A stretch of DNA of 41,165 nucleotides, taken from the NCBI GenBank assembly GCA_023954855.1, contig JAGSGY010000050.1, forward strand, positions 1 through 41,165, read 5' to 3'. This stretch comes from Pseudomonadota bacterium. GTDB lineage: Bacteria; Myxococcota_A; UBA796; GCA-2862545. Below, piece after piece: positions 1-41,165 of the stretch. Every line of letters starts with the position of its first letter. The first letter of the stretch is position 1. The position numbers were made by a program, and so were the translations under genes. The notes beneath the pieces were generated by a model. That model was given only the letters and a program-made list of their open reading frames with translations. It was not told where the DNA came from and did no database searches.

Positions 1-1
1 G

Positions 2-175
2 CAGCTAAAGGGCCCGAACGGAGTGGAGAAGGACGAACACCACAAGGGCCAATGGGTCATCTGGATGGACCGTCAAACCCTGAGCTTCGACAGCAAGCGC
101 ATCTATCGAGAGGCTTGGTGGGACCCTTGCGTGGCCTACCTCGAGGCGCATGGCCTGCCGACTCCGGCGTACTGA
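2..175 (+). CDS. C-terminal end of an unidentified protein (partial)
   Basis: An open frame enters from the left edge and ends at TGA 173-175, giving the last 57 residues of a protein whose start lies outside the window. The segment is rich in Trp, Tyr and charged residues, has a single Cys, and ends LPTPAY. It shows no membrane helix and no motif I recognise. It runs in the same direction as tag, with 48 bp between its stop and the tag start. I cannot assign a function. The reading frame is plausible because codon third positions are mostly G/C and no competing frame fits better. Confidence 0.5.
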   Translation, partial: QLKGPNGVEKDEHHKGQWVIWMDRQTLSFDSKRIYREAWWDPCVAYLEAHGLPTPAY

Positions 176-223
176 GCATGAGTTCGCATGCGCCGGTGGG
201 GAGCCGCCCGCTATGATGCCGCC

Positions 224-853
224 ATGTCCGAACCCAACGGTCTCATCATCGGAGAAGACGGCCACCCCCGCTGCGCATGGGTCGCCGGCGTGCCTGGCTT
301 TGCGCACTACCACGACACCGAGTGGGGATTCCCCGTCGCTGACGAGCACCTGCTGTTCGAGAAGATCTGCCTCGAGGGCTTTCAGTCGGGCCTGTCGTGG
401 CGAACCATCTTCGACAAGCGCCCCGCGTTCAGGGAAGTGTTCCTCGGGTTCGACTTCGAACGCCTGGCTCACTTCGGCGACGCGGACGTCGAGCGATTGC
501 TCCAGGACGCCCGCATCGTGCGCCATCGAGGAAAGATCGAGGCCACCCTCAACAACGCGCGACGGGCCTGCGAGGCCATGGATAAACACGGGTCCCTCGG
601 CGCCCTGGTGTGGAGGTACGAGCCACCGCCGAGCGAACGCCCGACTCGAGTGACCCCCGCATCGCGCCCGTCGAAGACCGAGAGCTCCGCCCGATTCGCG
701 AAAGACCTGAAGAAGCTCGGATGGCGCTTCTTTGGGCCGACGACCGCCTACGCATTCATGCAGGCGATGGGCCTAGTCAACGACCACCTCGAAGGGTGTT
801 CGGTGCGCGCACAGTGCGAAGCCGCCCGCGACGCCTTCGACCGACCGGGGTGA
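224..853 (+). CDS. tag: DNA-3-methyladenine glycosylase I
   Basis: A 209-residue base-excision-repair enzyme that removes 3-methyladenine from alkylated DNA. Visible family marks are an N-terminal RCAW with zinc-ligand Cys17, the YHDTEWG block with His30, CLEGFQSGLSW carrying the acidic residue (Glu51) that corresponds to the base-recognition Glu of E. coli Tag, the helix RIVRHRGKI, and the C-terminal AMGLVNDHLEGC supplying His188 and Cys192. These four Cys/His positions match the Tag zinc site. Length is typical (E. coli about 187 aa). An in-frame ATG at 188 would add 12 residues unlike the family, so ATG 224 is preferred, although its ribosome site is weak. The downstream membrane-protein gene starts 10 bp after the stop, suggesting co-transcription. 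Confidence 0.93.
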   Translation: MSEPNGLIIGEDGHPRCAWVAGVPGFAHYHDTEWGFPVADEHLLFEKICLEGFQSGLSWRTIFDKRPAFREVFLGFDFERLAHFGDADVERLLQDARIVRHRGKIEATLNNARRACEAMDKHGSLGALVWRYEPPPSERPTRVTPASRPSKTESSARFAKDLKKLGWRFFGPTTAYAFMQAMGLVNDHLEGCSVRAQCEAARDAFDRPG

Positions 854-863
854 GGCCCCCTCG

Positions 864-2870
864 ATGACGGCAAGCGCGAAAGCCCCCCGACTCGCCGCTG
901 TGGCCGTGACCCTTGGAGCCGTGCTCCTGTTCGGTGTCGAACCCCTCGTGGGCCAGCTCGTCCTCCCGCAGCTCGGGGGTGCGGCCGCCGTCTGGACGAC
1001 CTGCCTCATGGTCTTTCAGGTCACCCTTCTCGGCGCCTACTTGTACGCGCACCTCGTCGCGCCTCGCATTGGAGGCGCCCATCTCATCGTGATCGCACTG
1101 CCCTTGGTGTGGATGCCGCTCGAGATTCAGGTCGCGCCTTCAACGACACCTCTCTGGGCGCTGCTCTGGGCCCTCGCCACCACGGTCGTCCCCCCTTTCT
1201 TCGCCCTCGCCACCACAGCGGTCGTGGTTCAGAGCTGGCTCGCGAGCAAGCAACAAGAGCCCTACCGGCTGTACGCCCTCTCAAACGCAGGGTCGTTGGG
1301 CGTTCTGCTGGCGTATCCGGTGCTCATTCAGCCCCTGCTCGGCAACCAGGTCCAAACGTTGGGGTGGAGTTTCGCCTATGCCTGTTGGTGGCTCACCATG
1401 GCCGCCACTTGGTGGGCGCTGCGGCCAGAGAAGCCGACCCAAACCGCGGAAGACACCGCTCCGTGGGGACACTCCGAGCTGTCGTGGGGACTCCTCGCGG
1501 CCGGCCCCTCCGCGCTGCTGCTCGCAGTCACGAACGTGCTGACCGTAGACGCCGGGCCATACCCCCTGCTCTGGGTAATGCCGCTCGCGCTGTACTTGGG
1601 CACATTCGTGGTCGCCTTCTCGGGTCGATGGCCACACAAGGCGTACGCACAGTGGTGGCCCGAATGGGTGCTCATCGCACTCGTCCTCTCCCTCGCCACC
1701 GCCTTCGCCACCGCCTGGCTTCCCATCCTCGGCGCGTTCACGGTGCTGTCGCTGCTCGCTCACGGTGCCCTCTACGCTCTCCGGCCGGAGCCCGCTCGGC
1801 TGACCCGCTTCTACTTGGTCACCGCCGCAGGTGGAGCCGCCGCCGGAGTGCTGGTGACCCTCGGCGCCCCACTCGCGTTCACGCGGCTTACCGAGTACCC
1901 GCTCGCCGTCGCACTGGTGGGACTCGGGCTCGCGATGACCGTCGGCGCCCCGTGGTCGGCATGGCGAAGAGCTGTGTGGGTTCCCGGGTCACGCCCGAAT
2001 GTGCTGGTGCTGCTTGCCCTCGCCTACCCGCTCGGCGCCTCCCTCATCGACTCTGGCGAGGTCGTTGACGAAGCCCGCAGCTTCTACGGATTGCTGAGGG
2101 TCGACGAGGTCGTGGATGGCGATGGGCGACGCGTTCGGCGGCTGGTCAGCGGACACACCGTGCACGGCGGCGTCTACACCCAAGCGGAGCCCGAGCCCTT
2201 GCACTACTACGCTGAGGGAGGGCCGCTCTACCAAGCCCTCAGCCAGCGACGGGCGGGGCCCACCCACCTCGGCATGATTGGCCTCGGCACCGGCGCAATG
2301 GCCTTCTGGGCGGACGCCGATGATCAGATGAGCTTCTACGAGATCGACCCCGAGAGCGCTCGACTCGCCCGCCGCTGGTTCCCGTTCATCGATGCGAGTC
2401 CATCCGACGTGCGCGTCCACATCGGCGATGGTCGACTGCGGGTTGCATCGGATCGAGAGGTCGACGCCGAGCCCTTCGACATGCTCCTCGTCGACGCGTT
2501 CGCGGGCGATGCGATTCCCACCCATCTGCTGACCCTCGAAGCGGTGAAGACGTACAGCGACCACATGCGCCCAGACGGACTTCTGGTGTTCCACATCTCG
2601 AGCAACGCCCTGGACCTCAGTGGGGTGCTGGCGACCGTCGCCGCCGAGCTGGGACACGCCGTGGCCTACTTTCCCGGCCAACACTGGAACCCCGAAAAGG
2701 CCAGCTACGCCCGCTCGGACGTGCTGGTCATGACGCAGGAACCGAGCCGACTCGAGCCACTGCTGGCGGCAGGCTGGCTCGTCGACTGGGACGTCCCCGA
2801 GAGCGCGCTGTGGACCGACGACTACGTGAATCGATGGCAGCCGCTGCGCGCAGCGTGGAATCGCCCCTAG
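864..2870 (+). CDS. Fused multi-spanning membrane protein / spermidine-synthase-like domain
   Basis: A 668-residue protein in two parts. Residues 1 to about 400 are a run of roughly ten hydrophobic helices. Residues about 410-668 form a spermidine-synthase-like Rossmann domain. The SAM-type glycine loop is GLGTGAM near 473-480, followed by YEIDPES, GDGRLRV, and LLVDAFAGDAIP with the acidic residue after the central strand. The fold is that of SpeE, but membrane-fused versions are common in proteobacteria and their substrate is generally unproven, so polyamine synthesis is only one option. Binding of decarboxylated SAM would need specific Asp residues that I cannot confirm without an alignment. 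It follows tag by 10 bp. Its stop codon overlaps the convergent YkgJ-type gene in the tetranucleotide CTAG. Confidence 0.8.
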   Translation: MTASAKAPRLAAVAVTLGAVLLFGVEPLVGQLVLPQLGGAAAVWTTCLMVFQVTLLGAYLYAHLVAPRIGGAHLIVIALPLVWMPLEIQVAPSTTPLWALLWALATTVVPPFFALATTAVVVQSWLASKQQEPYRLYALSNAGSLGVLLAYPVLIQPLLGNQVQTLGWSFAYACWWLTMAATWWALRPEKPTQTAEDTAPWGHSELSWGLLAAGPSALLLAVTNVLTVDAGPYPLLWVMPLALYLGTFVVAFSGRWPHKAYAQWWPEWVLIALVLSLATAFATAWLPILGAFTVLSLLAHGALYALRPEPARLTRFYLVTAAGGAAAGVLVTLGAPLAFTRLTEYPLAVALVGLGLAMTVGAPWSAWRRAVWVPGSRPNVLVLLALAYPLGASLIDSGEVVDEARSFYGLLRVDEVVDGDGRRVRRLVSGHTVHGGVYTQAEPEPLHYYAEGGPLYQALSQRRAGPTHLGMIGLGTGAMAFWADADDQMSFYEIDPESARLARRWFPFIDASPSDVRVHIGDGRLRVASDREVDAEPFDMLLVDAFAGDAIPTHLLTLEAVKTYSDHMRPDGLLVFHISSNALDLSGVLATVAAELGHAVAYFPGQHWNPEKASYARSDVLVMTQEPSRLEPLLAAGWLVDWDVPESALWTDDYVNRWQPLRAAWNRP

Positions 2871-3271
2871 CGCCAGTCCGCAAAGGTGAGCCTCGGAAGC
2901 CCATGCTTCTTGCGGGCCTCGTCGCAGGTCGGGTCCCGACGCCCGTCCGACAGCGACGCCAGTACGTCCCGGCACGGAGAAGGCCGGTTCGCGTAGATGC
3001 CACAGCGGCATCGCGACCCGACCTCCCCTTCAAGCATCGAACACCGCGGATCCAGTCCCTCGGTGCCCGCGAGGATGACGTACTTTCGCGTGGCTGCAGG
3101 AACGACATGCGGCCGCAGCGCGCGCGAGACCTCGGCCCGGTCGAACTGCACTTCCCACGTGGCGCAGCACGCACCACACTCCAGACACGGATGGCTCAAC
3201 GGAGCACCGCGAACGACGCAGCTGCGGCAAGTTGTGGAGCGATGAGAGGCATAGGGCGATCCATAGCCCAT
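2867..3271 (-). CDS. YkgJ-family cysteine-cluster protein (UPF0153)
   Basis: A 134-residue protein with the family signature CLECGACC near residue 30, then further Cys at PRCSM, RCRCGIY and NRPSPCR. This is the UPF0153/YkgJ arrangement of an N-terminal CxxCxxCC and a C-terminal C-x-IY-x-RP-x-CR. Members are thought to bind zinc or an iron-sulfur cluster; no reaction is established. The ATG at 3271 adds about 28 residues, including two extra Cys, before the usual family start, and has a poor ribosome site, so the true start could lie further inside. The C-terminus ends on a stop codon shared in CTAG with the convergent gene at 864-2870. It is transcribed alone, divergently from the exporter gene at 3333. 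Confidence 0.8.
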   Translation of the reverse strand: MGYGSPYASHRSTTCRSCVVRGAPLSHPCLECGACCATWEVQFDRAEVSRALRPHVVPAATRKYVILAGTEGLDPRCSMLEGEVGSRCRCGIYANRPSPCRDVLASLSDGRRDPTCDEARKKHGLPRLTFADWR

Positions 3272-3332
3272 GCCGAGCCGGCCGCTTTGGGGCGTCGCGA
3301 CGCCCGGTTACCCACCCCTCTAAGGCGGTGCC

Positions 3333-3896
3333 ATGACCCAGGACATGCTGACGACGCTCGGGCTCATCGTCGCCGCCGAGCTTGGCGACAAGAGTCAGTT
3401 CGTCTGTCTCGCACTCGCATCCCGCTTTGCACCTGCATCGGTGCTCGCAGGGGCCGTCCTCGCCTTTGCGCTACTCAACGCGTTGGCCGTGACCGCCGGA
3501 AGCCTCGTCGGGACGGCCATCCCCCTCGACGTCGTTCAGGTCTCCGCCGCAGTCGCCTTCGCCGCATTCGGCTTGCACACACTGCTCTCCGATGCGGACG
3601 AGGAAGAGACCGTCGAGCCGACACCCTCTGGCCATCCCATTCTCACCTCAGCGGCATGGATTGGCCTCGCCGAGCTCGGAGACAAGACCCAACTCAGCGT
3701 CGCTGCCCTCGCTACGGTTCAGGACGCGACCGCGACATGGCTGGGCGCAACCCTCGCGCTAGCGCTTACCTCCGCCCTTGCGATTGGGCTGGGCCACTGG
3801 CTGCTTCCTCGACTTCCGACTCGTCTGCTGCGCGTCGTCTCGGGCACGCTGTTTCTGCTGGTCTCTGCGTGGCTGTTTGCCAGCTGGGCATCCTAG
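3333..3896 (+). CDS. GDT1/UPF0016-family cation (probably Mn2+) exporter
   Basis: A 187-residue membrane protein with the duplicated signature of the UPF0016 (GDT1/TMEM165) family: ELGDKS at residues 16-21 and ELGDKT at 114-119, each inside a hydrophobic helix. About six helices can be drawn, three per repeat, separated by an acidic loop around residues 85-95 (DADEEETVEP). Family members such as MneA of Vibrio and Mnx of cyanobacteria export manganese, and the acidic E-G-D residues are the proposed cation site. Manganese as substrate here is inference. The gene stands alone between the divergent YkgJ-type gene and clpX. The start ATG follows an AAGG about 7 nt upstream. Confidence 0.88.
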   Translation: MTQDMLTTLGLIVAAELGDKSQFVCLALASRFAPASVLAGAVLAFALLNALAVTAGSLVGTAIPLDVVQVSAAVAFAAFGLHTLLSDADEEETVEPTPSGHPILTSAAWIGLAELGDKTQLSVAALATVQDATATWLGATLALALTSALAIGLGHWLLPRLPTRLLRVVSGTLFLLVSAWLFASWAS

Positions 3897-3946
3897 GGCT
3901 CCATTGGCCGATTTCATGGCGAAGCGCCCGCCCGGACACACCGCGG

Positions 3947-3975
3947 TTGACCCCTTCACACCCAGAGTTTAAGCT
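3947..3975 (+). promoter_or_regulatory. Sigma-70-like promoter candidate for clpX
   Basis: TTGACC (3947-3952) matches the -35 consensus in five of six bases. A 17-bp spacer leads to TAAGCT (3970-3975), which keeps the T, A and final T of the -10 box. It lies about 50 bp upstream of the clpX start in the only non-coding stretch before the gene. The -10 match is weak. Confidence 0.4.
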
Positions 3976-4026
3976 GTTTGGCGTGGGGATAAGGCACTGC
4001 TGGGGGGCGTGCGTTACGAGGAACTT

Positions 4027-5289
4027 ATGGGCAAATACAGCAACCCGAGCGGTCTCTCCTGCAGCTTCTGTCACAAGCCACAGCGTGAGGTCGACAAGAT
4101 CGTCGCGGGCCCGAGCGTCTACATCTGCTCGGAGTGCATTCGTCTGTGCCTAGACATCATCCGCGAGAACAGCCAGCAAAAGCCTGTTTCGTGGGGGCAG
4201 GCTGGCGTTCCCGCGCCCGCCAAGATCAAGACCTACCTCGACCAGTACATCATTGGTCAGGACCAGGCGAAGCGGAAGATCTCGGTCGCGGTGTACAACC
4301 ACTACAAGCGCCTCGAGGCCAACGCCCAGGCGGGTGATTCCGACGTCGAGGTCCAGAAGAGCAATGTGCTCCTGATTGGACCGACCGGTACCGGAAAGAC
4401 CCTCATCGCGCAGACGCTGGCACGCTTTCTCGATGTGCCCTTCGTAATCGCCGATGCCACCACCCTCACCGAGGCTGGCTACGTGGGCGAGGATGTTGAG
4501 AACATCATCCTGAACCTGTACCAATCGGCGAACAACAACCTCGAGCGCACGCTGCGCGGCATCATCTACCTCGATGAGATCGACAAGCTCACCAAGAAGA
4601 ACTCGACCTCTTCTGTCTCGCGGGACGTCAGCGGCGAGGGTGTGCAGCAGGCCTTGCTCAAGCTGCTCGAGGGTACGGTCGCCAACATCCAGGTCAAGGG
4701 CAACAAGCGCCTGCCGAACCAGGAACACATTCAGGTCGACACGAAGAACATCCTGTTCATCTGTGGCGGCAGCTTCGAGGGCCTCGAGAAGGTCATCGAG
4801 CAGCGCATCGGTCGCCGCTCCGTCGGCTATTCCCGCGAGGACGATAGCGAGACCGAGACCATCGAAGACGACCGTCAGGTGCTTCAGCGTACAACGGCAG
4901 CCGACCTCGATCGCTTCGGTCTGATTCCCGAGTTCATCGGCCGTCTTCCGGTCGTTGCCATCATGAACGCGCTCGAGACCGACGACCTGGTGCACATCCT
5001 CACCGAGCCCAAGAACGCCCTGGTCAAGCAGTATCAGAAGCTGTTCAAGTTCGAGAAGGTGAAGCTGACCTTCACCGACGAGGCCGTCCGAGCCATCGCC
5101 GAAAAGGCCATGGCACGTCGGGCTGGAGCCCGCGGACTGCGGTCCGTCATCGAATCGGTCATGCTGGACGTCATGTACGAGGTTCCCTCTGTCGAGGGCG
5201 TGTCCGAAGTGATCATCACCGAGGCCGTTGTCGCCGGTGAGGGCGAGCCCGAGTACGTCACCGTGCAAGAGGTCCCGGCCTCTTCCTAG
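4027..5289 (+). CDS. clpX: ATP-dependent Clp protease ATP-binding subunit ClpX
   Basis: A 420-residue AAA+ unfoldase that feeds tagged proteins to the ClpP peptidase in the cytoplasm. In order it shows a C4 zinc-binding domain (Cys12, 15, 34, 37), Walker A GPTGTGKT at 118-125, pore loop GYVG at 151-154, Walker B with Asp183 and Glu184, the EFIGRLPVV sensor/arginine region, and sensor II in GARGLRS. Length is normal. A GTG at 4009 is in frame, but ATG 4027 has GAGGA 4 nt upstream and yields the typical MGKYS-like N-terminus. Where most ClpX proteins have the IGF tripeptide that docks on ClpP, this one has Val-Gly-Tyr (residues 266-268, bases 4822-4830). No clpP or tig gene is adjacent. The AlgH gene starts 12 bp downstream. 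Confidence 0.97.
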   Translation: MGKYSNPSGLSCSFCHKPQREVDKIVAGPSVYICSECIRLCLDIIRENSQQKPVSWGQAGVPAPAKIKTYLDQYIIGQDQAKRKISVAVYNHYKRLEANAQAGDSDVEVQKSNVLLIGPTGTGKTLIAQTLARFLDVPFVIADATTLTEAGYVGEDVENIILNLYQSANNNLERTLRGIIYLDEIDKLTKKNSTSSVSRDVSGEGVQQALLKLLEGTVANIQVKGNKRLPNQEHIQVDTKNILFICGGSFEGLEKVIEQRIGRRSVGYSREDDSETETIEDDRQVLQRTTAADLDRFGLIPEFIGRLPVVAIMNALETDDLVHILTEPKNALVKQYQKLFKFEKVKLTFTDEAVRAIAEKAMARRAGARGLRSVIESVMLDVMYEVPSVEGVSEVIITEAVVAGEGEPEYVTVQEVPASS

Positions 5290-5301
5290 GTCTCGCTTCG
5301 C

Positions 5302-5838
5302 ATGCAGCCGACCCTCCTGATCGCGAGCCCGCAGATGAAGGACCCCTTCTTTGAGAAGGCCCTCGTCTTGGTCTGGCACTACGACGAAGAAGGCGCCATC
5401 GGCGTCGTCATCAACAAGGAACTCGAGCACGCGTTGCCCGAGATTGTCGACGTGTCCGAAGAGCTCGACCTCGCGCACTACGCCACAAACTTCGTCGGTT
5501 GGGGCGGGCCCGTCGAGGGCACGTCCGCGACAGTGGTGGCCATCGGCGAAGTCACCGACGAAGAGGGCTGGGTCCTTGAGCGCGGACTGGCCGTGACCAA
5601 GTCGCAAGAAGCGATGGTTCGCCTGATGGGCGAGAAGGCCGCGATCATGCTCGTGCTCGGCTACGCCGGCTGGGGTCCGGGACAGCTCGACAACGAGATC
5701 CACTCCGGAGGCTGGCTGGCGACAGACCTCGACCCCGCGTTGGTCTTCGAGGTTCCCGCCGCAGACCGCTGGGAAGCCGCGCTCCTCACCCTCGGCCTGA
5801 CGCCCGGCAATGTGTGGATGCAGCCGGTAAACGAGTAG
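5302..5838 (+). CDS. AlgH/YqgE-family protein (UPF0301)
   Basis: A 178-residue cytoplasmic protein with the hallmarks of the YqgE/AlgH family: an N-terminal LLIASPQMKDPFFEKALVL, a GVVINKEL block, a GGPVE motif near residue 70, and a GYAGWGPGQLDNEI block near 130. The family has a solved fold but no firmly established activity; the name AlgH comes from an old link to alginate regulation in Pseudomonas. Twelve bases separate it from clpX, so the two are probably co-transcribed. Its stop codon faces that of the M23 peptidase gene only 3 bp away inside a perfect inverted repeat. Confidence 0.92.
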   Translation: MQPTLLIASPQMKDPFFEKALVLVWHYDEEGAIGVVINKELEHALPEIVDVSEELDLAHYATNFVGWGGPVEGTSATVVAIGEVTDEEGWVLERGLAVTKSQEAMVRLMGEKAAIMLVLGYAGWGPGQLDNEIHSGGWLATDLDPALVFEVPAADRWEAALLTLGLTPGNVWMQPVNE

Positions 5839-5848
5839 GCGCTACTCG
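5832..5848. repeat. Perfect inverted repeat spanning two convergent stop codons
   Basis: CGAGTAG-GCG-CTACTCG: a 7-bp perfect stem with a 3-nt loop, containing the TAG of the AlgH gene and, on the other strand, the TAG of the M23 gene. Both proteins end in Glu (GAG TAG), which by itself creates much of the symmetry. There is no T-tract, so a terminator role is uncertain. Confidence 0.6.
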
Positions 5849-7038
5849 GGCGCCGAGTCGAGCATCGGCACGTACCGGTCCGCCGTCTCTTTGAACGCGG
5901 CGAGCTTCGAGCGCGCAATCGGCGTCGAGCTTGGGAGCGGCTCGTTCATCGCGTCGACGTAGCGCCCGTTCTTCCACATCTGGTAGTGCAGGTGCGGTCC
6001 GGTAGAGAGACCGGTGGTGCCGACGAGGCCGATGAGCTGGCCCTGCCGAACCGTCGCGCCCTTCTTGACCTTGATCTTGGAGAGATGCGAATAGGACGTC
6101 TCGTGCGGCCCTTCGTGCTTGATCTTCACGTAGTTGCCGTGTCCGCCGTTTCGACCGGCGTAGGTCACCGTACCCGCTGCGACCGACCGCACCCGCGTGC
6201 CTGTCGGTGCTCCGAAGTCGGTGCCATTGTGGGGACGCCGCGTCTTGAGGACGGGATGGAAGCGCTTCGGGTTGAAGGCGGACGTCACCCGCGCCGAGAA
6301 CTCAAGTGGCGAGCGCAGGAACGGGCGGGTCATGCCGGTGCCGTCGGGATGGTAGAAGGTCTCTTCGTCGTCGACGAGGTGGCGGACGGCCACGACCTCT
6401 TTGTCGCCGTTGACCAGGCGTACGGCGTGCAGTGCACCGAGCTTCGACTTGCGGCCCGCGGCGCTTAGAACCTCGGCGACCAGGTCAAAAGTCGCGCCTT
6501 CGCGGAGCTCGGTGTTGAAGTCGAGCTCGTACTCAAAGATCTCGGCGAGGCGCACCAGGTCGATGGGTCGCAGTCCCGCATCGAGCCCAGCCTGCCAGAG
6601 CGACGACTCGAGGACGAGGTGCCGACTGTCGAGGGCGACTTCGTACTGAACCTCTTCGACTCGGGCCACGAGGGCATCGGCCTCTTGCTCGACAAAGAGG
6701 GTTCGGTCCTCGTCGAGCACATAGCTCAGCGCAACGGGCTCGGGCTCGGCATCGCTGTAGACCAGCGTGAGTTCGCGGTCCGGACGAATCCGAGCAAGAT
6801 CGTAGTGCTCGAGCGCGGCCTCGCGCACGGCATTCGCTGAGAATCCGGTGCCTGAGAGCATGGTTCCGAGCGTCGATCCCTTCCCGATGCGAAGCGGGAT
6901 CTGCACCCGGTCGGGACCCATCGGAGCGAGCGCCTGTTCAAGCGGCGGCGCTGGCTCAGAGTCCGTCTGACGAAGGCCGAAGTAGGCCCCTACCGCAAGC
7001 AATCCCGCAAGCCCAACGGCCGCAAACTGCCTGTTCAT
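5842..7038 (-). CDS. M23-family zinc metallopeptidase (MepM-like peptidoglycan endopeptidase)
   Basis: A 398-residue envelope protein. Residues 5-22 form an N-terminal signal anchor. Residues about 40-245 match the pattern of the region before the catalytic domain in MepM-type enzymes (a LysM-like/OapA-like part, then the FLRSP and FNPKRFHPV segments). Residues 265-365 are the LytM domain. Zinc ligands are His270 and Asp274 (HNGTD) and His351 in GPHLHYQ; His318 in SYSHLS and His349 fit the catalytic positions. All key residues are present, so it should be active, probably cutting peptide cross-links to allow wall growth. Its ATG overlaps the TGA of the upstream kinase gene (ATGA), implying translational coupling and perhaps control by the kinase. 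Confidence 0.9.
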   Translation of the reverse strand: MNRQFAAVGLAGLLAVGAYFGLRQTDSEPAPPLEQALAPMGPDRVQIPLRIGKGSTLGTMLSGTGFSANAVREAALEHYDLARIRPDRELTLVYSDAEPEPVALSYVLDEDRTLFVEQEADALVARVEEVQYEVALDSRHLVLESSLWQAGLDAGLRPIDLVRLAEIFEYELDFNTELREGATFDLVAEVLSAAGRKSKLGALHAVRLVNGDKEVVAVRHLVDDEETFYHPDGTGMTRPFLRSPLEFSARVTSAFNPKRFHPVLKTRRPHNGTDFGAPTGTRVRSVAAGTVTYAGRNGGHGNYVKIKHEGPHETSYSHLSKIKVKKGATVRQGQLIGLVGTTGLSTGPHLHYQMWKNGRYVDAMNEPLPSSTPIARSKLAAFKETADRYVPMLDSAPE

Positions 7039-8294
7039 AGGTTGGACACCACGAAGGCGGCGGCGAGAGCGGCGATGACACCGAAAATCAGCACCACAAA
7101 GAAGCCCGCGGCACCGGCCAGGACCAGCTTCATCGAGCTGTTGGACTGCGGGGCCGGAGCCGGTCGGGGCGCAGCCTTCGGTGGAACGACGGCCGTGTCG
7201 GCGGTCGAGGGCGCGGTCGTCTTGACGTTGGGCGGCGGCGGAGGGGCCGCGGGCTTGCCGGGCGGCGCAACGGGGCGACGCGAGGTGGCCTCGAGCACGG
7301 CCGCTTGAAGCTCGGGTGAGGCCACCGCAAGCACCGTCGCCTCTTCATCGGGTCCGGTCGCATCCACGTTGATCGTCTTGCCGACCAGCGGGTCATCTTG
7401 CGAGACGCTGCCTTGGTCGCGCTGCGTCGCAGGCACGGCCTCGCGCGCCCACGAGCGGAGCCCCTTCCCCTTCAGGTCGTCGACGACCTGGTTGAAGAGG
7501 CGCTCGGCCTGCTTGCCCGACGGACGTGAGACCGCCTCGTACGCAAGCAGTCGGCGCAGCACGGGAACGAGCGGCGCAAAGTCATCGCCGAGCTCATCCA
7601 TGCGCTGATCGATGCGCTTGTCGAGCCGCTTACGACTCACCTGCGGCGGCCCCCACTCCTTGCCGGAGGCGCACTCCCAGAGCGCGAGGCCGAGACCGTA
7701 GAGATCGACGGCGCGCGTGGGGTCATCTCCGGCCAGGATCTCCGGCGGGAAGTAGTTCAGGGTGCCGAGTACAAGGCCTTGCGTCTCGGACTCACGGCTC
7801 GCAAAAGCCGCTCGGGCCACGCCGAAGTCGAGCAGACGCACGCTGCCCCGACCGGTGACCATGATGTTCGCTGGCTTGACGTCGCGGTGGATGACGTTGA
7901 GGAATTTCTTGGTGCGGGGGTGCTTCGCGGTGTGCGCGCGATGCAGAGTCCCGGAGACGTCGGCGCCGAGCTCGGCAACCGCGCGGGGCGGAAGCGGAAA
8001 GCGCCGGCTGATTTCCCAGAGGTCAGCGCCGTCGACGAACTCCATGACGACGGCGTCGCGGCCCTCGACCTGGACGAGTTCGGAGACCCCGAGGATGGCC
8101 TCGTCATTGAGCATGCCGAGCAACCGGGCCTCATCGCGCATGCGCGTGACGAAGTGCTCATGGTCCGCCGAGACGTCCTTCATGACCTTGACAGCACAAG
8201 TCCTGGTGAAGCCTCCGGGAACGCTCAGTTCGGCGTGATAGACCGTGCCCATGGCACCGGCGCCAACCACGCGGTTGAAGGTGAGCGTACGCAT
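7035..8294 (-). CDS. Serine/threonine protein kinase anchored by a C-terminal helix
   Basis: A 419-residue Hanks-type kinase. The glycine loop is GAGAMG (11-16), followed by Lys36 in AVKVMK, Glu55 of helix C, catalytic HRD at 136-138 with Asn143, DFG at 156-158, and a GTLNYFPPE activation segment. The domain ends near residue 270. A linker rich in Pro, Ala and Thr follows, then one hydrophobic helix in the last 30 residues with only about three residues after it. There is therefore no periplasmic sensor domain, unlike PknB/PASTA kinases. The chosen start, ATG 8294, leaves a short N-terminus as in related kinases; an upstream GTG near 8318 or the ATG at 8462 is possible. Its ATG and that of the divergent M14 gene overlap in CATG. 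It is coupled to the M23 gene by ATGA. Confidence 0.9.
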   Translation of the reverse strand: MRTLTFNRVVGAGAMGTVYHAELSVPGGFTRTCAVKVMKDVSADHEHFVTRMRDEARLLGMLNDEAILGVSELVQVEGRDAVVMEFVDGADLWEISRRFPLPPRAVAELGADVSGTLHRAHTAKHPRTKKFLNVIHRDVKPANIMVTGRGSVRLLDFGVARAAFASRESETQGLVLGTLNYFPPEILAGDDPTRAVDLYGLGLALWECASGKEWGPPQVSRKRLDKRIDQRMDELGDDFAPLVPVLRRLLAYEAVSRPSGKQAERLFNQVVDDLKGKGLRSWAREAVPATQRDQGSVSQDDPLVGKTINVDATGPDEEATVLAVASPELQAAVLEATSRRPVAPPGKPAAPPPPPNVKTTAPSTADTAVVPPKAAPRPAPAPQSNSSMKLVLAGAAGFFVVLIFGVIAALAAAFVVSNL

Positions 8295-10278
8295 GAACTC
8301 TGGGCTTCTCCGAATCACCACACGACGTGGACTGCTGGCACTCGCGGTGTGCGCCCTCGGCTCGACGGCAGTCGCCGCGCCCGTGCACCTCACCGAAGCC
8401 TGGCTAACCGTCGAGTCGCCCGCTGTCCTGCACCAGATCGAGTCAGAACATCGGATCGTCATCGATCATGGTCGAGTGGACCGCGCCGATGGGGCCATCG
8501 AGCAGAGGATCCTCGGTACCGCCGAGGCCCTCGAAGGCCTTCGCACGGCTGGATTTGAGTGGGTCATCCGGCGATCGCCGCGGGTCGAGTCCGACGGTGG
8601 CTACTCCTCCCCGTCCGAGGGCGACACCGCGCTTCGGGCACTGGTTGCCACGTCCCCACGGGCTGGCATCGTGCAGATGGGAAGCTCTTCTGAAGGACGC
8701 CCACTCCTCGCAGCCTGGTTCGGTCAGCCTCCGGGCAGCGGCAGCCCCGATGTTCGCGTGCTCGGGGCACACCACGGTGACGAGTGGTCCTCGTTCGAGG
8801 TCGCTCTCGACATCGCGGAGTTGCTCGCGACCGAAGACGGCACCCGCACCGAGGTCACCGCGTTGCTCGACGCCCGCACAGTCTGGGTCGCCCCGTACAT
8901 CAACCCAGACGGCGTGGTGTACGGAACGCGGCACAACGCCAACGACGTCGACCTGAACCGAAACTACGACTTTCACTGGTCCTCGAGCGCCTACCTGTCT
9001 GGCCCAGCCCCGTTCTCGGAGTCCGAGACGCGCGCCGTCCGCGCCCACGCGCTCACGACCGCTCCTCCCCTGTCGCTGTCCCTACACTCGGGCGCCACGA
9101 ACGCCGGATACGTCTGGAACTACAGCCTCACGGACGTGCCCGAGCGCCCCTCCATCGCAGCATTGGCCGATGGCTACGCAGACCTCTGCACCGACCCGGA
9201 CTTCTGGGTCACCAACGGGGCCGAGTGGTACCGCACCTGGGGCGACACGAATGACTGGAGCCACGGCCGGTACGGCGGCATGGACTTCACCATCGAGCTC
9301 ACCCTCGACAAAGCCCCGCCGTCCTCGCAGATCCCGACCTACACCGCTCACCATCGGGAGGCGGTGCTCGGGTTTTTGACCACGCCGCTCACGCTCTCGG
9401 GGCAAGTCACCGACAGCTCGGGCAACGGTCTTCGCAGCGAACTCCAGCTGATGCGGAATGGCCAAGCTGCGAGCCGTCCCTTCCTCACCGATCTCGATGG
9501 CCGCTTCGCCCGGCACACGGAGCTCGACGGGACCGAGCTCGTCGTTCGAGCGCCAGGGTACGGCACCGCACAGGTCCAGCCCGGCATGGCACTCGACATC
9601 GCCATCCACGCCGACACGCTGTCGACCGAGCTCAGCGGGCCAGGCCGCCTACCCGCCGCCGGCGGAAGAGTCGAACTCGACGCCCCCGACGGCGCCGCAA
9701 CCCTCTCGCAACCCGGGCATGCGAGCCTGAGCATCCCCATTCGCGAGGGTCTGTTCACCGTTCCGGAGCTCGCTGGCGGCGCGTGGACGCTCACCGACGC
9801 GGCAGGTCAGGTCTACCCACGAATGCTCCTGGTCGAAGATAGCGGTCCCGCCTCCCGAAGCCGCTCGGCGGTCGAAGATGGCGAGCTTGTGTTCGAGGGC
9901 ATCAACTTCACCGAGGGAAGCCAAGTCTGGGCCCTCGACGGCGACAGCCGCCTCTGGGTGGACGTCGAGCTCCTCTCCGAGACGAGCACCGAGATCGTGG
10001 CAGATGCCGCCAACTTTGCGGCCACTGGCGATTTCTTGACGCTCACGAACGGAACCTGGCTCGCGCACACCCGTCGTACAGAGGGCCCGGACCCGAAGGA
10101 CACCGGCGCACCGGCGGATAGTGGAGACACCGGCGAAACCGGCATCGCAGGCGATAGCGCGGCCGACACCGGCCCCGACGAGCCCGTGCGCCCAGCCTGT
10201 GGATGCGCTAACTCTCCGGCGCCCTGGCCCGCCCTGGGGTTCCTGGCGCTCCTCGCCATTCGGAGACGACGCTCGTGA
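8293..10278 (+). CDS. Secreted M14 zinc carboxypeptidase with MYXO-CTERM-like tail
   Basis: A 661-residue exported metallopeptidase. Residues 1-29 are a signal peptide with an RR pair before the hydrophobic core. The catalytic domain spans about 120-365: zinc ligands His161 and Glu164 (HHGDE) and His265 (SLHSG), substrate-binding LNRNYD at 221-226, and general base Glu335 in FTIELTLDK. Residues about 370-430 look like the transthyretin-like/regulatory fold of D-type carboxypeptidases, followed by further beta-rich sequence. The end is a linker rich in Asp, Thr, Gly and Ser, then CGC, a hydrophobic stretch and RRRR, which is the MYXO-CTERM layout for cell-surface anchoring after proteolytic sorting. 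An AAGGTGAG precedes ATG 8293; the frame also opens at 8245. The next gene overlaps by GTGA. Confidence 0.9.
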   Translation: MNSGLLRITTRRGLLALAVCALGSTAVAAPVHLTEAWLTVESPAVLHQIESEHRIVIDHGRVDRADGAIEQRILGTAEALEGLRTAGFEWVIRRSPRVESDGGYSSPSEGDTALRALVATSPRAGIVQMGSSSEGRPLLAAWFGQPPGSGSPDVRVLGAHHGDEWSSFEVALDIAELLATEDGTRTEVTALLDARTVWVAPYINPDGVVYGTRHNANDVDLNRNYDFHWSSSAYLSGPAPFSESETRAVRAHALTTAPPLSLSLHSGATNAGYVWNYSLTDVPERPSIAALADGYADLCTDPDFWVTNGAEWYRTWGDTNDWSHGRYGGMDFTIELTLDKAPPSSQIPTYTAHHREAVLGFLTTPLTLSGQVTDSSGNGLRSELQLMRNGQAASRPFLTDLDGRFARHTELDGTELVVRAPGYGTAQVQPGMALDIAIHADTLSTELSGPGRLPAAGGRVELDAPDGAATLSQPGHASLSIPIREGLFTVPELAGGAWTLTDAAGQVYPRMLLVEDSGPASRSRSAVEDGELVFEGINFTEGSQVWALDGDSRLWVDVELLSETSTEIVADAANFAATGDFLTLTNGTWLAHTRRTEGPDPKDTGAPADSGDTGETGIAGDSAADTGPDEPVRPACGCANSPAPWPALGFLALLAIRRRRS

Positions 10279-11465
10279 TTCGCCCCATCCTGCTTGCCCT
10301 CACCCTCCTCGGCTGCCAGTCCAACCCGAACGAGGCCACGTTCACCCAGAACGTCGGTGCTGCGTTTCAGGAGTGTCGACCCGCTGAGATCCGCTTTCTA
10401 GCGGGCAAGCACAACTTCATGACTGCGTTCGACCCCTGCGGCTCGAACAACTTCCAGGCCTTTGCTTGGAACCCGGCCGGCACGCACCTGTACTTTCAGC
10501 TGACCCAGTCCGGACACATCATGAACGCCAACGTCGACAACCGCGCGACGGTGACGCTGGCGACCGAGCGCGTGGTGGGGCCCGCGGCTTGGATGACCAA
10601 TACCCGCGTCGTGCTGCCCGTTCAGGCGGCCGCCGAGAGCGACACGCTTCGTCTGGCGGTCTACGACAACATCGGCAAGGGCCGGCTGTTCTACGTCGAC
10701 CTGCCGGGCATGGCCGACGTGGCCGACGTGCAACGCGGCGAGACGGCAAGCGATGTGCTGTTCACCGCCGTGTTCGAGGGCACCCGTCAGGTGCATCGTC
10801 TGGATCTCGACGACGAGAGCCTTCACCAGCCCTGGCCCTGGCTCAGTGCCGTCGACAGCTTCACAATCTCCCATCCGCAGCAGCGCATGCTGGTGGGCCG
10901 CGGCGATACCGTCGAGTTGATCGACCCCGAGAACCAAGAGACCGAGAAGTCCTGGTCCCCGGCGAGGCGTGGCGTGCTGCACAAGGACGGGAAGTGGCTG
11001 GCGCTCGAGCATGAAGGCGATGCGGTCAGCATCTTCTATCAACGCGCCTGGGATGAGCTTCCACCGCAAGCCCGCGAGCGTGAGCTTCGCCGCGCCGAGG
11101 CCTGGGAAGACCGCCTGCCCGACTGGTACCCGAAAGAGGTCAACCCGCCGACCATCACCATGGTCAACCTCGAGTCCGACGAGCGGTGGATGTTCACCGG
11201 GTTTCACGGCCACAACTTCGAGTGGTACGAGCAGACGGACTTCTACGCCTCGGTCGTACTCTGGGGCTTCGAGGGCAAGGAGCTCAACAAGAACGTCGTG
11301 CTCGGCAACCTCGGTGACCGCCTACGCAGCATCGAGAAAGGCGAAGAGATGTTCGGCCTCGCGCGCTTCAAGCTGCCAGACGACCCGGACAGCGAGGCCA
11401 AAGCGAAAGACGCGGCGCCGACTGCGGCCGATGTCCCCGCAGCCGAGGACGCCGCAGCGCCCTAG
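10275..11465 (+). CDS. Putative lipoprotein, beta-propeller-like, unknown function
   Basis: A 396-residue protein starting with a lipoprotein signal (LTLLGC, lipidated Cys14). The body has repeated short beta-strand patterns such as FQAFAWNPAGTHLYF, VHRLDLDD and TVELIDPEN that recall beta-propeller blades, but no exact WD40 or PQQ signature. The last 35 residues are Ala/Asp/Lys-rich and probably disordered. It starts with GTG overlapping the stop of the M14 carboxypeptidase (GTGA), so the two are translated as a unit and may act together at the surface. Its stop overlaps that of the convergent lipoprotein gene in CTAG. I cannot name a function. Confidence 0.75.
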   Translation: MIRPILLALTLLGCQSNPNEATFTQNVGAAFQECRPAEIRFLAGKHNFMTAFDPCGSNNFQAFAWNPAGTHLYFQLTQSGHIMNANVDNRATVTLATERVVGPAAWMTNTRVVLPVQAAAESDTLRLAVYDNIGKGRLFYVDLPGMADVADVQRGETASDVLFTAVFEGTRQVHRLDLDDESLHQPWPWLSAVDSFTISHPQQRMLVGRGDTVELIDPENQETEKSWSPARRGVLHKDGKWLALEHEGDAVSIFYQRAWDELPPQARERELRRAEAWEDRLPDWYPKEVNPPTITMVNLESDERWMFTGFHGHNFEWYEQTDFYASVVLWGFEGKELNKNVVLGNLGDRLRSIEKGEEMFGLARFKLPDDPDSEAKAKDAAPTAADVPAAEDAAAP

Positions 11466-12139
11466 TTGGCGAAGCAGGAGCTAATCGTCGCCCCTGCGGA
11501 GCCCGTGTGTGCCAAGTGGCTCACGCCATCTTCCTCGCCGCCGCCGACACAGGACGGCACGCCGGCAATGTCCACGCAAGGCGAGAACTGGGAGCCATCC
11601 GGCGGATGCTGGCCGGAGATGCGCAGCAGGCACTGGTTGCTGCCGCGCGTGAAGCTCATGCCGACCGCGAAGGATGCGAACCGGAAGTCATAGTTGGCGG
11701 CGGCGCCGTCTCGATACGCCGCGAGGGCCTCGCCGACGGGCGCGAGAGGACGCGTGTCCCAGCCACCCTCCGGGTGCGGAACCGGCATGCAGGCCACACC
11801 TCCGGGCGGAACCTTGAGCTGAATCCAGCCCACGCGCTCTTCGGCGTTCCAGCGGATGATCACCTGGGCCGTATCCGCCATGCACGGGCCAAGGGCCTTG
11901 GCGAGCTTGCCCACCAGTGCCGGGTCCGAGAGGAAGCCCTTGTGCAGGTCGCCCACGCCATGAAAGCGTAGCTCGACGTCGGCCGCCCCCTCGCCTCCGA
12001 CCGCCGTAATGCTCGGAACTTCCGGCAGCGGCGCAGGTACGGCGGTGGGCACGAACTCATCGACCGGCTCCGGTGGAACCGGCGCCTCCTCATTCTCGCC
12101 ACACGCGAGCAGCGACAACAAGAGGAGGCCGAGCCTCAT
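11462..12139 (-). CDS. Putative lipoprotein, unknown function
   Basis: A 225-residue protein with a short lipoprotein signal (LLSLLACGE, Cys13), then a Pro/Glu/Val-rich linker to about residue 45, then a folded part with six Cys (CMAD, ACMP, QCLL, PCVD, SCVG, SCFA) that could form disulfides in the periplasm or outside the cell. No known domain is recognised. Its ATG lies directly after the TAA of the DUF507 gene (0-bp gap), so the two form an operon. The stop is shared with the convergent gene in CTAG. Confidence 0.75.
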   Translation of the reverse strand: MRLGLLLLSLLACGENEEAPVPPEPVDEFVPTAVPAPLPEVPSITAVGGEGAADVELRFHGVGDLHKGFLSDPALVGKLAKALGPCMADTAQVIIRWNAEERVGWIQLKVPPGGVACMPVPHPEGGWDTRPLAPVGEALAAYRDGAAANYDFRFASFAVGMSFTRGSNQCLLRISGQHPPDGSQFSPCVDIAGVPSCVGGGEEDGVSHLAHTGSAGATISSCFAN

Positions 12140-12658
12140 TTAGAGCAGACCCCGACGCTTCTTCACGTCGCGAACGGCGTTCTGAAGTGCGATCTCGTAG
12201 TCGACCGTACCCTGGCGCACGTTCTTGACGCGGGACTCGGCCTCTTCGCGGATGTCGCCCTCGTCGACGTGGTGCGAGCGCAGCACCTCGACGATCTTCT
12301 TGTAAAGCTCGCTGTCTTCGCCGTAGACCTCTTCGACGAAGTTCGAGATCATCATGTTCTCGACGAACTGACGAGCGAGGAAGCGCTCGATGTCGTCGCC
12401 GAGCGGATGACCCATCTCGTCAGCCAGACGGCCGCGGGTGCGTCCGTACTGGTCGTACGGAATACGGCGCTCGGCCATGTGGTCCTTGACCTTGGAGCGG
12501 AACGCGAAGTCACGACGGGAGAAGTTCTCCATGATCGCGACGAGATCCTGCTCGGCCTCGGGCCGGTTCTCGTGAGTGACTTCCAGGTCGCCGTTCGTGA
12601 TCAGCGTTTCGATGACGTTCGCAGCGATCGCCGGAATCTTTGCGCGGTAGAGCTTCAT
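12140..12658 (-). CDS. DUF507-family protein
   Basis: A 172-residue, strongly charged, all-helical-looking soluble protein. The start MKLYRAKIPAIA and end DVKKRRGLL fit the DUF507 family, which occurs in deltaproteobacteria, Aquificales and some other phyla. The middle contains an ERRIPYDQYGRTRGRLADEMG segment and the end a run of charged helices. No catalytic motif and no export signal are present. Function is unknown. A G-rich GAGGGGGTGG lies just upstream of the ATG. It is followed without a gap by the lipoprotein gene. Assignment to the family is from memory of its pattern, not a search. Confidence 0.7.
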   Translation of the reverse strand: MKLYRAKIPAIAANVIETLITNGDLEVTHENRPEAEQDLVAIMENFSRRDFAFRSKVKDHMAERRIPYDQYGRTRGRLADEMGHPLGDDIERFLARQFVENMMISNFVEEVYGEDSELYKKIVEVLRSHHVDEGDIREEAESRVKNVRQGTVDYEIALQNAVRDVKKRRGLL

Positions 12659-12725
12659 GCCACCCCCTCAGATGCGTCGGGGCCCGTAGCCTGTCCGCCC
12701 CCGTCGGGCCAGCGGTGGAACGCCA

Positions 12726-13178
12726 CTAGCGCGCACTCTGTTGCTGGGCCTCGAGCGTGCCCGAAGCCGAACATGGGGACGCTCCGGTGTCGGCGGGAAA
12801 TGTGGCGTCGAACGTCACCCCGAGATCGAGCACCCAGGCCCCTCCCGCGTCGAGGGTCGCTAGGCCATCGGCGTCGATCGTGACCGACGCGGCGTCGAGG
12901 CCCGACACGCCATCCACCGTGACCGCGAACGAGGCATCGGTGGTCCCCGTCACCTCGAAGCCGTCCCATTGGAACGTAAGGGCTGAGGGCACGCCTCCGA
13001 TGACCAGCGGCCCGTCGAACGACTCGAAGCTGAGTTGATCCTCGCATCCATCGATAGACCTTAGACTGGACGCATAGGTTCCAACGAGGTCCGGCGGTCG
13101 GGCCCCGCTCTCCCCGGTGTCCACATCTGCGAACTCGCACGCCGACACCAAAACGAACGCCAGGATGGTCCACCTCAC
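12726..13178 (-). CDS. Small lipoprotein, unknown function
   Basis: A 150-residue lipoprotein with signal VRWTILAFVLVSAC and lipidated Cys14, followed by a Gly/Asp-rich segment and a predicted beta-rich body. Two distant Cys (GCED and PCSA) could pair. The frame can also start at GTG 13190, but GTG 13178 has GGAGG exactly 5 nt upstream and gives a more typical signal peptide, so 13178 is chosen. No family is recognised. It stands 67 bp upstream of the DUF507 gene on the same strand and might be in the same transcript. Confidence 0.65.
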   Translation of the reverse strand: MRWTILAFVLVSACEFADVDTGESGARPPDLVGTYASSLRSIDGCEDQLSFESFDGPLVIGGVPSALTFQWDGFEVTGTTDASFAVTVDGVSGLDAASVTIDADGLATLDAGGAWVLDLGVTFDATFPADTGASPCSASGTLEAQQQSAR

Positions 13179-13439
13179 GAGAGCCTCCACACACCGCTTA
13201 TCCCGAGCACGAGCGGCTCGTCAGCCCCCTTGAACGACTGTTCATCCCCCGACCAGAGCAACCCGTGTTCAAATTTTGAGCACGCTGGAGAAGCAAGCGA
13301 GAGAAAAGCGCTCGATCGTTACTACCAAAGGATTCACGACCCAAGGCAAAACACCGGACTCGCTCGCTCCACGCTGTATCAATAGATTATCCACAACCTG
13401 TCCACAGACGCTGTGGGAGACCCAAAGCTCCAAATAAAC
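13179..13439. other. Non-coding region with DnaA-box-like sequence
   Basis: No convincing gene lies between the lipoprotein start and the tRNA-Met terminator. The stretch is more AT-rich than its surroundings, especially 13265-13440. It holds the promoter region for the lipoprotein on the - strand and, at 13387-13416, a perfect TTATCCACA with a neighbouring degenerate copy and a small inverted repeat. Confidence 0.5.
13387..13416 (+). promoter_or_regulatory. DnaA-box-like site plus inverted repeat
   Basis: TTATCCACA at 13387-13395 equals the consensus DnaA box. CTGTCCACA at 13398-13406 differs from it at two positions. CCACAG-ACG-CTGTGG (13402-13416) is a perfect 6-bp inverted repeat. Nothing else typical of a replication origin is visible nearby. 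Confidence 0.35.
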
Positions 13440-13475
13440 AACGCCCCCGATCGCAGCGAGACGATCGGGGGCGTT
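13440..13475 (-). terminator. Terminator of tRNA-Met
   Basis: AACGCCCCCGATCG and its exact complement form a 14-bp stem around an 8-nt loop. Read on the - strand, it starts 8 nt after the tRNA CCA end and is followed by GTTTATTT, which serves as a T-rich tract. Confidence 0.85.
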
Positions 13476-13483
13476 GAGAAAGT

Positions 13484-13560
13484 TGGTGGCTAGAGGCGGA
13501 TTTGAACCGCCGACACTACGGGTATGAACCGTATGCTCTAACCAACTGAGCTACCTAGCC
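13484..13560 (-). tRNA. tRNA-Met (CAT), elongator type
   Basis: A 77-nt cloverleaf on the - strand. The acceptor stem is GGCTAGG with TCTAGCC. The D arm is GCTCAGTTGGTTAGAGC. The anticodon stem TACGG/CCGTA encloses loop TTCATAC with anticodon CAT. The T arm contains GGTTCAAATCC. The discriminator is A and CCA is encoded. Position 1 pairs with 72 (G-C), so this is not the initiator tRNA. A CAT anticodon could also be tRNA-Ile2 if modified to lysidine, which cannot be excluded by reading alone. Confidence 0.93.
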
Positions 13561-13595
13561 GGAGCCGACGCCATCTAACCGGAGCGCGACGCCTG

Positions 13596-14153
13596 TCAAT
13601 GCCCGATCGCTGCACGCCGCACTGCATGCCATGCATCGAGATCGTCAAAGTCGAGTGCGCTCGCACGATCCGAGACGGAAACGCGGTCCGCGTCTCGGAG
13701 CACTGAGCGCAGTCCACCGGGGACCGGACCTCTCCGAAGCAGGTCGAGAGCAGCACCCGCCACGACCACAGGATGACCGTCGAGACCTTCGGGGTCCGTG
13801 GGCACGACACTTCCCCGTCCCAGCAACGCGCGAAGCGTATCCGGCTGGGCGGGGACGACATCGACAGGCGTGACGAGGACACAAGTCGCCGAGGGCCGAG
13901 CCGCGAGGGCAAGACGAAGCGAGTCGGACGGCCAGCTTCGCTCCCACTCGGCGTTGTGCACGGACGAGATGCCATCGAGCAGATCCTCGAGGGGCTCTGC
14001 GCCCGTTACGACGACCACCTCACGCGCGAACAGGCCAAGAGCCGCCACGTGTGCGAGCACCAGCGGCGCTCCATCCCAGCTCAACCGCGCCTTGGGCCGT
14101 CCCATGCGGCGAGAGCCACCAGCCGCGAGCACGACGGCGAGGTCCGCCTTCAC
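13596..14153 (-). CDS. MobA-like NTP transferase family protein
   Basis: A 185-residue nucleotidyltransferase of the MobA/MocA-like group. Its N-terminal LAAGGSRRMGRPKARL is the nucleotide-binding LAxGxSxRMGxxK loop. A later VTPVDVV supplies the Asp that binds metal, and DGHPVVV matches the GHPV segment common in MocA-type enzymes that load CMP or GMP on molybdenum cofactor. The substrate is not proven. The frame opens at 14228, but GTG 14153 overlaps the TGA of the upstream membrane-protein gene (GTGA) and places the nucleotide loop at the N-terminus as in the family, so this start is chosen. No molybdenum-cofactor genes are nearby. tRNA-Met lies 35 bp downstream. Confidence 0.82.
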   Translation of the reverse strand: MKADLAVVLAAGGSRRMGRPKARLSWDGAPLVLAHVAALGLFAREVVVVTGAEPLEDLLDGISSVHNAEWERSWPSDSLRLALAARPSATCVLVTPVDVVPAQPDTLRALLGRGSVVPTDPEGLDGHPVVVAGAALDLLRRGPVPGGLRSVLRDADRVSVSDRASALDFDDLDAWHAVRRAAIGH

Positions 14154-14413
14154 AGAGTGCTCGCCAGAAAGGCCACCGACACACCCGTCACGAAGCTGCA
14201 CAGGAATACGGCCAAGCCGGTAACCCACACCAGGGCACTCACCGAGCCGCCGCCATCATCGTCGAACCAGTCATCCGAGACGTCGCCGAAGATCGACACC
14301 ACACTCTCTGGACTGACGAGCAGGTACCAGAAGACCGTGCCGATGCCGACCGTGCCCCCCGTAAGAATACCGACGACCACCGCGTCCAAAATCCGATCTC
14401 CTTGAGAGACCAC
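14150..14413 (-). CDS. Small two-helix membrane protein, unknown function
   Basis: An 87-residue protein with two hydrophobic segments, about residues 9-33 and 59-86, separated by an acidic loop (FGDVSDDWFDDDGGG). No family is recognised. It is coupled to the MobA-like gene by a GTGA overlap and read divergently from the M16 protease gene across a 125-bp gap. Hydrophobicity and coupling support it as a real gene; the role is unknown. Confidence 0.6.
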   Translation of the reverse strand: MVSQGDRILDAVVVGILTGGTVGIGTVFWYLLVSPESVVSIFGDVSDDWFDDDGGGSVSALVWVTGLAVFLCSFVTGVSVAFLASTL

Positions 14414-14449
14414 GATAGCCCCGCGCCGCTGCGCATTTCGTAAAGAAAC

Positions 14450-14471
14450 GTTCCAGCCATGCCCATGGAAC
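14450..14471. promoter_or_regulatory. Inverted repeat in divergent intergenic region (operator candidate)
   Basis: GTTCCA-N10-TGGAAC is a perfect 6-bp inverted repeat with half-sites spaced like those of many dimeric regulators. It lies between the divergent genes at 14413 (-) and 14539 (+), a place where it could control both. No regulator gene is adjacent. Confidence 0.25.
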
Positions 14472-14538
14472 AGGACGGTGGGCCAGGTGTGTTAACAATC
14501 GCGACCCGCTTTCCAACTCGGCTTCCCCGAGGGAGACC

Positions 14539-17500
14539 ATGCGTAGTTTCAAGACCCAGTCCCTGGCCCTAGCTCTGGCCCTGTTCGTGCCGACCCTCTC
14601 CTCAGCGCAGGAAGACGCCGGCGAGACCATCGAAGTTGTCGGCGACACGCGCCCCGAGCGCCCGGCCATGCGCCCGATGATGAGCGAGTACGACCTCGTG
14701 TCGCAGCGCTTCGTCTTCCCGACCGGCCTCGTCGTGCTCATGCAGCCCGACCACAGTGAGCCGCTCATCGGCATCACCACCCTCTTCGACAAGGGCTCCA
14801 CCAGCGACCCGCAGGGCAAAGAGGGCATCGCCCACTTCCTCGAGCACATGTGGTTCCAGAGCCACCACGGCGACCTTCCCAAGACCTGGGACGTGCTCGC
14901 CGAGATCGGCTGCGACCTGAACGCGTCGACCGCCGATGACTGGACCAACTACATGTCGGTCTGTCCCTCGAACCAGCTCTCCACGCTGATGAAGCTCAGC
15001 TCGCTCCGCATGACGGACCCCACCACCGGCGTCCCTCCCGAGCGCATCGACTCCGAGCGCGAGGTCATTCGTAACGAGCTCCGCATGCGCTACGAGAACG
15101 GCGGCAGCAGCGTCCTCGCGTACATGAACGCAGCCCTGTTCCCGCCTGACCACCCGTACGCCCGTCTGGGAATTGGTACGCACGGCTCGCTCGACAACAT
15201 CAAGTACGAAGACATCGTGAAGTTCGGCGAGGACCACTACCGTCCCGAGAACGCGACCATCACCATCGTCGGTGACTTCGACCCGCAGGTCGCGTCGAGC
15301 CTGATCTTCGAGAACTTCGATCTCACGCTCCTGCACCCCGACCTCACGCAGGACCACCTGTTCAAGTACCCGCGTCCGGGCATCGACAGCCCCGACGAGA
15401 CCAACCCCGAGCACTGGCTCTGGGGCGCGTGGGATCCGGCCACCGTCGACACCGACGACAAGAAGCCGCTCGACCTCAGTGGCGAGCCGCCGAACCGCGC
15501 CGAAGGCGTCGGCATGGAGCCCATGCCCGCCTACGACCAGACCGTCGCCGAGTACGACGCTCCCGTCGATGACCGCGTGGTCTACCTCGCATGGTCGGTG
15601 CCTGGCGCCTACCAGGGCCAGGACAGCATGATGACGCTCGCCGCCAACGTGGTCGGCAACTACATCAACCTCGGTCTCAAGCAGGCCGCTGTCCCCGGCG
15701 TACTCGACGGCTCGGGCTGCTTCGCCCTCGAGAGCAAGCTCAACACTAAGATCCTCTGTGGCATCCCGATCAAGGACAACGCCCGCGGCGACTACATCGC
15801 CACGAAGGCGCTCGACCAAATCGCACCGATCTGGAACCCCGACCTCTACATGAGCCTGGACAACCAGCTCGGCACCTTCCAGAACGCCCAGCTCGCCCAG
15901 ATTCTCGGCTCGCTGGACCGCTTCTCGGGCATCGGCCCCGGCTCGCGTGCCACCGACATTGCCCACCACGCTCACTACACCGGACGCGCCCAGTACCACT
16001 CGGACGCCATGGAAGAGGTGATGACCATCAAGGGTCAGCAGATCGCCCAGTTCGCCGAGAAGTGGCTGACGCGTGACCGCGCCGCGATGATCGTGCTCAA
16101 CCCGCTTCCCGAAGACGAGATCACGAAGGACTCCTCCGAGTCGGACTACGCCGGAGCCTCGGCCGAGAACGACACGGTGACCTTCACCATCGACCCGAAA
16201 GAAGTCACCCCCGAGCTCATCCAAACCGAGACCGCGCTTCCGAACATGTCGGATATGCGCGACTACAAGCTCGGTAACGGTATGCGCGTGGTCATCCTCC
16301 CCCATGGAGAGGCTCCCATCGCCGACGTTCGCATCATCGCCTACGGCGGTGAGAAGACGGAGCCGGTCGGCCTCGGACGCCTCGCTTGGCGCTTCCAGAC
16401 CGCGTACGAGTTCGACGCTCGCATGATCGCCGGTACGTCCACCGCAGGCGGCATGGGCGCGGACTCCGACAGCTACCAGCTCACCATTCCGAACGGCAAC
16501 CTCGACGGTGCCCTCTGGATCATGCGTGAGCACGTCGAGACGCTCAAGCCGTACACCGCCGGAAAGCCCGACTACATCAAACGCCTACGCAAGGGCTTGG
16601 TCGGCAACTGGAACAGCGTCGGCTGGCATGTCGGTCAGGTTCGTCGCGAGCATGTGCTCGGCGCCGAGCACCCGATGTCCTACGACTACCGCTACGAAGA
16701 CATCGAGACCTTCCAGGACTGGGGCGCCTCCGACATCGGCGGCTACCTCAACAGCGTCTGGCAGCCCGCTAACGTGACCCTGCTGATTGTCGGCAACGTG
16801 CGTCCCGGCGAAGCCGAGACCCTGGCCAGCAAGTACTTCTCGAGCTGGAAGCCCCGCGCGGGCGTGGTCGAGCAGCAGATGCCCGCCATCACCGGCGACA
16901 TCAACCCGGGCGAGTCCCGCGTTCTTCTCTTCGACGACGAGCGCAAGACCCAGACCGACGTGACCTTGAGCTGCCCCGGCGCGCCGGCGACCAGCGAGAA
17001 CACGGCGGCACGCGGCGTGTTCGGCACGCTGCTCTCTGACGACCTGTTCCAGTACCTGCGCGCTGACCTCGGTGTCACCTACGGTGCCTACGGCGGCATC
17101 CGCACGGGCCCCGGTGGAACCAGCGAGATCACGATGGGCGGCCTGTTCCAGAACGACGCCGTCGCCGTCAGTGTCAAGGCCTTCCAGGACGCCCTGGTTC
17201 GCTACGAGAGCGGTGACTTCGACGCCGACGCCATGCAGCTCGTGAAGCTCAACCAGGCTCGCAAGTACGTCATCCGTCAGCAGTCGTCCGCACAGATGGC
17301 CGGCCGCATCGGTGCCGTCATCGAGGACCGTCGCGAATGGGATCACATCTCGAAGTACCCCGAGCGGCTCGCTGCCGTGGACACCGACCAGATCAAGGCG
17401 CTGTTCGGCTCCTGCTCGGACCACGTGCTCATCACGGCGGTCGGTCCGGTCGACGTCATGAAGCCCGCCCTCGACGAAGCTGGCATCGCATACGAGGTCT

Positions 17501-17658
17501 ACGACCACGAGGCGCTGGCCGATGAGTGGCTCGAGGCCGCCGACCCGAAGGCGTACAAGAAGAAGAAGAAGGACGAAGCCAAGGCCGAGAAGAAGAAGGC
17601 CAAGAAGGGCGAGTCCGACGACGAAGAGAGCGAGGAGAGCGAGGAAAGCGAGGAGTAG
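14539..17658 (+). CDS. Secreted M16 (pitrilysin-type) metalloprotease
   Basis: A 1039-residue zinc protease with signal peptide residues 1-23 (LSSAQ). The first M16 unit carries the inverted zinc motif HFLEH at 99-103 and the third ligand Glu180 in EVIRNELR. A second M16 unit from about residue 575 (LGNGMRVVILP) lacks HxxEH, which is the usual active/inactive pairing in one chain. The last 36 residues are unusual: a Lys-rich run, then an acidic run of Asp, Glu and Ser. An AGGGAGA lies just before the ATG. It is single-gene, ended by a strong TTCG-loop terminator. It probably degrades peptides in the periplasm or outside; the substrate is unknown. Confidence 0.92.
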   Translation: MRSFKTQSLALALALFVPTLSSAQEDAGETIEVVGDTRPERPAMRPMMSEYDLVSQRFVFPTGLVVLMQPDHSEPLIGITTLFDKGSTSDPQGKEGIAHFLEHMWFQSHHGDLPKTWDVLAEIGCDLNASTADDWTNYMSVCPSNQLSTLMKLSSLRMTDPTTGVPPERIDSEREVIRNELRMRYENGGSSVLAYMNAALFPPDHPYARLGIGTHGSLDNIKYEDIVKFGEDHYRPENATITIVGDFDPQVASSLIFENFDLTLLHPDLTQDHLFKYPRPGIDSPDETNPEHWLWGAWDPATVDTDDKKPLDLSGEPPNRAEGVGMEPMPAYDQTVAEYDAPVDDRVVYLAWSVPGAYQGQDSMMTLAANVVGNYINLGLKQAAVPGVLDGSGCFALESKLNTKILCGIPIKDNARGDYIATKALDQIAPIWNPDLYMSLDNQLGTFQNAQLAQILGSLDRFSGIGPGSRATDIAHHAHYTGRAQYHSDAMEEVMTIKGQQIAQFAEKWLTRDRAAMIVLNPLPEDEITKDSSESDYAGASAENDTVTFTIDPKEVTPELIQTETALPNMSDMRDYKLGNGMRVVILPHGEAPIADVRIIAYGGEKTEPVGLGRLAWRFQTAYEFDARMIAGTSTAGGMGADSDSYQLTIPNGNLDGALWIMREHVETLKPYTAGKPDYIKRLRKGLVGNWNSVGWHVGQVRREHVLGAEHPMSYDYRYEDIETFQDWGASDIGGYLNSVWQPANVTLLIVGNVRPGEAETLASKYFSSWKPRAGVVEQQMPAITGDINPGESRVLLFDDERKTQTDVTLSCPGAPATSENTAARGVFGTLLSDDLFQYLRADLGVTYGAYGGIRTGPGGTSEITMGGLFQNDAVAVSVKAFQDALVRYESGDFDADAMQLVKLNQARKYVIRQQSSAQMAGRIGAVIEDRREWDHISKYPERLAAVDTDQIKALFGSCSDHVLITAVGPVDVMKPALDEAGIAYEVYDHEALADEWLEAADPKAYKKKKKDEAKAEKKKAKKGESDDEESEESEESEE

Positions 17659-17677
17659 AACCTCCGCTTCGCATCCC

Positions 17678-17705
17678 GAGAGGGGGCCTTCGGGTCCCCT
17701 CTTTT
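17678..17705 (+). terminator. Rho-independent terminator after the M16 gene
   Basis: GAGGGGGCC-TTCG-GGTCCCCTC forms a 9-bp stem (one G-T pair) with a stable TTCG loop followed by TTTT. It lies 20 bp after the M16 stop codon and just before the convergent M15 gene. Confidence 0.92.
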
Positions 17706-17707
17706 GC

Positions 17708-18253
17708 TCAGGGGCGCTGCCCGCGTCGGACCTCCGCGAGAGAGAGCTTGACGGGCTGAACATGCCCTGGGTCCCATCCAAGATCATAGGCCGCCCAGCG
17801 CGCATCGCGCCTTGACCAGGTTCCTCCGGTCGTCAACCCGTGTGCGAGGGCGACCCGCCGCAGGGCCTGGTAGAACGCGCCGAGCGCATCGTGGTCGCCG
17901 ACACGACGCGCATCGAGACCCGCGTGACCGAGGTCCACGGCCAGGCCATCGGGCTCACCTTCTGGGTCTATGGCGTTGTGGAAGCCGAACGAGACCGTCG
18001 ACCAGCCCTGATCCCGGTAATACTCCTGGCGGTCGAGGTCCCTCCAGGTCTCACGCACCACGGGCTCGAACCCCTGCGTACGTAGACTCTCGAGCACAAG
18101 GTCGACGTCAGCCCGAAACGCGGGGTGAAGGTCATCGAGGTTGCGCGACGCCGTTCCCGGCATGCGTAGAGAGGAGGCGAGGAGGCCGAGGGCGCAGGGT
18201 CCCACGAGCGCGGAGGTCGATGCCGCTCCGGCAAGCCAGCGACGCCAGCTCAC
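17708..18253 (-). CDS. M15-type peptidase (D-Ala-D-Ala carboxypeptidase/endopeptidase-like)
   Basis: A 181-residue protein with an N-terminal hydrophobic segment (about residues 8-32) and a C-terminal M15-like domain. The pattern SFGFHN, then GLAVDLG, then DPGHVQ supplies His, Asp and His in the order of the M15 zinc site (compare CwlK and VanY). A preceding region, RTQGFEPVVRETWRD, matches the typical start of these domains. It should cut peptide stems of peptidoglycan. The long frame starts at 18451, but GTG 18253 overlaps the upstream gene's TGA (GTGA) and gives a proper signal sequence. It is the last gene of the operon headed by the penicillin-binding protein, consistent with a role in wall remodelling. 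Confidence 0.75.
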   Translation of the reverse strand: MSWRRWLAGAASTSALVGPCALGLLASSLRMPGTASRNLDDLHPAFRADVDLVLESLRTQGFEPVVRETWRDLDRQEYYRDQGWSTVSFGFHNAIDPEGEPDGLAVDLGHAGLDARRVGDHDALGAFYQALRRVALAHGLTTGGTWSRRDARWAAYDLGWDPGHVQPVKLSLAEVRRGQRP

Positions 18254-18822
18254 CAGAGCAGGTCGAGCTCTCGCTCGACGCGCTCGAGGTTGTCGGCGAG
18301 TGGTTCTGCGTAGATCGAACCGGGGTACCGGTCCAGCAAGTCGGAAAGACCCGCCTGGACCTCTCGGAGAACGGCGGTCCGCTCGCTGCGAGGTCCACTT
18401 CGGCCTTCGAAGTAGCGCCCACCGAGTCGCTCGCGCTCCGAGGCCACCCAAGCGTCCACGACCTCCGCATACAAGACGGCCGCGAGTGGGTCCTTGCGCA
18501 CCGGCTCGAGCAGTGAAATCGCCCGTTCTGGGTCCCCGGAACGCCAGGACTTCCGTGCCCGGGCCACCCGGAGCTCAGCGGTCACTTCGTCCGCTTCAAC
18601 GAGCCCAGTCGGGAGCTCGGGATCGAGATCCGAGCGAAGCGAGAGGATCAGCTTCGCTGCGGCACGCTCCACACTCGGATCGGCGCCACCAATCGCGAGG
18701 GCGAGGGCGAGCTCCCGCACCTCGGCGCTCTCGGCTCCATCCGCCACCTGCATCCATCGCTGATCGACGGCGAGTGCAGAGGAGGACCACAGCAACAGAC
18801 ACCCGATCAGCACTCGACTCAT
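18250..18822 (-). CDS. Exported helical protein, unknown function
   Basis: A 190-residue protein with signal peptide residues 1-18 (SSSALA-VD). The rest is alpha-helical, Ala/Glu/Leu/Arg-rich, with a SWRSGDPERAISLLEPV segment that resembles a TPR helix pair, though no full TPR array is clear. It is joined to the penicillin-binding protein gene by an ATGA overlap and to the M15 gene by a GTGA overlap. That context suggests a periplasmic helper of wall synthesis or turnover, which is inference. Confidence 0.7.
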   Translation of the reverse strand: MSRVLIGCLLLWSSSALAVDQRWMQVADGAESAEVRELALALAIGGADPSVERAAAKLILSLRSDLDPELPTGLVEADEVTAELRVARARKSWRSGDPERAISLLEPVRKDPLAAVLYAEVVDAWVASERERLGGRYFEGRSGPRSERTAVLREVQAGLSDLLDRYPGSIYAEPLADNLERVERELDLLW

Positions 18823-21800
18823 CTTCCACCATCCCAGATTGACGGACGCTTGCCCGCAGCTTCGCGACGTAGGCGGCGACGCTCTTTGAGCGCCTCGACA
18901 ATCTCTTCGGTTCGCGGCGCAATCCGAATCGGACGAGGGCGCGCATCGAGATGAACTGGAGCAGCCGGGGCCGAGGACTTGCGCGCGAGAACGGTCGAGC
19001 CGTCAGCCGGTCCCTCTCCGGCGAGCGCCAGACCCTGGTCTGGGTCCACGGCAACCTCCACGAGGCCAGCGGGGTACTCGACGGCGAAGCCCTTCTCACC
19101 GGCATCCCAGGCAGGCTCGTCAAGCAATCCGCGTGAAGCGAGACCGCGTGCCAGGCCAATCCAGGCCGGAAGTGCGCCGCTGGAACCTGCGATGCGAATA
19201 CGGCCCTGCTCCATGGGACGGTTGTCGTCGTAGCCGACGTAAACGCCGAGGGTATAGCCCCCCGTCGTGCTGAATCCGGTGGAGCCGCCGTTGGGTACGA
19301 ACCCAAGAAAGGCCGAGTTTCGAAACTCGTTGGTCGTTCCAGTCTTGCCACCGACGGGGACGGTCTGGCCGTCAATCTTCACAGCACCCTTGGCCCGGCG
19401 ACCTGTTCCGTAGATCACCACGTTCTCGAGAATGTCGGCCGTCATCGCGCCAACCTCGGGGACGGCCACCTGCCGGGCCTCTGGTGCCGCCTCGTAGAGT
19501 ACGTTTCCGTCGACATCGAGAATGCGCTCGATCAGTAATCCCGGGGCTGGCGCCTCTGCCACATCCCGAGCGAGCGGGCCCGTTCCGGCGCGACCCTTGA
19601 GGTCCCAGGCATGACCGGTAATCAGGCCCTGGTAGACGCTCGTCGCCTCTTCGAGGGTGATCTCGGAAGCGCCAAGCGGCAGAGACAAGACGGGCTGAAG
19701 CTCGGTCCGAACGCCGTACTGCCGCGCCAGCTCCTCGACGTACCGCAGCGCGAGCAAGATGCGGAAGTCTTGATGCCAGTAGAGCACCTCAGGTGCATAG
19801 AGTCCGGGTGCCGCGGACCCGGCCGCACGGCGAGCCAGACGGCGGCGTCGAAGACCGGAGTCGACCGCTTCGAGCGTGGATAGGTGGATGCGCCCGTCGA
19901 TGAGCACGTCACCCACATCTGGAACCTGCACGTCGATGCCCTTGGTCCCGCCGACCCCACGGCGCGGAGGACCGAGCGGCACGCGAACGGGCTTGCTCAC
20001 CGTCCCAATCGTGCGGGTGGTCAGTACCTCGTCCTCAGCGGTGAACACTTCACCAATGGGGAGGTAGCCCTCGGGCACCGCACCACAGGCGAGCAGGGTT
20101 TGGTCACCGGTGACCTTGGCCGAGAGGTCCGCGACAAACACAGGATCGGGGGCCTTGCCCCGCTGGACGGCCTTCGAGAGCAAGATGTGCTGCGCCTTGC
20201 AACTATCGACACGACTCTGCACATCGCGGTAGTTCCAGGCGAGCGCCGCGCGCTTCACGTCGGCACCGCGCCCCCCGGCCCTATCGACCCGCACCAGCTC
20301 ATCATCGTAGTTCCAGCCGTAGAGCAGCGAGGTCAGCGCCAACGCGTCCTCGGGGTGGCCATCGAGCGCTAGTCCCGACAACGCCTCGGCCTTGGCCTGC
20401 AAGAACAGCCCCTCGTCCACGCGAGAGCGAGTGGGAAGCACGCCGGCCTCTTGAATACGCGTTGCGTAGGCCTTGTCGGACTCGCCCTCCCGCTTGGCGA
20501 GGTCGAGGTCGGCAGCCAGGCCTCGAACCTGCTCGAGATTGAGCTTCTCGGTCAGATGGTAGAGCAGCCAGATCGACGCCAGGTTCTCGGAGTTGACGCC
20601 CGCCCAAGACATCGACACGACGTCCGCCGGCGTGTGGTCGGGACGCGGGTAGTAGAAGGTCGTCGAGTACGGGAACACGTTGCGACTGTTGTCGAGCTCA
20701 TCGGTTGGCTCCCAGCCGAGCTGCAGGGCTGCGTGGAAGATCAGCGGCTTCCAGGTCGAGCCCATCTGACGCAACGCCGTCGAGCGGTTGAAGTTCCGGT
20801 TGTCGTTGCCGCCAACCATCGCGCGGATGCGCCCATCTTGAAGGGCCATCGATGCGCCCTGAAGCTCTGGACGAAGCTCCAGATCACAGCGTGCTGCCCC
20901 GGACTCGGGCACTTCGCGAACGCTCACCCACACCGCGCTGCCCACCGGGATCTGATCGACGAAGCCATCGACAAAGCTGCCGGGAGCGCGCGCTGAGCGG
21001 CTGCCCTTCTCACCCCGCCACACCGCGACCGCCGCGCGAACCATCGCATCGCGGTCGGCCACACACTCATGCCCGCCGAGGTCGAGCATCAAGTGCTTCT
21101 TGCCGCCTTCTGTGCGCAGCTTGGTGACCTCGGCAATCCGGAACTCGTGCGCGACGGGCAGCCGGTCCGGGTCGTGCCTGGGCCCGGAGACGTCGGTCCG
21201 GATGAAGTCGGATGGACCGTGCACCTCGAGCATCGTGCCGACTTCGGTGAGGTGATGCCACAAGGCGTAGGTCGCCTCTTGCTGGGCGCCCGGATCGAGC
21301 GTAGTCACGATCTTGAGGCCGGCGGTCGCCGGGTCGTCGATGCCGGCCTTGGTGAGCACCTGGTCGAAAGGCGCCTCACCGAGACGACGCCCGACCTCGT
21401 CGAGGACGGCATTGGAGTCGTAGCGGAAGGTGCCGCGCCTGAACGGCAGCTCGATGTCGCCCTCGAGGAGCTTCAACGCCTCCATCTGGGTCTTCTGTAC
21501 TTCGGCTAGCCGCGCCTCGTAGGCCGCCATCGCCTCGCTGTCGCCACGCCCGGGCCGCTCACCGGCGAGGTTCTCGGCGGGTTCCTCCACGATGCGCCGG
21601 AGCACGTAGCGCGTGCGATCATGGGCCCGCTGATGGGCGCGGGTCCTGCGGTCCTCGTCCCCGAGGAAGGGGTCGTAGTTGCTCGGGCCCTTGACGAGGC
21701 CGGCCAAGTAGGCCGACTGGGCCAGAGAGAGTTCACTGACGTCGGCGTCGAAGAAGTAGCGGGCGGCGATACCCAACCCACGCCCATTTCCTGAGACATG

Positions 21801-22361
21801 GAACTGGTTCGCGTAGAAGGTCAGAATCTCGGACTTGTCGAAGTGGGCCTCGAGACGAAGCGCATTGACGAGTTCGATACCCTTCGAGCGCAGCGTACGG
21901 TCGGGACGGTAGTAGAGGTTCTTCGCCGTCTGCTGAGTCAGCGTCGAGCCGCCGGCCACCAAGCCGCCGGCCTTGACGTTATCGACCATCGCCCGGGCGA
22001 TGCCCTTTGGGTTCACGCCCTGATGCGACCAGAACGCACCATCCTCGGCCGCCACGATGGCGACCACGTACTCGGCGGGCAGCTCGTCGAAGGGCACGTA
22101 TTGACGGTGCTCATCCGAGAAGAACACGCCGATTCGGGTCTCGCCATCGCGGTAGTAGACCGGCGACTCCTGGGCGATGATCGAGCGGATGTGCTGCCGG
22201 TCGAGATGGGCACCGGGCTCGTCGAGGACATGCCGCTTGTAGAGCACGCCGCCCGCAACGGCGCCGACTAGAGACGCAACCACGCCAAGACCTCCACCCA
22301 GCACCATGAAGCGCTTGAGTAGATGACCGATCCTGGAAAGTCGGGTGGGCTTGTCGGACAT
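18819..22361 (-). CDS. Class A penicillin-binding protein (bifunctional PG glycosyltransferase/transpeptidase), unusually long
   Basis: A 1180-residue inner-membrane enzyme that polymerises and cross-links peptidoglycan. A cytoplasmic tail and membrane helix occupy residues 18-40. The GT51 glycosyltransferase domain has AAEDGAFWSHQG (Glu106) and GGSTLTQQTAKN (138-149). An extra domain follows, about 375-500. The transpeptidase has STWK with nucleophile Ser535, SEN at 591-593 and KTGTT at 1006-1010. The SxN-to-KTG distance is about 413 residues against roughly 120-200 in familiar PBP1 proteins, because some 250 residues (about 610-860) are inserted. The frame opens at 22484, but ATG 22361 follows GGAGAGAG and gives a normal N-terminus. 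It heads a three-gene operon by ATGA and GTGA overlaps. Confidence 0.95.
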   Translation of the reverse strand: MSDKPTRLSRIGHLLKRFMVLGGGLGVVASLVGAVAGGVLYKRHVLDEPGAHLDRQHIRSIIAQESPVYYRDGETRIGVFFSDEHRQYVPFDELPAEYVVAIVAAEDGAFWSHQGVNPKGIARAMVDNVKAGGLVAGGSTLTQQTAKNLYYRPDRTLRSKGIELVNALRLEAHFDKSEILTFYANQFHVSGNGRGLGIAARYFFDADVSELSLAQSAYLAGLVKGPSNYDPFLGDEDRRTRAHQRAHDRTRYVLRRIVEEPAENLAGERPGRGDSEAMAAYEARLAEVQKTQMEALKLLEGDIELPFRRGTFRYDSNAVLDEVGRRLGEAPFDQVLTKAGIDDPATAGLKIVTTLDPGAQQEATYALWHHLTEVGTMLEVHGPSDFIRTDVSGPRHDPDRLPVAHEFRIAEVTKLRTEGGKKHLMLDLGGHECVADRDAMVRAAVAVWRGEKGSRSARAPGSFVDGFVDQIPVGSAVWVSVREVPESGAARCDLELRPELQGASMALQDGRIRAMVGGNDNRNFNRSTALRQMGSTWKPLIFHAALQLGWEPTDELDNSRNVFPYSTTFYYPRPDHTPADVVSMSWAGVNSENLASIWLLYHLTEKLNLEQVRGLAADLDLAKREGESDKAYATRIQEAGVLPTRSRVDEGLFLQAKAEALSGLALDGHPEDALALTSLLYGWNYDDELVRVDRAGGRGADVKRAALAWNYRDVQSRVDSCKAQHILLSKAVQRGKAPDPVFVADLSAKVTGDQTLLACGAVPEGYLPIGEVFTAEDEVLTTRTIGTVSKPVRVPLGPPRRGVGGTKGIDVQVPDVGDVLIDGRIHLSTLEAVDSGLRRRRLARRAAGSAAPGLYAPEVLYWHQDFRILLALRYVEELARQYGVRTELQPVLSLPLGASEITLEEATSVYQGLITGHAWDLKGRAGTGPLARDVAEAPAPGLLIERILDVDGNVLYEAAPEARQVAVPEVGAMTADILENVVIYGTGRRAKGAVKIDGQTVPVGGKTGTTNEFRNSAFLGFVPNGGSTGFSTTGGYTLGVYVGYDDNRPMEQGRIRIAGSSGALPAWIGLARGLASRGLLDEPAWDAGEKGFAVEYPAGLVEVAVDPDQGLALAGEGPADGSTVLARKSSAPAAPVHLDARPRPIRIAPRTEEIVEALKERRRLRREAAGKRPSIWDGGR

Positions 22362-22627
22362 GCGGGCTCTCTCCTCTCGACACTCCTCTGCGAGGAGCAT
22401 GCCAGCGGGTGGCTCCAACGAGAACACCGCTGAGCACCTGTTCATGCGTACCTGACGCCAGAGAGCCCCGGTGGAGGCCCGCATCGAATCCGCAGATCAT
22501 TGCATCAGGTCTGCAGAACGTAGACCGGCCGGGGACAACCGGCCACGGACCTACAAGCAAGAACGCTCGACCCCATCCGAATGCCTTGACAGCCAGCGCC
22601 GGCCGGATAGACGAGCCTCGCAATGCT

Positions 22628-22703
22628 GGCACCATACCCAAGTGGTTAAGGGACGGGTTTGCAAAACCCATATGCGGCGGTTCGAATCCGCCTGGTGCCT
22701 CCA
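22628..22703 (+). tRNA. tRNA-Cys (GCA)
   Basis: A 76-nt cloverleaf. The acceptor stem is GGCACCA/TGGTGCC. The D arm is CCC...GGG. The anticodon loop TTGCAAA sits on a GGGT/ACCC stem with anticodon GCA. The T arm contains GGTTCGAATCC. The discriminator is T, as usual for tRNA-Cys, and CCA is encoded. It stands alone between the divergent PBP and ExbB-type genes and is followed by its own terminator. Confidence 0.95.
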
Positions 22704-22710
22704 TCTCATT

Positions 22711-22739
22711 AAAGCCTCGTCCAACCGGACGGGGCTTTT
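22711..22739 (+). terminator. Terminator of tRNA-Cys
   Basis: AAAGCCTCGTCC-AACC-GGACGGGGCTTTT forms a 12-bp stem with one T-G pair and ends in TTTT. It starts 8 nt after the tRNA CCA end, separating the tRNA from the ExbB operon. Confidence 0.9.
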
Positions 22740-22837
22740 CTGCGTTCTGGGTTCGCTCGTCAGAGAACGTCGCAACTGCCGCACTCGGTGGCCGACCGCG
22801 CTGAGCGGGAGTACAGCCAAACGGAACCGGAGGCACC

Positions 22838-23452
22838 GTGCTCGAAGAAGGCATGCTCTCATTTGCGCTCCTCGGCGCAGGCTGGGTGCTCTATTTGCTC
22901 GTATTTCTCTCGATTCTCTGCATCGGAGTCGCCATCGAGCGCTCGGTGTACTTGATGCGCGACGGCACCAACCACGGCCTGTTGTCGGCCGCGATCGACG
23001 CTTTTCTAAAGAGCGGAGACGCTCCAGCGCTGAAGTCCAGCCTCGACAAGGCCGGCGGTTTCGAAGCCCGCATTCTCGCCAACGGCCTGGAACTCGCTGA
23101 GCACGGCGTTGAGGCTTCCGAGAAGGCCATGACCAGCACGGCGACCGCCGAGAAGATGAAGATGGAGCGCGGACTGGCGGTGCTGGCCACCGTCGGCTCG
23201 AACGCCCCGTTCCTCGGGTTGTTCGGTACGGTTCTCGGCATCATCCAGGCCTTCCACGACCTCGCCGAGAACACCGCTGACGCCAGCGAAGCTGTCATGG
23301 CCGGCATTTCCGAAGCCCTGGTCGCGACCGCCATCGGACTGATGGTCGCCATCCCCGCTGTCGTTCTCTACAACGCATTCAGCCGTTGGGTGAAGGGCCG
23401 CCTCGGCCGCGCCGAGAGCCTCGCGGACCTCGTGCTCGCACGACTTCACTAG
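22838..23452 (+). CDS. MotA/TolQ/ExbB-family proton-channel protein
   Basis: A 204-residue inner-membrane protein with three helices: about residues 8-30, 110-135 (APFLGLFGTVLGII) and 150-172 (LVATAIGLMVAIPAVVLY), with a cytoplasmic loop between the first two. The GLFGTVxGI and ALxATAxGLxVAIPAV segments are the TolQ/ExbB signature. Together with ExbD/TolR it forms the proton channel that energises TonB-type proteins. The start is GTG with GGAGG 4 nt upstream. Gene spacing of 8 bp and then 1 bp to the ExbD and TonB-type genes shows an operon. In Myxococcus the homologue AglR drives the gliding machine; here either TonB or the Glt-like proteins downstream could be the client. Confidence 0.93.
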   Translation: MLEEGMLSFALLGAGWVLYLLVFLSILCIGVAIERSVYLMRDGTNHGLLSAAIDAFLKSGDAPALKSSLDKAGGFEARILANGLELAEHGVEASEKAMTSTATAEKMKMERGLAVLATVGSNAPFLGLFGTVLGIIQAFHDLAENTADASEAVMAGISEALVATAIGLMVAIPAVVLYNAFSRWVKGRLGRAESLADLVLARLH

Positions 23453-23460
23453 GGTGATGC

Positions 23461-23931
23461 ATGGGCGCGAAGTTCTCTGACGACAACGACGTCATCGCCG
23501 ACATCAACATCACGCCGTTCGTCGACATCATCCTCGTCGTGCTGATCATCTTCATGGTGACCGCTTCGACCATCGTCGAGACCTCAATCAAGGTGAACCT
23601 GCCCGACGCCGCGACCGGTGAAGCCACCGAGTCGACGTCGCTCGGCCTGACCCTGCTCGAAGATGGTGGACTCATGCTCGACGGCGTGCGGCTCAGCTCC
23701 GAAGAGCTCGGCGACGCACTCGAAAAAGCCAAGGCCGAGAGCGAAGAAGTGGTCTGCCTCATCGCTGCAGACCGCCTGGTCGCCCACGGCCGCGTCATCT
23801 GGCTCATGGATCTGGTGAAGTCCAAGGGCATCACGAAGTTCGCGCTGAACATCAACAAGGCCGAGATGGTGCCGCCCGATCCCGCATCGGTCGGCGAAGG
23901 CACGGCCAAGCCCTCCAGCACGGGGGAATGA
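23461..23931 (+). CDS. ExbD/TolR-family protein
   Basis: A 156-residue protein with a short cytoplasmic N-terminus, one helix at about 19-38, and a periplasmic ExbD domain. The helix opens with [12 protein letters not shown], placing Asp22 where ExbD/TolR carry the essential proton-binding Asp. The periplasmic part ends in an acidic, Pro-rich tail. Only one ExbD-type gene is present, whereas the Agl motor uses two TolR-type proteins (AglQ, AglS). It is 8 bp after the ExbB-type gene and 1 bp before the TonB gene. Confidence 0.93.
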
Positions 23932-23932
23932 C

Positions 23933-24702
<770 letters not shown>

Positions 24703-24703
<1 letters not shown>

Positions 24704-27636
24704 TGCGACTCGCTCCCCTGCCCTTCTTGCTCGCCCTCTCCCTGCCCGCGTTTGGCCAGGACGAGCCGGCACCTGCCGAGACCCCCGAGGCACCAGCTGT
24801 CGAGGAAGACGCGCCCGACGGAACACCAGACGACGCACAAGAGGAGCCCGCGGCCGAGAGCCCGGCCGAGGATGAACCCATGACGCCGGAGGTCTCGAAA
24901 GAGCCCGAAGAGGTGGCTCCCACGGCAGAACCCGAGGTCCCGGCGAGCGACGAGGCCCCCTCCAGCGACGAAGTCCCGGCTGATGGAGCACCTCCAGTCG
25001 AGCCCTACACGGGCGACATCCCTATCGAAGAACTCCCGATTCTCGAGGGTCCCCAGATCGTCGAGTACGTCGAGGCCCCCTACCCGGCCGAGGCCGAGGC
25101 AGCCGGAGTCGAGGGAACCGTCCTATTGCTCATCGAGATCGATGAGTCCGGCGCCGTCACCTACGTCGAGGTCTTGCAGCCCATCGGCGATGGTTTCGAC
25201 GAGGCCGCAAAGGCCGCCGTCGAGCAGATGACCTTCACGCCCGCGATGACGGTCGCTGGCCCCGTCCCTGTCGCGTTCGAGTTCAACTACGGCTTCTCGC
25301 TCGAACCCGAGGTCCCGGAAGCCACCGAAGGCGAGGACGGTGAAGAGGTCGCACCGGAGCCTCCCCCACTGCCCGTCAACGTCGACGGCATGCTGCGCGA
25401 GATGGGCACCCGAAACCCCGTCGGCGGCGCTTTCGTGATGATCGAAGGCACCGAGATCGAGACCCAGACCGACGAAGAAGGCCGCTTCGAGCTTCGGGGC
25501 GTGCCGCTCGGTCGTCAGGTGCTTCGCACGGTGAAGCCCGGCTACCTGCCGATGGACACCAAGGTCGACGTCGAGGACGGCCTGGTCACCAGCGCCACCT
25601 ACTGGATTCGGGCAGAGGCCTACCGGGACAACGAGGCCGTCGCCGTCTACCACCGCGAACAGACCGAGGTGACCAAGCGCACCATCTCGATCGAAGAGAT
25701 TCGGCGCGTGCCCGGCACCTTCGGCGACCCGCTCAAGGTGGTACAGACCCTACCCGGCGCCGCACGCGCGCCGTTCGGCACCGGCCTGCTCGTCATTCGT
25801 GGCTCAAACCCCGAAGACTCTGGCGTCTACGTCGACGGCATCCGTATCCCGATCATCTACCACCTGACCGGCACGACCTCGGTCCTGTCGCCCGACCTCA
25901 TCGAGAGCGTCGACTACCTGCCCGGTGGCTACGGTGTGCAGTACGGACGCGGTATGGGCGGCGTCATCGACGTGAAGACCAAGTCCGAGTTCGAAGAGCA
26001 GGGCAAAATCGTCTGGGGCACCGACATCCTCGACTCGCAGCTCTACTACGAGGGGCAGATCGGCAAAGAGGGCAAGAAGCACGGCCTGGCCCTCGGCGCT
26101 CGCCGCTCGTACATCGATGCGTTCATCCCCCTGTTCACCGGCGGCACCGGCTTCACGATCAAGCCCCGCTACTGGGACTACCAGGTCAAGTGGGTCCCCC
26201 ATCTCGAAGGCAACCGCGAGGCCAACCTCTTCGTGTACGGCTTCAATGACCTTCTCGAAATCTCGACCCCCGATGACGTGGCTCAGGGCAGCGACCAGGA
26301 CACGCAGGGAGGGCTACGCACCGAGTACCTCTCCCATCGTGCGGTGTTCCAGTACAAGGACCAAATCACTGACCGGACGCGCATCGAGCTCACCCCCTCG
26401 ATCGGCTACGACGCCAGCTCGCTCGGGCTCGGCGATGCCTTCAACATCGACACCAACAACTGGCTCATCGAGCTTCGCGGCCAGGCGCCCATCGAGCTGA
26501 CCGAAGGACTCGAGCTCATTCCCGGCATCGACTTCATCGGCGGCCCCTGGGGCTTCGACTTCCGCGCTCCCTTCAGCTTCACCGACCTCGACGACCCGCT
26601 CGCCGAGCGCGAGCCCGTGGGCTTCGACGGCAAGGGAACGGCCTGGAGCACGGACCCGTTCGTGAAGCTCAACATCCGCCCGTTCGAGGACCGAGAGAAG
26701 CTCCTCATCACCCCCGGATTTCGCGCCAACACCGTCTACTACTCGTACCAGGGCAGCGTCACGGGCGAGGAGGGCAACGTCCCGTGGTCGGCGACCTACT
26801 TCGACCCGCGCATTCTCGCGCGCTTCGAGCTCAGTGAAAGCGTCACGCTCAAAGGCGCCACCGGCCTGTACAGCCAGCCACCCCAGCCCTTCGAGAGCAT
26901 TGGCGTGGGCACCGAGATCAACCTCGGCTACGAGCACGCCTGGGCAAGCTCTGTCGGTGTCGAACACCAGATCAGCCAGGCGCTGAAGTGGGACTTCGAG
27001 GTCTTCTACAAGCAGATGGATGACCTGGTCGTCTTCAACGAGCAGTGGGTTGGCTTCGGGGACGAGAACTTCATCAACGCCGGCGCCGGACGCGCGTACG
27101 GCGCCGAAGTCATCCTGCGCCACGAGCCGGTGAACAACCTGTTCGGCTGGATCAGCTACACCCTGTCCCGCTCGATCCGTCACGACGGACCCGAGCCCGA
27201 GTGGAAGCCGTTCAACAAAGAGAACCTCGACAACGGCTGGTACCCCTTCGACTACGACCAGACGCACATCTTCTCGGCCCAGGCCGGCTACGATCTGCCC
27301 CGCGACTTCGGCATCTCGGCACAGGTCCAGTACGTGACTGGCAACCCGGACTCCCCGTCAAACGCGGGTGTCTACGATGCGGACGGCGACTTCTACAACG
27401 GCTTCTCGACCGGAGAGCGCACCCGCCTGCCCCCGTTCTTCCAGAGCTCGCTCCGCTTCGACAAGCTGTGGACCTTCAAGCGCTGGCAGCTCGAGACCTA
27501 CGTCGACGCCCTCAACGTCGTACGCGGCGTGAACCCCGAGTTCACGATCTACAACTACGACTACAGCGAGTACGCCTACGTTCGCGGGCTACCGTTCATC
27601 CCCAACATCGGCCTGGAGGCGAAGTTCTTCCTATGA
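24703..27636 (+). CDS. TonB-dependent outer-membrane receptor with N-terminal TonB_C-like domain
   Basis: A 977-residue protein. Signal peptide 1-18 (PAFGQ). A disordered Glu/Pro/Ala/Asp-rich stretch runs to about 105. Residues about 121-199 form a TonB C-terminal-type domain (APYPAEAEAAGVEGTV, IDESGAVTYVEVL, then FTPAM). Residues about 226-293 are a carboxypeptidase-regulatory-like beta domain. The plug spans about 327-426, with VPGTFGDPLKVVQTLPG, VIRGSNPEDSGVYVDGI and YGRGMGGVIDV. The beta-barrel fills the rest and ends FIPNIGLEAKFFL. ATG 24703 overlaps the tonB stop and gives a proper signal peptide; the frame is open from 24592. The ligand is unknown. It is coupled by ATGA to a lipoprotein gene. 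Confidence 0.9.
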
Positions 27637-28535
27637 GACCTCTCGCCCTACCGCTCACCGTCGTCCTCAGCGCCACCCTCCTGTCAGGGTGTGTTCTCGG
27701 CGCCGACAAGTATCCAAGACCCCGCGACCTCGCGCCGTCCACCCTGGTGGACCGCACGCGCGTGATGGCGATTCAAGCCGAGCCCCCCGAAGCGGTGCCC
27801 GGCCAGGTCGTCACCTTCGACGTTCTGCTCGCCGATCCTGACGGCGTGATCGACTTGACCGTCTGGCTTGCCTGCGCCGAGGCCGACGGCTTCGGGTGCG
27901 ACACCGACCTCTCTGGCCTCGATGACGCCACACCCGAGGAGCTCGCGGCTGCGGGAGTCATCGGTCTGCAGCCATTCAATGACCCCGTGCTCCAAGTCCC
28001 GACCGACGTGCTCGACGCGCTCACCGAAGACGAGAAGCAAGAGGGCCTCGGCTACACGATCCAAGTGGCCGCCTTCCCCACCTCGGACGATACGGGCGCC
28101 GAGATTGACTTCAACGACGTCGAGGTCGCGTACAAGCGTCTGGTCGTCAGCGAGGCGAACACCCCGAACCACAACCCCACCCTGCGCGACTGGCGCGTGG
28201 ACGGCGCTCTCACGCCAGCAGGGAGTGTGGTCGTGGTCGATGCAGGCCAGAGCTACGAGCTCTCGGTTCTTCTCGCTGAGGGTTCCGTCGAGGACTACGA
28301 GTTCATCAACAGCTCGGGTGTGCTCGAGAATCGTACCGAGCAGCCCTACCTGGCCTGGTACGCCACCAGCGGCACAGTCGGAGACGAGTACACCGTCCCG
28401 CTAAATGGCTACGATGCCCCGCTCGAGTCGACCTGGACGGCACCCGATGAAGCTCAAGAAGGTCGCTGGTATGTCGTCGTGCGCGACCGACGCGGCGGAC
28501 AGTCCTGGCTCATCCAAGACTTCCGCGTCCAATAG
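27633..28535 (+). CDS. Lipoprotein partner of the TonB-dependent receptor
   Basis: A 300-residue lipoprotein (signal LSATLLSGC, Cys20). After the Cys comes a segment VDRTRVMAIQAEPPEAVPGQ followed by TFDVLLADPDG, a pattern I associate with many myxobacterial lipoproteins whose role is unknown. The rest is beta-rich and may be immunoglobulin-like. ATG 27633 overlaps the receptor's TGA (ATGA), so both are made together. The lipoprotein may sit on the receptor at the cell surface, as SusD does on SusC, though there is no sequence resemblance to SusD. It lies just before the outer-membrane barrel operon, the place held by lipoprotein gltK in Myxococcus; I cannot show they are related. Confidence 0.78.
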   Translation: MRPLALPLTVVLSATLLSGCVLGADKYPRPRDLAPSTLVDRTRVMAIQAEPPEAVPGQVVTFDVLLADPDGVIDLTVWLACAEADGFGCDTDLSGLDDATPEELAAAGVIGLQPFNDPVLQVPTDVLDALTEDEKQEGLGYTIQVAAFPTSDDTGAEIDFNDVEVAYKRLVVSEANTPNHNPTLRDWRVDGALTPAGSVVVVDAGQSYELSVLLAEGSVEDYEFINSSGVLENRTEQPYLAWYATSGTVGDEYTVPLNGYDAPLESTWTAPDEAQEGRWYVVVRDRRGGQSWLIQDFRVQ

Positions 28536-28896
28536 GAAAACCGACGCCGACCCGGAAGCGCGACACGCGACGCCACAAGAGAGGCGTGGAGGTGTCATGC
28601 ACCCACGACCACACCACCCGCAAAACCGGCCGTTCTCGGGGCGATCACGCGCCGACCAAAGGGCCTCACTGACAGCCGTAAATGGACGTCAGACCTTCTT
28701 GACGGATTCTAAACGTCGCCTCATACCACCCAGCCCCCGCGACAAACCCGGAAGTGAAGCCAGCCACCGCCAATGGTCGGTTGACACTAAAGGCGCGGAA
28801 AGTGTAGGAAGCGCAGTCGATGAGTCCGCTTTTCGCGCTGAACGGGTTGCTGCTCAACCAGTGCGACTCCCCGCAAACTTTCCGAGAGTTCGACGG
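28536..28896 (+). other. Non-coding region upstream of the outer-membrane barrel operon
   Basis: About 360 bp without a convincing gene. The frame of the downstream gene stays open across much of it, but no ribosome site or signal sequence appears before ATG 28897. The stretch 28660-28810 is less GC-rich than its surroundings and holds the promoter candidate at 28781-28810. The transcript leader would be about 80 nt. Confidence 0.5.
28781..28810 (+). promoter_or_regulatory. Promoter candidate for the barrel/TPR operon
   Basis: A perfect -35 hexamer TTGACA (28781-28786) is followed, after an 18-bp spacer, by TAGGAA (28805-28810), a modest -10. It lies in the only long non-coding gap before the five-gene operon 28897-37189. 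Confidence 0.45.
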
Positions 28897-29697
28897 ATGC
28901 CCTCCCTGAAGAATCTCGCTCCGGCCCTTCTGACCGTAGCGACGCTCGGCGCAGCCGCCCCAGCGATTGCCGCCGACCCCGGCCAAGAGGCCCTAGAGGA
29001 TTTCCGCACCCGCGAGGTCAAACGACCCGCGATTACAAACCGGTTTTTCCTAAAAGAAAGCCGGTTTGAGCTTGCCGTTCTCGGCGGGCTGGTGCCGAAC
29101 AACCCGTTCTCAAAGCGCTACGTCGGTGGAATCGACCTCGCGTACCACCTTTCCGAAGAGTTCGGGTTCGAGGGGCTGATTTCCTATTCGCCAGACCTCG
29201 GAACGAGCGACCTCAAGGGTCTGACTTCGGCGCTGGTCATCATCGCCCAGGGCAACTCGGGTGACTTCCAGCAGCCGCTGGACAAGGTCACGTTGTCGGC
29301 GGCCTTCGCTGCACGGTGGTCGCCGCTCTACGGCAAGATCAACCTTGTCGGTGAGACGGTCCTCAACTTCGACCTCTACTTCGTCGGCGGCATCGGCATG
29401 CTCGCGAAGCAGAACTACTTCGCGGTCTACGACCCGAACAGCATCGTCACCCTCGAGGATGGCGCACCGCCGAACGAGGTCGAGATTGCTCCCGTCCTCG
29501 GCACGGGCATGAACTTCTTCCTCACGCAGGGGATGGCGCTCAAGCTCGACGCTCGCATGTCGCTGTACATCGACAACAAGCCTCAGTACGACCCCACCGA
29601 GGTCATCACTGAGCAGCGTCTGTACAACAACTTCGTCATCTCCGCTGGTCTGGGCTTCTACTTCCCGAAGATGAAGACCCGCCTGTACAACTTCTAG
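28897..29697 (+). CDS. Outer-membrane beta-barrel protein (myxobacterial type, GltA/GltB-like)
   Basis: A 266-residue protein with signal peptide 1-25 (APAIAA). The body alternates hydrophobic strands with turns typical of a small barrel: FELAVLGGLVPNNPF, GIDLAYHLSEEFGFEG, AARWSPLYGKIN, FDLYFVGGIGM. It ends in Phe after LYN, the terminal aromatic residue read by the BAM machinery. The pattern N-x-F-x-x-R-Y-x-x-G, HxTExxGxE and SPxYGK is that of the outer-membrane barrel family common in Myxococcota, to which I believe GltA, GltB and CglE belong. Its neighbour at 29711 is a paralogue. Order barrel-barrel-TPR equals gltB-gltA-gltC of Myxococcus. It opens the operon. Confidence 0.8.
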   Translation: MPSLKNLAPALLTVATLGAAAPAIAADPGQEALEDFRTREVKRPAITNRFFLKESRFELAVLGGLVPNNPFSKRYVGGIDLAYHLSEEFGFEGLISYSPDLGTSDLKGLTSALVIIAQGNSGDFQQPLDKVTLSAAFAARWSPLYGKINLVGETVLNFDLYFVGGIGMLAKQNYFAVYDPNSIVTLEDGAPPNEVEIAPVLGTGMNFFLTQGMALKLDARMSLYIDNKPQYDPTEVITEQRLYNNFVISAGLGFYFPKMKTRLYNF

Positions 29698-29710
29698 CTG
29701 AGGTCGCATC

Positions 29711-30592
29711 ATGATCCGCAAAACGCTTGCTTCCGTTCTGCTGTCGGCCGCGCTCTTCGCCCCGACGCTTGCTGCTGCCCAGTCTGACGAAGGAGACATC
29801 GATGATGTCCTCGGCGACATCCTCGGCGAAGACCCACCGGTCGAAGAGAGCTCTGGCTCCGACATCGCCGAAGAGCGCCGCGCCGTCGAAGAGGGTGACC
29901 TCAACGACACCATCGGCGTGAAGTCCGAAGACATCGTTCTTCCCGAGGACCAGGGCCGTAAGCGCCGCATCATCAAGACCTTGCAGCGCAAGGACTTCCT
30001 GAAGATCGGCCGCTACGAAGTCGCCCCGGCGATTGGCGCCGTCACCAACGACGCCTTCATCAACCGCTACCTGCTGGGTGCGAGCTTCACCTACCACGCG
30101 ACCGAAATCTTCGGCGTCGAGCTCTCTGGCTCCTTCTCTCCCGACTTCGGTCAGGGCGACTGGAAGGCCATCACCGAGCAGCTCGTCACCAAGAACCGCG
30201 TGTCGCCTGACATCTCGAAGATTCAGTACTTCGCCGGTGCCAGCCTGGTGTTCTCGCCCATCTACGGCAAGATCGCGGTGACCAACCGCGGCATCGTCAG
30301 CTTCGACCTCTTCATGGCCGTCGGCGCCGGAGTCGTGAACACCAAAGAGGACCTCGAGGCCCTTCAGGCAGACACCGACCCCACGCACCCGGCATGGCTG
30401 ACCGCTTCACAGAACCATCCCACCACCAACCTCGGTGGCGGCGTTCGGGTTGTGTTCGCCGAAAACTTCGCAGCACGCCTAGATATTCGCACGCTCTCGT
30501 ACATCGAGACCGTCAGCGGCCACACGCTCGAGATGAAGAACAACTTCCTCGTGCTTGGCGGCGCATCCTTCTTCTTCCCCAACATGAAGTGA
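29711..30592 (+). CDS. Second outer-membrane beta-barrel protein (GltA/GltB-like)
   Basis: A 293-residue paralogue of the preceding gene product. Signal peptide 1-22 (PTLAAA-Q), then an acidic, probably disordered stretch of about 60 residues, then the barrel: YEVAPAIGAVTNDAF, INRYLLGASFTYHATEIFGVE, FSPIYGKIAV, FDLFMAVGAGV, closing in SFFFPNMK. Motif positions line up with its neighbour (N-x-F-I-N-R-Y, Y-H-x-x-E-x-F-G, SPIYGK). Unlike the neighbour it does not end in an aromatic residue, so its assembly signal is less clear. It lies 13 bp after the first barrel gene and 4 bp before the TPR gene. The two barrels may form a pair in the outer membrane, as proposed for GltA and GltB. Confidence 0.8.
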   Translation: MIRKTLASVLLSAALFAPTLAAAQSDEGDIDDVLGDILGEDPPVEESSGSDIAEERRAVEEGDLNDTIGVKSEDIVLPEDQGRKRRIIKTLQRKDFLKIGRYEVAPAIGAVTNDAFINRYLLGASFTYHATEIFGVELSGSFSPDFGQGDWKAITEQLVTKNRVSPDISKIQYFAGASLVFSPIYGKIAVTNRGIVSFDLFMAVGAGVVNTKEDLEALQADTDPTHPAWLTASQNHPTTNLGGGVRVVFAENFAARLDIRTLSYIETVSGHTLEMKNNFLVLGGASFFFPNMK

Positions 30593-30596
30593 TCTG

Positions 30597-32411
30597 ATGA
30601 AGCGCAACTTCAGCACCCTGGTCGCTACCCTCGCACTCTTCGCTTCCGCCGATGCCATGGCGCTCTCCTGTCAGGAGATCCTCGACATGGCGAAGGTGAG
30701 CGTTCCCTCCGAGATCATCGTTCAGACGATGGAAGGCTCCGGAAGCGCGTTCAACGACGACGACATCCGCTGTCTCGTCGATGGCGACGCCCCGGCCGAG
30801 ATCGTCGAGAAAGCTCGCGGCATGAGCACCGGTCCGGCGCCCACCCGTACCCCCATGACGCGGGAAGAGGATCCGAACGAGCCGGGTTTCGACACCACCG
30901 AGAGCCTGGGCGGCGACGTCTCCCTCTCGAGTAACGACGATCCCCTCGAGTCCGGAGGCCCTCAGATCATCGAGCAAGCCGTCGAAGCCTACCGGCAGAA
31001 GAAGTACCTCTCCGCGAGCAAGGCCCTCTTCGACCTTCTTGACGAAGATGCCTTCCCCGCCGAAGAAGCCAAGATCCAGTACTACCTGGCGAAGAGCCTC
31101 TTCGACCTCGAGATGTACCACGGCGCCCAGCACTACTTCATGGAAGTGGTTCGCAAGGGACCGCGCAACCCGTACTTCAAGTACGCGCTGCCCAAGCTCG
31201 TCGCCGTCTCCCAGCTCAACGGCAACGACGTCGAGCTGCTCCGCGTCGTTCACAAGATTCCGCCCGAGGCGTTCCCGCGCCAGGCCAAGAACCACCTCTA
31301 CTACCTCATGGGCCGCAAGCTCTACGAGAAGGGTGAGCTCTCGGCCGCGGCAGAGTACTTCCAGCAGATCTCGGCCAAGTCCGACCTCTACATGCGGGCC
31401 AAGTACTACGAAGGCGTCATCCACAACGAGCGCGGCAAGCTCAAGAGTGCCGTGAAGTCCTTCCGGGATGTCTACCAGGCAGACCCGTCCGAGGCCGGTG
31501 GCATGGACGCCCGCGAGATCGAGGACCTCAAGGACCTCTCGCTGATGAACATCGCTCGTATCTACTACGGACTCGAGCGCTTCGATCAGGCCGAGAACTA
31601 CTACGACCTCGTCGATCGCAACTCCGTGTACTGGCCCGAGAGCCTGTTCGAGCGCGGTTGGTCGAACTTCATGCGTTCCGACCTGAACCTCACGCTCGGC
31701 CTGCTGCTCACCGTCGACAGCCCGTACTTCAACGACGAAGAGTTCGTGCCCGAGGCCACCATCCTCCGCGGCCTGACCTTCTTCCAGCTCTGTGAGTACA
31801 CCGAGGTCGAGCGCATTCTCATCGGCTTCGAGGAGAGCCACCGGCCCATGCGGCAGGAGATCAAGGCCTTCCTCACTGAGTTCGAGGGAGAGTCCGCAGC
31901 GGACCTCACCGATCAGGCCTACGACGCCTACTTCGGACCCACAGCGCGCGATACTCGCCTCACAAAGGCGTTCTTCTCGAAGGTTCTTCGGAACCGCGAC
32001 CTCTCAGGTCTTGTCCGTCACATGGACATGATGGACGGAGAGATCGAGATGATCGACAGCGAAAAGGCCATCTGGCGTGATTCCGTGGGCGCAAAGCTCA
32101 AGGAAGTCATCGAGAAGGACCGTCAGCGCTACAAGAAGAAGGCCGGACAGGCCCTCCTTCGCGAGATGGCGAAGCAGTACACCTACCTGGGTGACCTGCT
32201 CTCGCAGTCCGAGATCATTCGATTCGAAGTCGTCGACGCCCAGCGCCTCGACTACGCCTACAAGGCCGCCGCGCCTGACGTAAGCGCGTTCGACCAGCAA
32301 GCTGTCGACTTCGCCGTGTCTAAGGAAATCATCTACTGGCCGTTCAACGGCGAGTTCTGGCGAGACGAGCTCGGCTACTACCGCTATGCCGAGCACGGTT
32401 CCTGCAAGTAG
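30597..32411 (+). CDS. Periplasmic TPR protein (GltC-like by position)
   Basis: A 604-residue exported protein with signal peptide 1-22 (ADAMA). A short N-terminal helical module follows (EILDMAKVSVPSEIIVQTM, then DDIRCLVDGDAPAEIVEKA), then an acidic linker and helical repeats of TPR type from about residue 120 (YRQKKYLSASKALFDLL, AKSLFDLEMYHGAQHYF, YLMGRKLYEKGELSAAAEYF, YYGLERFDQAENYY). It lies 4 bp after the barrel gene and probably binds the barrels on the periplasmic side, as GltC does in Myxococcus; that match rests on gene order and architecture only. The C-terminal 150 residues are helical without clear repeats. Confidence 0.8.
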   Translation: MKRNFSTLVATLALFASADAMALSCQEILDMAKVSVPSEIIVQTMEGSGSAFNDDDIRCLVDGDAPAEIVEKARGMSTGPAPTRTPMTREEDPNEPGFDTTESLGGDVSLSSNDDPLESGGPQIIEQAVEAYRQKKYLSASKALFDLLDEDAFPAEEAKIQYYLAKSLFDLEMYHGAQHYFMEVVRKGPRNPYFKYALPKLVAVSQLNGNDVELLRVVHKIPPEAFPRQAKNHLYYLMGRKLYEKGELSAAAEYFQQISAKSDLYMRAKYYEGVIHNERGKLKSAVKSFRDVYQADPSEAGGMDAREIEDLKDLSLMNIARIYYGLERFDQAENYYDLVDRNSVYWPESLFERGWSNFMRSDLNLTLGLLLTVDSPYFNDEEFVPEATILRGLTFFQLCEYTEVERILIGFEESHRPMRQEIKAFLTEFEGESAADLTDQAYDAYFGPTARDTRLTKAFFSKVLRNRDLSGLVRHMDMMDGEIEMIDSEKAIWRDSVGAKLKEVIEKDRQRYKKKAGQALLREMAKQYTYLGDLLSQSEIIRFEVVDAQRLDYAYKAAAPDVSAFDQQAVDFAVSKEIIYWPFNGEFWRDELGYYRYAEHGSCK

Positions 32412-32438
32412 AGCGGGTTCCCTTCACCGGGAGACCCA

Positions 32439-32450
32439 GGAGAATTCTCC
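32439..32450 (+). promoter_or_regulatory. Ribosome-binding site inside a perfect palindrome
   Basis: GGAGAATTCTCC sits directly before ATG 32451. GGAG is the Shine-Dalgarno sequence, 8 nt from the start, and CTCC touching the ATG is its exact complement, so GGAG-AATT-CTCC can fold into a 4-bp hairpin that would hide the site. Confidence 0.5.
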
Positions 32451-35400
32451 ATGCGTAGAGTCAGCACCTATTCCGGCCTCATCGGCCTCGTTCTCGCGCT
32501 GTCCGGCAGCGTCGCCCTCGAGGGCGTTGCCCTCGCTCAGGACGACGATGACGACAGCGGGCGCCGCGTGCTCAAGGCACGTGATGTCGACGAGCAAGCG
32601 GCGATCTCCGAAGAGTACGCTCGCCTGGCCCAGCAGAAGCGCCTCGAGTCCATCCAGTTCCTGAAGGAGCTCCTCTCCCGAGGAGAGGCCGAAGGCGACC
32701 GGAAGGCTGAGATGATGCTTCGTCTTTCCGACCTCTACTTCGAGCAGGGCCGCGCGCTCTACCTCCAAGAGATGGAGGCTTACGATGTCGAGTTCGACCG
32801 GTGCTTCAACACCGAGGGCTGCGACACCGAGAGCCTGCGGGCCGACAACAGCGGATCCGCCGACTGGCAGCAGAAGTCGATCCGTCTGTACCAGCAGATT
32901 CTTCGCAGCTACCCCCGGTACGCTCGCGCAGACGAGGCCATCTACTACCTGGCCTCGGCCCAGTCCGATACCGGCGACCGCGACAGCGCCGTCGAGAACT
33001 ACACGAAGCTCGTGAAGCTCTACCCGGACAGCAAGTACGTCCCCGACAGCCACGTGCAGATCGGCGAGTACTACTTCGACAAGAACAACGCCTACAAGGC
33101 GCTGCTCGCGTACAAGAAGGCCACCGCCTACCGCGACTCCGAGAAGTACAGCTTCGCGCTCTACAAGCTGGGCTGGTGCTACTACAACGTCGGCGAGTAC
33201 GACAAGGGCATCGCGACGATGAAGTCCGTCGTCTCCTACTCGATGAGTCAGGAATCGGAGGGTGCCGGCAACCGCCTGCAGCTTCAGGAAGAGGCCCTCA
33301 AGGACCTCGTCCGCTTCTTCGCCGACGCCGGCGAGCTTGACCAGGCGTACGAGTACTTCAGCAAGCTCGGCAAGAACGACCTCATCCGCAAGATGCTCAA
33401 GCGTCTCGCGACGATGTACTTCGAGCAGGGCAAGTTCGAGCAGGCGGTTCAGACCTACCGCCGTCTCATCGCCGAAGACCCGCAGAACCCGCGCAACGTC
33501 GACTACCAGAACGAGATCGTCCAGGCGTACCTCAAAATGGGCGACCGCGAGCAGCAGTTCTCCGAGATCGACCGGATGCTCAAGACCTACGGCAAGGACT
33601 CGGCCTGGGCGCGTGCAAACGCCTCCAACCCCGACGCCATCGCCGAAGCCGAAGAGTCCATCGAGAAGAACATTCGCAGCATGGCCTACTTCCACCACGA
33701 GCGCGCACGCAAGCTCTCGGGTTCGGAGTCCAAGGCCAGCTACGACTTGGCGTACCGCGCGTACAACATGTACCTGGACAACTTCCCAGAGTCGCAGCAC
33801 GCCTACGAAGTTCGCTACTCCTACGCCGAGCTCCTCTACAAGCTCAAGAAGTACGACGCGGCCTTCGACCAGTACATGGCCGTCGTCAAGATGGACCCGC
33901 AGGGCAAGCACAGTAAGTTCTGTGCCGAGTCCGCCATCTTCTCGGCTGACGAGATGGTGAAGAAGGAAGGCGGAAACCAGAGCATCACGGCCAAGGCCGG
34001 CGAGGCTCGCGACCCGATTCCCCTCACCGACTGGGAACAGCGGATGGTCGATGCGTGCAACCAGTTTGCGACGCTCTACCCAGAAGAGAAGAAGGTCCGC
34101 AACATCATCTACAAGTCGGCGTACCTGCTTTACAACAAGTACCAGTTCGACAAGGCCGCCGAGCAGTTCAACCTCGTCATCGCGATGGACCCCGGTGCTC
34201 GCGAGGCCGAGCAGGCTGCCAACCTCATCCTCGACTCGTTCGTCATCAACGAGAACTGGCAGTCGCTGCGCGACAACGCCAAGGTCTACTACGAGCAGGA
34301 GGGCCTCGGCTCTCGCAAGTTCAAGGGCGAGGTGTACGACATCTACATGAACGCCTCGGCGAAGCTCATCGAAGTCGACTTCGCCGCGAACAGCGACCAC
34401 GGCAAGACCGCCGATGCGTACAAGACCTTCCTCGTCGAGTTCCCGACCTACCCCGAGAAGGCGCGTGTCCTGAACAACATGGCCATCTACTACTCCACGG
34501 CTGACCGCCGCGGAGACGCCATGGAAGTTCGCAAGACGCTGGTCGACGGCGCCGATTACGGCGACAAGACCAAGTACTACTACGACCAGATGTCGGCGCT
34601 TGGCTACGACTACGAGACCATCGCCGCCTTCGACGAGGCCGCCGGCTACTACGAGCGCCTGTTCGGCGAGTGGGAAGACGAGCGGAAGAAGCGGGTCAAG
34701 GAAGAAGCTGACGAGGCTGCCCTCGCGAAGCTCGACACCTCGGCCGCCGACGCCATCTACTCCGCCGCCGTGTTCCGCAACGCGCTGGGCCAGTGGGAAG
34801 CGTCGATTGGCGACTACCAGAAGTTCATGGCCGCGTTCCCCGCGGACGAACGCCTGAACGACACGCAGCTCACCATTGGCCGCATCTACGAGGACCACGA
34901 GCAGTGGGCCGACGCGGCTGGCGTGTTCTACAACTTCTACAAAACGCCCGACGACAAGCCCGTCGAGATGGTCTACTTCGCTCGCCTGCACCACGCAGAC
35001 GCCCTGTTCGCGCAGAACAAGGACCGCGATGGACTGAAGCTCTACACCGAGACCGTCGCGATGTACAAGAAGTACATCGAGGGCGGTGGCCAGGTGGGTG
35101 CGCACACCGAGTTCGTCGCCCAGATGATGTTCAAGCTCGCTGAGCCGACCATGGAGTCGTACCTCGCCAGCGAGATCAAGCCGGCGTCGACCCGCTCGCG
35201 CAAGCTTGAGGACAAGGGCCTCGGCGACGCGCTGAAGGCGAAGGCGAAGGGCCTTGCCGAGGTCGAGCAGACCTACAAGGAAATCATCGACACCGGTGCC
35301 GGTGAGTGGGGCCTCGCCGCACTCGTCAAGCTCGGACAGGCCTACGAGAACATGGGCGAATCGCTCAAGAACTCGCACGTTCCGTCCTACCTGACTCCGG

Positions 35401-35654
35401 ACCAGGTCGAGCTCTACACCATGGCCATCGAAGACAAGGTGTACCCGCAGGTCGAGAAGTCGGTCGCGGCATACCAGGCATCGCTTGGCAAGTCCTACGA
35501 GCTCACGCTCTACAACGAAAACACTGCATTCGCGACCCGCCGTCTTGGCGAGCTGCGCCCGAACGACTTCCCGGGACTCCGGGAAGAGCTCGTCGAGGTG
35601 CGCTTGACCAGTTCCGCTGGCGGCCGTGACTACAGCTTCGAGACCAGCCTCTAG
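32451..35654 (+). CDS. Large exported TPR protein (GltD-like by position)
   Basis: A 1067-residue protein with signal peptide 1-29 (GVALA-Q) followed by five Asp residues. Nearly the whole length is helical, with many TPR-like units: AIYYLASAQSDTGDRDSAVENYTKLV, YKLGWCYYNVGEYDKGI, MYFEQGKFEQAVQTYRRLI, YAELLYKLKKYDAAFDQYMAV, YLLYNKYQFDKAAEQFNLVI, and others up to about residue 860. Tyr and Lys are very frequent. Such arrays bind partners; no enzyme motif is seen. In order it takes the place before the TPR lipoprotein as GltD precedes GltE in Myxococcus, but I cannot verify orthology by eye. Its ribosome site lies in a small palindrome. Confidence 0.82.
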   Translation: MRRVSTYSGLIGLVLALSGSVALEGVALAQDDDDDSGRRVLKARDVDEQAAISEEYARLAQQKRLESIQFLKELLSRGEAEGDRKAEMMLRLSDLYFEQGRALYLQEMEAYDVEFDRCFNTEGCDTESLRADNSGSADWQQKSIRLYQQILRSYPRYARADEAIYYLASAQSDTGDRDSAVENYTKLVKLYPDSKYVPDSHVQIGEYYFDKNNAYKALLAYKKATAYRDSEKYSFALYKLGWCYYNVGEYDKGIATMKSVVSYSMSQESEGAGNRLQLQEEALKDLVRFFADAGELDQAYEYFSKLGKNDLIRKMLKRLATMYFEQGKFEQAVQTYRRLIAEDPQNPRNVDYQNEIVQAYLKMGDREQQFSEIDRMLKTYGKDSAWARANASNPDAIAEAEESIEKNIRSMAYFHHERARKLSGSESKASYDLAYRAYNMYLDNFPESQHAYEVRYSYAELLYKLKKYDAAFDQYMAVVKMDPQGKHSKFCAESAIFSADEMVKKEGGNQSITAKAGEARDPIPLTDWEQRMVDACNQFATLYPEEKKVRNIIYKSAYLLYNKYQFDKAAEQFNLVIAMDPGAREAEQAANLILDSFVINENWQSLRDNAKVYYEQEGLGSRKFKGEVYDIYMNASAKLIEVDFAANSDHGKTADAYKTFLVEFPTYPEKARVLNNMAIYYSTADRRGDAMEVRKTLVDGADYGDKTKYYYDQMSALGYDYETIAAFDEAAGYYERLFGEWEDERKKRVKEEADEAALAKLDTSAADAIYSAAVFRNALGQWEASIGDYQKFMAAFPADERLNDTQLTIGRIYEDHEQWADAAGVFYNFYKTPDDKPVEMVYFARLHHADALFAQNKDRDGLKLYTETVAMYKKYIEGGGQVGAHTEFVAQMMFKLAEPTMESYLASEIKPASTRSRKLEDKGLGDALKAKAKGLAEVEQTYKEIIDTGAGEWGLAALVKLGQAYENMGESLKNSHVPSYLTPDQVELYTMAIEDKVYPQVEKSVAAYQASLGKSYELTLYNENTAFATRRLGELRPNDFPGLREELVEVRLTSSAGGRDYSFETSL

Positions 35655-35662
35655 AGGTCATC

Positions 35663-37189
35663 ATGCGTATTCTTACTCGACTCGCACTGGCCGTCGCCCT
35701 CATGGGCACGGTGGGTTCCCTCCAGGGCTGCGGTGACAAGACCAAGGTGGATGCTCTCTCCGAAGAGGATCTCTCCAAGCCTGGTCCCCTGTTCCGCAAC
35801 GGCGTTCAGCTGCTGCAGAGCCCCGACAAGAACGGAGCCATCGACTACACCACCGCCTACGAGCGCTTCGCTCGGGCCGCGGAGCTCGGCAACAACCCCA
35901 AGGCGCACTTCAACGCCGGCTGGGTTGCCGAGGTTCTCGGAAACGGTGACGCGGCGATGCTTCACTACAAGGCCGCCTACGACGCGGACGCCGCCCATGA
36001 GGGTGCGATGTTCTCGTACGCTCGGGTTCTGGCCAGCCAGGGCATGGGCGCCGAGGCCGAGGCGCTGTACCGCAGCTACCTCGAGAACGACCCGGACAAC
36101 CTGGCCGTGCGCAACGACCTCGTGAAGTCGCTCGCGACCTCGGGTTCGTATGACGGCGCACAGGCCGAGGCCCAGCAGATCCTGCTCCTCGACCCCAAGA
36201 ACGCCCAGGTCTACCGGAACCTCGCCGCGATGTACCACGCCCAAGGCAACTACGGCATGGCGCAGCTCTGCAGCGAGAAGGCCCTGGCCCTCAACGAGGG
36301 CGACTTCGGCACCTACAACAACCTCGGGGTGACCTACCTCGAGCAGGGTGACGAGGCGAAGGCCATCGAGCAGTTCAAGACCGCGGTCAAGCTCGACCCC
36401 GATGGCTTCGAGGCCAACACCAACCTCGGCTTCATCGCGCTGAACTCGGGTGACTACACCTTGGCACTCGCCAGCTTCGAGCGCGCCGTCAAGGCCGAGC
36501 CCGGAAGCGTCGAAGCCAAGCTTGGATACGCCGTTGCGCTTCGCGGAACCGGCGAGTTCAACAAGTCCGACAGCGTCTACAACGAGGTCATGAAGATCGA
36601 CCCGAGCAGCCGCGTCGCGTACTACAACGCGGCGACCCTGCACTACGTCTACACCAAGGACTTCAACAAGGCACTCAAGTACCTTGAAGCCTTCGTCGAC
36701 GCCGCAGCGGGAACCATCGGTCCGAACGACCCCGTCTTCGAGCGCATGGACGAAGTCCGCGCCGCCAAGGTTGCGGAAGACGAGCGCAAGGCCGAGGAAG
36801 ATCGCCTGAAGAAGGAAGCCGAGGAGCGCGAGAAGCGCAACAAGGCTCTGCTCGTCGAGCTCGGAACCCAGATCGACGGCTTCGAAGCCAAGATCGCGGC
36901 CAACGCAGACTGCCTCGGACCTGAGGTTGTCGAAGAGGTTGGAATGGTCATCGAGCAAGGCCGCATGGTGGTCGAGTCCGGTGATGCCTCGATGGCGCCT
37001 GACATGAAGTCGATGTTCGACGACTACTACGTGCCCGTCGTCGAGGAAGGCATCGCTGCCTGCGGCGCCGGCGGCGCCGAAGAGTTGCCCGCCGAGGGCG
37101 AGGGCGGCGAGCTGCCCGAGGAAGGTGCCGAGGGCGCTGAAGGTGCCGAGGGCGCTGAAGGTGCCGAGGGTGAGCCCGCTCCCGAGTAG
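35663..37189 (+). CDS. TPR-repeat lipoprotein (GltE/AglT-like)
   Basis: A 508-residue lipoprotein (signal TVGSLQGC, Cys23). Residues about 60-365 carry eight or so canonical TPRs, for example KAHFNAGWVAEVLGNGDAAM, VYRNLAAMYHAQGNYGMAQ, TYNNLGVTYLEQGDEAKAI and ANTNLGFIALNSGDYTLAL. Then come a highly charged coiled-coil-like helix (about 370-395, KAEEDRLKKEAEEREKRNK), a small Cys-containing domain, and an acidic Gly/Ala/Glu tail made by a DNA tandem repeat. Architecture and context agree with the gliding-machine TPR lipoprotein GltE (AglT). It closes the five-gene operon 8 bp after the large TPR gene and is followed by a strong terminator. Confidence 0.85.
   Translation: MRILTRLALAVALMGTVGSLQGCGDKTKVDALSEEDLSKPGPLFRNGVQLLQSPDKNGAIDYTTAYERFARAAELGNNPKAHFNAGWVAEVLGNGDAAMLHYKAAYDADAAHEGAMFSYARVLASQGMGAEAEALYRSYLENDPDNLAVRNDLVKSLATSGSYDGAQAEAQQILLLDPKNAQVYRNLAAMYHAQGNYGMAQLCSEKALALNEGDFGTYNNLGVTYLEQGDEAKAIEQFKTAVKLDPDGFEANTNLGFIALNSGDYTLALASFERAVKAEPGSVEAKLGYAVALRGTGEFNKSDSVYNEVMKIDPSSRVAYYNAATLHYVYTKDFNKALKYLEAFVDAAAGTIGPNDPVFERMDEVRAAKVAEDERKAEEDRLKKEAEEREKRNKALLVELGTQIDGFEAKIAANADCLGPEVVEEVGMVIEQGRMVVESGDASMAPDMKSMFDDYYVPVVEEGIAACGAGGAEELPAEGEGGELPEEGAEGAEGAEGAEGAEGEPAPE
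37121..37170 (+). repeat. 18-bp tandem repeat coding the acidic tail of the TPR lipoprotein
   Basis: The unit GAAGGTGCCGAGGGCGCT occurs twice exactly and a third time in part (2.8 copies), coding Glu-Gly-Ala-Glu-Gly-Ala. Identical DNA copies suggest recent duplication. Confidence 0.85.
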
Positions 37190-37209
37190 GCTCTCCATCG
37201 CAACGCTCA

Positions 37210-37241
37210 CGGCGTCCCTTCGGGGGCGCCGTTTGTGTTTT
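37210..37241 (+). terminator. Rho-independent terminator of the barrel/TPR operon
   Basis: CGGCGTCCC-TTCG-GGGGCGCCG forms a 9-bp stem with one T-G pair and a TTCG loop, followed by TTTGTGTTTT. It lies 20 bp after the TPR lipoprotein stop codon and separates this operon from the TonB-like gene at 37418. Confidence 0.92.
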
Positions 37242-37321
37242 GGGCCCCTGACTTCGCGTTGACCTCCACCTTGCGGACCGTTGACGACCCGATTCCGAAA
37301 CCCACTGTCTGAGCTTACTGA

Positions 37322-37350
37322 CGGAGGGTTCGAGATGTATCGGCCCTCCG
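37322..37350 (+). promoter_or_regulatory. Inverted repeat in the leader of the first TonB-like gene
   Basis: CGGAGGG and CCCTCCG are a perfect 7-bp inverted repeat, 15 nt apart, about 70 bp before the start codon at 37418. It may be a leader hairpin or a protein site. A TTGACG at 37281-37286 lies upstream, but I see no convincing -10. Confidence 0.3.
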
Positions 37351-37417
37351 CGACGCGGCGCTCTATGTCCGGCTCAACCCGAGCTGGCGGGGGGTCGTGC
37401 GCGCCCAGGGAGGCACC

Positions 37418-38833
37418 ATGCAGACGCCCGATTTCGTCCAACGCACCGACACGGGAAAGAGTGGCCTAGCGCTTCGCGCAAACGCACCGCGGGTCCTCGA
37501 GGTCCACCTGATCTGGGAAGATCTCGTCATCGACACCCGTCACTACGCCCCTGGCTCCGAGGCCATCACTATCGGCGAGGCCATGGGATGGAAGTGGCGC
37601 TGTCTCGGCATCGACATGGGCTGGATGCGCCCATCATTTCGGCACCTCCCCACCATCGCCTTGCCGCTATGGGCGGAGGTAGAGCACACCGCTCGCTGCG
37701 ACTTCTTCACGCCGTCTGAGTTCCTCGATGGCGATGAGCGGGTCGAGATCGTCCGCTGGGAGGACGACCACGCCGTTCTCGATGTACCCGAGGGCTGGAC
37801 CGTCGAAACTGGCGGACACGGGCGCGCTTGGTCCTTCGTCGACACCCGCTCCACACCGGTTCCCGCTGACGACGTGATTCGCCTGCGTCGTGGGGACCTG
37901 AGTCTGATCCTCGGACGTGTGCGCGCCCCGCTCGGCATGATCGCGCGGCCAGACCTCGGCCCCGACCGGCGTTTCGCAGGCGTGTTCTCAGCCGTCGCCG
38001 CCGCGGGCCTGCTGTTCGGCATCGCGATCGCCTCGCAGCCGCCCACACCCACAAACGAGGTGGTCGAGATCCCCGAGCAGGTCATGAGCCTCGTGTACCA
38101 GGCACCCGAGCCACCGCCGCCGGTCGAGAAGCCACCCGAGCCGGCGAAGCCCAAGAGCAAAGGCGACGAAGGCAGCGTCGGAGAGCCCGATGGCGACCAG
38201 CCCGAGGCCGCCGCGCGAAAGAGTGAGAACGAGTCGGTCGTGCAGAGGAGCGGACTGATCGACGCCTTCGCAAGCAGCGATTTCGGCGACATGTTCACGG
38301 ACGGCGGGCTCTCCACGGGCCTCGCCGACTCGATCAGTGGCCTCGCCGGTCCAAAGGGTACTCGGATCGGGAACGGCGGCATGGGTCGTATCGGCAACGG
38401 CCCCGGCGGTGGAGGGACTGCCGAAGGCACCTACATCGGCGGGACCTGTACCGGCGACCTCGAGAAGTGCGGCACAGGCACTCTCCCCGAGATGGAGAAG
38501 CCGGTCTCTGCGGTTCCGCAGGTGCGTGATGCCCTGATCATCGGCGGCCTCGATCGAGCCCAGATCGACGACGTCATCAAGCGGCACATGGCATCGATTC
38601 GCTACTGCTACCAGCGGCAGCTCCAGCAGGACCCCGGTCTCGGCGGAAAGCTGGTGGTCAAGTTCACCATCGCTCGAGATGGCTCGGTGTCTCAGGCCGG
38701 CGCGAAGATGAGCACGATCCAAGGATCCGCGGTGGACGACTGCGTGGTCGGCCGTTTTCTCAAGATGCAGTTCCCGAAGCCAAAAGGCGGAATCGTGGTC
38801 GTTTCGTACCCGTTTCTGTTCGCTCCCGGATGA
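37418..38833 (+). CDS. TonB-like trans-envelope protein with AgmX/PglI C-terminal domain, no FHA
   Basis: A 471-residue single-pass protein. Residues about 25-170 form a cytoplasmic domain (RVLEVHLIWEDLVIDTRHY, ITIGEAMGWKWRCLGIDMGW). The membrane helix is 186-206. Then come NEVVEIPEQ, a Pro/Glu/Lys-rich periplasmic spacer, a Gly-rich stretch (about 315-345) with two Cys in CTGDLEKCG, and from about 372 the AgmX/PglI C-terminal domain (LDRAQIDDVIKRHMASIRYCYQR, then GGKLVVKFTIARDGSV), which is TonB_C-like. The layout equals GltG/GltJ of the gliding machine, but the FHA or zinc-ribbon head is absent. ATG 37418 has GGGAGG upstream; a GTG at 37397 is less likely. It shares its cytoplasmic domain and helix surroundings with the protein at 39391. 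Confidence 0.85.
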   Translation: MQTPDFVQRTDTGKSGLALRANAPRVLEVHLIWEDLVIDTRHYAPGSEAITIGEAMGWKWRCLGIDMGWMRPSFRHLPTIALPLWAEVEHTARCDFFTPSEFLDGDERVEIVRWEDDHAVLDVPEGWTVETGGHGRAWSFVDTRSTPVPADDVIRLRRGDLSLILGRVRAPLGMIARPDLGPDRRFAGVFSAVAAAGLLFGIAIASQPPTPTNEVVEIPEQVMSLVYQAPEPPPPVEKPPEPAKPKSKGDEGSVGEPDGDQPEAAARKSENESVVQRSGLIDAFASSDFGDMFTDGGLSTGLADSISGLAGPKGTRIGNGGMGRIGNGPGGGGTAEGTYIGGTCTGDLEKCGTGTLPEMEKPVSAVPQVRDALIIGGLDRAQIDDVIKRHMASIRYCYQRQLQQDPGLGGKLVVKFTIARDGSVSQAGAKMSTIQGSAVDDCVVGRFLKMQFPKPKGGIVVVSYPFLFAPG

Positions 38834-39058
38834 GGTGACGCCCGCAAATGCACTGTTCACCCCCATGATCAGTGCTTTGCGTCTCCTTGACGAATGGTCG
38901 GGAACTTCCCCGGCCCAACCCCTGTCAGACCTGCTTGACCCGAAAATGACCCCCCTCGCCTTGTGCCGACGGGCCTGACACCTAAGAATGCCGCTGCATT
39001 CGTACGTGCAGGACCTCACACGCCGGCAATCTGGTGAGGCTCCCTTCTGGAGGAATCC

Positions 39059-39313
39059 ATGACTCGAACTCTCTCCCTTCTGATCGCATTTGGCGCCTTC
39101 GCCTCCCCTGCCCTCGCGCAGGATGAAGAAGCTGCCGTCAAGTACAAGGAGCGGACTGAGATTGACTTCGAGTCCGTCGACGTCACCGGCGAGCTCGTGA
39201 AGCCCGAGGGCTCACTGCTCCTCTCGCGTAAGCAGGCGAACTTCAACCCGTTGATCCGCCTGCGCGAGCACTGGAACGACGAGATGAAGCAGTCCATCGA
39301 CGAGGTCAAGTAG
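39059..39313 (+). CDS. Small exported protein between the two TonB-like genes
   Basis: An 84-residue protein with signal peptide 1-20 (ASPALA-Q), leaving a mature chain of about 64 residues: a charged start (EEAAVKYKERTEIDFES), VDVTGELVKPEGSLLLSRK, then NFNPLIRLREHWNDEMKQS and the end IDEVK. No Cys, no second helix. The ending reminds me of the short gliding-motility protein CglF of Myxococcus, but this is recollection, not alignment. GGAGGA lies 4 nt before the ATG. Its placement between two AgmX-type proteins suggests a periplasmic accessory of the same machine. A weak hairpin separates it from the FHA gene 77 bp downstream. Confidence 0.75.
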   Translation: MTRTLSLLIAFGAFASPALAQDEEAAVKYKERTEIDFESVDVTGELVKPEGSLLLSRKQANFNPLIRLREHWNDEMKQSIDEVK

Positions 39314-39337
39314 GGCCGCAAGGTCCCTGACTCCTCC

Positions 39338-39368
39338 TCGGCCCCTCCGGCCGAACACCCCACTTTTT
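39338..39368 (+). terminator. Weak hairpin between the small protein and the FHA gene (attenuator?)
   Basis: TCGGCC-CCTCC-GGCCGA forms a perfect 6-bp stem and is followed, 9 nt later, by TTTTT. The distance from stem to T-run is larger than in a normal terminator, so partial termination at best. Confidence 0.3.
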
Positions 39369-39390
39369 ACTCTCGACTCTCGGAGTTCTC

Positions 39391-41165
39391 ATGGCCAACG
39401 AGAACCAGGTGCTGACCTTTGAGGTCTACCGCGGTGAATCGCTCATTAAGACTGCGGAATTTTCGCAGCCCAGCATCACCATCGGCAAGGGCGAGGCCGC
39501 TGCGCTTCGTATCGAAGGCGACGGCGTTGCCGACCTCCATGCCGTACTCAACGTGTCCGCCGATGGCGGTCTGACGATCGCCGACCTCGGCGCTGACGGC
39601 GGAACCAAGCTGAACGGCGAGACCGTCACGAACAGCTCGGTCACCTCCGGCGACTCTCTCCAGATTGGTGAGCTTCGCGTGGTTGTCGCCATCCACGAGC
39701 CCGAGGCCTTTGACGAGGAAGAGGCCACCATGGTGGCCATGGACCCCGCCGAGCTCGCTCGCGAGATCGAGGCCGCTTCGTTTGAAGACGACGGCGCCGC
39801 TCTCGACGAAGAGGACGAGGTCGCTCCCCTCGCTGCAGGCGGCGTCATCGCCGACATCGCAGAAGAAGACGACGACACCGATGCCGATCCCGACAGCATC
39901 AACGACGTCGAAGACGTGATGGCCTGGATCATGCGCTCTGGCACGGCGCAGTCCGGTCTTGGCGTCGACAAGAAGCGCGCCAAGGTCCTCGAGGTCAACC
40001 AGATCTGGGAAGACCTCCTGCTCGACACCAAGCACTTCCTCCCTGAGGGCAAGCCGGTCACGGTGGGCTCCTCTGTGGGCTGGCGCTGGAATGTGCTCGG
40101 CGTGAACATGGGCTGGGTGCCCACGGGCGCACACCAGGTCCTCAAGTACACGCCCCCGTTCTGGTCCGAGGTCGTCTCCGAGTGGAAGAACGACTTCTAC
40201 GCTCCCGACGAGCACCTGCCGGGCAGCAACGACCACGACCTGTTCAAGTGGGATGGCGAGAAGTACGTCGCTGAAGTCGCCTCGAGCTGGGATGGCTTTG
40301 TCGACGTTGGCGACACCCGCCACTCCTTTGACGAGGCCGTTGCCGCTGGCAAGGCCAAGAAGTCGGGCGCTGGCTACGAAATCGCCATGGATGAGGACAC
40401 GCGCCTCATCGTCGACGTCGACGGCGTCGTATTCTTCGCGCACAACGTGCACCGTGGCCGCCGCATCATCGCGCGTCTCACCGAAGACGTGGATTACCCC
40501 TTCCTGGCCATCTTCTCGGTCATCGCCTTCATCGGCCTGGTCTTCGGTGTCTTCCTGTACACCGGCGAGTCGCGCCCCTCGAACGAGATGGTCGAGATTC
40601 CGGACCGCTTCGTCGAGCTTCTGATTCAGAAGCCCGAAGTTCAGGAAGAGAAGAAGAAGCCGTCCGGCAACCCCGACGCGGGCGAAGGCGCCAAGGCCAA
40701 GCGCGAAGAGGGCAAGACCGGCAAGAAAGACGCGAAGATGGAGAAGGCCAAGGGCAACAAGGTCGAAATCCAGAAGCGCGAGCTCGACAAGCAGATCGCA
40801 GAGAACGCCGGTCTTCTCGGCGCGCTCTCTGACGATGGCGCTCTCGAAGGCGTCTTCGGCTCCTCCTCACTCGACTCCAGCCTGACGGGCGGCATTGGTG
40901 GCCTCATCGGCGCCAAGGGCACCCAGATTGGTTCTGGTGGCCTCGGCTCGCGTGGCGGCGGCCTCGGTGGCGGCGGTACGGCTGAAGGCCTCGGCGGCCT
41001 CGGCACCAAGGGCATCGGCTCTGGCGCCAGCGGCTACGGCTCCGGCGGCGGCAACTTCGGCGCCAAGGGCGAAGGCGGCATCGGCCGCGTCGGTGGCGAC
41101 CCGATCATCCTCGGTGCCCTCGACCGGTCCCTCATCGACGAAGTCATCAAGCGGCACATGAACGC
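39391..41165 (+). CDS. FHA-domain TonB-like trans-envelope protein, GltG/GltJ type (partial)
   Basis: The frame runs open from ATG 39391 (GGAG 5 nt upstream) past the right edge; 591 complete codons are visible. Residues about 8-100 form an FHA fold (SITIGKGEAAALRIEGD, then LHAVL, ADLGADGGTKLNGE). An acidic linker (about 104-170) follows, then a cytoplasmic domain (about 190-365) paralogous to that of the protein at 37418, a membrane helix (about 369-390), NEMVEIPDR, a Lys/Glu-rich spacer, a Gly-rich stretch (about 500-570), and the start of the AgmX/PglI C-terminal domain (LDRSLIDEVIKRHM), where the window stops. FHA plus TonB-like tail is the plan of GltG (PglI). The gliding link is inference. 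Confidence 0.88.
   Translation, partial: MANENQVLTFEVYRGESLIKTAEFSQPSITIGKGEAAALRIEGDGVADLHAVLNVSADGGLTIADLGADGGTKLNGETVTNSSVTSGDSLQIGELRVVVAIHEPEAFDEEEATMVAMDPAELAREIEAASFEDDGAALDEEDEVAPLAAGGVIADIAEEDDDTDADPDSINDVEDVMAWIMRSGTAQSGLGVDKKRAKVLEVNQIWEDLLLDTKHFLPEGKPVTVGSSVGWRWNVLGVNMGWVPTGAHQVLKYTPPFWSEVVSEWKNDFYAPDEHLPGSNDHDLFKWDGEKYVAEVASSWDGFVDVGDTRHSFDEAVAAGKAKKSGAGYEIAMDEDTRLIVDVDGVVFFAHNVHRGRRIIARLTEDVDYPFLAIFSVIAFIGLVFGVFLYTGESRPSNEMVEIPDRFVELLIQKPEVQEEKKKPSGNPDAGEGAKAKREEGKTGKKDAKMEKAKGNKVEIQKRELDKQIAENAGLLGALSDDGALEGVFGSSSLDSSLTGGIGGLIGAKGTQIGSGGLGSRGGGLGGGGTAEGLGGLGTKGIGSGASGYGSGGGNFGAKGEGGIGRVGGDPIILGALDRSLIDEVIKRHMN

Follow-up and report, generated by a model that had tools for sequence, protein, structure and literature searches.

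The right-hand part of the window – the whole 41,165-nucleotide stretch of DNA analysed here – codes for almost all the parts of a cell-envelope 'transport belt' such as Myxococcus has for gliding and for spore wrapping. We think it reasonably likely that the locus encodes a surface-transport transducer of the Nfs/Glt type, probably driven by AglRQS, and the best explanation has this transducer single-copy and vertically inherited. By analogy, we infer that the parts would assemble into one complex, which motor would move it and that surface transport would be its task. New here is that, in a class of uncultured Myxococcota, a class-wide A-H cluster is placed behind a TonB nutrient-uptake block. 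Proton-driven surface transporters make up the Nfs/Glt family, for which two tasks are documented in Myxococcus xanthus, gliding and spore coat assembly. The near-invariant order by which, across the class, a TonB receptor and a lipoprotein go with the transducer is a concrete lead to the latter's cargo.

Parts of the transducer and the contig junction

Between 28897 and 41165 every gene of the Nfs/Glt run lies on the + strand, as the earlier note had described, and profile models, homology and gene order give homologues of A, B, GltC, GltD, GltE, GltF/CglF and GltG. The run opens with the two paralogous barrels that had been recognised from the letters: barrel A, a GltA/GltB (NfsA/NfsB)-like outer-membrane protein of 266 aa (28897..29697, +), and its paralogue B, of 293 aa (29711..30592, +). 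They reach 100 and 103.7 bits, both above the 60-bit cut-off of TIGR04565 (OMP_myx_plus), and are 28% identical (E 4e-26). A TonB box has been proposed for M. xanthus GltA/B; none is conserved in A or B, where the N-termini vary. The three TPR proteins were likewise borne out, with TPR E-values of 1e-12 to 5e-27. The GltC/NfsC homologue (30597..32411, +), a periplasmic protein of 604 aa with a signal peptide, matches NF033756 with E 2.5e-75, but at 254 bits for a cut-off of 450. The GltD/NfsD homologue (32451..35654, +; 1067 aa), exported, with a signal peptide and TPR domains, is assigned by homology and gene order: a class profile finds GltD adjoining GltC, and in genome G069 the match adjoins a GltC that exceeds the curated cut-off. 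The GltE/NfsE homologue (35663..37189, +) is a TPR lipoprotein of 508 aa with lipobox LQGC (NF033758, E 3.6e-37; 128 bits, cut-off 225). After gltE comes a terminator-like hairpin (37209..37232, +; 10 pairs, 8 of them GC, with a T-rich tail), the strongest among 20 terminator-like sites, which by its sequence probably ends an A-E transcript.

Two AgmX/PglI-tailed proteins had been announced, and both tails pass the 40-bit cut-off of the domain model (NF033768). One belongs to X (37418..38833, +; 101 bits), an additional GltG-like protein of 471 aa that accompanies A-H, is devoid of a canonical FHA domain and has a close orthologue in the same genus only. The other belongs to the GltG (NfsG) homologue (39391..41165, +), which has an FHA domain (E 1.6e-7), matches NF033760 over 8-590 with E 8.5e-67, and breaks off with the contig shortly after entering the AgmX/PglI domain. 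Its remainder, followed by GltH/CglE, is on contig C18 (G000:C18:2-481; NF033760, E 2.9e-53), whose overlap with the end of the window is 240 bp long and 90% identical. That tail passes the domain cut-off with 112.6 bits; against the full NF033760 cut-off of 650, the window part alone gives 226 bits and the C18 tail 181. X and the window GltG are 29% identical over 312 columns (E 6e-42), and 65% identical in the tail. GltJ was considered for the second tailed protein and rejected: it is a GltG paralogue, and the GltG-type pair consists of one protein with FHA and one without. GltJ gave no match over its 450-bit cut-off in five class genomes, and in the window's own genome tail-domain or short partial matches only. 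A middling-confidence model of the cytoplasmic domain of GltG and X gave weak FHA-like matches, none significant.

Between the tailed proteins lies, as described, a small exported protein of 84 aa (39059..39313, +), homologous to GltF/CglF (NfsF) by NF033764 (E 1.4e-16; 60 bits, cut-off 90). The gltF gene, which was to be sought by extension to the right, was therefore already in view; the extension did yield gltH on C18, where the CglE model scores 96 bits for a cut-off of 70. With the GltG tail and GltH carried by C18, the eight Nfs/Glt parts A-H are thus together, and in a genome of the same genus (G001) they run uninterrupted on a single contig. A TraB-like gene downstream of H has no match in the class loci, but these stop so soon after H that this says little on its conservation. 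The Glt-type assignment proposed earlier consequently stands for A, B, C, E, F, G and H by curated models and for D by homology and order, with neither tailed protein being GltJ; among the Glt-named NCBIfam models CglE alone passes its cut-off, C, E, F and G staying below their equivalog cut-offs.

A TonB block at the head of the locus

The class-conserved unit starts at 22838, not at 28897. At its head stands an ExbB/TolQ-type proton channel protein of 204 aa (22838..23452, +; PF01618, 122 bits; TolQ/ExbB models), followed by an ExbD/TolR-type protein of 156 aa (23461..23931, +; TolR/ExbD models, E 1e-24 to 1e-14) and by TonB, of 256 aa (23933..24703, +; TonB model, E 2e-16). The latter has a membrane helix with SxxxH, a motif aligned in nearly all relatives, a Pro/Glu-rich spacer and a TonB-like C-terminal domain. 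Then come a TonB-dependent outer-membrane receptor (24703..27636, +; Pfam TonB_C, E 5e-14, and Plug, E 6.5e-11), whose fused N-terminal TonB_C domain is conserved within the class, and a lipoprotein of 300 aa (27633..28535, +) from a class-specific family, with lipobox LSGC and predicted Ig-like beta-sandwich domains. Its AF2 model (mean pLDDT 90.5) found generic Ig/FnIII-like matches only in Foldseek, with TM-scores <0.4 and no function indicated; it belongs to no Pfam family, and PDB sequence searches with this lipoprotein, X and the GltG domain gave no match. The TonB block is itself tightly packed, and 361 bp, at 28536-28896, separate it from the A-H block.

In the synteny check suggested earlier, the A-H order is kept class-wide, in a unit that begins at 22838. 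Barrels A and B are present at 44/44 class loci, D at 43/43, E at 40/40, F at 39/39, G at 31/34 and H at 28/34. The TonB-receptor gene heads A-H at 31 of 34 class loci, that of the Ig-like lipoprotein at 35 of 39, while ExbB-ExbD-TonB is linked at 18 of 24; the TonB-receptor-lipoprotein block is missing from about 28 loci of other classes. GltG has been relocated out of the cluster in four genomes and is kept elsewhere in each; its loss in genera g5, g9 and g10 was considered and rejected, the gene having moved elsewhere in the genome. A GltC relative occurs in 38/38 relatives and in 322 of 373 Myxococcota, and wherever a non-class locus was long enough to show it (28 loci), C and D are contiguous, E-F-G usually being there too. 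The earlier note saw both halves of the machine as contiguous, perhaps in an ancestral or alternative form. Contiguous they are, but this is already known and one-piece clusters are not new: nfsA-H of M. xanthus form a single cluster (PMC3858216) and Anaeromyxobacter groups both halves, G1 and G2 (PMC3169522). The phylum sample is without recognisable Myxococcia – and the C-D-E-G tree without a Myxococcaceae Nfs reference – so that Glt and Nfs are not separable here.

Motor, movement and cargo

In the mechanism that we propose, A and B would be outer-membrane barrels, C and D periplasmic TPR connectors, E a TPR lipoprotein and F a small exported component. GltG would be the inner-membrane TonB-like coupler, with its FHA domain in the cytoplasm and its AgmX/PglI domain in the periplasm, and H, encoded on the next contig, an outer-membrane protein. 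By analogy with M. xanthus, for which PMF-driven contacts between inner and outer membrane have been modelled (PMC5349195), a proton-driven TolQR-type channel would move the coupler, which would contact the outer-membrane barrel complex and shift it along the cell surface together with the surface material bound to it. The motor would most likely be the genome's sole AglRQS, shared just as Glt and Nfs share it in M. xanthus, where Agl drives both (PMC3858216) and GltG binds AglR (PMC3169522). The upstream ExbB-ExbD-TonB-receptor-lipoprotein block would then be a TonB uptake system of the ordinary kind that may act on the same surface material. A closer union, with receptor, Ig-like lipoprotein and transducer forming one machine – capture or import at the receptor, movement along the envelope by Glt, and one outer-membrane assembly driven separately by TonB and by AglRQS – seems to us unlikely.

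The assembly (G000) has one AglRQS triplet only, made of one TolQ and two TolR, on contig C128, where it has D, E and GltG-like genes of its own beside it and is thus part of a second core Glt set. Core-type triplets are also found in G002, G003, G013 and G028, and the class genomes surveyed have the triplet. The window ExbBD cannot be taken for AglRQS: in the tree its ExbB groups with those of ExbB-ExbD-TonB loci, apart from the AglR clade, and it is followed by one TolR and then TonB, not by two TolR. M. xanthus has a second AglR homologue, MXAN_3003, that binds neither GltG nor NfsG (Wartel et al., PMC3858216). The C128 AglR, of the type encoded beside GltE-like genes, may be of this same second type, and motor sharing is therefore not assured. 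A further point against an AglRQS drive is that the motor-binding motif SxxxH is lacking both from the GltG membrane helix across the class and from the GltG-like protein beside AglRQS on C128.

It is doubtful, all the same, that the window ExbB-ExbD-TonB is a dedicated motor replacing AglRQS, in which TonB would push the barrels or the receptor and GltG would be a passive scaffold. Its frequent linkage in the class and the tight packing of the block favour such a device, as does the SxxxH motif, intact in the TonB helices and lacking in those of GltG. Yet the nearly complete genomes G002 (97%) and G003 (98%) keep the receptor, the lipoprotein and A-H with no ExbB of the window clade anywhere, so that this ExbB is not an obligate motor; its grouping with ordinary TonB energisers, the gap between the blocks and the want of a conserved TonB box in A or B argue in the same direction. 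With this ExbB naturally missing in two relatives, and the sole AglRQS standing beside another transducer, the motor question is directly testable.

As to what is moved, the earlier note thought of gliding as well as of surface transport, and the latter is the better reading. A Glt focal-adhesion machine moving the cell would share its core parts with M. xanthus GltA-H and find its AglRQS motor in the genome; we nevertheless hold it to be improbable, with GltJ matches mostly tail-only and C, E, F and G scoring under the Glt equivalog cut-offs, and with the same core used for M. xanthus sporulation and present in non-gliding bacteria (PMC3858216, PMC3169522). What the locus does have is what broadly defines an Nfs/Glt transducer: C, D, E and G together, barrels A/B with F and H, and AglRQS in the genome; a strict definition of the gliding machine would ask for GltJ, for GltI, GltK/CglC and CglB, and for GltC/E/F/G at equivalog level. 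An Nfs-type surface-coat machine, in which resting cells or spores would be wrapped in an exported polymer, would fit the one-cluster gene set, which is that of nfsA-H, but this likeness is one of gene content, and we give this use little chance. Still less probable is a mainly static envelope bridge, an anchor for lipoproteins or surface polymer that no motor would move: where GltG left the cluster the other genes stayed, as if the outer parts were the stable unit, but all four genomes retain GltG, and AglRQS is there in the class genomes surveyed.

Comparison with known systems

Surface transport by an Nfs/Glt-type transducer, as we prefer to read the locus, has a close counterpart in NfsA-H of M. 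xanthus (PMC3858216, PMC2875238), a Glt paralogue with the same eight parts in one cluster and the same division into barrels, TPR connectors, TPR lipoprotein, small F, TonB-like G and H. Compared by gene content rather than with the M. xanthus sequences, the locus differs in its additional GltG-like gene between E and F and in the TonB-receptor-lipoprotein block at its head. With GltA-K and AglRQS of M. xanthus (PMC3169522, PMC4488436) it shares A-H homologues, with AglRQS elsewhere in the genome; here they form one cluster instead of two, there is no GltJ over cut-off, and scores remain below the Glt equivalog cut-offs except for CglE. The group-B core (GltC, D, E and G with AglR, Q and S; Luciano et al., 2011) is exactly what the C128 cluster has together, whereas the window cluster lacks an AglRQS of its own and has A, B, F and H in addition. 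Finally, the block at 22838-27636 is, by sequence and tree, of the same kind as ordinary ExbB-ExbD-TonB systems with receptors; it differs from these in the TonB_C domain of its receptor, which the MxcH model also has, and, throughout the class, in its linkage with an Nfs/Glt cluster.

A contiguous array of eight parts

The cluster is a real and conserved machine of the Nfs/Glt type, related to the envelope complexes that build the spore coat of Myxococcus xanthus and drive its gliding. All the features listed in the earlier note are present, on the plus strand. The window is a complete contig, C32, of a 6.1 Mb genome (178 contigs, 97% complete). Both barrels (A, 28897–29697; B, 29711–30592) exceed the cut-off of the NCBIfam model OMP_myx_plus. 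The matches to GltC (254 bits), GltE (128 bits), GltF/CglF (60 bits; CglF is GltF, PMC4488436) and the in-window part of GltG (226 bits) are highly significant, while lying below the NCBIfam equivalog cut-offs for Glt proper. The 1067-aa TPR protein is matched by no curated Glt model. Its length, signal peptide, TPR content and place in the array make it a putative GltD, as does its profile, which retrieves the gene adjoining GltC across the phylum, including that beside the above-cut-off GltC of genome G069.

The last gene, GltG (39391–41165), is cut by the contig end. Another contig of the same genome, C18, opens with a 240-bp overlap to this end, 90% identical, possibly reflecting strain variation or mis-binning. 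C18 supplies the absent AgmX/PglI tail of GltG, then an equivalent of GltH, with 96 bits against a cut-off of 70 for the CglE model, CglE corresponding to GltH. The rightward extension proposed in the earlier note thus yielded both, and the join is supported by a genome of the same genus (G001), where the entire array to H is unbroken on a single contig. All eight parts, A to H, are therefore contiguous. The earlier note had singled out this union of both halves; such contiguity was already known.

Beyond GltH, C18 encodes a long OmpA/TraB-like protein, then ribosomal protein L3 (identified by sequence). The former (1677–5465 of C18, 1262 aa), directly downstream of GltH, contains repeats rich in Asp and ends in a domain of OmpA type; its best match is TraB, of outer-membrane exchange, CglD being also matched, and it could act with the surface machine.

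Gene order across the phylum

Synteny in relatives, a check suggested by the earlier note, bears out the A–H order. We compared 52 related loci taken from named public genomes (uncultured Deltaproteobacteria and Myxococcota, including MAG UBA796). Counting for each gene the loci long enough to judge, A and B are kept in 44/44, D in 43/43, E in 40/40, F in 39/39, G in 31/34 and H in 28/34. Upstream, the TonB-dependent receptor is found in 31 of 34 loci, the lipoprotein in 35 of 39 and ExbB-ExbD-TonB in 18 of 24. The relatives retrieved by genome search span six families within a single order, and each of them carries a GltC relative. A locus of the same class, from a family outside the order (L181), has receptor and lipoprotein upstream, and a more distant pair (L133, L134) has the full upstream block. 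In 28 loci outside the class, C and D are contiguous, mostly with E-F-G; the receptor–lipoprotein block is absent upstream of C, and A and B are not recognised beside C in most of them, barrel B of G069 being the exception. A GltC relative occurs in 322 of 373 Myxococcota genomes.

In an unrooted tree of concatenated C, D, E and G, built without M. xanthus, the class of the window is grouped with full support, and the two clusters of G069 sit on neighbouring branches between it and the remaining phylum. G069, the sole genome of its class, carries these clusters (L161 on contig C25, L162 on C74) on different branches; one of them contains the GltC that, alone in the phylum sample, passes the curated cut-off. 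Four loci (L093, L095, L097, L113; genomes G017, G010, G005, G018) have no GltG in the cluster, F being followed directly by H, and GltG is found elsewhere in each genome. Five of the loci (L097, L106, L113, L117, L119) come from public metagenome bins whose titles, Klebsiella pneumoniae or Bifidobacterium breve, are evidently wrong for this Myxococcota locus.

The upstream block and the extra GltG-like gene

The receptor (24703–27636) has a TonB_C domain ahead of its plug, a feature kept in the class. It thus bears a domain normally of its partner, and the MxcH model matches this fused part. The lipoprotein (27633–28535) has no match in Pfam and represents a class-specific family. Its confident predicted model (mean pLDDT 90.5) shows Ig-like sandwiches; a structure search gave many weak matches to Ig/FnIII-type folds, none pointing to function. 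The family is undescribed and has invariant motifs, with DRRGG near the C-terminus. Just upstream of the TonB block, on the minus strand (18819–22484), lies an unusually long PBP 1A-like penicillin-binding protein gene (1221 aa).

Between E and F, the protein X (37418–38833) shares 29% identity with the window GltG across the cytoplasmic domain plus membrane helix, rising to 65% in the tail; a domain search found no canonical FHA domain in it. X is GltG-like rather than GltJ: the GltJ model reaches only its tail. We found a close orthologue only within the genus; the second GltG-like genes of other genera are more distant and lie either between E and F or behind G. The genome holds 17 AgmX/PglI tail-domain matches, 13 above cut-off, so this force-transducer-like tail is in wide use in the organism.

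Spacing from ExbB to the lipoprotein is 8, 1, −1 and −4 bp; 361 bp then precede A, and A to E are separated by 13, 4, 39 and 8 bp. E and X are 228 bp apart, with a strong terminator-like hairpin (37209–37232), X and F 225 bp, F and G 77 bp. Spacing and hairpin together suggest separate transcripts for the TonB block, A–E, X and F-G-H.

Motor and use of the machine

The M. xanthus motor AglRQS, made of one TolQ and two TolR, powers Glt as well as Nfs, and its AglR is bound by GltG (PMC3858216, PMC3169522). The ExbB of the window (from 22838) is followed by one ExbD, then TonB, and clusters in two trees with the ExbB of ordinary ExbB-ExbD-TonB loci, not with AglR. Two genomes, G002 and G003 (97 and 98% complete), keep receptor, lipoprotein and A–H with no window-type ExbB; hence the TonB block would not be an obligate motor of A–H. 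AglRQS is the better candidate. The genome yields eight MotA/ExbB matches but only a single AglRQS triplet. It lies on contig C128 in a second, compact Glt core cluster (50231–61033: GltC-like, D, E, AglR, AglQ, AglS, GltG-like), where GltD, GltE and GltG-like genes accompany it and a GltC-like one is near. Core-type triplets also occur in G002, G003, G013 and G028; G022 has a divergent triplet plus a further one.

Two observations call for caution. GltG of the class is without the membrane-helix SxxxH motif, which the TonB proteins of the class retain almost without exception; yet the GltG-like protein that C128 encodes alongside AglRQS is also without it. Elsewhere in the phylum, numerous GltG proteins carry it: this TonB-like motif is present in the GltG helix of many Myxococcota families (loci L143, L144, L163, L164 and L178, among others) and in none of the class GltG examined. 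Moreover, in trees, the AglR of this genome is of the type encoded beside GltE-like genes. It may correspond to the second M. xanthus motor, which is reported to bind neither GltG nor NfsG (PMC3858216).

As for use, the earlier note proposed gliding or surface transport. Gliding is a possible use that the data do not support: in five genomes of the class, no match to the gliding-specific GltJ exceeds the cut-off, and the same core is present in non-gliding bacteria (PMC3858216, PMC3169522). Spore coat assembly would also be possible. The reading that we adopt is that of a putative proton-driven envelope complex moving surface material, the property common to both known uses. Compared with the known machines, the linkage, throughout the class, to a TonB receptor and a lipoprotein and the extra GltG paralogue are variations undescribed in the limited literature examined.
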